From Cloacibacterium rupense (lineage in GTDB: Bacteria > Bacteroidota > Bacteroidia > Flavobacteriales > Weeksellaceae): 64,000 nt of DNA. Location: positions 479,996 to 543,995 of the forward strand of contig NZ_BMLV01000001.1 in the NCBI RefSeq assembly GCF_014645495.1, written 5' to 3'. Each line of letters starts with the position of its first letter. The first letter of the stretch is position 1. This document shows, piece after piece, positions 1 to 64,000 of the stretch. The position numbers were made by a program, and so were the translations under genes. The notes below the pieces were generated by a model that was not told the DNA's origin, did no database searches, and worked only from the letters and a program-made list of their open reading frames with translations.

Positions 1-1670
1 ATTATGATTTAAAGGACGTATTAGGTGAAAATCACAAAATAAAATTATTGGTAGGTCAAGAATATATTGATTATCAATCTAATACTCTAACCAATACCGT
101 TCACGGTTTTCCAAAATTTTTCTCATTTCAAGATGCATTAAATCTATCATCTCAAGGAAAGCCACAGTCTGTTGATAATTTTTATTTTCCAGATGATAAG
201 TTATTGTCATTCTTTGGTAGATTAAATTATGATTTTAAAAATAGATATTTATTAACGGCAACATTCCGTGCAGATGGTTCTAGTAAATTTTTAGGCAACA
301 ACCGTTGGGGTTATTTCCCATCTGTTGCTCTAGCTTGGAAAATGAATGAAGAAAATTTCTTAAATGATGTTTCTTGGATTAAATTATTAAAATTAAGACT
401 AAGTTACGGGGAAGCAGGTAATAATAATATCCCTACAGGACAGACCATTCAACTATTCCAATCTTCTGCAAACTCTTGGATTAATAATGTTTTAAACTAT
501 TGGTCTGCATCCAAAATTTTAGCCAACCCAGATTTAAAATGGGAAACCACAGTCACACAAAATGTTGGTTTAGACTATGAACTATTTAATGGTAGACTAA
601 GTGGTTCAGTAGAAGCATACAAGAATAACGCTGAAGACTTATTAATTAGATTCCCAATTCCAGGTACTGGCTATGATTACCAATACAGAAATATGGGAGA
701 AACACAAAACACAGGTATAGAAGCATCATTAAATTTAGATGCCATCAGAAATTCAGACTATAATCTTAATTTCTCATTCAATATTGGTATTAATAAAAAT
801 GAAGTAAAATCATTAGGGATAATGAATAACTTCGGAGAATCTACCAACTGGGCTTCTACAGCTATTGGAAATGACTTTTTAGTAGAAGTTGGTAAACCAA
901 TAGGACAAATATATGGCTACAGAAATGATGGCAGATACGAAGTCTCAGATTTTGACTATAATGGTGGTGTTTATACTTTAAAATCTGGAATTGCAAACTC
1001 TTCTACCGTTGTAGGTACTGTAAAACCAGGCACTATGAAGCTTAAAGACATCAATAATGATGGAATTATTGATGCTAATGATAGAACCATTATAGGAAAC
1101 ACCAATCCAAAACACACGGGAGGTTTTGTAATTAATTCAACGATAAAAGACTTTGATATTTCTGCAGCATTTAACTGGAGTTATGGAAACGATGTCTATA
1201 ACGCAAATAAAATAGAATTTACAACTTCAACCGTATCTTCTCCTAATGGCCAATTTAGAAATTTAAGTGATGTAATGGCTGATGGAAGTAGATGGACTAA
1301 TATTGACCCTAACACTGGATCACTAGTTACAGATCCTGCAGCACTTACAGCACTTAATGCCAACACAACAATGTGGTCTCCATATATGTCAAGATATGTA
1401 CTAACAGATTGGGCAGTAGAAGATGGTTCCTTTATAAGACTTAATACGCTTACTGTGGGATATAGTTTACCAAAATCATTAGTTTCTAAACTAAAACTTA
1501 GCAAAATAAGATTTTATGCAACTGCAAATAATGTATTTATAATTACCAAGTATTCTGGATTAGACCCAGAGGTAAATACACGAAGAAATACACCTCTTAC
1601 ACCAGGTGTGGACTATTCACCATACCCTAAGAGTAGACAATATGTATTCGGATTGAATCTTAATTTCTAA
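1..1670 (+). CDS. SusC-like TonB-dependent outer-membrane transporter (5' end outside window)
   Basis: The frame is open from the first bases, so this is the C-terminal part (about 556 residues) of a SusC/RagA-type transporter. The visible 'start' is not real. Seen: the conserved barrel stretches RYLLTATFRADGSSKF and GYFPSVALAWKMNEENF, LRLSYGEAGNNNIPTGQ, and the terminal strand ending FGLNLNF with the C-terminal Phe typical of outer-membrane barrels. In this family the barrel imports oligosaccharides using TonB energy, with a SusD lipoprotein as lid. A SusD gene follows 43 bp downstream, so the pair is intact apart from the missing N-terminus. Substrate is inferred as pectin-derived oligosaccharide from the downstream GH43/PL10/CE8/PL1 genes. 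Confidence 0.95.
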   Translation, partial: YDLKDVLGENHKIKLLVGQEYIDYQSNTLTNTVHGFPKFFSFQDALNLSSQGKPQSVDNFYFPDDKLLSFFGRLNYDFKNRYLLTATFRADGSSKFLGNNRWGYFPSVALAWKMNEENFLNDVSWIKLLKLRLSYGEAGNNNIPTGQTIQLFQSSANSWINNVLNYWSASKILANPDLKWETTVTQNVGLDYELFNGRLSGSVEAYKNNAEDLLIRFPIPGTGYDYQYRNMGETQNTGIEASLNLDAIRNSDYNLNFSFNIGINKNEVKSLGIMNNFGESTNWASTAIGNDFLVEVGKPIGQIYGYRNDGRYEVSDFDYNGGVYTLKSGIANSSTVVGTVKPGTMKLKDINNDGIIDANDRTIIGNTNPKHTGGFVINSTIKDFDISAAFNWSYGNDVYNANKIEFTTSTVSSPNGQFRNLSDVMADGSRWTNIDPNTGSLVTDPAALTALNANTTMWSPYMSRYVLTDWAVEDGSFIRLNTLTVGYSLPKSLVSKLKLSKIRFYATANNVFIITKYSGLDPEVNTRRNTPLTPGVDYSPYPKSRQYVFGLNLNF

Positions 1671-1713
1671 AACTTACAGATTAATATTTAAAATTAATTA
1701 AAAAAATTAAAAA

Positions 1714-3501
1714 ATGAAATCAATTATAAAATACACTGGAATTGCAATATTGCTATCACTTTCCTCTTGTAAAGATTTTGCTGATGAAACACTAACGTCA
1801 GAATCAAAGTCTGCTCTTGATGAATCTGTAATTTTTTCTAATGCAGGCTTAGCACAAGGTGCTGTAGATGGCATTAAAATTCCTTTTGGTGAAACCAACT
1901 CTTACAGAGGAAGATTATTGTCATGGTATGGTATGAATACAGATGTTGAGTGGTATAATTCATCTGAATCTACTTCTAATGATAATGCAGACTTATGCGT
2001 TTATGATACAAAACCCACCAACAGTCAAATGAATACCGCTAATAACGCTTGGGCTATGATGTATCAGGGTATAGAGAGAGCTAATATTTGCATTAGAGGT
2101 CTTAGAAACTATGGTAATCCTACACCAGGTTCAGAACTTGGCTATTTGTTAGGAGAATCACTAACGCTCAGAGCCATTTATTACGCAGATTTACTTAAAA
2201 CTTGGGGCGATGTTCCAGCTCGTTTTGAACCAATAAATACAGAAACTTTATATCTTCCTAAAACCAATAGAGATGTAATTTACAAACAACTTATAAAAGA
2301 CTTAGGAGAAGCAGCAGAATTAGTTCCTTGGCCTAATTCATCTACTGCAACTTCTTCTGTTGAGAGAATAAATAAAGCTTTTGTAAAAGGTTTAAGAGCT
2401 AGATTAGCACTGGCAGCAAGTGGATACCAACAGTATCCTGATGCTATCAGGAGAAGTACAGACCCAGATTTATCAGTAGATAAAATGTATGCTTTAGCTC
2501 TTAAAGAATGTAGAGATGTAATCAGTAGTGGTAGTGCAAAACTAGAAACTTCTTTCGAAACATTCTGGAAAAAATATAACCAAGAAGTTTTAACTGCAGG
2601 CAATGAATCTCTTTGGGAAATACCTTTCTCTCCTGGTAGAGGTCGTATGTTGTTTACCTTTGCAGTTAATCACACTTCCAATGATCAATTTCATCAAAAT
2701 GGAAGTAACAGAGGCGGACAAGGAGGTCCATTACCTACAGTTTTTTATGATTATGACGAAAAAGACACCAGAAGAAATGTAACTTGTGTTCCTTACAAAT
2801 GGGGTGCTGCTGTTAATGGTATTGCAAAACAACAATTGGGCGCACTAAACAGATGGTATTTTGGGAAATATAGATATGAATGGATGACACGTCTTGTTAC
2901 TTCTACTAACGATGATGGTGTAAACAAAATTTACATGAGATATGCCGAAATTTTATTAATGGCTGCAGAAACAGCTAACGAATTAGAAGGTCCTACAAGT
3001 GCAGCTCCATACCTTAAACAACTCAGAAATAGAGCTTTTGCAGTAGCAGATAGACCTATAAAAGTAGAAAATTATGTTAACGGTCTTACTTCAAAACAAG
3101 CAATGTTTAACGCTATTGTAGATGAGCACAAATTCGAATTTACAGGTGAGATGGAACGTAAGCAGGCTCTAATTAGATGGAATCTTTTAGGTGATAAAAT
3201 GCTAGAAGCAAAAAATAAATTAACAGACCTCAAAAACCGCGCAGGACTATATGCTGATGTACCTTCTACTCTATATTTCAAGTATAATACAGATAATATT
3301 TCACTTATTATTTATGGTCTAAACAGAGGAGAGGTTACCAATCCTGGAACCGGATGGACTTCATTTGATTGGAGTTCTATTACAGATTCTAAAATTAACT
3401 CTCTTTACAGAAGAGACCCAAATACAAGACAATATTGGCCAATTTGGCAAGTTTTTATAGACTCTAGTAATGGTCAACTTAAAAACGATTACGGATATTA
3501 G
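1714..3501 (+). CDS. SusD/RagB-like surface glycan-binding lipoprotein
   Basis: A 595-residue SusD family lipoprotein. Seen: a type II signal ending LSLSSC with the lipidated Cys at residue 19, the TPR-type N-terminal helices (RANICIRGLRNYG, YYADLLKTWGDVPA), the C-terminal family stretch YAEILLMAAETANEL, and ERKQALIRWN near residue 490. SusD proteins cap the SusC barrel and bind the target glycan. The gene sits directly after the SusC gene and is followed by a hairpin with a T-run before the GH43 gene, so SusC/SusD may be made in excess of the enzymes. Binding to pectin or its side chains is inferred from neighbours only. Confidence 0.95.
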   Translation: MKSIIKYTGIAILLSLSSCKDFADETLTSESKSALDESVIFSNAGLAQGAVDGIKIPFGETNSYRGRLLSWYGMNTDVEWYNSSESTSNDNADLCVYDTKPTNSQMNTANNAWAMMYQGIERANICIRGLRNYGNPTPGSELGYLLGESLTLRAIYYADLLKTWGDVPARFEPINTETLYLPKTNRDVIYKQLIKDLGEAAELVPWPNSSTATSSVERINKAFVKGLRARLALAASGYQQYPDAIRRSTDPDLSVDKMYALALKECRDVISSGSAKLETSFETFWKKYNQEVLTAGNESLWEIPFSPGRGRMLFTFAVNHTSNDQFHQNGSNRGGQGGPLPTVFYDYDEKDTRRNVTCVPYKWGAAVNGIAKQQLGALNRWYFGKYRYEWMTRLVTSTNDDGVNKIYMRYAEILLMAAETANELEGPTSAAPYLKQLRNRAFAVADRPIKVENYVNGLTSKQAMFNAIVDEHKFEFTGEMERKQALIRWNLLGDKMLEAKNKLTDLKNRAGLYADVPSTLYFKYNTDNISLIIYGLNRGEVTNPGTGWTSFDWSSITDSKINSLYRRDPNTRQYWPIWQVFIDSSNGQLKNDYGY

Positions 3502-3520
3502 GATTAATTATTTTTAAACT

Positions 3521-3579
3521 AAACTTGTCATTAATTTTTTAAGTGATACTTTTTAAATTAATTGACAAGTTTTTTATTT
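3521..3579 (+). terminator. Hairpin plus T-run between susD and GH43 gene
   Basis: Arms AAACTTGTCA (3521-3530) and TGACAAGTTT (3563-3572) are exact reverse complements. They are extended inward by TTAATTT/AAATTAA with one bulge, with a loop of about 17 nt, and TTTATTTT follows. The T-run ends 10 nt before the GH43 start codon, so it may act as a partial terminator inside the locus. Confidence 0.6.
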
Positions 3580-3589
3580 TACTCTCAAA

Positions 3590-5206
3590 ATGTATAAGTT
3601 TCAACTCTTATTTTTTGCATTGATAATTTCTTATTTAAATGGTCAAAATTTAGATAAAAACAACCCTATTCTCTACAATGCAGATAATGATAACGGAACA
3701 TATACCAATCCTATTTTATACAGTGATTATTCTGACCCTGATGTAATTTTAGTTGGTGACAAATATTATATGACGGCTTCATCTTTTAATTGTGTGCCAG
3801 GATTGCCAATTCTAGAATCTTATGATTTGGTTAATTGGCAAATCATAGGGTACGCATTAAACAACAATATCCCTGTAGAAAAATACTCTAATCCGCAACA
3901 CGGAAACGGAGTTTGGGCACCTTGTATAAGGTTTCATGATAATTATTTTTACATCTATTATCCAGATCCTGATTATGGTATTTATATGATTAAATCTAAA
4001 AAACCAAAAGAATCTTGGTCTGAACCTATTTTAGTAAAAGCAGGAAAGGGATTAATTGACCCTACTCCACTTTGGGATAATGATGGCAAAACATATCTAG
4101 CATTTGCATTTGCAGGAAGTAGAGCTGGCATTAAAAGTATTCTCGCAATTTGCACCATGAATACAGAAGGAACAAAGGCAAATAATGATGATGTTTTAAT
4201 CATAGATGGGCACCAAGACGAACCAACAATTGAAGGTCCTAAACTATACAAAAAAGATAATTTTTATTACATTTTTGCACCTGCTGGTGGTGTTTCTACA
4301 GGATGGCAAACAGTGCTACGTTCCAAAAATATTTTTGGTCCTTACGAAAAAAAGAAAGTTCTACAACAAGGGAAAACCAATATTAATGGACCTCACCAAG
4401 GAGCTTGGGTTCAAACTCCAAGCGGTGAAGATTGGTTCATACACTTTCAAGACAAAGGTGCTTTAGGGAGAATTGTTCATCTACAACCAATGAAATGGAA
4501 AAATGATTGGCCAATTATTGGTAATGACACTGATAATGACGGCATAGGAGAACCTTTATTAACATATAAAAAACCAAACGTAGGAAAAAATTACCCTAGA
4601 ATTTCACCACCTACTTCTGATGAATTTAATGTACCAAAATTTGGTTTACAATGGCAATGGCATGCAAATTCAAAAATCAATTGGGGCTTACCCAGCAGTT
4701 TAGGGTACTATCTTCTCAACTGTATTCCCAAAACATCTAATTATAAAAATTTGTTTGATGCACCTAATTTATTTTTACAAAAAATCTCTTCACCCAATTT
4801 TATTGCTACTACCAAAATTTCTAATTTCATTAAAAATGAAGAAGAATTTGGTTTGGTATTAATGGGAATAGACTATTCTTATCTTAGAGTAAAGAAAATA
4901 AATGGTAAATTATTTATTTCTCAAATTATCTGCCAAAACGCAGACAAGAAAACTGAAGAACAAGAAATAAATACCACAGAAATTAAAAGCGAAGAAATCT
5001 ATTTACGAGTTAAAATAACTGAAGATGGCAAAGGTATATTTTCTTATAGTGAAGACCAATCAAACTATAAAACTATTGGTAATGTTTTCTCTATAAAACA
5101 AGGAAAATGGATTGGCGCAAAAATAGGATATATAGCCCAAAGAGAAGGTTTTATAAATGACTCAGGATATATTAAAATAGATTGGATTAGATTCGAAAAA
5201 ATATGA
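3590..5206 (+). CDS. Glycoside hydrolase family 43 (arabinofuranosidase/xylosidase type)
   Basis: 538 residues: signal peptide (about 1-18), five-bladed GH43 propeller (about 38-330), then a concanavalin-like C-terminal beta-sandwich (about 340-538). Catalytic residues can be read off: base Asp49 in SDPD, pKa-modulating Asp158 in IDPTP, and acid Glu215 in IEGPKLY. Further family signatures are MTASSFNCVPGLPI and HQGAW. GH43 enzymes with this C-terminal sandwich remove L-arabinose or D-xylose from side chains. Beside pectinases the likely job is trimming pectin side chains, but specificity cannot be read from the sequence. No lipobox or T9SS tail is visible, so the periplasm is likely. It overlaps the PL10 gene by 4 nt (ATGA). 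Confidence 0.93.
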   Translation: MYKFQLLFFALIISYLNGQNLDKNNPILYNADNDNGTYTNPILYSDYSDPDVILVGDKYYMTASSFNCVPGLPILESYDLVNWQIIGYALNNNIPVEKYSNPQHGNGVWAPCIRFHDNYFYIYYPDPDYGIYMIKSKKPKESWSEPILVKAGKGLIDPTPLWDNDGKTYLAFAFAGSRAGIKSILAICTMNTEGTKANNDDVLIIDGHQDEPTIEGPKLYKKDNFYYIFAPAGGVSTGWQTVLRSKNIFGPYEKKKVLQQGKTNINGPHQGAWVQTPSGEDWFIHFQDKGALGRIVHLQPMKWKNDWPIIGNDTDNDGIGEPLLTYKKPNVGKNYPRISPPTSDEFNVPKFGLQWQWHANSKINWGLPSSLGYYLLNCIPKTSNYKNLFDAPNLFLQKISSPNFIATTKISNFIKNEEEFGLVLMGIDYSYLRVKKINGKLFISQIICQNADKKTEEQEINTTEIKSEEIYLRVKITEDGKGIFSYSEDQSNYKTIGNVFSIKQGKWIGAKIGYIAQREGFINDSGYIKIDWIRFEKI

Positions 5207-6288
5207 AAATCATTAAAATTATATTCACGATTCTCCTAATTCTAATTGGTTTATCATTAAAAGCTCAAGTCCATTCTAAGTCTTGGAAAAATATCATATT
5301 TAATGAGAGTGATGCTTGGTATAACTCTCTTCAAGCAAAGGAAATTGCAGATAATGTACTGTTGTATCAAAAAAATAATGGTGGCTGGCCCAAAAATATT
5401 GAAATGCAAAATAAACTGACCATTTCTGAAATTGAAGATTTAAAAAGCAAAAAAAACAATTTAACAGAATGTACAATAGACAATGGTGCTACCACGCAAG
5501 AAATGATTTTTCTATCAAAAATTTATAAAAATCATCCAGACAAAAAATACAAAAAGGCTTTCATTAAAGGATTAAAATACTTATTGAATGCACAATACAA
5601 AAACGGAGGTTGGCCCCAATTTTATCCTTTAAAAAAAGGGTATTATACCAATATTACTTATAATGATGATGCTATTACCAATGTATTGTTTCTTTTCAAA
5701 GAAATTATAGATCAACAAGAATCTTATCCAATCCCTATCCCCAATAGAATTAAGAAAAAAGTATTTTTTAGCTTTAAAATTGGAATCGATTGCATTATAA
5801 AAACTCAATATAAACAAAATGGAATTTTAACATCTTGGTGCGCCCAGCACGATGAAAACACATTGCTACCATCTAAAGCAAGAGCTTTTGAACTACCTTC
5901 ACTAAGCGGACAAGAATCGGCGAAAATAGTTTTATTGTTAATGTCGATTAAACATCCTTCAGAAGATGTAATTAATGCGGTGAATAGTGCTGTAAAATGG
6001 TTTGAAAAAACCAAAATTTCAAACATAAAAATTGAAACCATAGAAATAGAAAATGGTAAAACAGACAAAATGGTTGTAAAAAGTGAAAACACAGAACCAC
6101 TCTGGGCAAGATTTATGAATTTAGAAGACAATAGACCTTTCTTCTGTGATAGAACTGGGATGAAAAAATACGCACTAAACGAAATTAGCTATGAAAGAAG
6201 AAACGGATACAATTGGTACACCAATAAACCAAATGATGTCCTAAAAAAATATAAAACGTGGTTGGAAACATTAAATAAAACATACTAA
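5203..6288 (+). CDS. Pectate lyase, polysaccharide lyase family 10
   Basis: 361 residues with a signal peptide cleaved near KAQ (about 22). PL10 enzymes cut polygalacturonate by beta-elimination with Ca2+, giving unsaturated oligomers. Seen: the family repeats LYQKNNGGWPKNI (55-66), TIDNGATTQEM, NAQYKNGGWPQFYPL (129-143), ITYNDDA (151-157), and the active-site region KARAFELPSLSGQES (225-239), whose Arg is the expected Bronsted base. Length fits the catalytic core of the family with no added module. It is translationally coupled to the GH43 gene by a 4-nt overlap. The CE8 gene starts 20 nt downstream, so lyase and esterase are probably made together. Confidence 0.93.
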   Translation: MKIIKIIFTILLILIGLSLKAQVHSKSWKNIIFNESDAWYNSLQAKEIADNVLLYQKNNGGWPKNIEMQNKLTISEIEDLKSKKNNLTECTIDNGATTQEMIFLSKIYKNHPDKKYKKAFIKGLKYLLNAQYKNGGWPQFYPLKKGYYTNITYNDDAITNVLFLFKEIIDQQESYPIPIPNRIKKKVFFSFKIGIDCIIKTQYKQNGILTSWCAQHDENTLLPSKARAFELPSLSGQESAKIVLLLMSIKHPSEDVINAVNSAVKWFEKTKISNIKIETIEIENGKTDKMVVKSENTEPLWARFMNLEDNRPFFCDRTGMKKYALNEISYERRNGYNWYTNKPNDVLKKYKTWLETLNKTY

Positions 6289-6308
6289 ATGCACAAATAC
6301 TAATTATT

Positions 6309-9300
6309 ATGAAAAAAATTATTTTACTTTTTTCTTTCTTAATGTTCTCATTAAGCAATGCCCAACTCATAGATGTTTGGGATTTTGGCGCTGTTCAATT
6401 AGACAATAGCACTTACAACAATATGCTAGATGAAAATGCAATTAATGCATGGTATAGTGGTGTAACACCAGGAACATCAGGTAAGACATTGCCAAATTTC
6501 ACATCAGGCATTTTATCTTGGGTGGGAAATCCTACAAGTGATAGATTAAGAACCTCCAACACCAATCTCACAAGATACGACACCAATACAGCAAGCGTAA
6601 CTGCATACACTGGTAGGGTTTATGCAAATGGAACAATAACTTTTAGCGGTGGTCTACCTTCAACTAGATATATTAAAATGAATCTTAACGAAGATGATGA
6701 ATTAACTGTAATTGCAAGATGTGACACAGGAACAGGAACTCTTACGTTTGTAAATGAGTCTAATCCTTCTGCACAATCAGATGTGGTAAATACAACTTCT
6801 ACAGCTGGAGCAGTAACTACAGCAGTTTTTGTAGCAAAAACATCTGGAACGTACAGAATTGCTGATTCTTCACAAAAAGAAAGTTTCTTTAGAATTTACA
6901 GAAAACAAGCAACTTATACTTCTGTATCTGGAAATATTGACACTAGTAATGCAGTTGGTATCCCTAGCAGTTATTCACTGGTATTTACCAATACCGCTGG
7001 AAAAACTTGGACTGTACCAATAAATTCTAATAATTACAGCGCTAGTCTTCCTATAGGATATACTTATAGTCTAAGTCTAGTAGGAGCTAATGGTTATATA
7101 ATTACTTCAGGAGCTTCTGTAAATACCACCGGAGCTTCTTCTACTCTATCAAACAATATCGCTATTACTAAGGTTACATTAGAAAATCTCTCTGGAAATA
7201 TTACTGGTTTAGGAACTTCTATTTCCAATTTAGGATTAACCTTTACACCTGCCCCTGCAAGCGGTAGTGTCTATGTTCCTACTCCTATTATAAATACAGC
7301 TAATAGTACATATTCCGTTAATTTAGACCAAAATATACCTTACACCATCACGACAACGGGAGTAAATGATTATCAGATTTCGCCATCTTCTGTTAATATA
7401 TCTGCCAATACAATTTCAGATTTATCGTTTACTGCAAAACCTGTTTTCCCGATTACTATCAATGCTTCTGGACTTACAACTGCTCAACAAGCGAGTCTTC
7501 AATTAAAATTTACAAATATTAACGAAGCAGGTTATGTTTACACATTTTCTGATATCAATAATATTAGTTTAAGAAATGGAACTTATAAAATTGAAGCTTT
7601 AGGATTAGATAACTATCCTGTAGAATTAGCACTTACTTCTAATCTAGTAGTAAATAATGGTGCAGCTTCTAAAACAATAACTTTTCAACCAGTTACCAAA
7701 TGGTCTTTTGATGACAAAGGTTTTAGTAGCAATACCACAGTATATTACAAAGGAATGCAATTGAACGGAACTGTTTCTGGAAGACAATCCCAAGGTGATT
7801 TAACGGCTAACTCTGGTGCAACAATTTTAGTTCCTATTACAGCTGGACAAAAAGTTTTGGTATACTTTTATTATGCAGCTAATTTTTCAATTGACGGTGG
7901 TAATACCATCAGTACAACTTCTGGTAGTACTTCTAACATAGAAAATACACAATACATATACAATGGTTCTACAGATGGTTTTGTAACAATTTCTGTAGGC
8001 GGTACTGGAACCAGTTATTTTACTGAAATAAAAGTAGTTCCAAATGTTACCTATACTCCTACCATCACTGTAGGAAATAACAAACAATACCAAACCATTA
8101 ATGCTGCACTAGATGCAATAACAAATATGGTAAGACCTAACAACGAAAGAGTAACCATAGAAATTGATCCGGGAAATTATGAAGAAATGTTGGTAATTAC
8201 TCAGCCTAACATTACCTTAAAAAATGCATCTTCTTCACCTAATACCAATGTCTTAAATAAAGGAGTAAACATAGACCCTAATGCCGTTAGAATCACATCT
8301 TACTATGGCCATGGATACAATTACTATAGCATGGCAAACAACCAAAAATGGAATCAAAATACATTAAATGTCAATTTGCAAAACGGTAATTATTCTTATT
8401 CTAATACAGGCGCAGGTACTACCAACGGTTCTTATTGGAATGCTACGGTAGTTGTAAATGCCAATGGTTTCCAAGCAGAAAATATAATTTTTGAAAATTC
8501 TTTTAATCAATATATTTCTCTTAAAGAATCGCAAGACGTAGTAGTTCCTTGGTCATCTGGTACACCAGGAGCTAGACCTACTACTTTCGGTGATGTAGCA
8601 GTACAACAAAGAAGCTACGTAGAAAGAGCTGCTGCAATTGCATTTGCCAATAATACAGATAAAGCGATACTCAATAATTGTAAAGTAATAGGAAGACAAG
8701 ATACATTCTTCGGAGGTGTAGGTGCTAGAGTTGTAGTTTATAAAGGTGAGATATTAGGTGCAGTAGATTACATTTTCGGAGGAATGACAGCAGTTTTCTA
8801 CAAAACAAAACTAATAATGAATGTTACTGATGCTACCAATGATTTGGCATATATTACTGCAGCACAGCAAAGTTCTGGTCGCGGATATTTAATGTACGCA
8901 TGTACAATAACTTCTACCACTGCTGGTGTAGATACCAATTCTAACTATAGAGCAAATCCTGGATATTTTGGCAGACCTTGGCAAGCAAATACAAGTGAAG
9001 TAGTTTTTTATAATACAACTATCGAAACATCTAACAATCCTAATTCTGCTAGAACCACTGCTACAAAATCATTAATTGTACCAATCGGCTGGAATAATTC
9101 TTTAGGGGGAACATCATCTGGAATGTATGAATATGGAACTACAGAGCAATCAGGTGTTGATAATTCATCTAATCGTGCAACTTGGGCTACATACCTTACT
9201 AATCCTATTTTGAATGATGGTACACCAATTACAGCATTTAACTTCACAAAAGGAAATGACAATTGGGACCCAATATCAATCTTGGATAACAATGGTACTT

Positions 9301-9536
9301 TAAATACAAATAATACCATAGAAAAACCTTCCACAAAAATTTATAGTATTGGCAATGATTTATTAATCTCGAACATTAAAAACAATACCAAAATAAATAT
9401 TTACAACATCTCTGGAAGTTTACAAAAAACTCTGAATGTAAATAAAGAAACAAAATTGACACTGCCAAAAGGTATTTGGATAGTAACAGCTCAATCTATA
9501 GAAGGTCTCTCTTCAACAAAAGTATTAATCAAATAA
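6309..9536 (+). CDS. Giant multidomain pectinesterase (CE8) with T9SS tail
   Basis: 1075 residues, about three times a plain CE8. Order: signal peptide (1-19), a WDF-starting binding-type beta-sandwich (about 21-200), three Fn3/Carboxypeptidase-regulatory-like repeats (about 203-460, each ending near a SGNI- or hydrophobic-rich turn), a second WSF-starting sandwich (about 464-583), the CE8 beta-helix (about 585-960), and a type A T9SS sorting domain (about 1003-1075, ending KVLIK). Catalytic residues: Asp798 in GRQDTF, nucleophile Asp820 in VDYIFGG, and Arg889 in YFGRPW. It demethylates homogalacturonan so lyases can act. The T9SS tail implies export across the outer membrane. PL1 follows after 10 nt. 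Confidence 0.93.
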   Translation: MKKIILLFSFLMFSLSNAQLIDVWDFGAVQLDNSTYNNMLDENAINAWYSGVTPGTSGKTLPNFTSGILSWVGNPTSDRLRTSNTNLTRYDTNTASVTAYTGRVYANGTITFSGGLPSTRYIKMNLNEDDELTVIARCDTGTGTLTFVNESNPSAQSDVVNTTSTAGAVTTAVFVAKTSGTYRIADSSQKESFFRIYRKQATYTSVSGNIDTSNAVGIPSSYSLVFTNTAGKTWTVPINSNNYSASLPIGYTYSLSLVGANGYIITSGASVNTTGASSTLSNNIAITKVTLENLSGNITGLGTSISNLGLTFTPAPASGSVYVPTPIINTANSTYSVNLDQNIPYTITTTGVNDYQISPSSVNISANTISDLSFTAKPVFPITINASGLTTAQQASLQLKFTNINEAGYVYTFSDINNISLRNGTYKIEALGLDNYPVELALTSNLVVNNGAASKTITFQPVTKWSFDDKGFSSNTTVYYKGMQLNGTVSGRQSQGDLTANSGATILVPITAGQKVLVYFYYAANFSIDGGNTISTTSGSTSNIENTQYIYNGSTDGFVTISVGGTGTSYFTEIKVVPNVTYTPTITVGNNKQYQTINAALDAITNMVRPNNERVTIEIDPGNYEEMLVITQPNITLKNASSSPNTNVLNKGVNIDPNAVRITSYYGHGYNYYSMANNQKWNQNTLNVNLQNGNYSYSNTGAGTTNGSYWNATVVVNANGFQAENIIFENSFNQYISLKESQDVVVPWSSGTPGARPTTFGDVAVQQRSYVERAAAIAFANNTDKAILNNCKVIGRQDTFFGGVGARVVVYKGEILGAVDYIFGGMTAVFYKTKLIMNVTDATNDLAYITAAQQSSGRGYLMYACTITSTTAGVDTNSNYRANPGYFGRPWQANTSEVVFYNTTIETSNNPNSARTTATKSLIVPIGWNNSLGGTSSGMYEYGTTEQSGVDNSSNRATWATYLTNPILNDGTPITAFNFTKGNDNWDPISILDNNGTLNTNNTIEKPSTKIYSIGNDLLISNIKNNTKINIYNISGSLQKTLNVNKETKLTLPKGIWIVTAQSIEGLSSTKVLIK

Positions 9537-9546
9537 AAAGTAGTAA

Positions 9547-10872
9547 ATGAAAAATATTTTTTTTGTAGTCATATTTTTTTTTAACATTTTAACCTTTGGG
9601 CAGAGTTATTTTTTTAACTCTCCCGAAGGTTTTGGTTCAGCTACGACTGGTGGTGGCAATGCTACACCTGTTATTGTAACCAACTATATTGATTTAAAAA
9701 GTAATATGACAAATACTGATGCTAAGGTTATTTTAGTTTCTGGAGAAATCTTAATACCATCTGGTCAACCGATTAGCGCAGTTATAAAAAACAAAACTAT
9801 CATTGGCTTACCAGGCGCTAAACTCATTAATGAAAACCAAAGCAATCCGGGTGCTGGAATTATTTATTTAAAATCAGGTTCTAATAATATCATCATTAGA
9901 AATCTTATTTTTGTAGGCCCTGGCGCTTATGATATTAATGGACAAGACAATCTAACTTCTGATGGATGCACAAATCTTTGGGTAGATCACTGTGAATTTC
10001 AAGATGGGCAAGACGGTAATTTTGACATCAAAGGACTTTCGGACAATGTTACGGTTTCTTGGTGTAAATTCACTTACCTAAAACCGGCTAAAGCAGGCGG
10101 TTCCGGTGGTTCAAGCGATCACAGATATTCTGATCTTCTGGGCTCTAATTCTAATGATTATCCATCAGACGGACATTACAGCATTACTTTTCAGAGTTGC
10201 TACTGGGCAGATGGATGCAAAGAAAGGATGCCGAGAGCTAGAAATGCAGAATTACATATTGTAAATTGTTATTACAAAACTGGTGTCACTAGTTCTTTAG
10301 CAATAGGTCTTGGAGGTGGTGCTCAAAATACTACTTGCTATGTACAAAATACACATTTTGCTCAAATAGGCACTGCTTATAAAAACTATAATTCTACTGA
10401 TGGAGGTACTGTTAGCATTAATTTTGACAATTGCTTGGGAAGCGTCCCTTCAAATGTAGGAACAGTAAATGCACCATCCTATACCTATTCTACAATGCCT
10501 GTTTCTGAAGTTGCATCTAGAGTATCTGATGCTACTTGCGGAGCTGGTGCTACACTACAAGTAAACACTTCTGGCATTGTAACTCAAGGGACTTGTACCA
10601 ATCTAAGTACAAATGAAGTTACCAATAATGTGGTGAATGTCTATCCTACTCTAGTTAAAAATAATCTTACCTTCTATTTTAAAAATAAACTATTTGAAGA
10701 TGTGAATATTGAAATTTATTCTATTAACGGACAAAAATTAATATCTCTTAATAAAACTTCATCATCAGAGAAAACAATTATAGTAAACATTGAAAATCTA
10801 AAAAATGGGGTCTATCTGTACCAAATAAAAAACAAAGATTATTTTACTAGAGGAAAGTTCATAAAACAGTAA
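9547..10872 (+). CDS. Pectate lyase family 1 with T9SS tail
   Basis: 441 residues: signal peptide (1-19), PL1 right-handed beta-helix (about 25-345), and a T9SS type A sorting domain (about 360-441, VYPTLVKNN... to KGKFIKQ-like end). Active-site features are visible: the WVDHCEFQDGQDGNFD calcium-binding region (146-160), the SDHRYSDLLG loop, and RMPRAR (227-232) with catalytic Arg227 and substrate Arg232 spaced as in PelC. It cleaves demethylated polygalacturonate outside the cell, complementing the CE8 just upstream. Probable last gene of the GH43-PL10-CE8-PL1 run; no clear terminator follows and a new promoter appears 64 nt later. Confidence 0.93.
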   Translation: MKNIFFVVIFFFNILTFGQSYFFNSPEGFGSATTGGGNATPVIVTNYIDLKSNMTNTDAKVILVSGEILIPSGQPISAVIKNKTIIGLPGAKLINENQSNPGAGIIYLKSGSNNIIIRNLIFVGPGAYDINGQDNLTSDGCTNLWVDHCEFQDGQDGNFDIKGLSDNVTVSWCKFTYLKPAKAGGSGGSSDHRYSDLLGSNSNDYPSDGHYSITFQSCYWADGCKERMPRARNAELHIVNCYYKTGVTSSLAIGLGGGAQNTTCYVQNTHFAQIGTAYKNYNSTDGGTVSINFDNCLGSVPSNVGTVNAPSYTYSTMPVSEVASRVSDATCGAGATLQVNTSGIVTQGTCTNLSTNEVTNNVVNVYPTLVKNNLTFYFKNKLFEDVNIEIYSINGQKLISLNKTSSSEKTIIVNIENLKNGVYLYQIKNKDYFTRGKFIKQ

Positions 10873-10935
10873 TTATCTTATCCAAAAAAATATAGAAATT
10901 TATCTGTAAAAATAAATTTATATCAAAAAAAATCA

Positions 10936-10957
10936 TAAATTTGTGTAATCGATTGAA
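10936..10957 (+). promoter_or_regulatory. Promoter -7 box abutted by LacI-like operator (site A)
   Basis: TAAATTTG (10936-10943) fits the Bacteroidota -7 consensus TAnnTTTG. The 14-mer TGTAATCGATTGAA begins at the very next base (10944-10957) and has a central CG, as LacI-family operators do. No convincing -33 TTTG is seen. The same box/operator geometry occurs at two other pectin promoters in this window. Confidence 0.6.
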
Positions 10958-11003
10958 TAAAAATAAAACAATATAAATCAATAACTTATTAAACCATATT
11001 ATT

Positions 11004-11804
11004 ATGAAAAGAACAGTACTTTTTTTAATTTTTACGATTTCGCTTTTTTCTATAACTCTAAATGCACAAACCAAAACATGGAATTTTAGCGATACTGCAA
11101 CATGGCCAACATCTGCTGGAATTGGTACTAATCCAATAATTGTTGATAAATTAGGATTATATCCCATTACGACAAACACCAATTTTGGTGCTGTAAACGC
11201 AAACGTAACTACATTTCCTGATGGTTTTGTTAGCGTTAATCGTTTTCAAGTAAACGGAGGTGGTGGTGTTACAGCTCCAACTTATATGCCAACACAGAGA
11301 TATTTTTTTATTGATGTTGATGGTCCATGTACCTTAAAAATTTGGGCAAAAAGTGGAAGTAATTCATCAGCAAGAAATATTTTTGTTACCAACGGTACTG
11401 CATTATTAGGAACTGTTGCTTGTACTATTGCAACAACAGCGGATAATGTAATTGGAACAGTAAACATTACTGCTGCAGGAAGAATTTATGTTTATTGTGA
11501 TAGTGCTTGTAATTTTTATAAAATGGAAATTACTGGAGCTAATGTTACAACAAATTCTTTAACATTAGCCACTAATGATTTTAATAAACTAAAAAACGGA
11601 TCAATTATTTTTTCTGATAGAAATCAAGTTTACATAAAAAACATTAAATCATCAACAAAAGTAGAGATTTATAATACAAATGGTAATCTTTTAAAATCTG
11701 TAAATACAAACTCTGACACCAATTATTCTTTATCTCCTGGTGTTTATATTATCAACACAAGTTCAAGTAAAGGTAATTCATCACAAAAGGTAATAATCAA
11801 ATAA
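11004..11804 (+). CDS. Small T9SS-secreted protein with a single pectinase-type accessory sandwich
   Basis: 266 residues, no catalytic family recognised. Seen: signal peptide MKRTVLFLIF...NAQ (1-22), one beta-rich module starting KTWNFSDTATWP and ending FYKMEITG (about 23-178), and a T9SS type A tail (about 190-266, ending KVIIK). The module resembles the WDF/WSF-type accessory domains of the CE8 upstream and the PL1 on the opposite strand: same W[DN]F opening, sandwich length and closing aromatic-K-M/I-x-I strand. It is therefore a free-standing version of a domain otherwise attached to pectinases. A pectin-binding role is inference. It has its own promoter with a LacI-like operator and a strong terminator. 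Confidence 0.75.
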   Translation: MKRTVLFLIFTISLFSITLNAQTKTWNFSDTATWPTSAGIGTNPIIVDKLGLYPITTNTNFGAVNANVTTFPDGFVSVNRFQVNGGGGVTAPTYMPTQRYFFIDVDGPCTLKIWAKSGSNSSARNIFVTNGTALLGTVACTIATTADNVIGTVNITAAGRIYVYCDSACNFYKMEITGANVTTNSLTLATNDFNKLKNGSIIFSDRNQVYIKNIKSSTKVEIYNTNGNLLKSVNTNSDTNYSLSPGVYIINTSSSKGNSSQKVIIK

Positions 11805-11842
11805 TCATAATTTTTTTTATAATCTCAGTTATTCAGTGAAGA

Positions 11843-11869
11843 GGCTGCTATTTTTAGCAGTCTTTTTTT
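11843..11869 (+). terminator. Rho-independent terminator after 266-aa gene
   Basis: GGCTGCTA and TAGCAGTC pair over 8 bp (one G-T) around a TTTT loop, followed by seven T. It lies 39 bp after the stop codon. Confidence 0.85.
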
Positions 11870-12243
11870 GGTTAAAATAATTTTTAAGTTTATCCATAAA
11901 GTAAAAAGCAAAATTATTAATACCTTTTCATTACGATATTTCATGCATACCGCTCGATAATTTCAAATTATATAAAACTTGCTGTGCATTTAGATAATTT
12001 TAATCACAATGAACGCAAGATTATATCATTAACAATTCATTACGTTAAATTTTTAAGAACGCTAAGACTTCATAAGGCAGTATAATTTTTACTAATATTT
12101 TAATTGCTAAACGAAGTTGCTTTGCGAGTATATTGCGAAATATTTTAGCGTTGAATTCTATTTTTTTGCTTTAAAATAATTTTTAACAGTTCAAAATTTT
12201 GATTACAAATTCACAAAAAATATCTCATAAATTTTATCCAAGT

Positions 12244-12275
12244 CAAATAAAAAAGGATGGCAATTGTGCCATCCT
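12244..12275 (-). terminator. Rho-independent terminator for the multidomain PL1 gene
   Basis: A perfect 9-bp stem AGGATGGCA/TGCCATCCT has a 4-nt loop (12254-12275). On the minus strand it is followed by a run of six T (TTTTTTATTT). It lies about 30 nt past the stop codon. Confidence 0.9.
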
Positions 12276-12306
12276 CTTGATAATAAAAAGACTTATATAT
12301 GAAAAA

Positions 12307-14793
12307 CTACTTTTTAATAATTTTATGAACTCTAGATCCTTTATTGGTTATTACGTTTATGAAATATAACCCACTTTTTAAATTACTTAAATCAATAGAT
12401 TCATAATCACCTGATTCCGTTTTTAGAACTTGTCCGTTCACATTGATTACATTTATTTTTTGGATTATTATACCATTATTTTTTCTAAAATAAATTTCCT
12501 TTTCAATAGGATTTGGATAGATTAGGATGTCACTACTTCCTTTAATCTCATTTGTTCCAAGAGTTGTAAATACAGTTTTCATGTAAAATAAATTAGCTGT
12601 ATTTTGTTTAGTAATTGTATGGGTACCAGCAGAAACAGCTATTTCAATAATACCACCTGAACCAGTGTAAGAAACACCATCTACTTTTATCGTTGGTGCA
12701 GTTTCTACAAATACTAAGGTGAGTGTACTTGCCTGTGTAGTAGTATATGTAATATTAGTTGAAGTTTCTATTTTTAAACATTGAGTTAAAGTAAGCCCTT
12801 CATAGGTTACTGTACCTTTAGTTGTTGACAAATTTCCTGAAATTGTATAAAATGAACTATTCACCCCTGAAGTAGTAAAATTATGAATTTGATTTCCTGC
12901 TGGTGTAACCGGATCAGAAGAAACAGTAATATTTCCTGTACCAGATACTGGTATTCCGCTTGCGCCTGATGTTGTAACAGTGAAACTTACATCAGCAGTT
13001 GGAGTTCCAGAAATTGTAATTGTTTTTGCGGTTGTATTTTTAACAAAATTAATTCCAGATGAAGGCAAACCACTTACTGTAGCATCTGTTGCACTACCTC
13101 CCCAAGTAAAAACCATATCATTTATTGGCGTTCCTGTTGCTACAGTTTGATCATTATTAGATGGAATGCTTAAAGTTTGTGTACTTACTGCAGTAGAATT
13201 TTCGCCTTGTACAAATACCAAAGAAGAAACATAACCTGTAAGAAGTGTTTTAAGACCTACATTTACAGACGAAGAAGTATCGTCTACAGAGTTATTAAAT
13301 GTCCAAGAGATATCACCTTTAGAAACCCTACCCGCATATTGCATTACTTTATCTCTGGCTACCGTAGGATCATCAATCGTTAATGAATTTACATACAATG
13401 AAGCATTGGTATCAAAATTATTATACACATTAGCCCCTTTTTTTGATTTTATTGTACTAGGTATTACTTCGCTTCTGGTTGTTGCAACATAAGCATCAAA
13501 TTCTACAGGATAATTTACAGCATCATAAGCTACAAATCTTGTTTGTCCGCTCATCACATTATTAAATGCTTTAATAAAACCACCGTCTTCACCAGAAAAA
13601 GTTCCTACTGCACCACCATAAACATCTGTACCTTGCATAGAAGTAAGCATAGGATATTTACAATTTCTAAAAAAATTACCTTCTAAAAATAAAGATGAAC
13701 CTAGTGTAGAACCAGAGCCATACTTGGAAATCCCATCAAAATAATTATTGTAAATATGAGCAGAATAATATCTTACACGCGGATGTCTAGAATCTGAATG
13801 GTCATACCAATTGTGGTGATAAGTAACATACCCTGGGTTTGCGCCTTCACTTAGTCCCAAAAGATTAGATTTACCAGTATCCCAAAAGTGATTATAAGAC
13901 ATTGTAACGTAATTAGATTTTTTTGAATCCATAGCACCGTCTCCTTTTATTTGATCTGCATCTCCACCAGCAGAACCATAAAATAAATCATTGTTGTGTA
14001 CCCAAACATAATCATTATTTTGCTGCAATCCTACATTGTCTCCTTCTGCTGCATCAGTAAGCATAAAACCAAGATTTCTTACTTCTATGTTTGATGCATT
14101 TTTAATTCTTAATCCCCAACCTTTGGCATAAGCATCAGAACCTACTCCTTCAAAAGTTATATAACTAGAAGCATTGTTATTATTTTCTATCACAATATCA
14201 CCACCTAGCATATAGCTAAGATCCGTTATGTTACCAATTAATCTTACAGCTAAAGGTCTGTTATCTTTACCCTTTTTAAAGCCATCTAAAATCGTTTGTA
14301 AACCAATACAAGGATTAGTAGTAGCTCCTGTAACATTTAGTGAAACTGTATTTTTGGTGTTTTGTGTAATGTAGATAACTACCGCATTGTCTTTAAGTGT
14401 CCCATCAGCTTTATAAGCACCAGGCACTCTACCACCATTAAATGCAAAACCATTTCTATCGTGTGATAAAACAGTAATGGGATTAGAAACACTAGGAGTT
14501 CCTTCTATTCCACCAACGACAGGAACAACTTTTATGGTATAAGTACCAGCAGCTAATCCTAAAATATCAGCTCTATATTCACCACCATAGTTTCTTATTA
14601 ATTGGGTGTCTATCTTTCTGTCAGTAATGCCCATACCTGAATAATAAACGTTATAGCTATCAACACCTGAAACGGTTGACCATTTTACATAGGCAGATTC
14701 TAACCAACCTACTTCTTGAGTAATAGAAACAGATTGCGCTTTAACTGTAAAAATCGAGATTAAAAACAGAAACAAAAAAGTAAATTTTTTCAT
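12307..14793 (-). CDS. Multidomain pectate lyase family 1 with T9SS tail
   Basis: 828 residues: signal peptide (1-20), fibronectin type III-like domain (about 21-110), PL1 beta-helix (about 115-500), an Ig-like spacer (about 530-640), a binding-type sandwich of the kind found in the neighbouring CE8 and 266-aa proteins (about 650-745), and a T9SS sorting domain (about 757-828, ending KIIKK). Lyase signatures: DNVGLQQNNDYVWVHNND, GDADQIKGDGAMD, YHHNWYDHSDSRHPRVR with Arg336 and Arg341 in the catalytic R-x-P-x-x-R spacing, and IYNNYF. It cuts extracellular pectate. It is monocistronic, with its own promoter, LacI-like operator and terminator, and is convergent to the 266-aa gene. Confidence 0.92.
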   Translation of the reverse strand: MKKFTFLFLFLISIFTVKAQSVSITQEVGWLESAYVKWSTVSGVDSYNVYYSGMGITDRKIDTQLIRNYGGEYRADILGLAAGTYTIKVVPVVGGIEGTPSVSNPITVLSHDRNGFAFNGGRVPGAYKADGTLKDNAVVIYITQNTKNTVSLNVTGATTNPCIGLQTILDGFKKGKDNRPLAVRLIGNITDLSYMLGGDIVIENNNNASSYITFEGVGSDAYAKGWGLRIKNASNIEVRNLGFMLTDAAEGDNVGLQQNNDYVWVHNNDLFYGSAGGDADQIKGDGAMDSKKSNYVTMSYNHFWDTGKSNLLGLSEGANPGYVTYHHNWYDHSDSRHPRVRYYSAHIYNNYFDGISKYGSGSTLGSSLFLEGNFFRNCKYPMLTSMQGTDVYGGAVGTFSGEDGGFIKAFNNVMSGQTRFVAYDAVNYPVEFDAYVATTRSEVIPSTIKSKKGANVYNNFDTNASLYVNSLTIDDPTVARDKVMQYAGRVSKGDISWTFNNSVDDTSSSVNVGLKTLLTGYVSSLVFVQGENSTAVSTQTLSIPSNNDQTVATGTPINDMVFTWGGSATDATVSGLPSSGINFVKNTTAKTITISGTPTADVSFTVTTSGASGIPVSGTGNITVSSDPVTPAGNQIHNFTTSGVNSSFYTISGNLSTTKGTVTYEGLTLTQCLKIETSTNITYTTTQASTLTLVFVETAPTIKVDGVSYTGSGGIIEIAVSAGTHTITKQNTANLFYMKTVFTTLGTNEIKGSSDILIYPNPIEKEIYFRKNNGIIIQKINVINVNGQVLKTESGDYESIDLSNLKSGLYFINVITNKGSRVHKIIKK

Positions 14794-14815
14794 AATTTAG
14801 ATAATAAAACATTAA

Positions 14816-14861
14816 TGCAATGGATTACACAAATTTATATTAAATAAATTAAGCTACCAAA
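14816..14861 (-). promoter_or_regulatory. PL1 promoter with abutting LacI-like operator (site C)
   Basis: Read on the minus strand: -33 TTTG (14861-14858), a 20-nt spacer, -7 TAAATTTG (14837-14830), then immediately TGTAATCCATTGCA (14829-14816). The operator shares AAATTTGTGTAATC with site A. The start codon lies 22 nt beyond the operator. Confidence 0.7.
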
Positions 14862-15014
14862 TTTTTTTGAAGCTTTACGTCAACACTATTAAAATGTAAA
14901 AAACAATATTAACTTAATAATCACATTTTCAAAAGTTTAATTAAAAAATAATAAAATTTATGCTGATTAATAAACTGCAAATAATTAATAGATTTTATAC
15001 TTAATTAATGATAA

Positions 15015-15060
15015 TTTTGTCTAAATCAATAAATTTTGTAGATTTGTGTAATCGATTTCA
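15015..15060 (+). promoter_or_regulatory. Esterase-GH105-CE8 operon promoter with LacI-like operator (site B)
   Basis: -33 TTTTG (15015-15019), a 19-nt spacer, and -7 TAGATTTG (15039-15046) match the Bacteroidota promoter. TGTAATCGATTTCA (15047-15060) abuts the -7 box exactly as at sites A and C. The ATG follows 39 nt later. Confidence 0.7.
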
Positions 15061-15099
15061 ATAAATTGAATTCATTATATTTGAAACCTTTAGAATTTG

Positions 15100-15996
15100 A
15101 TGTTTAGATTGTTATACACACCTCTATTCTGCATTTTTATCTCTATTTGTAATGCTCAGATTACAAAGGATACTACATTTACCATAAATACAGAGTATCA
15201 AAAAAACATAAAAAAATATCCTAACATCAAAGTTCCTACAAGCATCAACTCAGAAAATATCAAAAGAAATTTAGATATTCCATATCATAAAATAGACAAT
15301 AGAGCCTTAAAACTAGATGCTTTTACGTTGAGTTCAAAGAAAAAAATGCCCGCAATAATCATTCTGCACGGAGGTGGTTGGAAATCTGGCAACAAAGAAA
15401 TGCAAACAACAATGGCTCTAGAATTAGCAAAAAATGGCTATCAAGCTTTCGCCATAGAATATAGACTTTCTGATGAAGCTAAATATCCTGCAGCTATAGA
15501 AGATGTGGAAAATGCAATAGATTTTATCCTAAACAATGCAAAAAAATACAATGTAGATTCTTCTAAAATTGCTATTCTTGGGTGTTCATCTGGTGCGCAA
15601 ATGGCTACTTTAATTGGCTTAAAACTCCACAAAAAAATTAAAGCAATTATAAATATTGACGGTATTTTGGCTTTTCATCATCCAGAATCACAAGAAGGCA
15701 AATATGCCGAATTATGGCTAGGAGGAAATTATAATCAAATTCCAAAAACTTGGGAAGATGCCTCTCCTATTACTCACATCACCAAAAACTCCCCTCCTAT
15801 TTTATTTATTAACAGTCAGTTTGATAGATTTCACGCAGGTAGAGATGATATGATTGCTGAGCTTAATAATTACGGCATATATTCTGAAATCAAGAAAATA
15901 GAAAATAGTCCGCATACTTTTTGGTTGTTTGACCCTTGGTTTTTGCCAACAATAGAATATACGACCTCATTTTTAAATAAAGTTTTCAAAAAATAA
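15100..15996 (+). CDS. Secreted alpha/beta-hydrolase esterase of the pectin operon
   Basis: About 298 residues. A TTG lies one codon earlier, but the ATG fits a signal peptide (MFRLLYTPLFCIFISICNAQ). Alpha/beta-hydrolase with the oxyanion motif HGGGW, nucleophile Ser in GCSSGAQM, and a C-terminal His in NSPHTFW; a likely acid is Asp in NSQFDRFHAG. The fold is that of the BD-FAE/acetylesterase-like group. As first gene of an operon with DUF4861, GH105, CE8 and CE12, it probably removes acetyl or other esters from pectic oligomers. The ester is not determinable from sequence. The next gene starts 5 nt after the stop. Confidence 0.82.
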   Translation: MFRLLYTPLFCIFISICNAQITKDTTFTINTEYQKNIKKYPNIKVPTSINSENIKRNLDIPYHKIDNRALKLDAFTLSSKKKMPAIIILHGGGWKSGNKEMQTTMALELAKNGYQAFAIEYRLSDEAKYPAAIEDVENAIDFILNNAKKYNVDSSKIAILGCSSGAQMATLIGLKLHKKIKAIINIDGILAFHHPESQEGKYAELWLGGNYNQIPKTWEDASPITHITKNSPPILFINSQFDRFHAGRDDMIAELNNYGIYSEIKKIENSPHTFWLFDPWFLPTIEYTTSFLNKVFKK

Positions 15997-16001
15997 TAAA
16001 T

Positions 16002-16964
16002 ATGAAAATCATAAAATTCACCCTTATCTTTAGTTTATTCTTAGGAATTCTAAGTTGTACGGCTCAAAAAAACATTCAAAATTCTAAAACCAATGCAGAA
16101 ATTTCTGTGAAAGAAGGCGGCAAATGGAACGAAAGAAAATATGAAGGAGGAACATTCAAAAATGTTCAAAGTCTAGAGCTAGATCCTAGACACACAGACC
16201 ATTCTTTTGACATCCGATTTGAAGGACCAGGCTGGGAAAGCAATAAAATTGCCTATCGTCTTTATTTAGATTGGAGAAACGCCATAGATATCTTCGGAAA
16301 AACAACAGACAAAATGATTCTGCCAATAGTAGGACTAGACGGTTTTGAGTCTTATCATATGAAACAAGATTGGGGTTCTGATATCTTAAAAGTAGGAAAA
16401 GGACAAGGAATTGGGTCTATTCTCAGATACCAAAATAATGAAATGCTCTATTTCAAAAAAGTAGAAAAAACTTCAGTTAATGTAGAAAATTCTGCAAAAA
16501 AATCTGTTGTCAATATAAATTACAAAGGTTGGGAAACATTAAATGATAAAATAGACCTCACCACAAAATTAGAGATTTTCCCTAACGAGAGATTCACCAA
16601 AGCAACCGTTACTCCATCTAAAGCAATTTCTGGAATTTGCACAGGAATTGTAAAGGTAAAAGAATTAGAACTTCTAAAGAAAACCAGCACCAACCAAAAA
16701 TGGGCTTACATCGCCACTTATGGCGACCAATCTATGTTTCAAGACAATTTAGGAATGGCAGTTTTTTATCAAACTTCATCGGTAGAGAATCTTGCTGACG
16801 GACCTTTTGACCATCTTATTGTTTTTAAACCTACTACCCAACCTATACATTACTATTTCTTGGCAGCCTGGGTAAACGAACCTAACGGAATAAAAACCAA
16901 AGAAGAATTTGTAAAATACCTTAACGAAAAATTAAGTGTATTAAATGCAAATAATAAAATGTAA
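16002..16964 (+). CDS. DUF4861 family lipoprotein
   Basis: 320 residues. Type II signal LFLGILSC with Cys at residue 19, so a membrane-anchored lipoprotein. The body matches the DUF4861 type as I know it: WNERKYEGGTFKNV, GPGWESNKIAYRLYLDWRNAIDIFGK, WGSDILKVGKG, GYQ/GDQ-rich middle, and the C-terminal HYYFLAAW. No catalytic residues are established for it to my knowledge. The gene lies between an esterase and GH105 in one operon, so a role in handling pectic (rhamnogalacturonan) oligomers is likely but inferred. The recurring aromatic and acidic residues in conserved blocks would suit either an enzyme or a sugar-binding protein. Confidence 0.75.
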   Translation: MKIIKFTLIFSLFLGILSCTAQKNIQNSKTNAEISVKEGGKWNERKYEGGTFKNVQSLELDPRHTDHSFDIRFEGPGWESNKIAYRLYLDWRNAIDIFGKTTDKMILPIVGLDGFESYHMKQDWGSDILKVGKGQGIGSILRYQNNEMLYFKKVEKTSVNVENSAKKSVVNINYKGWETLNDKIDLTTKLEIFPNERFTKATVTPSKAISGICTGIVKVKELELLKKTSTNQKWAYIATYGDQSMFQDNLGMAVFYQTSSVENLADGPFDHLIVFKPTTQPIHYYFLAAWVNEPNGIKTKEEFVKYLNEKLSVLNANNKM

Positions 16965-17000
16965 TTCCAAAATTTCTTACTAATTTTAATTAAAAATCGA

Positions 17001-18209
17001 ATGCAAAATAATCTCAAATTTTTCTTAAAAATTGTATTCTCGTTACTATTATTGAGTTTTTTGAGCTGTAAATCAGTAAAAGAAAATTCAAAAACAGAAA
17101 TCCCTATACATCTGAAATGGTCAGAAAGAATGGCTTTGACTTTAATGAAAAAATATCCCGAAGCCTACCAGTTAGATGATGCCAAACAACCTAAATGGGA
17201 TTACGTACACGGTTTGGTAATGACAAGTTTCGAAGAATTATATAAAAAAACAAGCAAGCAAGAGTATTATAATTACCTGAAAAGTTATTCAGACGCTACC
17301 ATAGATGCCAATGGAAATATACCTTCTTATAAATTAGAGAATTACAATATTGATATGCTAATTGCAGGTAATCATTTATTTTATCTTTACCAAAAAACCA
17401 ATGACAAAAGGTATTTAACAGCATTACAAAAACTAAGAAACCAATTAGAAATGCACCCTAGAACTTCGGAAGGAGGATTTTGGCATAAGAAAATTTATCC
17501 TTTCCAAATGTGGTTAGATGGTTTATATATGGGCGAAACTTTCTATGCAAAATACACATCTACTTTTGAAAACGGTAAAAATTTTGACGACATTGCTTTA
17601 CAATTTGAACTTATCCAAAAGCATTTACTCGACAAAAAAACCGGACTTCTCTATCACGGCTGGGACGAAAGCAAAAAAATGGATTGGGCAAATAAAGAAA
17701 CAGGAACCTCACCTAATTTTTGGTCACGTTCTCTTGGTTGGTATGCTATGGCTCTGGTAGATGTTTTAGATTATATGCCAGAAAATCATTCGAAAAGAGC
17801 AGAATTAATAGGATATCTTAATAATTTGTGTGATTCATTAGCTAAATATCAAGATTCTACAGGTCTTTGGTATCAAGTTACAGACCAAGGAAACCGCGGT
17901 GGAAATTATTTAGAAGCATCTGGTTCTTCTATGTTTGCTTACACTTTTGCTAAAGGTGCAAATAAAGGATATTTACCAAAAAAATATAAAAATCTAGCCA
18001 ATAAGGCATTTGATGGATTGATAAATAATTTGGTAAAAGTTTCACCAGAAGGCTACGTAACCATTACACAAGCTTGTGCTGTAGCTGGTTTAGGAGGAAA
18101 TCCTTACAGAGACGGTTCATTTGAATATTACGTGAACGAAAGAAAAAAAGACAACGACCCGAAAGCTACGGGTCCTTTTATACTAGCAGCTTTAGAACTT
18201 AATAGATAA
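17001..18209 (+). CDS. Unsaturated galacturonyl hydrolase, GH105
   Basis: 402 residues, lipoprotein signal ending SFLSC (Cys23). GH105 enzymes (YteR type) remove the unsaturated uronic acid left at the non-reducing end by pectate or rhamnogalacturonan lyases, by hydrating the double bond. Seen: the (alpha/alpha)6 barrel motifs NIDMLIAGNHL, FQMWLDGLYMGETF with the catalytic Asp173, HGWDESKKMDWA, and FWSRSLGWYAMALVDVL, all family hallmarks. Length is normal. It shares one base with the CE8 start (TAATG), indicating translational coupling. It links the extracellular PL1/PL10 lyases to monosaccharide release. Confidence 0.93.
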   Translation: MQNNLKFFLKIVFSLLLLSFLSCKSVKENSKTEIPIHLKWSERMALTLMKKYPEAYQLDDAKQPKWDYVHGLVMTSFEELYKKTSKQEYYNYLKSYSDATIDANGNIPSYKLENYNIDMLIAGNHLFYLYQKTNDKRYLTALQKLRNQLEMHPRTSEGGFWHKKIYPFQMWLDGLYMGETFYAKYTSTFENGKNFDDIALQFELIQKHLLDKKTGLLYHGWDESKKMDWANKETGTSPNFWSRSLGWYAMALVDVLDYMPENHSKRAELIGYLNNLCDSLAKYQDSTGLWYQVTDQGNRGGNYLEASGSSMFAYTFAKGANKGYLPKKYKNLANKAFDGLINNLVKVSPEGYVTITQACAVAGLGGNPYRDGSFEYYVNERKKDNDPKATGPFILAALELNR

Positions 18210-19168
18210 TGTTTCAAAAAATTTTACTTTTATTTCATTTCTTCATTTCGCAGAGCTTTTTCTCGGCAGATAAAGACACGATTATCGTTTCAAAAGATAG
18301 TAAAGGAGATTTCAGCAACATTCAAGAAGCCATCAATCAGACCAAATCTTTTCCTTACAAAAGATTGGTAATATTCATAAAAAACGGAATTTACAAAGAG
18401 AAAGTAAAAATTCACGAATGGAATACCAATTTGGCCATCATTGGCGAAAATAAAGATAAAACCATCATCACTTTTGATGATAATTTTAACAAAATTAATT
18501 TAGGCAGAAATAGTACTTTTTTTACTCCTTCTCTTTCTTTAGAAGCCAATGATACCGTTCTAAAAAATCTAACCATCGAAAATTCTTCAGGTGAAGTAGG
18601 TCAAGCTATTGCTCTAAGCATTACAGCCAATCGTGTTTCTGTAATCAATTGTAAGATTCTGGGGAATCAAGATACTTTATATCTAAGTGGTGAAGGAAAA
18701 CAATTTCTAAAAAATTGCTACATCGAAGGAACTACAGATTTTATTTTTGGGAGTGCCACTGCATTTTTTGAAAATTGCGAAATAAAAAGCAAAAAAGATT
18801 CTTATATTTCGGCTGCATCTACACCAGAAAACACAGATTTTGGTTTTGTTTTTTATCAATGTAAGATTAAAGCAGACCAAAATGTAAAGAAGGTTTATTT
18901 GGGAAGACCTTGGAGAATATATGCCAAAACAGCTTTTATCAATTGTGAATTGGGAGCGCATATTTTACCCGAAGGTTGGCACAATTGGGACAAATTTGAT
19001 GCCGAAAAAACTACTTATTTTGCAGAATTTCAAAATTATGGAAAAGGCGCTGATACTAAACAAAGAGTAAAATGGTCTCATCTTATCTCTAAAAAAGAGG
19101 TGAAAAAATTTGACAAAAAAGATATTCTTAAAGATTCAAAAAAAACAAATTGGTATGAATTTTTTTAA
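18209..19168 (+). CDS. Pectinesterase, single-domain CE8
   Basis: 319 residues: signal peptide (about 1-20) and a bare CE8 beta-helix. Catalytic set: Gln132 in VGQAIA, Gln154-Asp155 in GNQDTLY, nucleophile Asp177 in TDFIFG, and Arg233-Trp235 in LGRPW. All are intact. It removes methyl esters from homogalacturonan. Unlike the giant CE8 earlier in the region it has no accessory modules, lipobox or T9SS tail, so it probably works in the periplasm on imported oligomers. It overlaps the next gene by 14 nt. Confidence 0.93.
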   Translation: MFQKILLLFHFFISQSFFSADKDTIIVSKDSKGDFSNIQEAINQTKSFPYKRLVIFIKNGIYKEKVKIHEWNTNLAIIGENKDKTIITFDDNFNKINLGRNSTFFTPSLSLEANDTVLKNLTIENSSGEVGQAIALSITANRVSVINCKILGNQDTLYLSGEGKQFLKNCYIEGTTDFIFGSATAFFENCEIKSKKDSYISAASTPENTDFGFVFYQCKIKADQNVKKVYLGRPWRIYAKTAFINCELGAHILPEGWHNWDKFDAEKTTYFAEFQNYGKGADTKQRVKWSHLISKKEVKKFDKKDILKDSKKTNWYEFF

Positions 19169-19928
19169 AAATTATAAAGCAGTCTTTCTGTTGCTTTCTT
19201 TATTTGTTATAAATTGTAACAGTCTAGACAATTCTAATAAAAATCATAAAATTACGATTTACAGCATAGGAGATTCTACAATGGCAAATAAACCAGAGCC
19301 AGATAAAAACCCAGAAAGAGGCTGGGTACAAGTTTTAGGGCAGTTTTTTAACGAAAATGTAATCATAAAAAACCATGCTGTAAATGGTAGAAGCACTAAA
19401 AGTTTTAAAGAAACTGGACTTTGGAAACCTGTTTTAGATTCTTTGAAAAAAGGAGATTATCTTCTGATTCAATTTGGTCATAATGATGGTAAAGAAACCG
19501 ATCCAGCTAGATACACCAATCCTCAAACTGCATATCGCTATAATCTAATTCAATATGTAGAAGAAGCTCGTGCTAAAGGTGCTATTCCAATCTTGTTATC
19601 GTCTATTGCACGAAGAAAATTTAACGAACAAGGTACTCTTCTAGACGCACACGGAAACTATACCCTAATTACAAGATTAGTAGCACAAGAACTGAAAGTT
19701 CCCTTCATAGATATGCAATATTTAACAGAAAATTTAGAAGTAAAATATGGCGTAGAAGGTTCTAAAAAATTGCATTTACATTATCTACCTAATGAAATTC
19801 CTTATTATCCAGAAGGTAAAAAAGATGATACACATCTCTCTTTAATTGGTGCAACAGAAATAGCAAAAATTTTTATAAAAGAAGTAAAAAAACAAAAGCT
19901 TCCATTAGAAAAATACATCAAAAAATAA
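19155..19928 (+). CDS. Rhamnogalacturonan acetylesterase-like SGNH lipoprotein (CE12)
   Basis: 257 residues from the ATG at 19155. An upstream TTG would add a charged tail before the lipoprotein signal MNFFKNYKAVFLLLSLFVINC (Cys21), so it is rejected. SGNH blocks: GDST with Ser41, a Gly in the NGRSTKSF block, GHND, and the terminal DDTHLS with Asp/His. This order and KLPLEKY-like C-terminus fit CE12 rhamnogalacturonan acetylesterases, which deacetylate pectin. Last gene of the operon; its start lies inside the CE8 gene and a shared terminator follows. Acetyl on galacturonate is the probable target. Confidence 0.9.
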   Translation: MNFFKNYKAVFLLLSLFVINCNSLDNSNKNHKITIYSIGDSTMANKPEPDKNPERGWVQVLGQFFNENVIIKNHAVNGRSTKSFKETGLWKPVLDSLKKGDYLLIQFGHNDGKETDPARYTNPQTAYRYNLIQYVEEARAKGAIPILLSSIARRKFNEQGTLLDAHGNYTLITRLVAQELKVPFIDMQYLTENLEVKYGVEGSKKLHLHYLPNEIPYYPEGKKDDTHLSLIGATEIAKIFIKEVKKQKLPLEKYIKK

Positions 19929-19939
19929 TCTTTCAGATT

Positions 19940-19972
19940 AAAAAAGCAACTAAATTTATTTGTTGCTTTTTT
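19940..19972. terminator. Bidirectional terminator between CE12 and GH28 genes
   Basis: AAAAAAGCAAC and GTTGCTTTTTT are exact reverse complements around an 11-nt loop. Each strand ends in a T-run, serving both convergent genes. Confidence 0.9.
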
Positions 19973-20002
19973 GTTGAAATTAGATTTAAATCAAACTTAA
20001 AT

Positions 20003-21493
20003 TTATTTTATCTGTATTGCTGTTTTTAATTTTCCTGGAATTTTAATGTCTTTTTGTCCGTTTACTTTTACATTTTCAAAAACAATATTTTGGAAAAAAT
20101 CTCCTTTTAAATCTGTATTACTTTTTACAATATTGATGTTCTTAAAAAATAAATCTTGAATTAGTTTTTCTTTTAAACCCAGAAACATAAATGCATTTTC
20201 TGTTTCACTACAATTGACATTGCTGATGTAAAATTGGTGAAAAAACGGAATTTTATCTCCTGTTTTCTGTGCATCTTCACTTTCTTTTGTGCTTCCTACA
20301 GGTGCATCTGCATATGAAGTATCAAAGATAAAAGCATTTTCTTTAATGTTTTTAAGGGTAATATTGTCAATATAAATTTCGCTTACTTCTCCACCTCTAC
20401 CAGAGTTACTTTTCACCCTAATTCCGTTATCAGAACCATCAAAAGTACAATTGGTAACATAGATATTTTTCATTCCACCATCTGTATTACTGCCAATTAC
20501 AAAACCGCCATGTGCATCATTTACAGTACATTCTGCAATAATTACATTCTGAAGTTTAGCTTCACCATCTTTAGATTCTCCGCTAGATTTCATGCAGATA
20601 CCATCATCACCTGCATTTACGAAAGTATTATAAATAATTACATTTTTAGAAGCACTGATGTCTATACCATCTCCATTTTGCGCCCAACTTGGGTTATAAA
20701 CATTGGTATTTCTAATTACCAGATTGGTTATTTGTCTAGGATTAAGAATAAACTTCGGCGAATTTCTAAAAGTAGGTCCGTCAATCAAAAGATTTTTAAC
20801 TTTTGAAAGCGTAAACATCATTGGTCTGAGGAAATGATGAAGTTTTTTATAATCTTCTATGGTAGCATCTTTTTTCTTTGTTATGCTTTTAGAAAGTTTT
20901 TCACCTTCTTTGGCATCAAGACTAGGCCACCAAACTTTGCCATCATCACTTAGAACACTTCCTTTTTTAGCCAATAAATTTTTCCAAGCAAAATCATCTA
21001 CTTTATATTTTTTTACAGGACGCCATGCATCGCCAGCTCCATCAAAAATTCCTTTACCAGTGAAGGCTACATCATGTAAATTGTCTCCCCAAATTGGCGG
21101 GGTAACATCTATTTTACCAGGCGAAGTTTCTCTTAATGGAAATTGGTTAATATCATCACTAAATTGAACAATAGCACCTTCTTCTACATGAAAATTAATA
21201 TTGCTTTTCAGTTCTATAGGACCAGTAAGCCAAACACCAGCCGGAACAATTAATTTTCCGCCACCGTTTTGATTGATTGTAGAAATAGCCGTTTCAAATG
21301 CTTTCGTATTCAGAAATTTGCCATTTCCTATTCCGCCAAAGTCTTTTATATTATATGCTTTCTCTGGAATGGTCGGTAAAACCATTTCACCAAATTTAAA
21401 CGGTGCATTTTTGATATAGTAATTAATCTCATTTTTCTGTGCATTAAATATCGAAAAAAGAAAAATTGCACTTCCTAACAGAAATTTCTTCAT
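20003..21493 (-). CDS. Polygalacturonase, GH28
   Basis: 496 residues with a signal peptide (1-19). GH28 enzymes hydrolyse alpha-1,4-galacturonan by inversion. Catalytic residues are all visible: Asp275 in NGDGID, Asp296-Asp297 in GDDGI, His328 in HGGFVIGS, and Arg359-Lys361 in RVKS. The N-terminal YNIKDFGGIGNG opening is typical. An insertion of about 40 residues (near 165-215, lysine-rich) is larger than in fungal enzymes but common in Bacteroidota exo-type members, so an exo-polygalacturonase on oligomers is likely. No T9SS tail or lipobox, hence periplasmic. Monocistronic, convergent to the CE12 gene, with a LacI-like operator over its promoter. Confidence 0.93.
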   Translation of the reverse strand: MKKFLLGSAIFLFSIFNAQKNEINYYIKNAPFKFGEMVLPTIPEKAYNIKDFGGIGNGKFLNTKAFETAISTINQNGGGKLIVPAGVWLTGPIELKSNINFHVEEGAIVQFSDDINQFPLRETSPGKIDVTPPIWGDNLHDVAFTGKGIFDGAGDAWRPVKKYKVDDFAWKNLLAKKGSVLSDDGKVWWPSLDAKEGEKLSKSITKKKDATIEDYKKLHHFLRPMMFTLSKVKNLLIDGPTFRNSPKFILNPRQITNLVIRNTNVYNPSWAQNGDGIDISASKNVIIYNTFVNAGDDGICMKSSGESKDGEAKLQNVIIAECTVNDAHGGFVIGSNTDGGMKNIYVTNCTFDGSDNGIRVKSNSGRGGEVSEIYIDNITLKNIKENAFIFDTSYADAPVGSTKESEDAQKTGDKIPFFHQFYISNVNCSETENAFMFLGLKEKLIQDLFFKNINIVKSNTDLKGDFFQNIVFENVKVNGQKDIKIPGKLKTAIQIK

Positions 21494-21525
21494 TTTTAAT
21501 TGTTTAAAAAAATTAAATAATGAAA

Positions 21526-21564
21526 CAAATTTACTAAATAATTTTATTTATGCAATCGTTTGCA
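21526..21564 (-). promoter_or_regulatory. GH28 promoter with LacI-like operator over the -33 box (site D)
   Basis: On the minus strand: -33 TTG (21555-21553), a 19-nt spacer, -7 TAAATTTG (21533-21526). The 14-mer TGCAAACGATTGCA (21564-21551) is a near-perfect palindrome (6 of 7 pairs) with a central CG and overlaps the -33 box. It matches the operators at sites A-C at 11 of 14 positions. It is the best palindrome of the four. Confidence 0.7.
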
Positions 21565-21711
21565 CATAATAAATAAAAGATAATTTTCATCATATTAATA
21601 TGAAATTCTCTACGTGATGTTTTTATCCAGGAGTACAAATTTCTACTAAATTTTGAAAAAATAATAGCATTAAACCTTTAATATTACCGCTATCTTTACA
21701 TAAAAAATCAT

Positions 21712-22056
21712 ATGAAAGAAATCGGAGAAAGACCGTGGGGAAAGTATTTTGTAATATTTGATGAACCCAATTTTAAATTAAAAAGAATTGAAGTAAAACC
21801 TGGGCAAAGATTATCTTACCAGTACCATCATCATCGGCAAGAAGCTTGGACAATCATTCAAGGAACTGCAAAAATAACGCTAGACGATGTAGACAAAATA
21901 TACAATTATGGTGAGACTGCGCTAATCCCACTTACTGCAAAACACCGCGTAGAAAATATAGGTAAAGAAATGCTAATCTTTATAGAAGTACAGACCGGCA
22001 CTTATTTTGGCGAAGATGACATCGTAAGAATAGAAGATGATTTCGATAGAAATTAA
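21712..22056 (+). CDS. Small cupin, mannose-6-phosphate isomerase type
   Basis: 114 residues, a single cupin with no signal peptide, so cytoplasmic. It matches the C-terminal isomerase domain of type II phosphomannose isomerases: RPWGKYFVI opening, VKPGQRLSYQYHHHRQEAW with probable metal ligands His39, His41 and Glu44, His78 in AKHRVEN, and EVQTGTYFGEDDIVRIEDD at the end. It could turn mannose 6-phosphate into fructose 6-phosphate, which suits the adjacent mannan locus where GH130 produces mannose 1-phosphate. The free-standing domain may instead act in nucleotide-sugar metabolism. It shares a terminator with the convergent GH5 gene. Confidence 0.8.
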   Translation: MKEIGERPWGKYFVIFDEPNFKLKRIEVKPGQRLSYQYHHHRQEAWTIIQGTAKITLDDVDKIYNYGETALIPLTAKHRVENIGKEMLIFIEVQTGTYFGEDDIVRIEDDFDRN

Positions 22057-22061
22057 AATAG

Positions 22062-22088
22062 AAAATCCCGAATCAATCGGGATTTTTT
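22062..22088. terminator. Bidirectional terminator between cupin and GH5 genes
   Basis: AAAATCCCG and CGGGATTTT pair around a 7-nt loop, with T-runs on both strands. It fills the gap between the convergent stop codons. Confidence 0.9.
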
Positions 22089-22090
22089 AT

Positions 22091-23050
22091 TTACTTTTTT
22101 GAATTATAATACCTTAGATATTCTCTAGTTTTTATGCCAGATTCTTTTAGGTCTTCATTTTTCCAACGGCCATCTGATTTTGCAGATTTTTTAAGAATAG
22201 AACAAGTCTCGTCTTTATCAGAAACAGACCATACCACCCAACTTATACCTCTTTGCTCCATCCAATCGATGTATTCTTGCCAAGATTGATAATCCATTTT
22301 TCCATCTCCAGTAGCTTCCATCCCTGCACTTTCTGAAACAAAAATAGGCAGTCCACTTTTAATAGCTTCATCTGTTCTGTCTCGTAGCCATTTTTTATGT
22401 GTAGCTGCATAAAAATGCATGGTGTACATTAGATTTTTGTCAATCGTAATAGGATTTTTTGCAGGCAAATGCACATCTTGATCCCAAGAAGGTGAACCTA
22501 TCAGAATGATATTATCCGGGTCATTTTTTCTGATGACTTTTATAATTTCTTCAGAATAAGATTTTACTTCTGCCCAAGTTTCGTAATCTGGTTCATTAAA
22601 AATTTCGTAAATTACATTGGGATAATCGCCATATTTTTTAGAAACTTCATCAAAAAATTCTTTGGCTTCATTCAAATTAATATTGTGACTGTGCCAATCT
22701 ACAATTACGTATATTTTATTTTTGATAGCTCCATCTATTACATTAAAAACCTTTTGTTTTGCAAAATTTTTATCTGCCTTATAGTTGCCAAATTCTCCGT
22801 GTTCTACGCCTAATGCAGCACGAACTACGTTTACTTTAAAATCTTTTTTAAGCCAAGAAACTGCAGATTCATTGTAAAATCTAGGCCACATGCTATGCCA
22901 ACCAAAACTCATGCCTCTCAACATGAGATGATTTTGATTTTTATCTACCAATTGTGTGCCTTTTACAGATAACTGACCATGTTTTGCAACAAATGAAGTA
23001 CCACAAGAAATAAGCAATGATAATAAACTGATTGTGAATAACTTTTTCAT
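22091..23050 (-). CDS. GH5 endoglucanase-like lipoprotein (subfamily 2 type)
   Basis: 319 residues, lipobox SLLISC (Cys16), so cell-surface or membrane anchored. GH5 TIM barrel with acid/base Glu153 in IYEIFNEPDYE and nucleophile Glu240 in IFVSESAG. The opening GQLSVKGTQLVDKNQNHLMLRGMSFGWH-like block and VIVDWHSHN are those of bacterial GH5_2 beta-1,4-glucanases. In a mannan locus a glucanase of this kind most simply cuts glucomannan backbones, though a mannanase side activity is possible. It shares one base with the upstream GH27 stop, so the two are coupled. Last gene of the minus-strand Sus operon. Confidence 0.88.
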   Translation of the reverse strand: MKKLFTISLLSLLISCGTSFVAKHGQLSVKGTQLVDKNQNHLMLRGMSFGWHSMWPRFYNESAVSWLKKDFKVNVVRAALGVEHGEFGNYKADKNFAKQKVFNVIDGAIKNKIYVIVDWHSHNINLNEAKEFFDEVSKKYGDYPNVIYEIFNEPDYETWAEVKSYSEEIIKVIRKNDPDNIILIGSPSWDQDVHLPAKNPITIDKNLMYTMHFYAATHKKWLRDRTDEAIKSGLPIFVSESAGMEATGDGKMDYQSWQEYIDWMEQRGISWVVWSVSDKDETCSILKKSAKSDGRWKNEDLKESGIKTREYLRYYNSKK

Positions 23051-24267
23051 TATTTAATTTTTGATAATTTAAGAGCTACTACATCATGTGATGCCAATTC
23101 TTTACTAAAAACTTTATTGGTTTTACCTAAATCTTTGTGTTCCCAAAGGTCTCTTAGATTATATATTTGATTATTTAAATCTAATGTAAATTTAAAGTCT
23201 TTGTCTTCTATAATATGCTTTTTCCAGTCAAAGTTTATTTTTTGAGTTTTATCACTTCTATTTAGGAAAACAATAGCCCAATTATCATCAGAAAGAGGTT
23301 TTACCCAAATCTCTACTCCATTTTCGGATTGGTACTTGAAACCTTGAATTCCTAATTTATCTTGATTAATGGCAATCATCTCTTTATTGGTCAAGATTTT
23401 CAGTGTTTCTGGTTTCATTATTCTCAAATCATTTCCTGCAAAAAGTGGCGAAGCCATCAATGACCACAGGGTAAAGTGAGATTTATCTTCGGTATTGGTC
23501 ATTCCATTGCCTACTTCCATCATATCAAAGTCATTCCAATGGTCAGGTCCAGAAAATTTACGAATATCTTTTCTCATCTCTAGAATTCTAAGAACTCCCC
23601 AAGAAGACCAATTTCCTTCCTCATGTTTGTATTCACAATCAAAACATGGGTAAATATCCCCAGAAATTCTCCACAAATTACCAATGGGTGTAGCCCAATT
23701 CCAAGGTTGATTATCTCCCCATTCGCAAATAGAAAAAACGATAGGTTTACCTGCAGCCTTCAAGGCTTTGCTCATGGTGGTATAGGCTTCTGTAGCATTA
23801 ATACCTGCTGTATTACACCAATCATATTTTAGAAAATCTATTCCTAAATTTGCGTAAAATCTAGCATCTTGATATTCATAACCTCTGGTGCCAGGATAAC
23901 CAGCGCAAGTTTGAGTGCCTGCACAATTGTATAATCCGAATTTTAAACCTTTAGAGTGTACATAATCAATAAGTGCTTTCATTCCGTTTGGGAATTTTAC
24001 AGGGTCTGGAATTAGGTCACCGTTTTTATCTCTATGGTCTTTAACCATCCAGCCGTCATCTAGTACAATATATTCATAACCAGCATCTTTCATCCCAGAA
24101 GAAACAATGATATCAGCTGTTTTCTTTACTAAATCTTCATTGATATTTACTTCAAAAGTATTCCAAGAATTCCATCCCATAGGAGGAGTTTGGGCCACAT
24201 TTTCAAATTTCTGAGCAAAGCATAAAGGAAATGAGATGAATGCTATAAGTTTTATTATTTTTTTCAT
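23050..24267 (-). CDS. Alpha-galactosidase, GH27
   Basis: 405 residues with a signal peptide (about 1-19). GH27 retains configuration and removes alpha-1,6-galactose from galactomannan. Seen: TPPMGWNSWNTF at the N-terminus, YIVLDDGW (67-73), nucleophile Asp149 in KYDWCN, acid/base Asp204 in RISGDI, and the C-terminal beta-sandwich from about residue 310. All key residues are intact. It begins only a few bases after a hairpin/T-run that follows the TIG-domain gene, so its level may be set by read-through. Debranching before or after import is not decided; no lipobox is present. Confidence 0.94.
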   Translation of the reverse strand: MKKIIKLIAFISFPLCFAQKFENVAQTPPMGWNSWNTFEVNINEDLVKKTADIIVSSGMKDAGYEYIVLDDGWMVKDHRDKNGDLIPDPVKFPNGMKALIDYVHSKGLKFGLYNCAGTQTCAGYPGTRGYEYQDARFYANLGIDFLKYDWCNTAGINATEAYTTMSKALKAAGKPIVFSICEWGDNQPWNWATPIGNLWRISGDIYPCFDCEYKHEEGNWSSWGVLRILEMRKDIRKFSGPDHWNDFDMMEVGNGMTNTEDKSHFTLWSLMASPLFAGNDLRIMKPETLKILTNKEMIAINQDKLGIQGFKYQSENGVEIWVKPLSDDNWAIVFLNRSDKTQKINFDWKKHIIEDKDFKFTLDLNNQIYNLRDLWEHKDLGKTNKVFSKELASHDVVALKLSKIK

Positions 24268-24270
24268 AAC

Positions 24271-24306
24271 TTTTTTAAAAAAAGAACCCTACAAATGAGG
24301 GTTCTT
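24271..24306 (-). terminator. Hairpin plus T-run between TIG-domain gene and GH27
   Basis: On the minus strand AAGAACCCT...AGGGTTCTT (9-bp perfect stem, 7-nt loop) is followed by a T-rich tract, ending 4 nt before the GH27 start codon. A strong terminator form, yet inside a same-direction gene run. Confidence 0.8.
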
Positions 24307-24351
24307 AACTAAATAATTAATCCTAGAATTATTTATATCTGAAAAACACTT

Positions 24352-25392
24352 TTATTTTAATACAAATCCCATATCATCAATCAAAATTGTATTTCCACCG
24401 AAATTACCAGATTCTTGGAAAGTAATTTGATCAAAAGTTGTAGGATTTCCTATATCAGAAAAAGGAATTTCTATATAGGTCCAGTCTGTACCAATTTTTT
24501 TGATAATCTGGAAAGCCCAACCTCCGAATACTAATTTTAAGCTTGCGTCAGAATTATCAATGGTACTTTTAAGTCTAATTCTAAATGCTTTATACTTAGA
24601 AACATCTCTAGAAGCAAATTTAAAATCAGCACCATCCCAACCTCCGAAAGCAATTTTCATAGATTTCTCACCTTGAAATTTGTCCGCAGTATAATCTGTA
24701 ATGATTGGGGTACCACTCCAAGACCAGTGACCAGTATCTCCTTGTAAAATATCATCATACAATGCAGAGCCTACAGGTTGTGAAGCAGTAGTAGTACCAG
24801 AAATAGTGGTAACAGAGACTAGCTTATCATCAGAATTTGCAGGTAAAACTGCCTTTATTTCTGTAAGAGAACTTGAAATTATATTTGCGGTTGCAGTTCC
24901 CACTTTAACAACTGGATTTAGGAAAAAATTTCCGTAGAGTGTAATGGTTTCACCTGATTTTGCATTAATTGGGGTATAACTTGTAAAAACAGGTGCTGGC
25001 GGTGCAACTACAAAATCGTATTCCAAAGTACCATATTTGGTTACAAGTTTCATTTTATTACTTGCATTTGCATATGGTGTATTTTGGTTAATTGTTACTA
25101 TAATATTGTTATCTGTAACAAAGTTAGGGTTAAAGGTAGACTCAGTATCATTGAAATAGATATGTTGAAGAGTAGAAAAACCTTTACCTTGAATAATATA
25201 GGTATTACCTGCATAACCTTGTGTAGTAGGTGTAATAGGAACAGCTTGACCGTTCTTATCTACAGTGGCACTTACGAGTGTAATCTCAGGAGAGAAGCTA
25301 ATTCTATCAGAATCATCCTCACAGGCTGTAATAGATAACAGTGATATTAATAATGAAAATATCAAACTGTAGTTTTTAATTAAATATTTCAT
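24352..25392 (-). CDS. IPT/TIG-domain surface glycan-binding lipoprotein (SusE position)
   Basis: 346 residues. Type II signal LLSITAC with Cys24 followed by an acidic EDDSD stretch, the context expected for surface-exposed Bacteroidota lipoproteins. Two IPT/TIG Ig-like repeats can be read (about 36-130 and 133-210; GQGF/GKGFSTLQHIYF and ITLYGNFFLNPVVKVG). They are followed by a C-terminal galactose-binding-like or CBM-like sandwich (about 215-346, KFQGEKSMKIAFGGWDG...ILIDDMGFVLK). No enzyme motif. It follows SusD after 7 nt, the usual place of an auxiliary mannan-binding protein in a Sus operon. Confidence 0.85.
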   Translation of the reverse strand: MKYLIKNYSLIFSLLISLLSITACEDDSDRISFSPEITLVSATVDKNGQAVPITPTTQGYAGNTYIIQGKGFSTLQHIYFNDTESTFNPNFVTDNNIIVTINQNTPYANASNKMKLVTKYGTLEYDFVVAPPAPVFTSYTPINAKSGETITLYGNFFLNPVVKVGTATANIISSSLTEIKAVLPANSDDKLVSVTTISGTTTASQPVGSALYDDILQGDTGHWSWSGTPIITDYTADKFQGEKSMKIAFGGWDGADFKFASRDVSKYKAFRIRLKSTIDNSDASLKLVFGGWAFQIIKKIGTDWTYIEIPFSDIGNPTTFDQITFQESGNFGGNTILIDDMGFVLK

Positions 25393-25399
25393 GGCGATC

Positions 25400-26992
25400 T
25401 TATTTGAATGTATATGGAACTGGTGCTTCTAATAATTTCGGATTTTTTGCTACATCATTTGCTGGATATGGCAAAATAAAATCACTATCGTCTGGTGTAA
25501 AACTCTCTGCTATCCACATATTACCTCTATTTTGTGCAGAAATAATAGCTTTTGCTTTAGCTCTAGGCAATCTGCCTAAATCGAACCAATAATCTCCTTC
25601 AAAAGCTAATTCTTTTCTTCTTTCGGTAAACAAATCGTCAAAAGTAAAAGAAGATACACTTGGCAATCCTGCTCTATTTCTCACTTCGTTTAATGATTTT
25701 AGAGCTGATGCATCTGATGTACTAGATGCATTTCCCAAAATAGATTCTGCATGAATGAGTAATAATTCTGCATATCTCATGATATAAGTATTATTATTCA
25801 TCATAGCCCAAGCATCTATAGGACCTGTAGTGTCTCCGTTTTCTATACCAATACAGTATTTCTTAATGGCTGCACCTGCACCTTGCCCACCTATTTGGTC
25901 TGCTGGAGGTACTACCAATGCTCCGAATGATGAACCGACTTTAGCTTTAATATTTGGATAAGTATCTCCCGGGAACATAATGGTTTCATGTTTTCTTTTA
26001 TCACTTGATGAATAAAGCGTTAAAATATCTTGAGAAGGACCAAAAACCCCACCGTAAGTAGCATTAGAAGTAGATACTGTACCATTACTAATTCCGAATT
26101 GGGTATTACAATTATTACCAGAACCATAGTTAGCATCTACTTTCCATTGTAATGCAAAAATAGATTCTTCATTATTATTGCCTGCATAGGTAAACAAATC
26201 ACCAAATGATTTTCCTGGAAGTTGTGGTCCTCCTAAAAGTTTAAATTCTCCGCTATTGATTACTTCTTCAGCCATCGCTTTTGCATTGGCATAATCTTTT
26301 TGGTATAGATAAACTTTTGCAAGCATGGCTTTTGCTGAGCCTTTAGAAACTTTGGCATTGGCAGAGTAGTTACTACCTCTTACTTTACTATCTAGTAAAT
26401 CTGCTGCTTTTTTATAATCTTTAACAATAAGAGTATAGATATCTTCTACTCTATTGGTATTTAGCTGAGGTGAACTGGCATGGTCTAGGTTATTCTCTAT
26501 GATAGGAACTGGCCCCCATAATCTTACCAAATAAAAATAGGCGGTAGCTCTCATAAAATAAGCTTCTCCTATTGCATTATCTACAATTTTTTTGTTTACA
26601 GATGGGCCTACTCTAGATGATAAAAAATTAATAATATTATTAGCCTGAGCTACATTAGCCCAAAGAGACTGCCAACCATTATTTAATTCTGGGTCTGCAC
26701 CTGTTATTGAAAAATTTCTCATCGCGTTTACGTCTGAAGAATTGGTATACATATTACCAGATCCTACTTCTGAAATTGCATAGAAAAACTTATTGTTAAA
26801 TTGAAACCAAGTTCTAAAATACATCGCATTGGTAGCAGTAGAAACTTGTTCATCTGTTTTGTAATAAGTATCTAGTCCAAGTGAATCTTCTGAAGGTCTA
26901 TCAGTAAATTCTCTAGAGCAAGAATTGATTAATGAAAGCGACATAGCAACGAGTAATGTACTTCCTATCTTAAATAATTTATTTATTTTCAT
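25400..26992 (-). CDS. SusD/RagB-like lipoprotein of mannan locus
   Basis: 530 residues, lipobox SLINSC (Cys25). SusD family blocks are clear: QANNIINFL, GEAYFMRATAYFYLVRLWGPVPI, YIMRYAELLLIHAE, LNEVRNRAGLP, FTERRKELAFEGDYWFDLGR, and the terminal LPYPANDVAKNPKL. It caps the SusC that precedes it by 4 nt. Binding to galacto(gluco)mannan oligosaccharides is inferred from GH27, GH5 and GH26 genes on both sides. Confidence 0.95.
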   Translation of the reverse strand: MKINKLFKIGSTLLVAMSLSLINSCSREFTDRPSEDSLGLDTYYKTDEQVSTATNAMYFRTWFQFNNKFFYAISEVGSGNMYTNSSDVNAMRNFSITGADPELNNGWQSLWANVAQANNIINFLSSRVGPSVNKKIVDNAIGEAYFMRATAYFYLVRLWGPVPIIENNLDHASSPQLNTNRVEDIYTLIVKDYKKAADLLDSKVRGSNYSANAKVSKGSAKAMLAKVYLYQKDYANAKAMAEEVINSGEFKLLGGPQLPGKSFGDLFTYAGNNNEESIFALQWKVDANYGSGNNCNTQFGISNGTVSTSNATYGGVFGPSQDILTLYSSSDKRKHETIMFPGDTYPNIKAKVGSSFGALVVPPADQIGGQGAGAAIKKYCIGIENGDTTGPIDAWAMMNNNTYIMRYAELLLIHAESILGNASSTSDASALKSLNEVRNRAGLPSVSSFTFDDLFTERRKELAFEGDYWFDLGRLPRAKAKAIISAQNRGNMWIAESFTPDDSDFILPYPANDVAKNPKLLEAPVPYTFK

Positions 26993-26996
26993 TGTC

Positions 26997-29960
26997 TTAA
27001 AATTCTAAGTTAACACCAAATGTAAATGTTCTAGGCGAAGGGTATCTACCATTGTCTATACCTGTTAATAAAACATTTTGATTAAAAGAACCAATCTCTG
27101 GATCGTATCCTGAATAGTTTGTAAAAGTATATAAGTTCTGCGCACTTACATAGAATCTTACTCTACTCATCTTAAGTGTAGAAAGGAAATTAGCTGGCAT
27201 AGTGTAGCCCAAGGTCACATTTTGAATTCTGGCATAATCACCTTTCTCAACAAATCTATCAGAAATATCAATGTTAGGATTACTGGTGCTTCCTATAGGT
27301 CTAGGTAAACTAGCATTAGGATTTTGAGGTGACCAAAAATCCATCGCTTCTACTAATTGATTTTGGTAAAGCATAGCATTTTGAATACCATTTCTTCTGG
27401 TAAGATTCATTACATCATTTCCTATAGAACCTTGTAAAAATATTGATAAATCTATATTTTTATACTTAAATGTATTGGTAAAACCAAAAGTAAAATCTGG
27501 GTTAGGGTCACCTATGATGGTCTTATCTTTAGCATCTACTACACCGTCACCATTTACATCTACATATCTTACATCACCTAAATAAGTTTGCCCTGGAGCT
27601 GTACCTATTGATTGACCAAACTGTATTGGTGCATTTTGTAGCTCTTCTAATGTTCTAAAAATTCCATTGGTTTTATATCCCCAAAAAGATCCAATAGACT
27701 GTCCTACAATAGAATTGGTAACCACATATGGTTGATATCCGTTCATATTGGCTTGTTCTGTAAGGGTAACACCATTTACGATGTCTAGCAATCTATTCTT
27801 ATAATGAGAAATCACCAATGAAGATGACCAATTAAAAATTTCTCCATTTGTATTATATCCTAAGGTTAAGTCAATCCCTTTATTTTCAACTTTACCTAAG
27901 TTAGAATATGGAGCATCCATACCACCATACTGAGATAAGCCTCCAGTTAAATAATCAGGTAATGGGTACTGAAATAAGAAACCTTTAGATTCTTTGATAT
28001 AGTAGTCAAAATTGACATTAAAGTTTCTAAACAATGTGAAATCTACACCATAATTGGTTTGTTTCATTGATTCCCAAGTAAGGTCTGGATTTGGAATATT
28101 TGATGGTAAGAAATAATCTGTCAATAAAGCAGAATATCTGTTGTTTGGTATCTGTTGATTACCAGTTTCTCCGTAACCTACTCTAAATTTAAGGTTATCA
28201 ATATAAGGTTTCAAAGGTTCCATAAATTTTTCATTAGAAACTTTCCAAGAAACGGCAACCGCAGGGAAATAACCTACCTGATTATCACCTGCCGTAGGGT
28301 CAAATTTAGAAGAAACGTCTCTTCTGATAGAAGCTGAGAAACTATAGGTGTTATTAAAATCATAAATAAGACGTGCAAATAAAGATGCAATAGATGCACT
28401 TCCTTTGTAACTGGTTACTTTTCTGTTATCAGCATCAGAAAGATTGAGACCGTATATATCATTGGTTTTAAAGCCGTGTCCTTCTCCTAAAATACCTTCC
28501 CAATGACTATCTAAAGCTTCTTGACCAGCCAAAACGGTAAATTTATGATTTCCTAAAGCAAAATCATAAGTCAATAAATTCTTAACGTTGATAGAATACC
28601 AATTTTGTCTTCGTTCGAACAAGTCAGCTGTTAAATTAACTTGAGAACCTCTGTCATAAGAAGGTTGAAAATCTGTAGATTCTGAAAACTCAGTATTAGC
28701 AGCTAATTCGGCTCTATATTTTAAACCTTTCAATAAATTAACTTCACCAAATATACCACCCAAGAAATTTTTTCTAATCAGTTTATTTTCTCTTGTAAGT
28801 GCTTCAGCTACAGGATTGAAATAATTTACATTTTGTCCTGCAGGTGGCGCAGCATATGAGCCATCTAAATTTCTAATTGGCATATCTGGAGCTTGCAATA
28901 ATGTATTAGAAATTAATCCCGTAAAACTTTGATTGACTGTAAATTTCTCATTATTAATACCTGTACTAAAATTACCTCCTACTTTCAACCAATCTTTTAC
29001 TTTTGCATCTAGGTTTAATCTTACCGTGTATCTTTTAAGTCCAGTACCAATAATATTGCCTGGTTGATCTAGAAAATTACCAGACATGTAGTACGATACC
29101 CCATCTTTACCTCCTGAGAAAGCCAATTGATGACTCTGTGCAATAGCAGTTTGGTAAATTTCTTTTTGCCAATCTGTACCATATCCTAGTAATTCTGGAT
29201 GTGCAAATTCTGGTCTTGGTTGAGCATTAAATAGTGCTGCTAATTGATTTTGATGCAAGGCATATTGTTGTAAATTCATCACATCTAATGTTTTGTAGAT
29301 AGATGAAACAGAAGAATAGCCTTCATAAGAGATTTTACCCGTTCCTTTTTTTCCAGATTTTGTAGTGATAATGATTACACCATTAGCCCCTCTAGAACCA
29401 TATATAGCGGTAGCAGATGCATCTTTTAACACATCTATACTTTCAATATCATTTGGATTCAAAAATGAAATAGGAGAAACAGCATTGTTACCTCCGCCTC
29501 CAGTAGAAGAGAAATCGCTTCCTGCAATTGGTCTTCCACTAGTAGATCTACCAGTAGCATCACCAGAAATAGGAATCCCATCTACAACATAAAGTGGCTC
29601 ATTGGTTCCATTGATAGAGGTTACCCCTCTCACCCTTACTGAAGCTGCTGCCCCCGGTTGTCCATTACTATTGGTAACAGATACCCCTGCAAGTTTACCT
29701 TGAATCATTTGATCTAAAGAAACTTGTTTAATGTCTTGGATATCTTTTGTTTTAATAGAAGATACCGAAGAATTTACATCACTTTTTTTCTGAGTCCCAT
29801 ACCCAATCATCACGACTTCCTCTATTTGTTTCGTTTTAAGAGTGTCTCGTGAAGATTTTTGCTGAGCATCTACAGTGGTGATAGCTCCAAGAAGAAACAG
29901 AACGGCGATATTAGTTTTACCTCTGCTGCTTGGATTTAGATAATAAAGAAAACTCTTCAT
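26997..29960 (-). CDS. SusC-like TonB-dependent transporter of mannan locus
   Basis: 987 residues. Signal peptide to about residue 32 (TTVDAQ), then almost at once the SusC plug: EEVVMIGYGTQKKSD, IQGKLAGVSVTNSNGQPG, VRVRGVTSINGTNEPLYVVDGIPI, and IDVLKDASATAIYGSRGANGVIIITTK. The barrel fills the rest and ends FTFGVNLEF. The N-terminal carboxypeptidase-regulatory-like domain usual in SusC proteins is absent, which explains the shorter length. First gene of the minus-strand SusC-SusD-TIG-GH27-GH5 run. Imports mannan oligosaccharides by inference from context. Confidence 0.95.
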   Translation of the reverse strand: MKSFLYYLNPSSRGKTNIAVLFLLGAITTVDAQQKSSRDTLKTKQIEEVVMIGYGTQKKSDVNSSVSSIKTKDIQDIKQVSLDQMIQGKLAGVSVTNSNGQPGAAASVRVRGVTSINGTNEPLYVVDGIPISGDATGRSTSGRPIAGSDFSSTGGGGNNAVSPISFLNPNDIESIDVLKDASATAIYGSRGANGVIIITTKSGKKGTGKISYEGYSSVSSIYKTLDVMNLQQYALHQNQLAALFNAQPRPEFAHPELLGYGTDWQKEIYQTAIAQSHQLAFSGGKDGVSYYMSGNFLDQPGNIIGTGLKRYTVRLNLDAKVKDWLKVGGNFSTGINNEKFTVNQSFTGLISNTLLQAPDMPIRNLDGSYAAPPAGQNVNYFNPVAEALTRENKLIRKNFLGGIFGEVNLLKGLKYRAELAANTEFSESTDFQPSYDRGSQVNLTADLFERRQNWYSINVKNLLTYDFALGNHKFTVLAGQEALDSHWEGILGEGHGFKTNDIYGLNLSDADNRKVTSYKGSASIASLFARLIYDFNNTYSFSASIRRDVSSKFDPTAGDNQVGYFPAVAVSWKVSNEKFMEPLKPYIDNLKFRVGYGETGNQQIPNNRYSALLTDYFLPSNIPNPDLTWESMKQTNYGVDFTLFRNFNVNFDYYIKESKGFLFQYPLPDYLTGGLSQYGGMDAPYSNLGKVENKGIDLTLGYNTNGEIFNWSSSLVISHYKNRLLDIVNGVTLTEQANMNGYQPYVVTNSIVGQSIGSFWGYKTNGIFRTLEELQNAPIQFGQSIGTAPGQTYLGDVRYVDVNGDGVVDAKDKTIIGDPNPDFTFGFTNTFKYKNIDLSIFLQGSIGNDVMNLTRRNGIQNAMLYQNQLVEAMDFWSPQNPNASLPRPIGSTSNPNIDISDRFVEKGDYARIQNVTLGYTMPANFLSTLKMSRVRFYVSAQNLYTFTNYSGYDPEIGSFNQNVLLTGIDNGRYPSPRTFTFGVNLEF

Positions 29961-30054
29961 AATAAAATTGGTTGTTAATTTGATTATTTTCCTTCCTTAT
30001 TGACAATTTGTAGATTTTCAAATTATCAATGATTTTTAATTTATTTTAGCAAAA

Positions 30055-30062
30055 CAAATTTA
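30055..30062 (-). promoter_or_regulatory. Candidate -7 box for mannan susC operon
   Basis: On the minus strand TAAATTTG fits TAnnTTTG, about 95 nt before the susC ATG. No clear -33 TTTG lies 19-20 nt upstream, where AATTGTTAATATT (30079-30091, plus strand) is found instead. That absence is compatible with an activator-dependent promoter. Confidence 0.45.
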
Positions 30063-30192
30063 TAACTGAATGTGAAGGAATTGTTAATATTATTTTATCA
30101 ATTATTACTATTATTTTCGCTAATGACATTTTTCATACAAAAATACATCAGTATTTATCATTAAATTGACAAAATAATACAAATATATTTAT

Positions 30193-31071
30193 TTAAAGAA
30201 TTCTCTTGATACCATTAAACTCTTCTCTATACACACTAGGCGTAACTCCTTTTATGCTTTTGAATATCCTATTGAAATTAGCAATATTATTAAACCCACA
30301 TTTAAATGCAATCTCTGAAATACTCAAATCCTTTTCCACAAGGTTTCTTGCTGCATAGCCTATCCTCACATCATTTACATAATTCACAAAAGTCTTATTA
30401 GTTCTTTTCTTTATAAATCTATTAAATGAGACAGGACTCATTAATGCAACTTTAGAAACTTCCTCTAAAGTCAGCTTATTAGAAAAATTCTTTTGGATAT
30501 AATCATACACTACTTTCATTTTATCATCATCTTCAAATTTGTCATAATCTACTGTAAATGTGGATAGTATCCTTTGATTTCTAGAAGTTGCCATATCATG
30601 CAAAATGGACAATATTTCTAAAAAATAATCCATTCCATCTAGTCTAGAAAGATTACAAATACGCTTAGAAAGATAATCTGCAGTAGAATACGAAAACAAA
30701 ATCCCATGAGATGACCTATTAAACATATCTCGTATAGGCCTCATAATCCTTCTTGACAAAAGATTATCATCAAATAATTTTTCATCAAATTGTATGGTAA
30801 TCTCATGAATATTCTTCTCTTTACATTTATATGTTTCCCATGCATGATATAAATTCGGACCTACTAAAACCAACTCTATATCATCTATTTCCTCTATATG
30901 ATCGCCTACTATCCTCCTCACACCTTTACCATTTTGTATAAAATTAACTTCAAATTCTGGGTGGAAATGAATAGGAAAATCAAACTTGTCTTTCACTCTA
31001 TCAAACACTAAAAAGCTGTCACTGCTGGTTAATGGAGGAATTTCTCTAAAAAAATTTTTCTCATTTTTCAT
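30193..31071 (-). CDS. AraC-family regulator with N-terminal cupin sensor
   Basis: About 292 residues from the ATG at 31071; an ATG 33 nt upstream would add a less typical MILYNCNKNKA tail and cannot be excluded. N-terminal cupin-like sensor (about 20-150: FPIHFHPEFEVNFIQNGKGVRRIVGD, LVGPNLYHAWE) and a C-terminal double helix-turn-helix of AraC/XylS type (about 185-285: LTLEEVSKVALMSPVSFNRFIKK, ISEIAFKCGFNNIANFNRIFK, GVTPSVYREEF). It sits between the two arms of the mannan locus and is divergent from the GH26 arm, so it is the obvious candidate activator responding to mannose or manno-oligosaccharides. Confidence 0.9.
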   Translation of the reverse strand: MKNEKNFFREIPPLTSSDSFLVFDRVKDKFDFPIHFHPEFEVNFIQNGKGVRRIVGDHIEEIDDIELVLVGPNLYHAWETYKCKEKNIHEITIQFDEKLFDDNLLSRRIMRPIRDMFNRSSHGILFSYSTADYLSKRICNLSRLDGMDYFLEILSILHDMATSRNQRILSTFTVDYDKFEDDDKMKVVYDYIQKNFSNKLTLEEVSKVALMSPVSFNRFIKKRTNKTFVNYVNDVRIGYAARNLVEKDLSISEIAFKCGFNNIANFNRIFKSIKGVTPSVYREEFNGIKRIL

Positions 31072-31144
31072 CGCTTTATTTTTATTGCAATTATATAATA
31101 TCATAATGACAAAATAGTATTACTCATTTAAAAAAAACATCTAC

Positions 31145-31152
31145 TAAATTTG
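31145..31152 (+). promoter_or_regulatory. Candidate -7 box for GH26-GH3 operon
   Basis: TAAATTTG matches TAnnTTTG, 129 nt before the GH26 ATG. A -33 TTTG is not seen. AATTGTTAACATT (31169-31181) follows downstream and resembles the motif near the susC promoter. Confidence 0.4.
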
Positions 31153-31281
31153 TCTTAACAAAAATAGCAATTGTTAACATTCCATTAATATAATTTTTAT
31201 CATACATTTTAAAATATTTTTAAACATTTTAAAATATAGTTGAAAATTCATAAATTGGTTAATAAATTACACTTTTTCATC

Positions 31282-32427
31282 ATGACAAGTTATTTAAAGA
31301 AAATTATTCTCATTACTTTAGGCGCATCATCTCTTACATATCATGCCCAAAACAATCATAATTTGAATATTCTGTCTGATTCTAAAGCAACTAAAGAAAC
31401 TATAAACCTTTATAAAAACCTTATAAAAAACCAGGAGAAAGGATACTTTTTTGGCCATCAAGATGACCTTGCTTATGGTGTAAAATGGAGATATGAAGAA
31501 GGAAGAAGCGACATAAAAGATGTAACCAATGACTATCCAGCAGTTTATGGCTGGGATTTAGGGAGAATCGAACATAAAAAACCAAATAATCTAGACGGAG
31601 TTCCATTTAATAATATGAAAAAATGGATAAAAGAGATTTATGACAGAGGTGGCATTACTACCATAAGCTGGCATATGGATAATCCTTTAACTCTAAAAGA
31701 CTCTTGGGACACCACTCCTAATTCTTTTAAATCTATACTCCCAAATGGATCAAAACACGAACTTTACAAATCTTGGTTAGACAAAGCAGCCAAATTCTTA
31801 GGCTCATTGAAAGGATCAGACGGAAAAAAGATACCTATTCTTTATAGACCTTTTCATGAATTAACTGGAAACTGGTTTTGGTGGTGTAAAAACAATGCTA
31901 ATCCACAAGAATTTAAAGAAGTTTGGAAATTTACCATCAATTATTTAAGAGAAACCAAAAAACTACACAATTTAATTATTGTATATAATACTGCCGATTT
32001 CAAATCTAAAGAAGATTTTTTAGAATATTATCCAGGAGATGATGTGGTAGATATGATTAGTTTTGATAAATATCAATACAATGACCCTACTAAAGATAAT
32101 TCATTCATTGCAGACACTCAAAATCAATTAAAAATAATGAATGAAGTTTCTCTAGAGCATCATAAACCTATGGCTATTGCAGAAACTGGCTACGAACAAA
32201 TCCCATATGCTAATTGGTGGACCAAAACACTTACCGATGCAATAGGAAATTACAAAATCTCTTTCGTTTTGGTGTGGAGAAACCACGGCTGGCAAGAAAA
32301 TGAAAAGAAAATGCACTACTACGCACCATATAAAGGGCAAATCAGCGAAAATGATTTCATAGATTACTATAACATGCCCAATACTTTCTTTCAAAAAGAT
32401 GCAACCAAACTAAACTTATACAAATAA
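31282..32427 (+). CDS. Beta-mannanase, GH26
   Basis: 381 residues from the ATG at 31282; the preceding in-frame TTG is rejected because it puts a charged 14-residue tail before the signal peptide MTSYLKKIILITLGASS...HAQ. GH26 retaining mannanase with acid/base Glu193 in RPFHELTGNWFWW and nucleophile Glu301 in IAETGYEQ; YFFGHQDDLAYG and VYGWDLGRIE are family blocks. It cuts beta-1,4-mannan or releases mannobiose. Without a lipobox it probably acts in the periplasm. Its stop overlaps the transporter start (TAATG), so the product is likely passed straight to the symporter. Confidence 0.94.
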   Translation: MTSYLKKIILITLGASSLTYHAQNNHNLNILSDSKATKETINLYKNLIKNQEKGYFFGHQDDLAYGVKWRYEEGRSDIKDVTNDYPAVYGWDLGRIEHKKPNNLDGVPFNNMKKWIKEIYDRGGITTISWHMDNPLTLKDSWDTTPNSFKSILPNGSKHELYKSWLDKAAKFLGSLKGSDGKKIPILYRPFHELTGNWFWWCKNNANPQEFKEVWKFTINYLRETKKLHNLIIVYNTADFKSKEDFLEYYPGDDVVDMISFDKYQYNDPTKDNSFIADTQNQLKIMNEVSLEHHKPMAIAETGYEQIPYANWWTKTLTDAIGNYKISFVLVWRNHGWQENEKKMHYYAPYKGQISENDFIDYYNMPNTFFQKDATKLNLYK

Positions 32428-33854
32428 TGGCTGAAAAAATAAAATTAAAGGAAAAAATAGCATACGGTTTCGGAGATGCAGCCTCCTCTATGTTTTGGAA
32501 GATTTTTGGGATGTACTCCTTATTCTTCTACACAGATGTTTTCGGGATTACCGCTGCTGCTGCAGGAACTATGTTCCTCATTGCAAGGCTTTGGGATTCT
32601 TTCTTTGATGTCTTTGTAGGAATTGCTGCTGACCGTACTAAAACCAAGTGGGGAAAATATCGTCCTTATCTTCTTTGGTTTGCCATTCCATTTGCAGTAA
32701 TGGGCGTTTTCACATTTTATGCTCCAGATTTAAGCAACACAGGAAAATTAGTTTACGCATACATCACCTATTCATTAATGATGATTGTTTACTCATTGAT
32801 CAATGTGCCTTACGCTTCACTTTTGGGTGCTATTTCTGCAGACCCAGAAGAAAGAAACCAACTGTCTTCATACAGAATGTCATTTGCATTCATCGGTAGT
32901 TTTGTTACATTTATGCTACTACAGCCTTTAATTGATTTTTTTTCAAAAACTTTTGATGCTGATAGCGTGACACAAGCTGCAAAAACTGCCGAAGCTTCTG
33001 TAAGTACTTCGGTTATAGGTTGGGTAATGGGTGTAGGTGTTATTGGGATCATCTGCGTCATTCTATTCTTATTATGTTTCAGTTGGACTAAAGAAAGAGT
33101 GCAACAAATAGAAAGCGAAGAAAATGTTTCCATAAAAACAGACCTTAAAAATCTTTTTCACAATGCCCCGTGGTGGATTTTGGTTGCTACTGGTTTAGCA
33201 GCACTCCTTTTTAATGCCGTAAGAGATAGTGTAGCCATTTATTATTTCAGAGATTATGTGAAATTCAATTACAAAATGGCAGGCACAGGCTGGGACATTA
33301 CCACTATTTATTTCTTAGTTGGTCAAGCTGCCAACCTTATCGGAGTAATGGCGGCCCCTTCAATTTCTGCAAAATATGGTAAGAAAAAAACTTATATGAT
33401 TGCCATTTTATTGGCTGGTTTACTAAGCATTGTCTTTTATTTCATCCCGAATAATATTGTATGGATTTTAACTTTACAATTCTTGATTTCCATATTTGCA
33501 GGATATGTATTACCACTTCTTTGGTCTATGTTTGCTGACATTGTAGACCATCAAGAATTACTAACCGGAAGAAGAGCTACAGGACTTATTTTTTCGTCTT
33601 CTTCTATGTCTCAAAAATTAGGTTGGGCACTAGGAGCAGCACTTAGCGGTTGGATTTTAGCTTGGTTCCATTATGTACCAGATGCGGTAACACAAAGTGC
33701 TGATACCATTTTCGGAGAAAAATTAATGATAAGCCTATTACCTGCTGCTTGCTGTGTTTTAGCACTCGTAGGAATGGTTTTTTATCCCTTATCAGACAAA
33801 AAAGTAAAAGAAATTTCTGAAGAATTAAATTCCAGAAGACAAAATAATATTTAA
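32427..33854 (+). CDS. GPH-type sugar:cation symporter (probable mannobiose importer)
   Basis: 475 residues, about 12 hydrophobic segments, no signal peptide. It belongs to the glycoside-pentoside-hexuronide/MFS group (MelB-like): KEKIAYGFGDAASSMFWKI start, ARLWDSFFDVFVGIAADRTKTKWGKYRPYLLW with the cytoplasmic loop motif, and LLWSMFADIVDHQELLTGRRATG late. The gene lies between GH26 and GH130, so the cargo is most likely mannobiose or mannosyl oligosaccharide moved from periplasm to cytoplasm. Specificity is inferred from context; the same arrangement is known in the Bacteroides fragilis mannan pathway. Confidence 0.92.
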   Translation: MAEKIKLKEKIAYGFGDAASSMFWKIFGMYSLFFYTDVFGITAAAAGTMFLIARLWDSFFDVFVGIAADRTKTKWGKYRPYLLWFAIPFAVMGVFTFYAPDLSNTGKLVYAYITYSLMMIVYSLINVPYASLLGAISADPEERNQLSSYRMSFAFIGSFVTFMLLQPLIDFFSKTFDADSVTQAAKTAEASVSTSVIGWVMGVGVIGIICVILFLLCFSWTKERVQQIESEENVSIKTDLKNLFHNAPWWILVATGLAALLFNAVRDSVAIYYFRDYVKFNYKMAGTGWDITTIYFLVGQAANLIGVMAAPSISAKYGKKKTYMIAILLAGLLSIVFYFIPNNIVWILTLQFLISIFAGYVLPLLWSMFADIVDHQELLTGRRATGLIFSSSSMSQKLGWALGAALSGWILAWFHYVPDAVTQSADTIFGEKLMISLLPAACCVLALVGMVFYPLSDKKVKEISEELNSRRQNNI

Positions 33855-33872
33855 TCATTTATACTAAAAGTT

Positions 33873-35069
33873 ATGAACTTAATGAATGCAACTGACATTT
33901 TTTTGAAAAGAAAAAATGAACTTGAAGAAGAATATAAATCTTTAGTTGAAAAACCTAATGTGCCTGTTAAAGAATTTAACAATGGCATCTACACCAGATA
34001 TCAAAATCCTGTACTTACCAATCAACATATCCCATTAGAATGGAAATTTGATTTTAATCCTGAAAGTAATCCATATTTCTTAGAAAGAATTGGTTTTAAT
34101 GCTGCTTTTAACGCTGGAGCAATAAAATTTAATGGTAAATACCTACTTTGTGCAAGAGTAGAAGGTAATGATAGAAAATCTTTCTTTGCAATTGCTGAAA
34201 GTGATAACGGAATAGACCACTTCAAATTCTGGGATAAACCATGTGTAATTCCTCAGATTGAAGGAAACCCAGATACCAATGCTTATGATATGAGATTGGT
34301 ACAACACGAAGACGGTTGGATTTACGGAATTTTTTGTACCGAAAGAAAAGACCCTAACGCTCCCGCTGGCGACACCAGTTCTGCCATTGCTAATGCAGGT
34401 ATCGTAAGAACTAAAGATTTAATCAACTTTGAAAGACTACCCGACTTAATTTCTAATACAGGCCAACAAAGAAATGTGGTGCTACACCCAGAATTCATTA
34501 ATGGTAAATATGCACTTTACACGCGTCCACAAGATGGTTTTATCGATGTAGGAAATGGCGGTGGAATTGGACTAGGATTTGTAGATGATATGACCAACCC
34601 AATTGTTAAAGACGAAAAAATTATTTTCGGAAAAGTGTATCATACCATTTATGAACTTAAAAACGGATTAGGTCCTGCACCAATTAAAACATCTAAAGGC
34701 TGGTTACATCTAGCGCATGGCGTAAGAAATACTGCCGCAGGTTTGCGCTATACTCTTTACATGTTCATGACAGACTTAAACGATATTTCTAAAGTAATTC
34801 ATACACCAGCAGGTCATTTTATGGCACCAGAAAATCAAGAACGTGTTGGCGATGTTTCTAATGTTTTATTCTCAAACGGATGGATTGCAGATGATGACGG
34901 CAAAGTTTACATTTATTATGCCTCTTCAGACACCAGAATGCATGTGGCGGTTTCAGATGTAGAACGTTTGGCAGATTATGTAATGAAATCACCAGAAGAC
35001 CAATACACAACTGCTGCATCTGTGCAGACTATTATTAACCTCATAGAACATAACAAAAAGTTTTTATAA
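33873..35069 (+). CDS. 4-O-beta-mannosylglucose phosphorylase, GH130
   Basis: 398 residues, no signal peptide, cytoplasmic. GH130 subfamily 1 enzyme converting mannosyl-glucose plus phosphate to mannose 1-phosphate and glucose. Seen: five-bladed propeller motifs ERIGFNAAFNAGAIKFNGKYLLCARVEG-type, DTNAYDMRLVQHEDGW with probable proton donor Asp139, NGGGIGLGFVDDM, LGPAPIKTSKGWLHLAHGVR, and the late YYASSDTRMHVA. Start MNLMNATD; an internal Met4 is an alternative. It is followed by a hairpin and then the epimerase that makes its substrate, which strongly supports the assignment over other GH130 activities. Confidence 0.92.
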   Translation: MNLMNATDIFLKRKNELEEEYKSLVEKPNVPVKEFNNGIYTRYQNPVLTNQHIPLEWKFDFNPESNPYFLERIGFNAAFNAGAIKFNGKYLLCARVEGNDRKSFFAIAESDNGIDHFKFWDKPCVIPQIEGNPDTNAYDMRLVQHEDGWIYGIFCTERKDPNAPAGDTSSAIANAGIVRTKDLINFERLPDLISNTGQQRNVVLHPEFINGKYALYTRPQDGFIDVGNGGGIGLGFVDDMTNPIVKDEKIIFGKVYHTIYELKNGLGPAPIKTSKGWLHLAHGVRNTAAGLRYTLYMFMTDLNDISKVIHTPAGHFMAPENQERVGDVSNVLFSNGWIADDDGKVYIYYASSDTRMHVAVSDVERLADYVMKSPEDQYTTAASVQTIINLIEHNKKFL

Positions 35070-35089
35070 ACTAGTTTCTTTATTATCTC

Positions 35090-35122
35090 AAAAAACCTCA
35101 CCAATTTATCGTGGGGTTTTTT
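35090..35122 (+). terminator. Hairpin plus T-run between GH130 and epimerase genes
   Basis: AAAAAACCTCAC pairs with GTGGGGTTTTTT (12 bp, one G-T) around a 9-nt loop, and the T-run ends 10 nt before the epimerase ATG. A terminator-like element in the middle of an otherwise continuous plus-strand operon. Confidence 0.75.
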
Positions 35123-35132
35123 ACCTAAAAAA

Positions 35133-36323
35133 ATGAAAGTGGAACAGAAAAAACAATTACTTAAAGATAAAGCCAAAGCAGAACTTACCAGTATTTTAAA
35201 ATATTGGCTAGAAAATACCATTGATGAAGAAAATGGAGGATTTGTGGGCGAAATTAATCATCAAAATGTAATCAATAACAATTCTGAAAAAGGTGCTGTA
35301 CTCAATGCTAGAATTCTATGGTCATTCTCCGCTGCCTATGCTGTAGAAAAAAATCCTGAATATCTTAGCACAGCTAAAAGAGCTTTTCAATACATCAAAG
35401 ATTATTTTTTTGACAAAGAATTTGGAGGGATTTTCTGGAGTTTAAACGCAGATGGAAGTCCTAAAGATACCAAAAACCAAATCTACGCTATCGCATTCGT
35501 AATCTATGGATTGTCAGAATTTTATAAAGTTTTCAAAAACGAAGATGCCTTAGAACTCGCGCAAAGCCTTTTTTATAAAATTGAACTTTATAGCAAAGAT
35601 TATAAAAATAAAGGCTATCTAGAAGCTTTCACCAGAGATTGGCAAGAAATAGAAGACCTAAGATTGAGTGAAAAAGATGCCAACGAAAAGAAGACCATGA
35701 ATACGCATCTTCATATTGTAGAAGCTTATGCCAACTTATATACCATCTGGCCAAACCAAAAATTGAAAGATGCCATCAAAGAAATTTTAGAAGTAATCGC
35801 TATTTACTTTATAGACAAAAATTCTTGGCATTTAAAACTCTTTTTTGATGAAAATTGGAAAGAAAAAGAAGATGTCATTTCTTATGGACACGATATAGAA
35901 GCTGCTTGGCTCTTGCAATGGTGTGCAGAAACCATAGAAGATGTAGACTTGGTAAAAAGTTACCAAAAATTTGCTGTAGAATTTGCAAAATCTACCAAAG
36001 AAGGAATAGATAAAGATGGAGGTTTATGGTACGAATACGAACCAAAAAAACAAGAATTAATTGCCGAAAAACATTGGTGGCCACAAGCTGAACTTTGGAT
36101 TGGGATGATTAATGCTTGGCAATTAACTCAGAACGAAGAATTTTTAGACATTACAGAAAAAAACTTCGAATTTGTAGAAAAATACATCATAGACCTTAAA
36201 AAAGGAGAATGGATTTGGGGTGTTTATGCAGACTACTCTCCTATTCTAAAAGATAAAGCAGGATTCTGGAAATGCCCATATCATAATTCCAGAGCATGTA
36301 TAGAACTTATAAAACGTCTTTAG
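35133..36323 (+). CDS. Cellobiose 2-epimerase (AGE family; mannobiose to mannosylglucose)
   Basis: 396 residues, cytoplasmic (alpha/alpha)6 barrel. The catalytic histidines are His194 (NTHLHIVEAYA), His253 (SYGHDIEAAW) and His384 (CPYHNSRAC). Their spacing (59 and 131) equals that of the characterised Rhodothermus cellobiose 2-epimerase as I recall it (200/259/390), and WWPQAE is present. Cellobiose 2-epimerases invert C2 of the reducing sugar of beta-1,4 disaccharides. Beside GH130 the reaction is mannobiose to 4-O-mannosyl-glucose. This distinguishes it from N-acylglucosamine 2-epimerases. It closes the cytoplasmic part of the mannan route. Confidence 0.92.
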   Translation: MKVEQKKQLLKDKAKAELTSILKYWLENTIDEENGGFVGEINHQNVINNNSEKGAVLNARILWSFSAAYAVEKNPEYLSTAKRAFQYIKDYFFDKEFGGIFWSLNADGSPKDTKNQIYAIAFVIYGLSEFYKVFKNEDALELAQSLFYKIELYSKDYKNKGYLEAFTRDWQEIEDLRLSEKDANEKKTMNTHLHIVEAYANLYTIWPNQKLKDAIKEILEVIAIYFIDKNSWHLKLFFDENWKEKEDVISYGHDIEAAWLLQWCAETIEDVDLVKSYQKFAVEFAKSTKEGIDKDGGLWYEYEPKKQELIAEKHWWPQAELWIGMINAWQLTQNEEFLDITEKNFEFVEKYIIDLKKGEWIWGVYADYSPILKDKAGFWKCPYHNSRACIELIKRL

Positions 36324-36327
36324 CACC

Positions 36328-37359
36328 ATGAAAAAATTATTAATTTCTTTTGCTATTTTAAACATTGCCCCACTTTTTGCCCAAAAAAATTTAATTAAAA
36401 ACGGTAGTTTTGAGTTAGAGGCTGATTCTTGGCGTGGCGAAAACATTTTAACCATCAATCCTTACCTCAAAAGATCGGGTGATAAAGGAGGAAATATTTA
36501 TGAATATACTTCTCCTAGTTGGAAAGGTATAGACCAAGAATTTATAATTCCTAAAAATACTGCAGCTTTAGAAATTTCTGCTTGGGTAAAAACTGATGCG
36601 GTAGAAAAAGGAAAAAACAATTGGAATAAAGCAGTTATAGTCTTAGAAATAGGAGGAAAAACTCAAAATATTGCAGATTTAGAAGGCACTACACCTTGGC
36701 AATTGGTGAAAAAAATTATTCCAACAGAAAATAACCGTTCTGGAAGATTGATGTTGGCTTTGTCTGAATGTACAGGATCTTTCCTTTTTGATGACATCAA
36801 AGTTACTCCAATTTCAAAAGATGATTATGCTAAAATAGTTGACGAAGACATCAAAAAAAAAGAAGCCATTTCTCTTCAAACTTCTCAAAATCCTTCTTCT
36901 AACCCTAATACTGAAGAATTTACCAATGGAAACTTTGAAAACGGAACTTTTTCTTGGCGTGGTGCTGTAAATCTCTCAAATACGATTAAAAAAGAAGGAA
37001 ACGCAGCTTTAGTTTTAACTTCTGCTTCCAAAGATTGGGTAGGTGTAGACCAAATCTTTAATGTACAGAAAGAGGCAAAATCTGTGACCATTACTGGATG
37101 GCTGAAATCTGAAAATATTGTTCAGGGAGAAAACCCATGGAATAACGGACTTCTCAACGTAGAATTCTCTACTGATGGAAAAAACAAAACAGCAAATGAT
37201 GAAAGCATCACCTTTGTAACTGGTACTAAAGACTGGCAACAATATTCTAAAACATTTAACCTTCCAAAAGATACTCAAAAACTTAGGTTGATGATTGCCC
37301 TTGGTTTTGCAACAGGAACGCTGTATGCAGATGATATTCAGGTAAAATTTAATCCTTAA
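36328..37359 (+). CDS. Non-catalytic protein with two CBM4/9-like modules
   Basis: 343 residues: signal peptide (about 1-19, LFAQ) then two similar beta-sandwich modules (about 22-165 and 198-343) joined by a lysine- and serine-rich linker. Both begin NGSFE/NGNFE followed by SWRG, contain WKGIDQEF or WVGVDQIF, a NNWNKAV / NPWNNGL pair, and end FLFDDIKV / LYADDIQV, so they are an internal duplication. The pattern is that of CBM4/9/22-type carbohydrate-binding domains. No enzyme domain, lipobox or T9SS tail. Located between the epimerase and GH26 genes, 4 nt from each, so a mannan-binding role is inferred; the compartment is unclear. Confidence 0.8.
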   Translation: MKKLLISFAILNIAPLFAQKNLIKNGSFELEADSWRGENILTINPYLKRSGDKGGNIYEYTSPSWKGIDQEFIIPKNTAALEISAWVKTDAVEKGKNNWNKAVIVLEIGGKTQNIADLEGTTPWQLVKKIIPTENNRSGRLMLALSECTGSFLFDDIKVTPISKDDYAKIVDEDIKKKEAISLQTSQNPSSNPNTEEFTNGNFENGTFSWRGAVNLSNTIKKEGNAALVLTSASKDWVGVDQIFNVQKEAKSVTITGWLKSENIVQGENPWNNGLLNVEFSTDGKNKTANDESITFVTGTKDWQQYSKTFNLPKDTQKLRLMIALGFATGTLYADDIQVKFNP

Positions 37360-37362
37360 ACA

Positions 37363-38574
37363 ATGAAAAAAAAACGAGTACTATTTCCTATTTTATTCTT
37401 ACTCTTGATTATTTCTTGTGATAGAAGTGAACCTATTCCTGTAAACCCCACTCCTAAACCACCAACTGTTACAGACGTGGTCACTCCACAAAATGTGAAA
37501 AATTACATGGTAGATAAAAATGCAAGCACAGAAACGGCGGCATTATTTTACAACCTTAGAAATTTAGGAAAAACGAAAACAATAATCGGTCAGCATGATG
37601 CTTTCAATTCTTTTTATCAAAACAGTGGAAGCTCTGACATCAAAAAAACAACTGGAAATGACCCAGGTATTTTAGGCTCAGATTTTATGTTTATTACAGA
37701 CAAAGACAATCCTAGTAACAATTGGTATGTGCAACAAGAAAACAAAATCATACAAGACACCAAAGATGCTTATGCCAAAGGAATGATTAATACTTTTTGT
37801 TGGCACCTCAGAGAACCTTACAATGAAAAAAGTTTCTATGCAAGCGATATGACTACTGAGCAGAAAGCAGACGCTTTTAAAAACCTTTTACCAGGAGGTA
37901 AATTTAATGATTGGTACCAAAAAAAGCTAGACAAAGTAGCTTCTGTGATTACTAATTTGAAAGACAGCAATGGAAAATTTATCCCTATCATCTTCCGACC
38001 TTTTCATGAGTTTGATGGCAATTGGTTTTGGTGGGGAGCAAGCTACTCTACCGCCGAAGATTATATTGCAGTATACAGATACACAGTAAATTACTTAAGA
38101 GACACCAAAAACGTACACAATATTTTGTACGCTTTTTCTCCAGACAACTCCTACGGAAATGCTACTTTATATCTCAGCAGATATCCTGGTGATGATTATG
38201 TTGACATTTTAGGAATGGATAATTATGGAGATTTTGACAATAAAGGCGCTGCTGGAGCTACAACTGCCAATGCTAAACTGAAATATATCTCAGATTTAGC
38301 CAATGCTAAGAATAAAATAGCAGCACTTACAGAAACAGGTTATAGAGTAAATTCTACCAATCCTGCTATTAGCAATTGGTTTTCTACGTATCTTTACGAT
38401 GCCATTAACAATAATAATGTACAAATAGCTTATGTTATGTTTTGGAGCAATACCAGCAACGGATATTATGTGCCTACACCAGGAACTTCTAATGTTGTAG
38501 ATTTTCAGAATTTTGCAGTAAAATCAAAAATTATCCTTCAAAATAACTTGCCTAAATTATATGTTTTTCCTTAA
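37363..38574 (+). CDS. Beta-mannanase, GH26, lipoprotein
   Basis: 403 residues, lipobox LLLIISC (Cys19) followed by a proline-rich spacer (PIPVNPTPKPPTV), so it is anchored and held off the membrane. GH26 catalytic Glu216 in RPFHEFDGNWFWW and Glu324 in ALTETGYRV are intact; CWHLREP (146-152) also fits. It probably attacks polymeric mannan at the surface, in contrast to the first GH26, which lacks a lipid anchor. The two share the core but differ in about half of the visible sequence, so they are old paralogues, not a recent copy. Confidence 0.94.
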   Translation: MKKKRVLFPILFLLLIISCDRSEPIPVNPTPKPPTVTDVVTPQNVKNYMVDKNASTETAALFYNLRNLGKTKTIIGQHDAFNSFYQNSGSSDIKKTTGNDPGILGSDFMFITDKDNPSNNWYVQQENKIIQDTKDAYAKGMINTFCWHLREPYNEKSFYASDMTTEQKADAFKNLLPGGKFNDWYQKKLDKVASVITNLKDSNGKFIPIIFRPFHEFDGNWFWWGASYSTAEDYIAVYRYTVNYLRDTKNVHNILYAFSPDNSYGNATLYLSRYPGDDYVDILGMDNYGDFDNKGAAGATTANAKLKYISDLANAKNKIAALTETGYRVNSTNPAISNWFSTYLYDAINNNNVQIAYVMFWSNTSNGYYVPTPGTSNVVDFQNFAVKSKIILQNNLPKLYVFP

Positions 38575-38583
38575 AATAGAATT

Positions 38584-39864
38584 ATGAAAAAAATCTTGTT
38601 GCTAGCTTCAATTACTTGTTTCTTAGCTTTTTTTTCGGCACAAAATTATATTACAATAAAAGACAATCACTTTGTTAAAAATAACAAACCTTACTATTTC
38701 ATTGGCACCAATTATTGGTACGGAGGAATGCTAGGAACAAAAAGTGGAAACCGAGAAAGACTTAAAAAAGAATTAGATGAACTGAAATCTCTAGGAATTA
38801 CCAACCTGAGAGTAATGGCTAGTGCAGAAGGTGGTGACCAAGATTATACCGTAATTCCAGCTACACAACCTACTCCGGGAAAGTATAATCAAGATTTATT
38901 AGAAGGTTTAGATTTTTTCTTAAACGAACTTAGAAAAAGAGATATGGATGCCATATTGTACCTTACCAACAACTGGGAATGGAGCGGCGGAATGGCCAAA
39001 TATCTAGAATGGAATGGCTATGGCAAAGTTCCCAACCCAAATATTGGTGATTACACATGGCCTCAATTTATGAGTTATACCGCACAGTTTCATCAATGCG
39101 AACCTTGCAAAAAACAGTTTCTAGACCATGTAAAAGTGATGCTCAACAGAAAAAATACTGTAAACGGAATACCTTACACAAAAGACAAAACCATCATGGC
39201 TTGGGAATTGGCCAACGAACCTAGAATCTGGAATGTAGAAAACGAAAAAGCTTTTACTGATTGGTTAAACGAAGTAGCTGCTACCATCAAAAGTATCGAT
39301 AAAAACCACCTTTTAACCACAGGTTCTGAAGGCAGAGCTGGCTCTAATGATGATATTACCGCTTTTGAAAGAACTCATAACAATCCGAATATCGATTATT
39401 TAACCATGCACATTTGGCCCAAAAACTGGACTTGGTACAATATCAACGACGAGAAAAACTCTACTGAAGTTGCCATCAAAAAAACAGATGAGTATATTGA
39501 TGAACATATTAAAGTAGCTCAAAATCTTAAAAAACCTTTGGTTTTAGAAGAATTCGGGTTTCCTCGTGAAAAAGAAAGCCTTGATAAAAACTCGTCTGTA
39601 GAAAATAGAAATCATTACTACGAATTTATTTTCGAGAAAATGAAAAACTCCATCAAAGCAGGCCTACCTTTTACCGCACTTAACTTTTGGGGATATGGCG
39701 GTTTAGGAAAAAACAATCCTAAAAATGGCAAATGGAATCTTGGTGATGATTATACCACAGACCCACCACAAGAACCACAAGGTCTCAATTCTGTTTTTTC
39801 TACTGATAAAACTACTCTACAGTTAATTAAAAAATATAACAAAAAAATCAAAAAATTAAAATGA
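38584..39864 (+). CDS. Endo-beta-1,4-mannanase, GH5 (subfamily 7 type)
   Basis: 426 residues with a signal peptide (about 1-19). GH5 TIM barrel of the mannanase kind: GTNYWYGGMLG, NNWEWSGGMAKYLEW, acid/base Glu212 in WELANEPR, HIWPKNWTWY, nucleophile Glu323 in LVLEEFGFP, and NFWGYGG near the end. A cysteine pair in FHQCEPCKKQF (170-178) is notable in a protein otherwise almost free of Cys. It cuts internal beta-1,4-mannosidic bonds. It overlaps the CE2 esterase by 4 nt (ATGA), tying backbone cutting to deacetylation. Confidence 0.93.
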   Translation: MKKILLLASITCFLAFFSAQNYITIKDNHFVKNNKPYYFIGTNYWYGGMLGTKSGNRERLKKELDELKSLGITNLRVMASAEGGDQDYTVIPATQPTPGKYNQDLLEGLDFFLNELRKRDMDAILYLTNNWEWSGGMAKYLEWNGYGKVPNPNIGDYTWPQFMSYTAQFHQCEPCKKQFLDHVKVMLNRKNTVNGIPYTKDKTIMAWELANEPRIWNVENEKAFTDWLNEVAATIKSIDKNHLLTTGSEGRAGSNDDITAFERTHNNPNIDYLTMHIWPKNWTWYNINDEKNSTEVAIKKTDEYIDEHIKVAQNLKKPLVLEEFGFPREKESLDKNSSVENRNHYYEFIFEKMKNSIKAGLPFTALNFWGYGGLGKNNPKNGKWNLGDDYTTDPPQEPQGLNSVFSTDKTTLQLIKKYNKKIKKLK

Positions 39865-40958
39865 AAACCAATAGATTGTTAATTTTCTTATTGATTTGGA
39901 GCTTTTTCAGTTTCGGACAGACTTCTTCAAAATCAGAAAAAGTAAACTTTATATACTCAGGAAGAGTCGATATTAGCAGTGCTCAAAATCCAAAACTTTC
40001 AGGACCCGCGTCTTCAATTGAATTCAATTTTACTGGAAATTCCATTAATTTAAAATTAAAAAATAACCCTTATCAAGGCTATTATAATTACATTTCGGTA
40101 ATAGTTGATGGAGAATATTTAGGAAGATATAAAGTTGATAATAACGATTTTAAAACATTCACTTTTGAGGCTAAAAATAAATCTAAAAAAATACACACCA
40201 TCAAAATTTTTAAAGCTACAGAAGCTGCAATGGGCGAAGTTGTGATAGATACTTCAGAAATAAATGCCATACCTTTTTTGCCAACTGATAAGAAGAAAAT
40301 AGAATTTATAGGAGACTCTATCACTTGTGGTTTTGGAAATGATGAATCTGGACTTCCTTGCGGACAAGGACAATGGTTCGACCAACATAACGCTTATTGG
40401 GCCTATGGCCCCATAGTTTCAAGAGCATTAGATGCAGATTTTCTCTTAAGTTCTGTCTCAGGATACGGAATGTACAGAAATTGGAATTCTGAAAAATGGG
40501 AAGAAGATATTTTACCAGATGTTTATGATTATTTGTATTTAAGAAGAAATCAACCAGAACAATTTGGAAACGATTATCAACCAGATTTGGTAAGCATTTG
40601 CTTAGGAACAAACGATTTGTCTGACGGCGATGGGAAAAAACTGCGTTTGCCTTTTAACAAATACAAATACATTGGAAATTATATAGAATTAATTCAAAAA
40701 ATTTATAAAAAATATCCAAACACAAGAATTGCTTTGTTAAATAGCCCAATGGTTAATGGTGATAGAAATAAAATCTTAGTAGAATGCCTAAAAGAAGTGA
40801 AAAATTTCTTTAATAACGATACTAAACATTTGCCAATAGAAATTTTTGAATTTCCAGAAATGAAACCAAAAGGTTGTGGCTACCACCCAAGCATTGAGGA
40901 CGACAAAAAAATGGCAGAATTACTTCTTCCTTTTTATAAAAAATTACTTAATCAATAA
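39861..40958 (+). CDS. Carbohydrate esterase family 2 acetylesterase
   Basis: 365 residues: signal peptide (1-20), N-terminal jelly-roll (about 28-140), and an SGNH domain with nucleophile Ser153 in IEFIGDSITCGFG, the Asn in CLGTNDLS, and His342 in GCGYHPSIEDD. The jelly-roll plus SGNH order is that of CE2, which works with a Ser-His pair and removes acetyl groups, often at O-6. Coupled to the GH5 mannanase by a 4-nt overlap, so O-acetylated mannan is the probable substrate. Confidence 0.92.
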   Translation: MKTNRLLIFLLIWSFFSFGQTSSKSEKVNFIYSGRVDISSAQNPKLSGPASSIEFNFTGNSINLKLKNNPYQGYYNYISVIVDGEYLGRYKVDNNDFKTFTFEAKNKSKKIHTIKIFKATEAAMGEVVIDTSEINAIPFLPTDKKKIEFIGDSITCGFGNDESGLPCGQGQWFDQHNAYWAYGPIVSRALDADFLLSSVSGYGMYRNWNSEKWEEDILPDVYDYLYLRRNQPEQFGNDYQPDLVSICLGTNDLSDGDGKKLRLPFNKYKYIGNYIELIQKIYKKYPNTRIALLNSPMVNGDRNKILVECLKEVKNFFNNDTKHLPIEIFEFPEMKPKGCGYHPSIEDDKKMAELLLPFYKKLLNQ

Positions 40959-40967
40959 AATGTAACA

Positions 40968-42344
40968 ATGAAATCTATCATTAATATTTTATCAATCTTT
41001 ATCTCTAGTTTTGCAATGGCAAACATACATCTTCCTGCTATTTTTGCAGATGGAATGGTCTTGCAAAGAAATGCAGAAGTGACCATCTGGGGAAATGCAG
41101 ACCCTAGAGAAGAAATTACCCTAAAAGCTGATTTTCTTGACAAAGAATACAAGGTAAAAACGGCAAACAATGCTACTTTTAAAATAACTTTCAAAACCCC
41201 AAAAGAAGGTGGTCCATACACCATTTCTCTGAAAGGTTATAACGAAGTAAGTTTAAAAAACGTAATGCTAGGCGAAGTTTGGCTAATGTCTGGACAATCT
41301 AATATGGAAATGAGTGCAGCTTGGGGAATTAAAGATGGAGATGTAGAAATGGCTAAAGCCAATTACCCTAACATCCGATTTTTTACCGCAGGAAAAAGTG
41401 CAGCAGAATTTCCACAAAAAGATATCATCGGAAATTGGGCAATTTGTACACCTGAAAATGCTAAATATTTCAGCGCAGTAGGTTATTTTTTCGCTCAAAG
41501 ATTACACCAAGAATTAGGAAATGTTCCTATCGGTATCATCACTTCAGCTTGGGGTGGCAGTGCTGCGGAACTCTGGACTCCTCAATATGTTTTTGATAAA
41601 AAACCAGAACTTAAAGAAGGTTTCAAAAATCTTCAATCTAATGAAAATGAATACTATCCTACTAAGACATCTGTTGCTTATAACGCCATGATTGCTCCTA
41701 TCAACGATTATAAAATTGCAGGCGCAGCTTGGTATCAAGGTGAAACTAATACTGGAAATGCAAGTTCTTACGAATCTCTATTAAGTTCAATGATTACAGC
41801 CTGGAGAAAAGAAAAAGGCTATGAATTTCCGTTTTACATCATTCAATTGGCTTCATATAAAGGTTGGGGAGATGCTACTGCTCAAATTAAAAATATTCAG
41901 AGAAAAGTAGCTCAATCTGTACCTCAATCTGGTTTGGTGGTGATATCTGACTACTCTATGCTTGATGACATTCACCCAAAAGATAAAAAACCTGTAGGCA
42001 TTAGATTGGCTAATTTAGCATTGACAGATGTTTATCAAAAAAATACTACAAGTAAATTCCCTATTTGGAAATCTGTAGAATTTAAAGGGAATAAAGCTAT
42101 TTTAACATTAGACTTTGCAGAAGGTTTACACTTTAAAAACAAAACATCAGACCAATTTGAAATGGCTGGTGCAGACAAAAAATTTGTAAAAGCAAAAGCC
42201 GTAATTAAAGAAAATCAAATTATTATAGAAGCAAAAGAAGTGAAAACACCTGTTTTCGTGAGATACAATTGGGGCAACGAAGCTTTACCAGATTTATACA
42301 ACAAAGCTAACTTACCAGCTTCTGTTTATAGCAATGAAAAATAA
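40968..42344 (+). CDS. SASA-type (sialate O-acetylesterase-like) acetylesterase
   Basis: 458 residues with a signal peptide (about 1-18). Opening HLPAIFADGMVLQRNAEVTIWG, nucleophile Ser111 in WLMSGQSNMEM, IGIITSAWGGSAAELW, AGAAWYQGETN, and SDYSMLDDIHPKDKKPVG with the Asp/His pair: the SGNH esterase family PF03629. Annotated relatives are called sialate esterases, but in plant polysaccharide loci they deacetylate hemicellulose. Following CE2 after 9 nt, it likely removes acetyl groups at a different position of mannan. Sialate activity is unlikely here because no sialic acid genes are present. Confidence 0.9.
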   Translation: MKSIINILSIFISSFAMANIHLPAIFADGMVLQRNAEVTIWGNADPREEITLKADFLDKEYKVKTANNATFKITFKTPKEGGPYTISLKGYNEVSLKNVMLGEVWLMSGQSNMEMSAAWGIKDGDVEMAKANYPNIRFFTAGKSAAEFPQKDIIGNWAICTPENAKYFSAVGYFFAQRLHQELGNVPIGIITSAWGGSAAELWTPQYVFDKKPELKEGFKNLQSNENEYYPTKTSVAYNAMIAPINDYKIAGAAWYQGETNTGNASSYESLLSSMITAWRKEKGYEFPFYIIQLASYKGWGDATAQIKNIQRKVAQSVPQSGLVVISDYSMLDDIHPKDKKPVGIRLANLALTDVYQKNTTSKFPIWKSVEFKGNKAILTLDFAEGLHFKNKTSDQFEMAGADKKFVKAKAVIKENQIIIEAKEVKTPVFVRYNWGNEALPDLYNKANLPASVYSNEK

Positions 42345-42365
42345 TCTGCTTTAAATTTTAAAATT

Positions 42366-44636
42366 ATGAAAATCAAACTATTATTGACCTTTACCATGAT
42401 AAGTGCAATGACAAACATATACGCTCAACAAAAATTAAATCCCGAAATAGAAAAGAAAATAGACGTTTTGATGTCTAAAATGACCATAGAAGAAAAAGTA
42501 GGTCAAATGAATCAATACAATGGTTTTTGGGATGTTACTGGGCCTGCTCCAGTAGGCGGAACTGCCGAACAAAAATATGAAAATATCAAAAAAGGGTTGG
42601 TAGGCTCTATGCTCACTGTTCGTGGGGTGAAAGAAGTAAAAGCAGTACAAAAAATCGCCGTAGAACAAACCAGATTAGGCATTCCTTTAATCATAGGTTT
42701 TGATGTCATTCACGGATACAAAACTCTAAGCCCTATTCCACTTGCCGAAGCAGCCAGTTGGGATTTAAAAGCCATAGAAAAATCAGCAGAAGTAGCCGCA
42801 TCTGAAGCAGCTGCATCTGGCATCAACTGGACTTTCGGACCTATGATGGATATTTCTAGAGACGCCAGATGGGGTCGCGTGATGGAAGGAGCTGGAGAAG
42901 ACCCATATCTCGGTGGAAAAATAGCTGTTGCCAGAGTAAGAGGCTTTCAAGGAGACAACACTTTTGCATCTCCTCTCAGAATTGCAGCAACTGCTAAGCA
43001 TTTTGCAGCTTACGGTTTTGTAGGAAGTGCTTTAGAATATAACGCCGCAGAAATAGGCACCAATACTCTATATAATCAAGTTTTACCACCCTTCAAATCT
43101 GCTGTAGATGCAGGCCTTAGAAGTGTAATGACTTCATTTAACACCGTTAATGGAATTCCGGCTTCGGGAGACAAATATCTACTAAGAGATGTACTTAAAA
43201 ATAAATGGGGATTCAATGGCTTTGTGATTTCAGATTGGGCTTCTATCAGAGAAATGATTCCTTGGGGATATTCTAAAGACGAAAATGCAGCCGCTAAATC
43301 TGCCGTAGAAGCTGGTACTGATATGGATATGGAAGGCGGAATTTATGTTCCTTACTTAATTGATTTAGTAAACCAAGGAAAAGTAAAACAAGAATTTGTA
43401 GACGATGCAGTGCGTAGAATTCTTAGGGTAAAATATGAATTAGGATTATTTGATGACCCTTATCGTTTTCTTGATGAAAAAAGAGAAAAAGAAATTATTG
43501 GCAGCAAAACCAACAGAGAAACAGTTCTAGATATGGCAAAAAAATCGATTGTGCTTCTTAAAAATGACCAAAATATTTTGCCCCTCAAAAAATCAGGACA
43601 AAAAATAGCTCTTTTAGGTTCTTTAGCAGAAAGCAAAAACTCGCCGTTAGGAAGTTGGAGAATTGCTTCTGATAACAACACAGCCGTTTCTGTCTTAGAA
43701 GGATTACAACAATACAAAGGCAATGCCCTAAACTATGTAAAAGGTCTAGAACTCACCAAAACAGAACCTACTTTTTTAACCGAAGTAGAATATAATACAA
43801 CCGACAAATCTGGTTTCGAAGCAGCCAAAAAAGCCGCAAAAGAAGCTGATGTGGTGATAATGGTCTTAGGCGAACACGGATTTTCTTCTGGTGAAGCCAG
43901 AACCAGAACCAATCTAGATTTACCAGGCCTTCAACAAGAGTTTTTAGAAGAAATTTATAAAGTGAACCCAAATATTGTTTTGGTTCTAAATAATGGTCGT
44001 CCGTTAACGATTTCCTGGGCAGCAGAAAAAATACCTGCCATTGTAGAAGCTTGGCAATTGGGCACAGAAACAGGAAATGCCGTAGCACAGGTGCTTTACG
44101 GAGATTACAACCCTAGTGGTAAATTACCGATGAGTTTCCCTAGAAATCTAGGTCAAGTGCCTATTTCATACAATCATTACAGTACCGGAAGATTCACCAA
44201 CAAAGACAATAATGTATTTTGGAGTCATTATTCAGATGTAGATAAAACGCCACTCTACCCTTTTGGTTACGGTTTAAGTTATACTACTTTTGAATATTCT
44301 AACCTGAAAATCAATAAAAATTCTTTTGCCAAAGGCGAAAAAGTAGAAGTAACTGTAAATGTGAAAAATACAGGAAAGTTAACAGGAAAAGAAGTTGCAC
44401 AATTATACCTACATGATGAGTTTGCTTCTGTTGTAAGACCTGTAAAAGAACTGAAAGGTTTTGAAATGGTAGAACTAAAAGCTGGTGAAACCAAAACCAT
44501 CACTTTCACACTAACAGACGCAGAACTAGGCTTTTACAACAATCAACATGAGTTTGTAGTAGAACCTGGAACTTTCAAAATAATGGTTGGAGGCAGTTCA
44601 GATGCTGGTCTTACCTCCCAATTCGACATCAAATAA
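42366..44636 (+). CDS. Beta-glucosidase/beta-glycosidase, GH3 (BglX type)
   Basis: 756 residues: signal peptide (1-20), GH3 N-domain with nucleophile Asp290 in GFVISDWASI, C-domain with the acid/base Glu in VLGEHGFSSGEA, and a C-terminal Fn3-like domain (about 655-756). The layout and IGFDVIHGYKT match periplasmic BglX. It hydrolyses terminal beta-linked glucose from oligosaccharides. As the last gene of the mannan arm it could strip glucose from glucomannan oligomers, but it also borders the beta-glucan locus and could serve that. A shared terminator closes both. Confidence 0.93.
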   Translation: MKIKLLLTFTMISAMTNIYAQQKLNPEIEKKIDVLMSKMTIEEKVGQMNQYNGFWDVTGPAPVGGTAEQKYENIKKGLVGSMLTVRGVKEVKAVQKIAVEQTRLGIPLIIGFDVIHGYKTLSPIPLAEAASWDLKAIEKSAEVAASEAAASGINWTFGPMMDISRDARWGRVMEGAGEDPYLGGKIAVARVRGFQGDNTFASPLRIAATAKHFAAYGFVGSALEYNAAEIGTNTLYNQVLPPFKSAVDAGLRSVMTSFNTVNGIPASGDKYLLRDVLKNKWGFNGFVISDWASIREMIPWGYSKDENAAAKSAVEAGTDMDMEGGIYVPYLIDLVNQGKVKQEFVDDAVRRILRVKYELGLFDDPYRFLDEKREKEIIGSKTNRETVLDMAKKSIVLLKNDQNILPLKKSGQKIALLGSLAESKNSPLGSWRIASDNNTAVSVLEGLQQYKGNALNYVKGLELTKTEPTFLTEVEYNTTDKSGFEAAKKAAKEADVVIMVLGEHGFSSGEARTRTNLDLPGLQQEFLEEIYKVNPNIVLVLNNGRPLTISWAAEKIPAIVEAWQLGTETGNAVAQVLYGDYNPSGKLPMSFPRNLGQVPISYNHYSTGRFTNKDNNVFWSHYSDVDKTPLYPFGYGLSYTTFEYSNLKINKNSFAKGEKVEVTVNVKNTGKLTGKEVAQLYLHDEFASVVRPVKELKGFEMVELKAGETKTITFTLTDAELGFYNNQHEFVVEPGTFKIMVGGSSDAGLTSQFDIK

Positions 44637-44660
44637 AATATTAAAATACATTTTATCATC

Positions 44661-44693
44661 ATCGCGGATTTTCTGTAAGTCCGCGATTTTTTA
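44661..44693. terminator. Bidirectional terminator between GH3 and regulator genes
   Basis: TCGCGGA and TCCGCGA pair perfectly around an 11-nt loop, with T6 on the plus strand and an A/T-rich flank usable on the other. It overlaps the last 3 nt of the minus-strand gene. Confidence 0.85.
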
Positions 44694-47384
44694 TTCCAAA
44701 GAATTTAAGAATTCATACAAATCTTCATCAGGAGAAAGATTTAATTTTTTCCTCAATCTAGACCTGCTTACATTAATACTAGAAGGCAATACCTGAAATA
44801 TATCTGCAATTTCTTTAGAATTAAGACCTATTTTAAGATAGGCACACATCCTTAAATCATAAATAGACAAGTTCGGAAATTTTTTCTTCATTACCTTAAA
44901 AAACTCTTGGTGCAGTTCATCCATCTGAATTTCAAACGTATGGTCTTCTATTTCTAAATAAGATTTTAGCATTCTTCTTATTTCTCCTAATTTCAATTTA
45001 GAAATATTAGGATTGCTTTCTGCTTCTAGAATTTTATCATTAATGGTTTGTAATAATCTTATTTTGTCATCATCATTTTTAGCTTTTGTAGCCAATTCTT
45101 TGGTTTTATTTTTTATTTCTTCTTTTAGAATATTCTGTTCTAGCTCTAGTTGCTTTTGCTTTTCTAAAAGAAGCTCCTGTTCGTGTTTCTCGGCTTGCTT
45201 TTTTAGAGATTTTCTTTCTTTTTCTAACAAATGTTTTTTTTGATTTTTAAGTCTTCTTTCATGAATTTGTCTCAACAAATGAATCAAAGCAAAAATCAAA
45301 ATCATATAAACCAAATAACTCCAAAAACTTCTGTACCAAGGTGCTTCTATACGGATTGCAAATTTCTGGTTTGCAGTTATTTTATCACCTTTTTTAGCTA
45401 CGATATTTAGTACATAATTTCCTTCTCTTAAGCCTAAAAATTCAATTTCATTTTTTGAAGAAAAACCACTCCACCGGTCAGAAAAGCCTTCTAAGTAATA
45501 CCGATATTGTACGTCTGACTCATTGGGCAAAACAAAAGAAAATCTGATGTTGTTAAATTGGTAAGGAATTTTGGCAGGTGTAGATAATTCTATGCTTTCT
45601 TCATTATTAAATGCTTGTACTTTTCTAAAAATTAATTCTGAAGTTAATGATTGATTAGATGATTTGTCTATCTTTTCTAGGGCAAAACCATTGCTCACAG
45701 CATAAAAAGCATACTCTGAATTTAAAGAAATCGGAAAATAAAATCCAGTCAACTTATTCTTCACATTAACCAAAGGAATAAGATTTTCCGCCATAAAATC
45801 ATTATTTTCAGGCAGATACACATATTGATGAGTACTTGTAATGATGTGAACTCCTTTTTGGTCTTTAAAAATATAAGGAAAATAGCCTTTAAATTTTTTT
45901 GTACTAAAAATAGTTTTTTTAATGGGTTTATAATTTTGGTCTATTTCAAATCGTATCACTCCATAATTAGGAATATTTACCCAAAGAATGTTCTTTTTTT
46001 CTTCTACAATTTGATTAATGGCCCCTAAAATCACTTCCATTTTTCTTTGAAAACGCCAAGAATCATTCTCTTTTTTTAAGATAGAAATTCCATTATAATT
46101 TCCTGTAAAAAGGGTATTATTATCATACTCTAAAAGGCTCATCACACCAGGTTCACTGTGAATCTTGCGAATATTTCGGCCATCTACTTCAAACAAACCA
46201 CGGTCATGACCACAGATGACTTTGTCATCTATTTTCTGTAGCGTCCAAACCTGTCCTTCAGCACCATTGATTAAGGAAAATGGATTTTGGTCCTTGCTGC
46301 TATTTAGTTCATTCCAATTGGCGGAATACAAGCCTTGGTTGGTTCCTAAATAGAAAAAATCATTCTTAAGAATTGCAGTATATCCCGTCCCAAAATCACT
46401 GTTAGAATTTTTGAAATAAGTGATGTTATTTTTAATATCAGAAAAAGCGATTCCATAATCTAAACCCATCCAAATTTTACCATTATTTTGATAGTATAAA
46501 CTTAGAATTGTATTGTTTGGAAGACCTTTATTCTTGTTGAGGTGCTGTATTATATTACCTTGATAATCTGTAATATAAATTCCATTGAGAATGGTTCCAA
46601 AAGCTAAATATCGATGATTAAAAGAGGTAAAGCTGAAGACCTTATTCTTAATGATTTCTTTAGAAATTTCAGATTGAAGTGGAGTTAGTTTTCCATCAAT
46701 CAATGTAAAAATTCCTCTATTTCTAGAAACAATACGGAGATAACCTCCATCTTCATAAATCCCAGAAATTTCTAGAGGTGCACCATAAGGATAAGAAAAA
46801 AGCAAGTGAAGATTTTGCCCATTATATTCATATAACCCATTCTTTTCATCTGCCAAAAAAAGTCTTTTACCCACCTGAAAACTATCAAAAAACCTTACTG
46901 GTGCAGCTATTTTGGTGATTTTTTGATTCACGAATCTATAGAGATTTTGATGTGAAACAAAAACGACTTGGTTCTTAAAAAGATAGGTCCCCCAGAATTC
47001 TTCGTTTACCCCTCCTATTTTGGTTTTAAAAGGATAAAAAGATTGATAATCAAATTTTCTATATTTATTTCTCTTCCATACGCCAAAATCCATATCAGCG
47101 CCTACATAAATGGTAGAATCATTTTTAATAAAAAGAGATCTGGTAAAGCCTTTGTAATCTCTATATTTATTCCATTTTTTACCATCAAATTCCAACAAAC
47201 CATTTTCTGAAGCCATATAAATCAAACCGTTTTTGGCAGCACTTATGTCCCAAATTTTACCGTGATTGCCATATTCTTCTGGTAAATAATTTCTAACAAA
47301 AGGAATTCCCTTCTCTGGAATTTCTTGAGCCTCAGAGAAAGAGAAAATAAACAGTAAAAAGTAAAAATAAAATTTAGAATTCAT
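44691..47384 (-). CDS. Sensor-regulator: beta-propeller, Y_Y_Y, one TM helix, coiled coil, LuxR-type HTH
   Basis: About 897 residues from the ATG at 47384 (MNSKFYFYFLLFIFSFSEAQ signal peptide). An earlier in-frame ATG lies inside the upstream terminator and is rejected. Periplasmic part: two-component-type propeller repeats (GLIYMASENGLLEFDGKKW and similar, about 25-560), then a Y_Y_Y-like domain (VQYRYYLEGFSDRWSGFS). A single TM helix (SYLVYMILIFALIHLL) leads to a long charged coiled coil and a C-terminal HTH (LRMCAYLKIGLNSKEIADIFQVLPSSINVSRSRLRKKL). No histidine kinase or receiver domain, so it binds ligand outside and DNA inside in one chain. Probable regulator of the adjacent beta-glucan genes. 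Confidence 0.87.
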   Translation of the reverse strand: MNSKFYFYFLLFIFSFSEAQEIPEKGIPFVRNYLPEEYGNHGKIWDISAAKNGLIYMASENGLLEFDGKKWNKYRDYKGFTRSLFIKNDSTIYVGADMDFGVWKRNKYRKFDYQSFYPFKTKIGGVNEEFWGTYLFKNQVVFVSHQNLYRFVNQKITKIAAPVRFFDSFQVGKRLFLADEKNGLYEYNGQNLHLLFSYPYGAPLEISGIYEDGGYLRIVSRNRGIFTLIDGKLTPLQSEISKEIIKNKVFSFTSFNHRYLAFGTILNGIYITDYQGNIIQHLNKNKGLPNNTILSLYYQNNGKIWMGLDYGIAFSDIKNNITYFKNSNSDFGTGYTAILKNDFFYLGTNQGLYSANWNELNSSKDQNPFSLINGAEGQVWTLQKIDDKVICGHDRGLFEVDGRNIRKIHSEPGVMSLLEYDNNTLFTGNYNGISILKKENDSWRFQRKMEVILGAINQIVEEKKNILWVNIPNYGVIRFEIDQNYKPIKKTIFSTKKFKGYFPYIFKDQKGVHIITSTHQYVYLPENNDFMAENLIPLVNVKNKLTGFYFPISLNSEYAFYAVSNGFALEKIDKSSNQSLTSELIFRKVQAFNNEESIELSTPAKIPYQFNNIRFSFVLPNESDVQYRYYLEGFSDRWSGFSSKNEIEFLGLREGNYVLNIVAKKGDKITANQKFAIRIEAPWYRSFWSYLVYMILIFALIHLLRQIHERRLKNQKKHLLEKERKSLKKQAEKHEQELLLEKQKQLELEQNILKEEIKNKTKELATKAKNDDDKIRLLQTINDKILEAESNPNISKLKLGEIRRMLKSYLEIEDHTFEIQMDELHQEFFKVMKKKFPNLSIYDLRMCAYLKIGLNSKEIADIFQVLPSSINVSRSRLRKKLNLSPDEDLYEFLNSLE

Positions 47385-47411
47385 GAGAAATCCAAATATA
47401 CAATTTTTATC

Positions 47412-47440
47412 AAAAAAAAACGCCCGTAAAATACGGACGT
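47412..47440 (-). terminator. Terminator after the T9SS-tailed 278-aa gene
   Basis: On the minus strand ACGTCCGTA/TACGGGCGT forms a 9-bp stem with one mismatch and a 3-nt loop, followed by nine T. It separates the beta-glucan gene run from the regulator and helps fix the regulator start downstream of it. Confidence 0.8.
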
Positions 47441-47467
47441 TAAAAAAAACCATAAGAAAAATACACT

Positions 47468-48304
47468 TTATTTGACAATAAACTTAGAAGATTGTACTTC
47501 GCCGTTTTCTGTTTCTGCTTTTATGATATAAACTCCTTTGGCCAAACCTTGTGAATTGATACTTTGTGCAGATACTGATTTTACTTTTTGACCAGATACA
47601 TTATAAACTTCTACCGTTTTCACTTTTGATTTGATGTAGATTTCTTCTCCCGCAGTCACCAGGTTTGGATAAATGCCCAATGATTTTTTGCTAAAAGATG
47701 CTACAGATAAGTTGGCAGGAGCAATTACAATACTTCCCTTTGCTGCTTCAGTAGTAGGATTAGCATTAATACCTCTTACAGTAAATCCCACTTGAATTAG
47801 AAGACCTGTTGCTAAACTAGATGCAGGTGCATTAATGGTAAATGTACCACTAGCTGGTATGGTAATAAAATTGTTGTAAACAGTAGCATAACCATTTGCA
47901 GGGTCTAATGCTTTGATAAAAGCTACAGCTGTATACTGATTGCTAAGCGTATTAGAAGAAACATTACCTGTAAATGTAAGATTCTGACCGTTGTATGTAG
48001 CACCTGGCTCATAATAAGTAGAAGCCTCCATTATTTTATTTCCGTTGCCTGCTCCATCAGACCAATAAGAATCTGATGCATTATATGTATTGTAATTGGG
48101 TTTTAAGGTAATGGTATTGGCAGAAGTATTAATCTCTGTTTTTAAGTCTGCTACTCCCCAACCACTACCAAACATATAATTATTAGATGTATCAAAAACA
48201 TTCATATAACCAACCCAATTAAGGCTTGCATCTGAATTAATGGTGTTTTGTGAAAAAGCAAAAACACTCATAAAAATGGTAATTAAAAAATAAAAACGTT
48301 TCAT
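47468..48304 (-). CDS. T9SS-secreted protein of unknown function in the beta-glucan locus
   Basis: 278 residues. Signal peptide MKRFYFLITIFMSVFAFSQ (1-19), one beta-rich domain (about 22-195: LNWVGYMNVFDTSNNYMFGSGWGVADL, SDSYWSDGAGNGNKIMEAS, TFTGNVSSNTL), and a T9SS type A tail (about 208-278: GIYPNLVTAGEEIYIKS... KFIVK). No catalytic motif recognised. The domain is rich in Trp, Tyr and Asn and reads like a carbohydrate-binding sandwich, but that is inference. Last gene of the GH16 run, 29 nt after GH16, so it likely binds or processes the same glucan outside the cell. Confidence 0.75.
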   Translation of the reverse strand: MKRFYFLITIFMSVFAFSQNTINSDASLNWVGYMNVFDTSNNYMFGSGWGVADLKTEINTSANTITLKPNYNTYNASDSYWSDGAGNGNKIMEASTYYEPGATYNGQNLTFTGNVSSNTLSNQYTAVAFIKALDPANGYATVYNNFITIPASGTFTINAPASSLATGLLIQVGFTVRGINANPTTEAAKGSIVIAPANLSVASFSKKSLGIYPNLVTAGEEIYIKSKVKTVEVYNVSGQKVKSVSAQSINSQGLAKGVYIIKAETENGEVQSSKFIVK

Positions 48305-48333
48305 AATAATAAAATTTAGTTGTTAATAATCAA

Positions 48334-49179
48334 TTATTTAGCGTTATAAACTCTTACATAGTCTATGTACATATTTTGAGGGAATGATGTACCATCTGTA
48401 GGAAAGCCAACGAAATTCCCTCCAACTGCAACATTTAAGATGAGAAAAAATGGATGATTGTAAACCCATTCACCTGATACATCTTTCGGGGTAACTCTAT
48501 GATACAAGAAACCATCCACAAAAAAATCTATTTGATTTTCCTTCCATTCAACCGCAAAAACATGAAAATCTTGGTCGAATCTAGAATTTTGTAAACCATA
48601 AGATTTTGTTTTTGCACTTCCTCCAGAATAGCCTGGTCCGTGCAAAGTACCGTAAACCACATTAGGAATATGCCCCTTTAGCTCCATGATGTCAATTTCA
48701 CCACAATTAGGCCAATTTACGGCGTCTATATTATCGCCCAACATCCAAAAAGCTGGCCAAATGCCCGGCCCATATGGCGTTTTTATTCTTGCTTCTATTT
48801 TACCATAGGCATGAGAAAACAATCCTTTGGTTTTAATTCTTGCCGAAGTAAAAGCAGAGCCAGAATAACTCTCTCTTTTGGCTGTAATTACCAGATTTCC
48901 ATTACCATCTAGTTTTACATTCTCTGTTCTTTTGGTATAATATTGTAATTCTTGATTCCCCCAACCATTGGTACCTGTTCCTATGTCATAAGTCCATTTG
49001 GTAGCATCTGGTAAAGTCCCTGCGCTGCCATCAAACTCATCACCCCAGACTAATTCCCAGTTTCTTTCAGGCAAAGTTTGTACTGCTTCTTCATCACATC
49101 CATACACCGAAAAAAGCAAAACACCGAAACCTGCTATCCATTTTATTTTTTGAATATATTTTTTATCTAAAATTTTCAT
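48334..49179 (-). CDS. GH16 beta-glucanase (laminarinase type), lipoprotein
   Basis: 281 residues, lipobox FSVYGC (Cys28) with acidic residues after it, so probably surface exposed. GH16 jelly-roll with the active site EIDIME (Glu161, Asp163, Glu166), the extra residue form typical of the laminarinase/licheninase-type subfamilies. Other signatures: WELVWGDEFDG, GIWPAFWMLG, GTLHGPGYSG, FHVFAVEWKENQIDFFVDG, and YIDYVRVY. It cuts beta-1,3- or mixed-linkage beta-glucan. Catalytic domain only, without CBM; binding modules are in the next gene upstream. Confidence 0.93.
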   Translation of the reverse strand: MKILDKKYIQKIKWIAGFGVLLFSVYGCDEEAVQTLPERNWELVWGDEFDGSAGTLPDATKWTYDIGTGTNGWGNQELQYYTKRTENVKLDGNGNLVITAKRESYSGSAFTSARIKTKGLFSHAYGKIEARIKTPYGPGIWPAFWMLGDNIDAVNWPNCGEIDIMELKGHIPNVVYGTLHGPGYSGGSAKTKSYGLQNSRFDQDFHVFAVEWKENQIDFFVDGFLYHRVTPKDVSGEWVYNHPFFLILNVAVGGNFVGFPTDGTSFPQNMYIDYVRVYNAK

Positions 49180-49205
49180 AATCTGTAATTTGTATTAAAT
49201 ATTGA

Positions 49206-51089
49206 TTAATTATGGAAATAAATATTATCAAAGAAGACATCTCCATTGCCATCTACTTTAAATTGGAAAACATTAGCAAGTGCTACTGGAGAAAATGCAG
49301 ACAACGGAATATCTACACTTTTCCAACCGTTGTTATTAGTTCCTAATCCTGTAGGTACAGAAAGAGTATATGCTTTTTCTACTGGTCCTGGACTAATTAA
49401 ATAGAAATTCAAAGCAGTAGAATTAGCAGAATAATAATCGATATGTAGAAAACCATAAGAAGATACGTTGATATTACTTGCCAACTGAGTTCCTTGGTAA
49501 TTTAACCCAGCATATTTCAAGGTATTATTTCCTGAAATGGCCAATTGCGAAACTTGTGTTGCTTGTCCCCAATTAGGATTAAAATTAGTCCCAGAAAGAT
49601 TAGTGTAAGAATCACTAAAAATAGACAATACACTATTGGCAGCATGGGTAGGAGTTGGGGCTGCTGTAGTAGGTGTAGCAGAAATAATACTACCATCATT
49701 GTAGAAATAAATATTATCAGCATAGAAGTTAGTAATATTAGTTCCTACAAAAATAACTTGCCCTATGTGTGCTTTGGTGGTTAAACCTGTAAAAGCAGTA
49801 ATTGGTAAATTAAGACTTACCCATTTTTGGCCTTGCAATGTAGGCGCTGTTATGGTAGTTTCACCTGTTTTATCATCACCTCCGCCAAATGCACCATTGG
49901 CACCAAAATCTACAACTTGAATTTTAAAATTAGCTCCTGCAGGCAATGCATTAGGCAAATAGATATCTAAGTGTAAATGAGACATTGAAGATACATTAAT
50001 GGTTGGTGAACTCATTTGTATTCCTACAAAATTAAAATTGGTATAATTCAAAACATGGTCACCATCTACTTGAAAATCTGCCGATTGAGTGGTTTGGTAT
50101 GGTGCCCAATACCCATTATAATAGTCTACAGGTACATTGGTATATTGATCGCTAAATAATGAAATCACCTTATCTGCTGGCTGTGTAGGGGTAGGTGCAT
50201 GAGTATAGGTGCCATTAGAGTTGATAATGAGACTTCCTTTTGCACTGTTATTTCCTAAAGTTGCTGTAATGGTAGAAGTTCCAGCACCTATGGTGCTTAC
50301 ATTACCCACTGCATCTACAGTAGCTACTGATGAATTAGAGCTAGAAAAATTAAAGTAATATGGAGTGAGATTTACAGCTTGTGAAGTACCATTCGGCATA
50401 CTAAAGCTAGCCGTTAAACCATCTACTACATTATTTACCCCCACAAAAGAAGTTATGGTTTTATTTGCCCCATTTTGTATGGTTGAAGACTCATTAGAAA
50501 TTGTTCCTAGTTTTTCGAATTTTACTTCGTCTATCCAAAATGTATATCCTTTATTATTTTCTGGCCCTTCAGAATAGAAAAACATTCCTCTTTCCATGGT
50601 AAGTTTAGAAGCATCAGGAATCGGAATAATCACTTTTTTCCAATTGGTATTTACTGCAACTCCTGAAAGGGATACTTGATATTTATTTTCACCCAAATCA
50701 TTTCCAAAACCTAAAACATCAATGTTAGCAGATTGAGTAGCTTTTATCCAAAACGTTAAAGCATTATAATCAGATAAATCTCTTCCTACAGTGGTAAAGA
50801 AAGTTCCACCAGCATAGGCTCCTTCTGGACTGCCATAATCTGGAACAGCAATTTTCATAGAAGTTGTTCCAGAATATTTTACTTGGGTATCTACATCAAA
50901 TGCTTTCACATCTGAGCCACCAAATGCGGCATAATTAAGGCCAGAGCTGAAAGTGTCTATAAAAACCTCAGGATTTTTAGAATAAGTAGCTTGTTCTAGC
51001 TCACTGATGTCTCTTTGGCAGCCAAACACCATTAGTAATGAAAGTGCTAATAATGGCTTTATAAATATATGTTGAATTGTGTTTTTCAT
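49206..51089 (-). CDS. Multi-module surface glycan-binding lipoprotein
   Basis: 627 residues, lipobox LMVFGC (Cys24). Modules: a CBM-like sandwich (about 38-195, NTNWKKVIIPIPDAS... FWIDEVKFEKLG), a BIG2-type Ig domain (about 205-295, STIGAGTSTITATLGNNSA), and two similar sandwiches (about 310-475 and 485-627), each starting ISLFSDQYTN / LSIFSDSYTN and ending FYADNIYFYN / FFDNIYFHN. The last two are a tandem duplication. TPTQPADK/TPTHAANS linkers resemble those of SusE/F-like proteins. No enzyme motif. Between the TIM/beta-barrel fusion and GH16, so it probably holds beta-glucan at the cell surface. Confidence 0.85.
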   Translation of the reverse strand: MKNTIQHIFIKPLLALSLLMVFGCQRDISELEQATYSKNPEVFIDTFSSGLNYAAFGGSDVKAFDVDTQVKYSGTTSMKIAVPDYGSPEGAYAGGTFFTTVGRDLSDYNALTFWIKATQSANIDVLGFGNDLGENKYQVSLSGVAVNTNWKKVIIPIPDASKLTMERGMFFYSEGPENNKGYTFWIDEVKFEKLGTISNESSTIQNGANKTITSFVGVNNVVDGLTASFSMPNGTSQAVNLTPYYFNFSSSNSSVATVDAVGNVSTIGAGTSTITATLGNNSAKGSLIINSNGTYTHAPTPTQPADKVISLFSDQYTNVPVDYYNGYWAPYQTTQSADFQVDGDHVLNYTNFNFVGIQMSSPTINVSSMSHLHLDIYLPNALPAGANFKIQVVDFGANGAFGGGDDKTGETTITAPTLQGQKWVSLNLPITAFTGLTTKAHIGQVIFVGTNITNFYADNIYFYNDGSIISATPTTAAPTPTHAANSVLSIFSDSYTNLSGTNFNPNWGQATQVSQLAISGNNTLKYAGLNYQGTQLASNINVSSYGFLHIDYYSANSTALNFYLISPGPVEKAYTLSVPTGLGTNNNGWKSVDIPLSAFSPVALANVFQFKVDGNGDVFFDNIYFHN

Positions 51090-51100
51090 CTCTCTTAAAA

Positions 51101-54100
51101 TTATTTACCAATGTTAATTTGAATATAAGTTCTTATTTCCCACTCATTTCCATTTGGGAACCCAATTGCAGTTGGGTCTGGCACCCAATTTCCTGCTGCA
51201 TCTATGGTATAGGTTGGTGCATACCTAGGCGAGTATTGGTCTAAGGTTCTATAGGTACCTCTAATTCCTATTCTTGTTCCTGGCAAAATCCACCATTCTG
51301 GTTTCCCTATTTCGAAAGATAAATCCCCTATCAATTGCATTGGGAAAGTCAAATTGTAATCTCTATGATAATCATATGGCCCCCAATCATTAAATTTAAT
51401 ACTCGAAATAAATTTCATTTTTTTATAGATGGTTCTTACATCTAGACCGAATCTTTCTATCGTTCTGGCATCACTACCGTTCGCTTGCGCAGTACCACCA
51501 TACATATTGGCAATCACTCCGAAATCATTACTTATTTTAGAAACAATTCTGGTATTTACTTCCCATAGGTCTTTTGCAGGTGCAGCTCCAGGGAAAGCAA
51601 AAGTAGTTCTACCATCTGGCAAAATACCTATGGCTGCATCTTGCGTAGTAGGCAAATGTCTGTACACAAATCCTGCACTGATGGCAAATTTGGCATCTTC
51701 GGTTTTATCACTGTCCCAACTGTACATCCATGTAGCGGGTGTTGGGTCATAAGTAAATAATATTTCCCCGGCGGTTTGTTCTCTATTAGCTCTTACTACA
51801 AATGGGTCTTCTAAAATATTTCTAGGTCTTCCTGGTGCCGGTGCTCCAAAAGGAACTGGCCCTTCAATAGGTTTTTGCCATAAGAAATTAGGTGCAATTT
51901 GTAAATTGCCGATGTTGTAGGTGAAACCTGTCAAGAAATTATACTGGTTGCCACTTCCGCTGTCTTTTAGTCTCCATCCTGTAAAAGTCTGGGTATTATC
52001 TGCGCCACCGTTGGCCACCAATCCCATAGCAGCACCTTGTGCATACCAATTGAATTTTCCGCCTGCGTAGGTAAATTTCACTTTACCTCCCCAATTGTCT
52101 TTATTATTAATTTGGTCTTGATATACATTGCCATCTCTGTACAGTTGGAAATCTCTTCCGTTGAGTGGCTGACCAGCCCAAATTCCACCTAAATCAAATG
52201 CAAATTTGCCTAGTTTTCTCTGTATGGCTAAAGTTACTCTTCGGGTTTGTGGTTGAGGGATAGCAAATGAACTTTGGGTAGTTCCTCTTTGGTCTAAGTC
52301 TTCGTGATAAACTCCTGTAACATCGAATTTCCCTACTTTTTTAGAATACTTAACCAATACTGCTGGGTTAGCTCCCCACCATAGTTCTGGTCCGAATGCT
52401 ACTTTTAGTCCATTGATGGCTTTCTTACCAGCGAATTCAAAACCAAAAGGCGCTTCACCATTATAAATGTCGATGTTTGGTCCATAATTGGCTTCTGGAT
52501 ACAATCCGAAAATATCTCCTTCATATCCCCAATGGTAATGGCCAGTTCTGTAGAATCCATTCAAATCAAACCACTTTTCATTCCACTGGTAGCTCGCACT
52601 GTAAATTTGAACTCTATTGATGTCTTGCAATTTGGTAGTTGTACCGTCTGCATTCATTACCTCTATTGGTCTTCCTCTGTTTTCATAGAAAATTTGGTCT
52701 ATAGGATTTTCTGCCACATTTCCTAAAATGTTTACATTGACATTGGCTCTCATATTAGAAGTAGGATTGGCTTCTACACCAATGTAATAAGACTGAGTAT
52801 GGTCAAAACCTTGTTTGGTAGGGTAAGAAGTATACCCATCTGTTTTATCTTTTGGAGTGGTAATAAGGCTGCCTCCTGTATTGAAAGTATAGAATTCTGC
52901 CCTTAGATTGCTAATTTTTAATTTATCGTTGCTTTCTCCTTTTAGAGCAGCTTTATCTCCTCTAGCTCTCAGTTGTGCATCTGCAACATTGATATCATTA
53001 AAATAGTTTTTAACAGTATTAGGCGTAATTAATTTAGAAGAATCATAAGGATTGAATTGGTGAACTTGTTTCAAAGCATAGTAAGCAGATCGTGGGTATT
53101 CTTGATACAAACCATTGGCATCAGGCGCGCCTTTAGCACAAATCCCAAACCATTCTTCGTTCATGTTATTCTCTCCTTTTTCATAATCTTTAATGTAGCC
53201 TCCGTTGCTCCAAGAAGCATTTGCATCATGCACGTCTAGATTTTCGTTTTGTTTGTACTTCCACCAGCCATCACTAAACTGGAAGGTAAATCCACCGATA
53301 GAATTATTGGCTTTACCCATTCCTGCTGCATTTTCATAGATTTCTTGCCAATTTCCGAGTAAGTAATAGGTTTGTGCATCTTGGTCTTCTTTGCCTGTAA
53401 TTTCATTGAAAGCATCAGCACCAAATTCTGTAAACATCAACGGTTTTCCATATTCATTTTTCACACGCAAAAAAGCATCACCAAAGGATACTCCTCTGTA
53501 CATATTGGTTCCATAGATGTCTATATCTTTACATTCTTTGGCAATGATGTCTAGAAACAATAAATCTCCATTACACATGGCAATAGGATGGTTTTGATCT
53601 ATAGATTTCATCTCTAGTGCAGCCTCATTGAATAATTGGTACATGGCCTCAGCTCTATGCGTAGATTTTCTTTCTTCTACGGGTATATTTTCAGTCTCTG
53701 CTCCATCCCAAAACAATCCATAGTTATTCTCATTACCTAGAAGATACATTAATAATCCTGGGGTATTTTTGTATTGCTGTGTAAGTTGCTTTACTTCGTT
53801 TAAGAGGTGTGCTCTGGTATCTGCATTGGCATAATCTGTATTAGGAATCCAAGTTCCTTTAATGGTTAAACCATATCTACCAAAAGAATGATTGAGCATG
53901 GTGTATATACCATAATTCTGATAAATGTAAGTTATCCATTTAGCCGGAATACCTGTGTAAACCCTTATGGCATTTACGCCCATATTTTTGAGCAATGACA
54001 TCTGACTGTCTAATGCAGATTTTATGAAATCATCTTTTTGATTCCATAAAGAGTAATTATAATTGGTACCAATAGGATAATAATCCCAATTCATTCCGTT

Positions 54101-54229
54101 AATGATAAATGGCTTACCATCAACCAAAAGTTTTTGTCCGCTCGAATTGTTTTCAATTCTTACGTTTTCTGTCTGTGCAAAAAATAAATTGGTAATTAAA
54201 CAAATAAAAATTATTGCATATTTTTTCAT
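51101..54229 (-). CDS. Clan-A-like glycosidase fused to a C-terminal outer-membrane beta-barrel
   Basis: 1042 residues. Signal peptide 1-19. Residues 30-395 form a TIM-barrel glycosidase of the GH2/GH5 clan type: GQKLLVDGKPFIINGMNWDY, GVNAIRVYTG, acid/base Glu167 in LLGNENNYGLFW, and nucleophile Glu268 in MFTEFGADAFN. After a linker (about 396-435) the last 600 residues are alternating amphipathic strands rich in Trp, Tyr and Gly with short polar turns (RRVTLAIQRKLGKFAFDLGG, KVKFTYAGGKFNWYAQG, RTYIQINIGK at the end), reading as a large outer-membrane barrel. No TonB plug is visible. It heads the GH16 run. Exact GH family and glucan specificity are not determinable here. Confidence 0.8.
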   Translation of the reverse strand: MKKYAIIFICLITNLFFAQTENVRIENNSSGQKLLVDGKPFIINGMNWDYYPIGTNYNYSLWNQKDDFIKSALDSQMSLLKNMGVNAIRVYTGIPAKWITYIYQNYGIYTMLNHSFGRYGLTIKGTWIPNTDYANADTRAHLLNEVKQLTQQYKNTPGLLMYLLGNENNYGLFWDGAETENIPVEERKSTHRAEAMYQLFNEAALEMKSIDQNHPIAMCNGDLLFLDIIAKECKDIDIYGTNMYRGVSFGDAFLRVKNEYGKPLMFTEFGADAFNEITGKEDQDAQTYYLLGNWQEIYENAAGMGKANNSIGGFTFQFSDGWWKYKQNENLDVHDANASWSNGGYIKDYEKGENNMNEEWFGICAKGAPDANGLYQEYPRSAYYALKQVHQFNPYDSSKLITPNTVKNYFNDINVADAQLRARGDKAALKGESNDKLKISNLRAEFYTFNTGGSLITTPKDKTDGYTSYPTKQGFDHTQSYYIGVEANPTSNMRANVNVNILGNVAENPIDQIFYENRGRPIEVMNADGTTTKLQDINRVQIYSASYQWNEKWFDLNGFYRTGHYHWGYEGDIFGLYPEANYGPNIDIYNGEAPFGFEFAGKKAINGLKVAFGPELWWGANPAVLVKYSKKVGKFDVTGVYHEDLDQRGTTQSSFAIPQPQTRRVTLAIQRKLGKFAFDLGGIWAGQPLNGRDFQLYRDGNVYQDQINNKDNWGGKVKFTYAGGKFNWYAQGAAMGLVANGGADNTQTFTGWRLKDSGSGNQYNFLTGFTYNIGNLQIAPNFLWQKPIEGPVPFGAPAPGRPRNILEDPFVVRANREQTAGEILFTYDPTPATWMYSWDSDKTEDAKFAISAGFVYRHLPTTQDAAIGILPDGRTTFAFPGAAPAKDLWEVNTRIVSKISNDFGVIANMYGGTAQANGSDARTIERFGLDVRTIYKKMKFISSIKFNDWGPYDYHRDYNLTFPMQLIGDLSFEIGKPEWWILPGTRIGIRGTYRTLDQYSPRYAPTYTIDAAGNWVPDPTAIGFPNGNEWEIRTYIQINIGK

Positions 54230-54819
54230 AGTAAATAGGTTATCATAAAATAATTTTTACAAATAAAATCTAGAGTAGATTTAGCTTCATAAATTTAATC
54301 TTATAATGCACACCTATTAATATATTTTATATATACATTTGATATACAAACATAAAAATATACACAACTATTTGATTTACAGTATTTAAAAGCAATATTC
54401 ATGGAACAAATCAAGGAAAAAAAGCTTATCTGTATATCGCTAAAACCTTAATAATCAATTCAAAAAAGAGAGGTTAATATCAATAAAAAATCACAAAAAA
54501 AATCACAATTTATCACCCTTAACGTAGAAATAGAGAGATTGCTTTTTCATTTTAATTATTCTTTTAATCATTTTTAATTGATATAAATGTTTTATCATTA
54601 AAATAATTTTTATTGAAAAAATATCACCGTTAATTTATGAGTGGCAAAATAGAGACTATAAATCTTCATTCATTTTAGGGAAAAATTCAATATCATTAAA
54701 AAATCTAAACTAAGAAATGTTATTAATAACATCAATGTAAGTTATCTTCAACTGTAATCATTTTTACAAATTATAAGTATAAAAAAAGTTTATATTTGTT
54801 TGTGTTTAAATTTTACATT
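54230..54819. other. 590-bp AT-rich divergent intergenic region
   Basis: It separates the beta-glucan run (minus) and the amidohydrolase gene (plus). Seen: a -7-like TATGTTTG on the minus strand (54354-54347), about 118 nt before the fusion-gene ATG, and TATATTTG (54791-54798) 21 nt before the amidohydrolase ATG. Neither has a convincing -33 box. No ORF or strong hairpin is visible in the middle. Confidence 0.45.
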
Positions 54820-56151
54820 ATGAAATTTTATTCTCTATTAAGCATTGGACTAATATTTTGCATTCAGTTTTTGAAAGCTCAGACAAACCAAGAAAAACAA
54901 ATTATTTTTTATAATGTAAGAATATTTGATGGTAAGTCAAGTCAACTTTCTAAACCTTTAAACGTTTACATCAAATCAAATAAAATTGAAAAAATTGATG
55001 CACAGCCTATCGATATAAAAGGAGATGTGGTTAAGATAAATGGAAAAGGAAAAACCTTAATGCCAGGATTAATAGACGTACATGTTCACCTAACCTTTGG
55101 AGCATTAACCATGGAGGAAATGATGTCAAAAGATTTTAATTTCAATAATGCAATGGCGAAAGTAGGTAAATCAGCAGAAGAAACTTTATTGAGAGGCTTC
55201 ACAAGTATTAGAGATGCAGGAGGTCCTATTTTTCCTATAAAATCAGCGATAGATAAAAAACAAATCAAGGGGCCAAGAGTTTGGCCTTCTGGAGCAGTGA
55301 TTAGCCAAACATCCGGTCATGGTGATTTCAGAACGCCTGATGAAAAATCAAGAAGATTTTTTGGTAAACCGTCTAGAGCTGAAGAGTTTGGTGCAACTTT
55401 TATTGCAGATGGCAGAGACGAAGTATTAACAGCCACAAGAGAAAATCTTAGATTTGGAGCAAGCCAGATTAAGCTAATGGCAGGTGGAGGTACATCATCT
55501 GCTTACGACCCGATAGATGTTACTCAATATACACTAGAAGAAATGAAAGCGGCTGTAGACGCTGCAGAAGATTGGGGAACTTATGTTATGGTACATGCAT
55601 ATACTCCAAGAGCTATTAAAAGAGCCATGGAAGCTGGCGTAAAATGCATTGAACATGGGCAATTATTAGATGAAGAAACGCTTAAACTTATGGCAGCAAA
55701 TGGAACTTGGCTTAGTACTCAGAACCTGCTAGAATCATCACCTGAAATGACTGAACTTAGAAAAGAAAAAAGAAAAGACGTGATAGAGGGACAAAAAAAA
55801 TTATGGCCTTTAGCTAAAAAACTAGGGGTCAAACTTGCTTGGGGAACCGATTTTCTTTTTGAACCCAATACCAATAAAGAACAAAATAGCTATATTTTAA
55901 AATTACAAGATTGGTTTACTAATGCTGAAATTCTTAAAATGGTGACGCATGATAATGCACAGCTATTAAAATTATCTGGACTAAGAAGTCCTTATACTGG
56001 TAACATTGGGGTAATAGAAGAAGGTGCTTTGGCAGATATTTTGTTAGTAGATGGCAATCCATTAGAAAATTTATCTTTAGTTGCTAATCCTGCTCAGAAT
56101 TTCTTAGTTATTGTAAAAGACGGCGAAATTTATAAAAATATCACAAAATAA
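54820..56151 (+). CDS. Secreted metal-dependent amidohydrolase
   Basis: 443 residues from the ATG at 54820; the in-frame TTG 24 nt upstream overlaps the -7 box and is rejected. Signal peptide MKFYSLLSIGLIFCIQFLKAQ. Amidohydrolase-superfamily barrel: GLIDVHVHL with the two metal-binding His, a Lys in RFGASQIKLMAGGG, His in YVMVHAYTP, His in CIEHGQ, and Asp in AWGTDFLF, with the beta-sandwich closing GALADILLVDGNPLENL. This is the Xaa-Pro dipeptidase/imidazolonepropionase-like group often found as periplasmic enzymes in Bacteroidota. Substrate unknown, dipeptides being most likely. Monocistronic with a terminator; no link to the neighbouring glycan genes is evident. Confidence 0.88.
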   Translation: MKFYSLLSIGLIFCIQFLKAQTNQEKQIIFYNVRIFDGKSSQLSKPLNVYIKSNKIEKIDAQPIDIKGDVVKINGKGKTLMPGLIDVHVHLTFGALTMEEMMSKDFNFNNAMAKVGKSAEETLLRGFTSIRDAGGPIFPIKSAIDKKQIKGPRVWPSGAVISQTSGHGDFRTPDEKSRRFFGKPSRAEEFGATFIADGRDEVLTATRENLRFGASQIKLMAGGGTSSAYDPIDVTQYTLEEMKAAVDAAEDWGTYVMVHAYTPRAIKRAMEAGVKCIEHGQLLDEETLKLMAANGTWLSTQNLLESSPEMTELRKEKRKDVIEGQKKLWPLAKKLGVKLAWGTDFLFEPNTNKEQNSYILKLQDWFTNAEILKMVTHDNAQLLKLSGLRSPYTGNIGVIEEGALADILLVDGNPLENLSLVANPAQNFLVIVKDGEIYKNITK

Positions 56152-56170
56152 ATTATAACTTTAAATCAAT

Positions 56171-56195
56171 AAAAAACCCTTAAAAAAGGGCTTTT
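56171..56195. terminator. Terminator between amidohydrolase and mnmE
   Basis: AAAACCCTT and AAGGGCTTTT pair with a one-base bulge around AAAA, with A/T runs on both sides. It serves the plus-strand gene and possibly mnmE. Confidence 0.7.
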
Positions 56196-56240
56196 CATAG
56201 GTTTTATAGTCGATTTTTATTTGATCGTTTTGTGTTGGAC

Positions 56241-57629
56241 TTACTTCCCGATACAGAACTTAGAAAATATATTCCCAAGGACTTCATCATTGGTAAACTC
56301 ACCAGATATTTCACCGAGATGCTCTAGAGAATTTCTAAGTTCATAAGCCAACAATTCTGTTGATATTTGATGAGTAATGGCTTCTTTTACCTTGTACACG
56401 GCTTCTATAGATTTTTGCAATGCTTCATAGTGGCGTTGATTGGTGATAACCACATTGCTTTCAGTAGTTTTTAGATTTTCTACATAATGAGAAAGTTCAT
56501 CTTTTAATTCCTGAAGATGAATATTCTCTTTGGCAGATATTTCTAAAATCTGAATATCTGAAATTGACTGTTGAAAATTTTTTAAAATATCTTCTTTAAG
56601 TATAGAATTATTTTGGGTCAACTCAGATTTTGTAATACAAATTATGGACTTTAAATCAGTTCTCATCAGTTCATTCAGCATAGATACATCCTCAGATAAG
56701 TCATTTGTATGGGCATCTATAAGATACACTAAAATATCTGCTTGCGCTACTTTTTCTTTAGCTTTTACCACCCCAATAGCTTCTATGGTGTCTTCTGTTT
56801 CGCGTAAACCTGCGGTGTCTATTAGTCTAAAAGCATTTCCTTTAATATGCAAAATTTCTTCTATAGTATCTCTAGTAGTTCCAGCAATTTCAGAAACAAT
56901 AGCTCTTTCTTCTTTTAAAAGAGCATTCAGCAAGGTAGATTTCCCTGCATTGGGCTTCCCTATGATGGCTACTGCTACTCCGCTTTTTATGGCATTACCG
57001 TATTGGAAACTATCAATTAATGATTTCAGTTTAAATTCTATTTTATTCAAAAGTTGTGTCAGCGCAGTTCTATCGGCAAATTCTACATCTTCTTCTGCAA
57101 AGTCGAGTTCTAACTCTACCAACGAAACAAAATTCAACAAATCATTTCTAAGAATAGAAATCTCATTAGAAATCCCCCCTTTTAACTGTGACATGGCCAC
57201 CTTTCGGCTGGCTTCATTTTCTGCAGCAATGATATCTGCAATCGCCTCAGCTTGTGACAGGTCTATTCTACCATTCATAAAAGCACGCATGGTAAATTCA
57301 CCTGCTTTGGCCATTCTAGCTCCGTTTTTTATAAGAGTTTCTAAAATTTTCTTCCCAATATGTGGCGAACCGTGAAATGAGATTTCAACAGAATTTTCAG
57401 TGGTGAATGATTTAGGTGCTAGAAATATAGACAACATAATCTCGTCTATTACTTCATCTCCATCTACAAAATAACCATAATGTACGGTATGAGATTTCTG
57501 ATGTGATAAATCTTTTCCTTTAAAACATTGCTGAACAATAGGCAATGCATCATCACCAGAAATCCTAATAATTCCTATCGCTCCTATCCCATTAGCCGTT
57601 GCTAATGCACAAATGGTATCTTGTTTCAT
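56241..57629 (-). CDS. mnmE: tRNA uridine-5-carboxymethylaminomethyl modification GTPase MnmE
   Basis: 462 residues, full length. With MnmG it installs the cmnm5 group at wobble U34 of some tRNAs. Seen: N-terminal tetrahydrofolate-binding domain (about 1-118; DTICALATANGIGAIGIIRISG, GEFTMRAFMNGRIDLSQAEA), helical domain, inserted G domain with G1 GKPNAGKS (224-231), GTTRD, DTAGLRE (271-277), TKSE in the G4 position, and the C-terminal CIGK motif with the catalytic Cys459. A housekeeping gene that marks the end of the accessory glycan region. Cytoplasmic and transcribed alone. Confidence 0.97.
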   Translation of the reverse strand: MKQDTICALATANGIGAIGIIRISGDDALPIVQQCFKGKDLSHQKSHTVHYGYFVDGDEVIDEIMLSIFLAPKSFTTENSVEISFHGSPHIGKKILETLIKNGARMAKAGEFTMRAFMNGRIDLSQAEAIADIIAAENEASRKVAMSQLKGGISNEISILRNDLLNFVSLVELELDFAEEDVEFADRTALTQLLNKIEFKLKSLIDSFQYGNAIKSGVAVAIIGKPNAGKSTLLNALLKEERAIVSEIAGTTRDTIEEILHIKGNAFRLIDTAGLRETEDTIEAIGVVKAKEKVAQADILVYLIDAHTNDLSEDVSMLNELMRTDLKSIICITKSELTQNNSILKEDILKNFQQSISDIQILEISAKENIHLQELKDELSHYVENLKTTESNVVITNQRHYEALQKSIEAVYKVKEAITHQISTELLAYELRNSLEHLGEISGEFTNDEVLGNIFSKFCIGK

Positions 57630-57701
57630 AGGGCAAAGGTATAAAAAACATCTCGTAATTGTTAAAATCTATATGATTGATGAAACAAAACACACTGATA
57701 G

Positions 57702-57733
57702 TTTGATACTTAATATTTTTTTATTTACTTTTG
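57702..57733 (+). promoter_or_regulatory. Promoter of the three-gene secreted-protein operon
   Basis: TTTG (57702-57705), a 20-nt spacer, and TACTTTTG (57726-57733) match the Bacteroidota promoter closely. The ATG of the 672-aa gene follows 43 nt after the -7 box. Confidence 0.65.
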
Positions 57734-57776
57734 GCAAGGGTTATGAATTGAATTTCAAAGAAAACACATTTGATAC

Positions 57777-59795
57777 ATGAGAAAAATACTATTTTTCACC
57801 TTATTTTTTACGTCATTCATATACAGCCAAATAATTTCTACTGGTGTTCCTCAAGCTATGAAAGCCACTACTGGTGTAGGGCTCCATAAAAATAAAATAT
57901 GGTGGATCAATTGGGATGTGAATAATGACAAATTGTCTTGGGATAATCTCATTAATTCTGGTGGTGTAAACACTACTTTTGTATCCCCTGCAGGATTTAC
58001 CTACAGCATTTCAATTACCAATGTTAGAGTATACAACAGCGCAGGAACTGAAATTACCTCAGGAACCAATAGAGTTCTCAATTCTTCCAAAACTACGAGT
58101 TGGAGTGGTAACAATATGCCAACAGCATATGCAGGATTTCCTACAGATGATATCATTGCCATCAACCAAAAAAATGAAACCAATGGAGCTGGAGATGGAA
58201 ACAGAGTCACCTTTAGGCTTACAGTAACTGCTGTAGACCCTTTTGGTGTATCTGGCAATGCCACCGGATTAGTTATTGGTGGTTCAGAATCCCTAGCAGG
58301 TACCAATGAGTGGTATACCATCTCTACACCGACAGGCAGAATAAGATTGATTGATAAATATATTAGAAATGATGCTTGGGCCAACTTCGCAGTACAATTA
58401 CAAGTTTCTAATGCTGGAAAAACCGTAAAGGCAACCAACCATTTAGGTGGAGATAGCAGAGGCGATGTTATTTTATTTGCAGAAGATGTACCCTATATCG
58501 ATTGTGAACTAAAAGGTGGTGGCGGACAAAGTATTGCCTTAGGTTTTCTAGAAGAATTAGATTATTCAGATGCTCCTGCCTCTTATGGTAGAGCTTTTCA
58601 CGTTTTTGAAAATAAATTCTCAGGGGGGCTTTTTAGTGATGGCAACACCAATCTTAACATCGCTTCTAATTCTGCAGACTTTATCTCTCCCACAGGACAA
58701 TTGGCTAAAATAAGCGACCCTACCCTTAGATTGGGAGCAGATATAGACTCAGAAGACATACCTACTCTTCCTGCTGCTGGTGCTAACCCCAATGTAGATG
58801 ACCTAAATGGCCAAGATGATGAAGATGCACTCCCTGCTACAACTGCCAATTTGAATGGCTATTTTGGTATTAATTATGTTAATATATCCCCTCTCACTTC
58901 ATATCTTTCTTTATGGATTGATAAAAATAGAAATGGCACTTTCGATGCTAACGAAAAAGTAAGCAATACCATTCCTCCTAATAAAACAGGAATTGCCATA
59001 TTTGATATTACTTCACTATCTATTCCTACTGGCACTAATTATTATGCTAGAATAAGATACAGCAGTAGAGCCAACTTAGGCCCTACAGGTTTTGCTCCTG
59101 ATGGTGAAGTAGAAGACCATTTCATTAACATCGTAAACAACTTATACAGCATTTTGGGTACCGTATTTCAAGACAATAATTCCGGGGTCCCAGATGGTAT
59201 TCCAATAGACAATATTACTGTTCAACTTCTTAATTCTACGGGTACTGTCATCAGTACTACAACTACCAATTACAACGGAGCTTATATCTTTTCAGGATTA
59301 CCTAATGGCAACTACAGCATAAGAGTAGTATTGCCTACAACACCTAGCTATCAACATGTATCTTCTACAGATTCTACTCCTACAGACGGCATTACAGCAG
59401 TAACTATTACCAGTGCTAATAGAACTGCTATTAATTTTGGACTATATTTTGATAAATGTTTCAAAACGTCACCTACTACTTCTGGCGGATTACCTACCCA
59501 AAATGGAATTACAGCATTATCTAGAGCAGGCAATGATGGCGATGGCAATACTGCTAATGACTGGCCTATGGTACGAAAAGCAGCATGGACTGCTCTTGAG
59601 GCCAAGACCAAAGGCTTTGTAATCAACAGAGTGGCTGCCAATTTTGAAGCACCCTTAGATGATGGCCAAGTCCCATCCATTCCGAACCCCGTCAAAGGAA
59701 TGATGATTTATGATACTACCAACCAATGTCTAAAAATCTATACAGGAACTACCTGGAAATGTTTCTCCTCACAAAGTTGCCCTGTTGTTAATTAA
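57777..59795 (+). CDS. Secreted GEVED/SdrD-B-domain protein with shared C-terminal module
   Basis: 672 residues, function unknown. Signal peptide 1-18; an N-terminal beta domain with an all-beta pattern (about 20-270); a GEVED domain (about 330-455: DDLNGQDDEDALP, LSLWIDKNRNGTFDANEKV, PDGEVEDHFINI); an SdrD-B/Cna-B-like domain (about 458-558: LGTVFQDNNSGVPDG, NYNGAYIFSGLPNGNYSIRV); and a C-terminal module (560-672) that recurs in the 604-aa protein downstream. Such architecture is typical of surface or matrix proteins. No T9SS tail of the usual kind, so the shared C-terminal module may be a structural or anchoring part; this is inference. The next gene starts 13 nt after the stop. Confidence 0.8.
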   Translation: MRKILFFTLFFTSFIYSQIISTGVPQAMKATTGVGLHKNKIWWINWDVNNDKLSWDNLINSGGVNTTFVSPAGFTYSISITNVRVYNSAGTEITSGTNRVLNSSKTTSWSGNNMPTAYAGFPTDDIIAINQKNETNGAGDGNRVTFRLTVTAVDPFGVSGNATGLVIGGSESLAGTNEWYTISTPTGRIRLIDKYIRNDAWANFAVQLQVSNAGKTVKATNHLGGDSRGDVILFAEDVPYIDCELKGGGGQSIALGFLEELDYSDAPASYGRAFHVFENKFSGGLFSDGNTNLNIASNSADFISPTGQLAKISDPTLRLGADIDSEDIPTLPAAGANPNVDDLNGQDDEDALPATTANLNGYFGINYVNISPLTSYLSLWIDKNRNGTFDANEKVSNTIPPNKTGIAIFDITSLSIPTGTNYYARIRYSSRANLGPTGFAPDGEVEDHFINIVNNLYSILGTVFQDNNSGVPDGIPIDNITVQLLNSTGTVISTTTTNYNGAYIFSGLPNGNYSIRVVLPTTPSYQHVSSTDSTPTDGITAVTITSANRTAINFGLYFDKCFKTSPTTSGGLPTQNGITALSRAGNDGDGNTANDWPMVRKAAWTALEAKTKGFVINRVAANFEAPLDDGQVPSIPNPVKGMMIYDTTNQCLKIYTGTTWKCFSSQSCPVVN

Positions 59796-59808
59796 TTACA
59801 AAAGAAAT

Positions 59809-60351
59809 ATGAATAAAACATTTTTGATAACTACTACTCTTTTTTGTTCTCTTTCATTTGCTCAAGTGGCCATCGGTAAAAATTCTGTGACCAATACTTC
59901 CGTTTCTCTAGAATTTGGAAACGTGGCCGGTGATGCCAATAAACAAAAAGGAATTCTCCTACCTTGGGTCAACTCTGCCAATGCAGTGCAAACCGCTGGT
60001 GTAGTAACAGGAACCCTTATATTTGACACCAATGACAAGAAAGTGAAATATTATAAAGACACCAATACTACTCCTATTTGGTTTGACCTTACAGTAGATA
60101 CTACAGGGGTGGTAGACACCTCACTACAAAGTGCCTTAGACGAAAAAACTGAAGCTAAAGTATCGATAGGCACTCCTAGTTCTACTCCCGGTATTCTGGT
60201 CTTAGAAGATAACAACAAAGCCATGATTTTGCCATTGGTAGATAAATACTCTTCAGTAGTCAATCCTTCTCCCGGACTTATGGTTTATGACCTTAGTAAT
60301 GATATGCTCTGTCTATTCAATGGTACGGTTTGGAGCTTTTGGAAACCATAA
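59809..60351 (+). CDS. Small secreted protein with two KG..MVYD-type motifs
   Basis: 181 residues from the ATG at 59809; a TTG 24 nt earlier is rejected because the ATG starts a clean signal peptide (MNKTFLITTTLFCSLSFAQ). Two copies of a motif of about 45 residues follow: KGILLPW...GTLIFDTNDKKVKYY...WFDL and KAMILPL...GLMVYDLSNDMLCLFNGTVW. The same motif ends the C-terminal modules of the flanking genes. It recalls the segments found in many Bacteroidota secreted proteins of unknown function. Function unknown; shared operon and motif suggest the three products work together at the surface. Confidence 0.75.
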   Translation: MNKTFLITTTLFCSLSFAQVAIGKNSVTNTSVSLEFGNVAGDANKQKGILLPWVNSANAVQTAGVVTGTLIFDTNDKKVKYYKDTNTTPIWFDLTVDTTGVVDTSLQSALDEKTEAKVSIGTPSSTPGILVLEDNNKAMILPLVDKYSSVVNPSPGLMVYDLSNDMLCLFNGTVWSFWKP

Positions 60352-60363
60352 CCACACATCTCT

Positions 60364-62178
60364 ATGAAAAAACTTCTCCTTTTAATCAGTCTATTGCTTA
60401 TCATTCCAAGCTATCTTTTTTCGCAATCAGCGAATGAAGTAACAGAAGTTTATACCGATTTTAATGGATTTTGGAGCAGCAGTACCACTGCCAATAGCCC
60501 AATTAGACCCAATAACAATCATAATCTTTTGGCGATTAAATGGAAAGGAAATATTGTTTCTACAGGTGTAAATGACGCTATATTAACCAGCAATGGGGTT
60601 TCATTCACTCCCAGAGTATTTAATGCTTTGCCTGTCAATACCATCCCTCTTGCTAATAGCTCTACCTACATAGGGGTGGGCTTTCAGTTCGGAGGCCCAG
60701 GTAATGCCACCGTTCCTGTACCTCCTGTCAACAATAACTTAGGCAGATACCTTGTTGACGGAACTAATGGTCTAAATCTAGGAACTGCTGTTTTTAATCT
60801 ACCTGCTTCATCCGAAATTAGCTTTGTGATTACCAGTATCAATCCCGCTAGAATTGGTGATGATGCTCCAGATTTTATCATTACCCAAACCGGCCAACCC
60901 GCTGGGGCTAATGATACTTTTAGATTGGTCGATATCAACAATAATCCTGTGGGGAATCCTATTACTGTAAATTTTAATACGGTTAGTGTTGTTGGTAGAC
61001 AAAGCTGGAAGTTCTATCAAGCCAATGTCACCCCTCCTACTTTTGTGTCTAGCTTAACTGGAGAAAGAGAACTTAGAATTCTTGGATTTGACTGGAGTGA
61101 TTTCGGATTAAACGCTACCAACTACACCCAAGTGGCCCGTTTCATTCAAGTCTTTTCTGGAGGTAGTGATTCTGCTTTTACCGCCTACAACCAAAGTTCT
61201 ATGACGGTGTATCAATCTATATCTGGCTCAGTATTCAATGATAATGATGGTGGTGTACCTAATGGAAACGGATACGGAAATGCCACTGTTGAACTTTTAG
61301 ATGCTAGCAATAATATTGTAGATACTACTGTAACCAATGCTATTGGAGCTTATGTTTTCCCCAACATTCCTCCTGGTAATTATACTGTGAGGCTGGTAGT
61401 TCCCAGTGGTTTTTTTGTGGTTGGCAATGCAGAAGGAAATACCAACAATACCCTCTCTGCCAATATATCACTAACTGCGGGTGCTACACTTCGTAATTTT
61501 GGTATCAACCAACCTCCTGTTACCAATAATGACAATATTACCACCACATTCAATACACCTGTTAATTTTAATATTTTATCCAATGACGCTGACCCTAATT
61601 CGGGAACTATTATTGCATCATCTGTTAACCTTAGTACCCCTCCTGGTGCTACTGCAATAGTAACAGACGGCACTGGTAATGTAAAAGGGTTTACACTTGC
61701 TGCTCAAGGCACTTGGTTAGTCAATGCCTCTGGCATTCTTACCTTTACTCCTACTACTGGCTTCAGCGGAAATACCACTACCATAACTTACACCGTAAAA
61801 GACAATGCAGGACTCACCAGTAATGCAGCCAATATCAATATTACGGTATTTCCTTATTGCTTTAAAACTCCTCCTTCTACTACTGGAGGATTACCTACTG
61901 AAATAGGAATGACCGCTTTAGGAAGAGCTGGCAATGATGGTGACGGCAATACCGCCAATGATTGGCCTATGGTAAGAAAAGGTGCTTGGACTGCCCTAGA
62001 AGCAAAAACCAAAGGATTTGTAATCAATAGATTAAGCAGCGCCCAGATTGCTGCCATTCCAGCCGCTAACAGGGTCAAAGGAATGATGGTCTATGATACC
62101 ACCAATAAATGCCTTAGCATCTATAACGGCACTTCATGGCAATGCTTCAGTACTCAAACCTGCCCAACAGTGAATTAA
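60364..62178 (+). CDS. Secreted SdrD-B/CshA-like protein with shared C-terminal module
   Basis: 604 residues, function unknown. Signal peptide about 1-20; N-terminal beta domain (about 25-280); SdrD-B/Cna-B-like domain (about 282-385: ISGSVFNDNDGGVPNGNGYG, IGAYVFPNIPPGNYTVRL); a CshA-type fibril-like domain (about 386-495: NNDNITTTFNTPVNFNILSNDADPN-type opening, TFTPTTGFSGNTTTITYTVKDNAG); and the C-terminal module (498-604) seen also in the 672-aa protein. In that module the proteins agree almost fully over GNDGDGNTANDWPMVRK and ALEAKTKGFVINR while the codons differ. Last gene of the operon; no strong terminator, and a heptamer tandem array starts 7 nt after the stop. Confidence 0.8.
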   Translation: MKKLLLLISLLLIIPSYLFSQSANEVTEVYTDFNGFWSSSTTANSPIRPNNNHNLLAIKWKGNIVSTGVNDAILTSNGVSFTPRVFNALPVNTIPLANSSTYIGVGFQFGGPGNATVPVPPVNNNLGRYLVDGTNGLNLGTAVFNLPASSEISFVITSINPARIGDDAPDFIITQTGQPAGANDTFRLVDINNNPVGNPITVNFNTVSVVGRQSWKFYQANVTPPTFVSSLTGERELRILGFDWSDFGLNATNYTQVARFIQVFSGGSDSAFTAYNQSSMTVYQSISGSVFNDNDGGVPNGNGYGNATVELLDASNNIVDTTVTNAIGAYVFPNIPPGNYTVRLVVPSGFFVVGNAEGNTNNTLSANISLTAGATLRNFGINQPPVTNNDNITTTFNTPVNFNILSNDADPNSGTIIASSVNLSTPPGATAIVTDGTGNVKGFTLAAQGTWLVNASGILTFTPTTGFSGNTTTITYTVKDNAGLTSNAANINITVFPYCFKTPPSTTGGLPTEIGMTALGRAGNDGDGNTANDWPMVRKGAWTALEAKTKGFVINRLSSAQIAAIPAANRVKGMMVYDTTNKCLSIYNGTSWQCFSTQTCPTVN

Positions 62179-62184
62179 TATAAT

Positions 62185-62240
62185 TGATAAGTGATAAGTG
62201 ATAATTGATAATTGATAATTGATTACTGATAATTGATAAT
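62185..62240 (+). repeat. Heptanucleotide tandem array (TGATAAT)8
   Basis: Eight consecutive 7-mers in perfect register: TGATAAG twice, TGATAAT three times, TGATTAC, then TGATAAT twice. 56 bp in total. Confidence 0.95.
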
Positions 62241-62285
62241 GAACACTTCCAATTACTTACCCTATAACCTTATAACTTATAACTT

Positions 62286-62395
62286 CCATCTCCCATCTCC
62301 GCGTACTTTTCAGAATATCTCTAGATATTCCTTTGAGAAACTCAAAAACATAAAGCCTATCAAAAACTCTCTGTGAACTTTGTGTTTAAAAGCTC
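62286..62395 (+). repeat. 110-bp extragenic repeat, copy 1
   Basis: Starts CCATCTCCCATCTCCGCG, contains the short hairpin GAATATCT-CT-AGATATTC (62313-62330), and ends TTTAAAAGCTC. Two near-identical copies lie at the right end of the window. Confidence 0.95.
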
Positions 62396-62400
62396 TCCAT

Positions 62401-62470
62401 CTTCTATCTTCTATCTTCTATCTTCTATCTTCTATCTTCCATCTCCTATCTTCCATCTTCCAACTTCCAA
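62401..62470 (+). repeat. Heptanucleotide tandem array (CTTCTAT)10
   Basis: Ten 7-mers in register: CTTCTAT five times, then CTTCCAT, CTCCTAT, CTTCCAT, and CTTCCAA twice. It abuts the minus-strand stop codon of the acyltransferase gene. Confidence 0.95.
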
Positions 62471-62471
62471 C

Positions 62472-63581
62472 CTAAATCTTAATATAAATCTTCTTCTTAT
62501 CCAGAACATACCCTACCAACCAACAAATCAACATAAAAACTATAGAGAATAAAAACGAACCCAGATAATCTCCAAAAGGTTGAAACAGGTTCTCATAAAT
62601 CCAAAGGTAAGAGGCTTTGCCAGCAATAGGAATTCTCCACATAATAGGAACCAGTAGTTCTGATAAAAGATAAATGGCCAAAGTATTTTTACCAAACACC
62701 TCAAAGAAATATACCCCTTGAGATAAACGTAAAAAATCACTGTAATAAACCACCAATCCCAAAACTGAAGCAGACAAACCTACGGTAAGCAAAACATAAG
62801 AACTGGTCCATAATTTTTTATTGATTTCAAAACCATAACCCCACAAAAAACCAACAGCTATCAATACAAAACCGAGCATAAAGATTTTTGCCAAACCTTC
62901 ATACGTCTTCCCTTTTTCTTGAATCAGTTTCCCCACAAAATACCCTGCTATTACATTCACCAACGCAGGAAAAGTACTCAGAAAACCTTCTGGGTCAAAG
63001 GCAAAACCCTCACCATGATAGATATGCCCTTCGCTTAGTAGTTTCATATCCAAATCAATTACAGGATTTACTCTCATATCATAAGGCCCATAGAAATGGT
63101 ATATCAACGCATAAACTACCAAAATAAAGGCACTGATGTATAGCGATACTTTGGGCTTAAAATAATACAGCAACAAAGAAGCCATCCCATAACACAAGGC
63201 TATTCTTTGTAACACCCCAAAAACTCGGGTCTGCTCAAAAGGAAATGATTTGATATTGAATTGTTCATCTACATTAAAAAACGGAAACCAATACATTAAA
63301 TATCCCAAAAGAAAGATGATAAATGTTCTCTTAAAGATTTTGGTCAATACCTTAGAAGCGGGCATTTTTCTCCATTTATCCATTACAAAACTCATAGAAT
63401 TGCCCACCGCAAAAAGAAAAGCCGGAAACACCAAATCTGTTGGCGTAAAACCATTCCATTGGGCGTGCAACAACGGTGCATAAGTGGTGCCCCAACTCCC
63501 AGGAGTATTCACAATGATCATAAAACAAACCGTCATCCCACGGAAAACATCTAAAGCTAATGAACGATTACTTAGTTGCAT
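62472..63581 (-). CDS. Membrane acyltransferase, DUF5009/HGSNAT (NagX-like) family
   Basis: 369 residues with about 9-10 hydrophobic helices and no cleaved signal. N-terminal family signature SLALDVFRGMTVCFMIIVNTPGSWG, then APLLHAQWNGFTPTDLVFPAFLFAVGNSM with the conserved His expected to take part in acyl transfer, VLQRIALCYGMASLL, and FGKNTLAIYLLSELL late. Relatives include heparan-alpha-glucosaminide N-acetyltransferase and NagX, thought to acetylate sugars such as glucosamine across the inner membrane. Substrate unknown. It stands alone between repeat blocks, with a decamer array 20 bp upstream of its start. Confidence 0.88.
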   Translation of the reverse strand: MQLSNRSLALDVFRGMTVCFMIIVNTPGSWGTTYAPLLHAQWNGFTPTDLVFPAFLFAVGNSMSFVMDKWRKMPASKVLTKIFKRTFIIFLLGYLMYWFPFFNVDEQFNIKSFPFEQTRVFGVLQRIALCYGMASLLLYYFKPKVSLYISAFILVVYALIYHFYGPYDMRVNPVIDLDMKLLSEGHIYHGEGFAFDPEGFLSTFPALVNVIAGYFVGKLIQEKGKTYEGLAKIFMLGFVLIAVGFLWGYGFEINKKLWTSSYVLLTVGLSASVLGLVVYYSDFLRLSQGVYFFEVFGKNTLAIYLLSELLVPIMWRIPIAGKASYLWIYENLFQPFGDYLGSFLFSIVFMLICWLVGYVLDKKKIYIKI

Positions 63582-63600
63582 ATATATCTTTTGTTTATAG

Positions 63601-63660
63601 TTTAATATTGTTTGATATGGTTTGAAATTGTTTGAGGTTGTTTGAGGTTGTTTGAAATAC
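63601..63660 (+). repeat. Decamer tandem array upstream of acyltransferase gene
   Basis: Six 10-mers in register: TTTAATATTG, TTTGATATGG, TTTGAAATTG, TTTGAGGTTG twice, and TTTGAAATAC. It lies in the presumed promoter region of the minus-strand gene. Confidence 0.9.
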
Positions 63661-63722
63661 TAGCTAATCAAATGCATCAATCATCCTCCAGCTTATGGCT
63701 TATGGCTAATAGCTTTTTGCAT

Positions 63723-63832
63723 CCATCTCCCATCTCCGCGTACTTTTCAGAATATCTCTAGATATTCCTTTGAGAAACTCAAAAACATAAAGCCTATCAA
63801 AAACTCTCTGTGAACTTTGTGTTTAAAAGCTC
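63723..63832 (+). repeat. 110-bp extragenic repeat, copy 2
   Basis: Same orientation as copy 1 and identical to it at every position I compared by eye, including the GAATATCT-CT-AGATATTC hairpin. Confidence 0.95.
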
Positions 63833-63861
63833 ACCAACTTCCATCTTCCATCTTCCATCTT

Positions 63862-63971
63862 CCATCTCCCATCTCCGAGTACTTTTCAGAATATCTCTAG
63901 ATATTCCTTTGAGAAACTCAAAAACATAAGGCCTATCAAAAACTCTCTGTGAACTTTGTGTTTAAAAGCTC
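63862..63971 (+). repeat. 110-bp extragenic repeat, copy 3
   Basis: Same orientation and length. Two single-base differences from copies 1 and 2 were noticed: CCGAG for CCGCG near the start, and AAGGCC for AAAGCC in the middle. Confidence 0.95.
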
Positions 63972-64000
63972 TCCATCTTCCAACTTCCATCTCCCGTCTC

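Follow-up and report, generated by a model that had tools for sequence, protein, structure and literature searches.

In the SusC/SusD importers of polysaccharide utilization loci (PULs), an outer-membrane barrel, an adjoining surface-type lipoprotein and a surface glycoside hydrolase are encoded in one locus. A different arrangement has been described in the Formosa laminarin PUL, where FbGH17b is an MFS-GH17 transporter-CAZyme fusion (PMC6246565). Laminarin-type clusters that lack susCD have also been noted (PMC5827456; PMC10811738), among them GH149 'CAZyme clusters' without susCD-like gene pairs (PMC5827456), and the accessible portions of these two papers name no outer-membrane importer for such clusters in Bacteroidota. 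In other laminarin PULs, a 'GH2' has been reported from Muricauda (PMC13188888) and a 'GH0' from marine bacteria (PMC10108472).

Here we describe a gene in a 64,000-nucleotide stretch of the Cloacibacterium rupense genome (the window) whose product combines a glycosidase with a predicted outer-membrane beta-barrel. The fusion is real and widespread, and it represents an overlooked family that probably cuts beta-glucans (algal, fungal or cereal chains). The published GH149, 'GH2' and 'GH0' clusters have the same partners in a similar order as the fusion loci, and judged by these they probably include the family (PMC5827456; PMC13188888; PMC10108472), although the available cluster descriptions of the three papers say nothing of a barrel half. 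The family thus supplies a candidate outer-membrane importer for susCD-less laminarin clusters, and makes the question of uptake directly testable on one protein.

Domain layout of the fusion protein

The open reading frame occupies positions 51101-54229 on the minus strand and its translation is 1042 residues long. It begins with a signal peptide (residues 1-19, 54173..54229, ending LFFAQ), modelled as a helix and assigned to the SPI type, with its cleavage site, by eye. This is followed by a TIM-barrel glycosidase domain (residues 30-395, 53045..54142), a helical linker (residues 396-436, 52922..53044; model helices at 403-411 and 415-430) and a predicted outer-membrane beta-barrel of approximately 24 strands (residues 437-1040, 51110..52921), all on the minus strand. 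The full-length AlphaFold2 model places a TIM barrel before about 24 long strands (pLDDT 74.4, pTM 0.60), and the last 645 residues modelled alone gave a pLDDT of 77.5 and a pTM of 0.75. An earlier sequence-only reading had proposed a glycosidase and an outer-membrane barrel in a single chain and had suggested structure prediction and a survey of homologues; Pfam, AlphaFold2 and Foldseek confirmed this composition, the barrel being a prediction, and when 395 genomes of the phylum were sampled, 33 carried the fusion.

The TIM-barrel enzyme

Residues 33-281 match PF02836, the GH2 TIM barrel (E 1.1e-7; score 31.8 bits, the cut-off being 21), and neither another Pfam family nor any NCBIfam model matched the whole protein at E up to 0.1. 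In GH2 enzymes, two domains (sugar-binding-like and Ig-like) precede the TIM barrel. Assignment to GH2 proper was rejected: the domain passes the PF02836 cut-off, yet the usual preceding domains are absent, the TIM barrel starting at about residue 30. The clan-A-type active site of the sequence-only reading, with Glu167 in GNENN (codon 53729-53731, minus strand) and Glu268 in TEFG (53426-53428, minus strand), lies where that reading had placed it; every one of the 64 aligned sequences, the window's own included, has N166, E167, N242 and E268, so that loss of the catalytic pair among homologues, which would have spoken against an enzyme, did not occur. The aligned set holds the window protein and 63 of 80 genome-contig loci, leaving out L096, L098 (X residues), L105 and, by choice, 14 close relatives, while a separate set holds the window part and 76 of the 80 (leaving out L096, L098, L105 and L113); 78 of the 80 read without a stop, the exceptions being L096 and L105.

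The best PDB fold matches of the TIM domain are the GH158 structures 9p26, 9oro and 6pal. In profile alignment E167 and E268 pair with E137 and E220 of BuGH158, and N166 with N136 (numbering matched to the publication by a constant offset of 22, counted by hand); both glutamates are reported to be essential in BuGH158, an endo-beta-1,3-glucanase that is the nearest solved relative (PMC7157763). N166-E167 and E268 of the TIM barrel fit the pattern of retaining glycosidases of clan GH-A, in which the acid/base glutamate follows an asparagine on strand 4 and the nucleophile glutamate is on strand 7. Like GH158 (GH158(Pro), clan GH-A), the family occurs in beta-1,3-glucan loci; it differs in that the sequences match very weakly (E 1.3e-4 and 1.3e-3 by profile, the scanned libraries showing no GH158 model; identity about 15% when the folds are aligned) and in its attached barrel, GH158 PDB chains being about 400 residues long without one.

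The predicted outer-membrane barrel

All 50 PDB fold matches listed by Foldseek for the barrel model are outer-membrane proteins. The stack of soluble beta-sandwiches that had been named as the outcome to refute a barrel in residues 437-1042 was rejected on these matches. Strand number and barrel closure are uncertain, given moderate model confidence and low TM-scores (0.22-0.36 when normalized by query, 0.25-0.43 by target). The amphipathic strands noted earlier in this half were borne out by a hydrophobicity alternation of 2.67, above all 2000 shuffles (mean 1.54, maximum 2.45). Connections that follow odd strands have a mean length of 23 residues, as against 5.5 for those that follow even ones (Mann-Whitney p 1.5e-4), for strands chosen by the analyst from DSSP; the eight short DSSP strands omitted pair inside four connections, which leaves parity unaffected. 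In the model both ends of the barrel thus lie at the short turns. Known outer-membrane barrels have their short turns in the periplasm, and this would place the enzyme on the periplasmic side. Amphipathic strands in even number, long loops with short turns and two periplasmic ends are together predicted features of an outer-membrane beta-barrel.

Conservation of the predicted extracellular loops (3.27 bits) is close to that of the enzyme (3.34 bits), compared without a reference barrel, and within the barrel the lumen side (3.40 bits) exceeds the lipid side (3.02 bits). The barrel half has no NCBIfam match and no PDB sequence relative, each at E up to 1. A viral fold library added weak phage matches only, with porin-like ones first. 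Identity as a TonB receptor or SusC was rejected, since no plug family matched in Pfam or NCBIfam, in agreement with the plug-less barrel of the earlier reading, and about 41 residues separate enzyme and first strand, where TonB-dependent transporters have a plug domain and TonB box at the N-terminus. The SusC barrel has 22 strands against the approximately 24 predicted here, and the model shares with SusC and TonB-dependent transporters general fold likeness only. Classical (type V) autotransporters have a 12-strand C-terminal barrel, from which the protein differs in its predicted strand number and in the absence of a Pfam match.

A beta-1,3-glucan locus

The fusion gene heads a beta-1,3-glucan locus, which supports glucan as the target proposed earlier. 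On the minus strand it is accompanied by a 627-residue partner lipoprotein (49206..51089; acidic residues after the lipobox Cys, CQRDISE; weak CBM11/CBM30-like domains under Pfam cut-offs), recognized by sequence and by position in the loci, a GH16 lipoprotein with a surface-type signal (48334..49179; CDEEA after the lipobox; PF00722, E 6e-26), a 278-residue protein with a type IX secretion sorting tail (47468..48304; PF18962, TIGR04183) and a Pfam-identified sensor/regulator (44691..47453) with Y_Y_Y above its cut-off and Reg_prop and a LuxR-like HTH (GerE) just under theirs. A GH3 beta-glucosidase is convergent (42366..44636, plus strand; PF00933/PF01915). Scans for the TANNTTTG motif, which we take to be the Bacteroidota -7 element, and for sigma-70 promoters gave no excess over shuffles.

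In most relatives the locus also contains GH149 (identified via PDB 6hq6), GH17 and GH30 (via Pfam) and an MFS carrier. Counting loci with identical C-terminal 300 residues once, a lipoprotein-family gene lies directly downstream in 110 of 111 fusion loci versus 0 of 11 barrel-less entries; where at least 5 kb is available on both sides, the lipoprotein is found in 86/86 fusion loci, GH16 in 85/86 and GH149 in 66/86. Searches of the genome to which the window belongs, run without a positive control, gave no GH149 and no GH17.

Signal sequences and the side of the membrane

With near-duplicate loci kept, at least two acidic residues at positions +2 to +6 after the lipobox Cys are present in GH16 (64/80) and in the lipoprotein group (75/106; the group of 139 takes in related genes elsewhere in the loci), as against 3/61 for GH17, 4/33 for GH30 and 1/5 lipobox genes for the barrel-less enzyme. 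The lipobox pattern misses some genes, L176 for one, and finds a lipobox-like start in 1 of 122 fusion proteins (L054). Nine relatives that lack the barrel are complete at the start, and of these L174 alone carries two acidic residues behind a lipobox Cys; by eye, L176 has one and L172, L173 and L175 have ordinary signal peptides. From their sequences the barrel-less relatives look periplasmic, and the enzyme of the fusion protein is, on the model, on the periplasmic side as well, so that the earlier placement of cutting at the outer-membrane surface is not supported and is probably wrong. Two observations count against a periplasmic reading: the acidic pair of L174, and the handling of BuGH158 among cell-surface glycosidases in the available text of PMC7157763.

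Distribution and gain or loss of the barrel

A close relative of the fusion protein is present in the gut bacterium Bacteroides finegoldii. Across 296 genomes the barrel was not found as a stand-alone family, nor otherwise apart from the enzyme, besides two fragments that stem from copies broken or cut by a contig end. The tree drew on a subset of the loci, 56 fusion rows (window counted) and 9 without the barrel, and on 5 outgroup rows; L179 (start cut by the contig) and L180 (frame broken), both contained in the 11 barrel-less entries above, were left out. Barrel state changes at least six times on it, and losses are the simplest reading, their direction being an inference because the outgroup rows failed to root the tree cleanly. 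Six independent pairs could be compared, and in all 6 the lipoprotein gene goes the same way as the barrel (sign test p 0.031). The GH16 gene behind the lipoprotein is also missing from barrel-less loci, and the three genes adjoin one another in fusion loci, so the joint loss could have come about by a single deletion in each lineage and need not reflect functional coupling. Barrel-less enzyme copies lie directly before GH149 in 7 of 9 unbroken, uncut cases.

Relation to SusC and SusD

By BLAST against a few SusC/SusD sequences, SusC or SusD was detected in 6 of 86 fusion loci, the other 80 having neither in the fetched flanks; the fusion lies beside SusC/D in L032, L039, L184, L188 and L197. 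No susC/susD pair adjoins the window's glucan operon, which thus falls outside the canonical PUL. Genome-wide, 36 chosen genomes were searched (27 with the fusion, the window's among them, and 9 without the barrel), using a single family model, PF07980, for SusD. This model had no match in 5 of the 27 (G339, G351, G415, G470 and G517); of all fusion genomes, G339, G351 and G517 match SusC most weakly too, and their loci contain the fusion, lipoprotein, GH16 and MFS, while G415 and G470 have SusC matches above the cut-off. The SusC model matched at E 0.001 or better in 36/36 genomes and above its cut-off in 33/36, so other TonB receptors could import. G505, with a barrel-less copy, has no PF07980 match, so something else can import there.

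Substitution of SusCD for the barrel in barrel-less loci was considered but is not claimed: the counts are suggestive (2/5 versus 6/86 fusion loci, Fisher p 0.06; L176 and L177 also have SusC, and L176 SusD, outside the five owing to short flanks), yet on the tree the presence of SusC/D and the loss of the barrel do not go together (median p 0.5).

Proposed mechanism and alternatives

Our best reading, which we find somewhat probable, is that the protein both takes up and cleaves beta-1,3-glucan, as a conduit through the outer membrane that has an enzyme fused to it and, together with its lipoprotein, stands in SusCD's place. Glucan would be cut by the surface GH16 lipoprotein, and the pieces would be bound by the adjoining surface lipoprotein through its CBM-like domains, partnering the barrel as SusD partners SusC. 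The plug-less barrel of about 24 strands would pass oligosaccharides across the outer membrane, and the TIM-barrel enzyme at the periplasmic end of the chain would cut or trim them as they emerge, which might draw in more glucan and prevent back-leakage. Breakdown would be completed in most relatives by periplasmic GH17/GH30, the inner-membrane MFS carrier and GH149 phosphorylase, and in the window's genome probably by GH3, neither GH149 nor GH17 having been found there. That hydrolysis at the periplasmic exit, not TonB energy, makes uptake one-way, in a SusCD-independent importer served by a SusD-like surface lipoprotein, is proposed more tentatively. The system would differ from SusC/SusD in that no TonB plug was found, the lipoprotein has no SusD-family match and the enzyme is covalently joined.

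The sequence-only reading had left pore and barrel anchor side by side. The evidence leans towards a pore, from which we infer transport, on the conserved predicted extracellular loops, the joint change with the lipoprotein gene and the lack of SusCD in most loci. A barrel that passes no sugar and acts only as an anchor, keeping the enzyme at the membrane's periplasmic face and giving the surface lipoprotein a docking site in a cross-membrane complex, is unlikely: the joint change suits docking equally, and the soluble-looking or lipid-anchored enzymes of barrel-less relatives suggest that position may be what counts, but a lipid anchor would suffice for holding, and a barrel of 604 residues whose lumen and loops are conserved to about the same degree as the enzyme, in loci of which 80/86 lack SusC/D, suggests more. 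Slightly less likely is an enzyme on the cell surface, threaded through its own barrel or otherwise outside. Classical autotransporters have an N-terminal passenger, a helical linker and a C-terminal barrel, an order that the window protein shares, and the classing of BuGH158 would also fit; against this stand about twice the 12 strands of that barrel in the prediction, loop/turn parity and the mostly missing surface-export signal of barrel-less relatives.

That the barrel handles another cargo or envelope task, its fusion to a glucan enzyme being historical, seems improbable; a barrel without PDB sequence relatives has no function predictable from homology, but it was not found apart from the enzyme, the two fragments excepted, and GH16 accompanies it in 85/86 loci. 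Least probable of all is that the TIM domain has no catalytic role and serves as a plug or lid that binds sugar, for although it sits where a TonB plug would in the chain, the catalytic pair and surrounding residues are invariant in the 64 aligned sequences and barrel-less copies persist as free enzymes, mostly before GH149.

If the uptake-and-cleavage reading is true, prediction of glucan uptake from SusCD genes alone is incomplete, and the 'GH2/GH0' label conceals a membrane protein. As described, FbGH17b likewise joins a transporter and a beta-1,3-glucan enzyme of the same pathway in one chain, but in the inner membrane, with an MFS fold and GH17 after the transporter, whereas here the enzyme stands in front of a beta-barrel (PMC6246565). 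An MFS-GH17 fusion and the barrel fusion co-occur in L029 and L035.

The fusion protein and its operon

The 1042-residue protein encoded at 51101-54229 on the minus strand begins with a signal peptide, which is followed by a TIM-barrel glycosidase domain ending near residue 395; a helical linker then leads into long beta strands that span about 600 residues. Its sole Pfam match is PF02836 (residues 33-281), and no NCBIfam model matched, either with the whole protein at E up to 0.1 or with the barrel half alone at E up to 1. The top fold matches of the full model are GH158 structures, including BuGH158, with a GH158(Pro) laminaritetraose structure among those placed first and GH2 enzymes next; a profile of 64 sequences searched against the PDB picked up both of these GH158 proteins again, though only weakly (E 1.3e-4 for one and 1.3e-3 for the other). 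In the profile alignment, with chain numbering shifted by a constant 22 (a hand count), E167 and E268 align to E137 and E220 of BuGH158, which are reported as essential (PMC7157763). N166, E167, N242 and E268 are identical in all 64 aligned sequences. Taken together, these matches and residues point to a clan GH-A enzyme that probably acts on beta-1,3-glucan, either in its own family or at the edge of GH158.

The fusion gene is followed on the same strand by genes for a lipoprotein with weak CBM11/CBM30 likeness, a GH16, a protein bearing a type IX secretion tail, and a regulator of the Y_Y_Y/propeller type (successive gaps of 11, 26, 29 and 14 bases), and a GH3 gene is convergent to this operon. 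No SusC/SusD genes adjoin it; the window has two SusC/SusD sets, one spanning about 0-3.5 kb and the other about 25.4-30.0 kb. By eye, positions 1-42344 form a run of plant-polysaccharide genes, with what we take to be pectin-type genes and a SusC/SusD set as far as about 21.5 kb; beyond these come another SusC/SusD set, accompanied by a GH5 (Pfam Cellulase, 22091-23050), and presumably a mannan-like cluster with an MFS carrier. Two neighbouring secreted proteins (57777-59795 and 60364-62178) have an almost identical stretch at their C termini (GNDGDGNTANDWPMVRK..WTALEAKTKGFVINR...CFS).

Predicted barrel structure and orientation

AlphaFold2 modelled the full protein from 64 sequences with pLDDT 74.4 and pTM 0.60, and the last 645 residues alone from 77 sequences with pLDDT 77.5 and pTM 0.75. 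All 50 PDB fold matches listed for the barrel part are outer-membrane proteins (TonB receptors, MOMP, Occ porins, LptD, FimD usher and OmpF, counting 4q35, titled just "membrane protein", which we take to be LptD), so that the class of the modelled barrel is clear, while the low TM-scores leave its subfamily unclear. By our count the model has 24 strands, whose amphipathicity exceeds that of all 2000 shuffles, and connections have a median length of 25.5 residues after odd strands and 3 after even ones. In known outer-membrane barrels, short turns and both chain ends lie on the periplasmic side, and the fused enzyme should therefore be periplasmic according to the model. The sequence-only reading had suggested that the enzyme may act at the outer-membrane surface, which this loop and turn parity speaks against; its statement that a TonB plug is lacking holds, since the roughly 41 residues between enzyme and first strand would not accommodate one.

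It could be argued that the barrel is a mere anchor for the enzyme. Loops are usually the most variable part of outer-membrane proteins; here, the predicted extracellular loops are about as conserved as the enzyme (3.27 and 3.34 bits), lumen-facing positions are more conserved than lipid-facing ones (3.40 versus 3.02 bits), and the loop and lumen positions conserved at 95% or more include 25 aromatic (His included) and 47 charged residues. Such conservation favours a functional pore, or else a preserved docking surface, over simple anchoring.

Lipoprotein signals are in line with this topology. For lipoproteins of this phylum, the minimal surface-export signal is reported to follow the lipidated Cys directly, with one positive or polar residue and then two acidic ones (PMC5080379). 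Under our looser rule (at least two acidic residues at +2 to +6, genes with a lipobox only), positives were frequent for GH16 (64/80), the lipoprotein group (75/106), PKD (6/6) and SusD (6/8), and few for GH17 (3/61), GH30 (4/33), GH3 (0/7) and barrel-less, enzyme-only proteins (1/5). Three enzyme-only proteins (L172, L173 and L175) have ordinary secreted signal peptides by eye; given these and the few export signals, the free enzymes look periplasmic, which fits the barrel topology.

Distribution and probable loss of the barrel

Of the 295 genomes sampled from the class, 23 gave a match: 13 fusions at 61% identity or more (the window's genome counted), one enzyme alone (G069, 56%) and nine genomes with distant partial matches only. 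Within the genus, the fusion occurs in 3/7 genomes, again counting the window's. A query with the barrel alone hit 29 of 296 phylum genomes. Apart from a fragment in G499 and another where a contig of G470 ends, every hit lay in a frame of 1028-1084 residues, and no free-standing barrel was found among the 296. With the enzyme alone as query and a threshold of E 1e-20, 43 of the 395 phylum genomes gave a match, comprising 33 fusions (the window's included; the G470 copy cut by the contig end), nine enzyme-only genes (G593 with its start cut) and one broken gene, in G499, whose enzyme and barrel parts are in separate frames, reflecting either a decaying gene or an assembly error.

Named genome records gave 524 matching stretches, of which 80 were kept, with titles from Flavobacteriia, Chitinophagia, Saprospiria, Bacteroidales and Balneolia, and one from Thermoanaerobaculia. 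The fusion start of the latter (L098) is by eye very like that of a Saprospiraceae locus (L083), and the contig is probably mis-binned. Persicobacter has a copy at 62.6% identity. The Bacteroides finegoldii copy, 61% identical and accompanied by the lipoprotein, GH16 and BglX (GH3), has no annotation beyond "glycoside hydrolase family 2 TIM barrel-domain containing protein", and its incomplete 27 kb gene table lists no SusC/SusD. A B. finegoldii record titled "plasmid 29" (NZ_OY725931.1) carries valine tRNA ligase and rpsA, which suggests a chromosomal fragment.

Enzyme-only copies that are complete at both ends measure 422-479 residues. On a maximum-likelihood tree of 65 rows, which the outgroup did not root cleanly and in which L178 and L040 are long branches, barrel state requires six changes, all forced by well-supported branches; as enzyme-only rows nest among fusions, losses rather than gains are the natural reading. 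Of 111 fusion loci, 110 have the lipoprotein gene directly behind the fusion gene (in L194 one lies upstream), and none of 11 enzyme-only entries has it in that place. Barrel and lipoprotein change together in 6/6 independent pairs (p 0.031), which supports a functional link without proving it, because the genes are adjacent and a single deletion could take the whole block; the GH16 that comes after the lipoprotein is also absent from enzyme-only loci. SusC/D presence showed no comparable link to barrel state across the loci and the tree.

Locus partners and the importer question

Among 86 fusion loci with at least 5 kb on both sides, the lipoprotein family was found in 86, GH16 in 85, GH149 (identified by a match to PDB 6hq6) in 66, GH17 in 57, GH30 in 49 (both via Pfam), an MFS carrier in 50, SusC in 6 and SusD in 5; these counts are minima, because the flanks are truncated and the families were sought by BLAST with a few sequences. 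Bacteroidetes GH149 genes are reported to occur both in PULs and in CAZyme clusters without susCD-like pairs (PMC5827456). Other reports describe a Muricauda laminarin PUL with "GH2", GH16, GH149, GH17, GH30_1 and MFS (PMC13188888), and laminarin PULs such as GH149-GH0-GH17-GH16_3-GH30_1 (PMC10108472); from the partners and their order in these descriptions, we infer that this "GH2" and "GH0" are members of the family, fused or not. Literature searches for enzyme-barrel fusions and for laminarin loci with or without SusCD, largely among open-access journal papers, showed no description of this enzyme-barrel fusion.

At the level of whole genomes, SusD (PF07980) had no match in 5 of 27 fusion genomes tested (G339, G351, G415, G470 and G517). 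SusC matched over the cut-off in 33 of 36 genomes, the weakest best matches among fusion genomes being in G339 (1e-59), G351 (3e-35) and G517 (1e-27), whose loci keep the fusion, lipoprotein, GH16 and MFS. Every one of the 36 genomes has some type of TonB receptor. That the fusion stands in where SusD is missing is not an absolute rule, since the barrel-less genome G505 also has no SusD match. In three loci of the GH16-MFS version, from genomes with no SusD match (L198, L199 and L204), an extra gene lies between lipoprotein and GH16; it is a ROK-family repressor by scan in L199, and the other two start like it by eye.

A proposed route for glucan

In the mechanism we propose, surface GH16 would cut glucan, the lipoprotein would capture the pieces, and the barrel would conduct the sugar to its exit, where trimming by the fused enzyme would keep an inward gradient; GH17/GH30 or GH3, then MFS and GH149, would act downstream. 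A transporter-enzyme fusion of the same logic and in the same pathway, MFS-GH17, is described at the inner membrane (PMC6246565). Both fusions occur in the same loci, one per membrane, in L029 and L035; a sister locus, L173, has only the inner-membrane MFS-GH17 fusion of the two.
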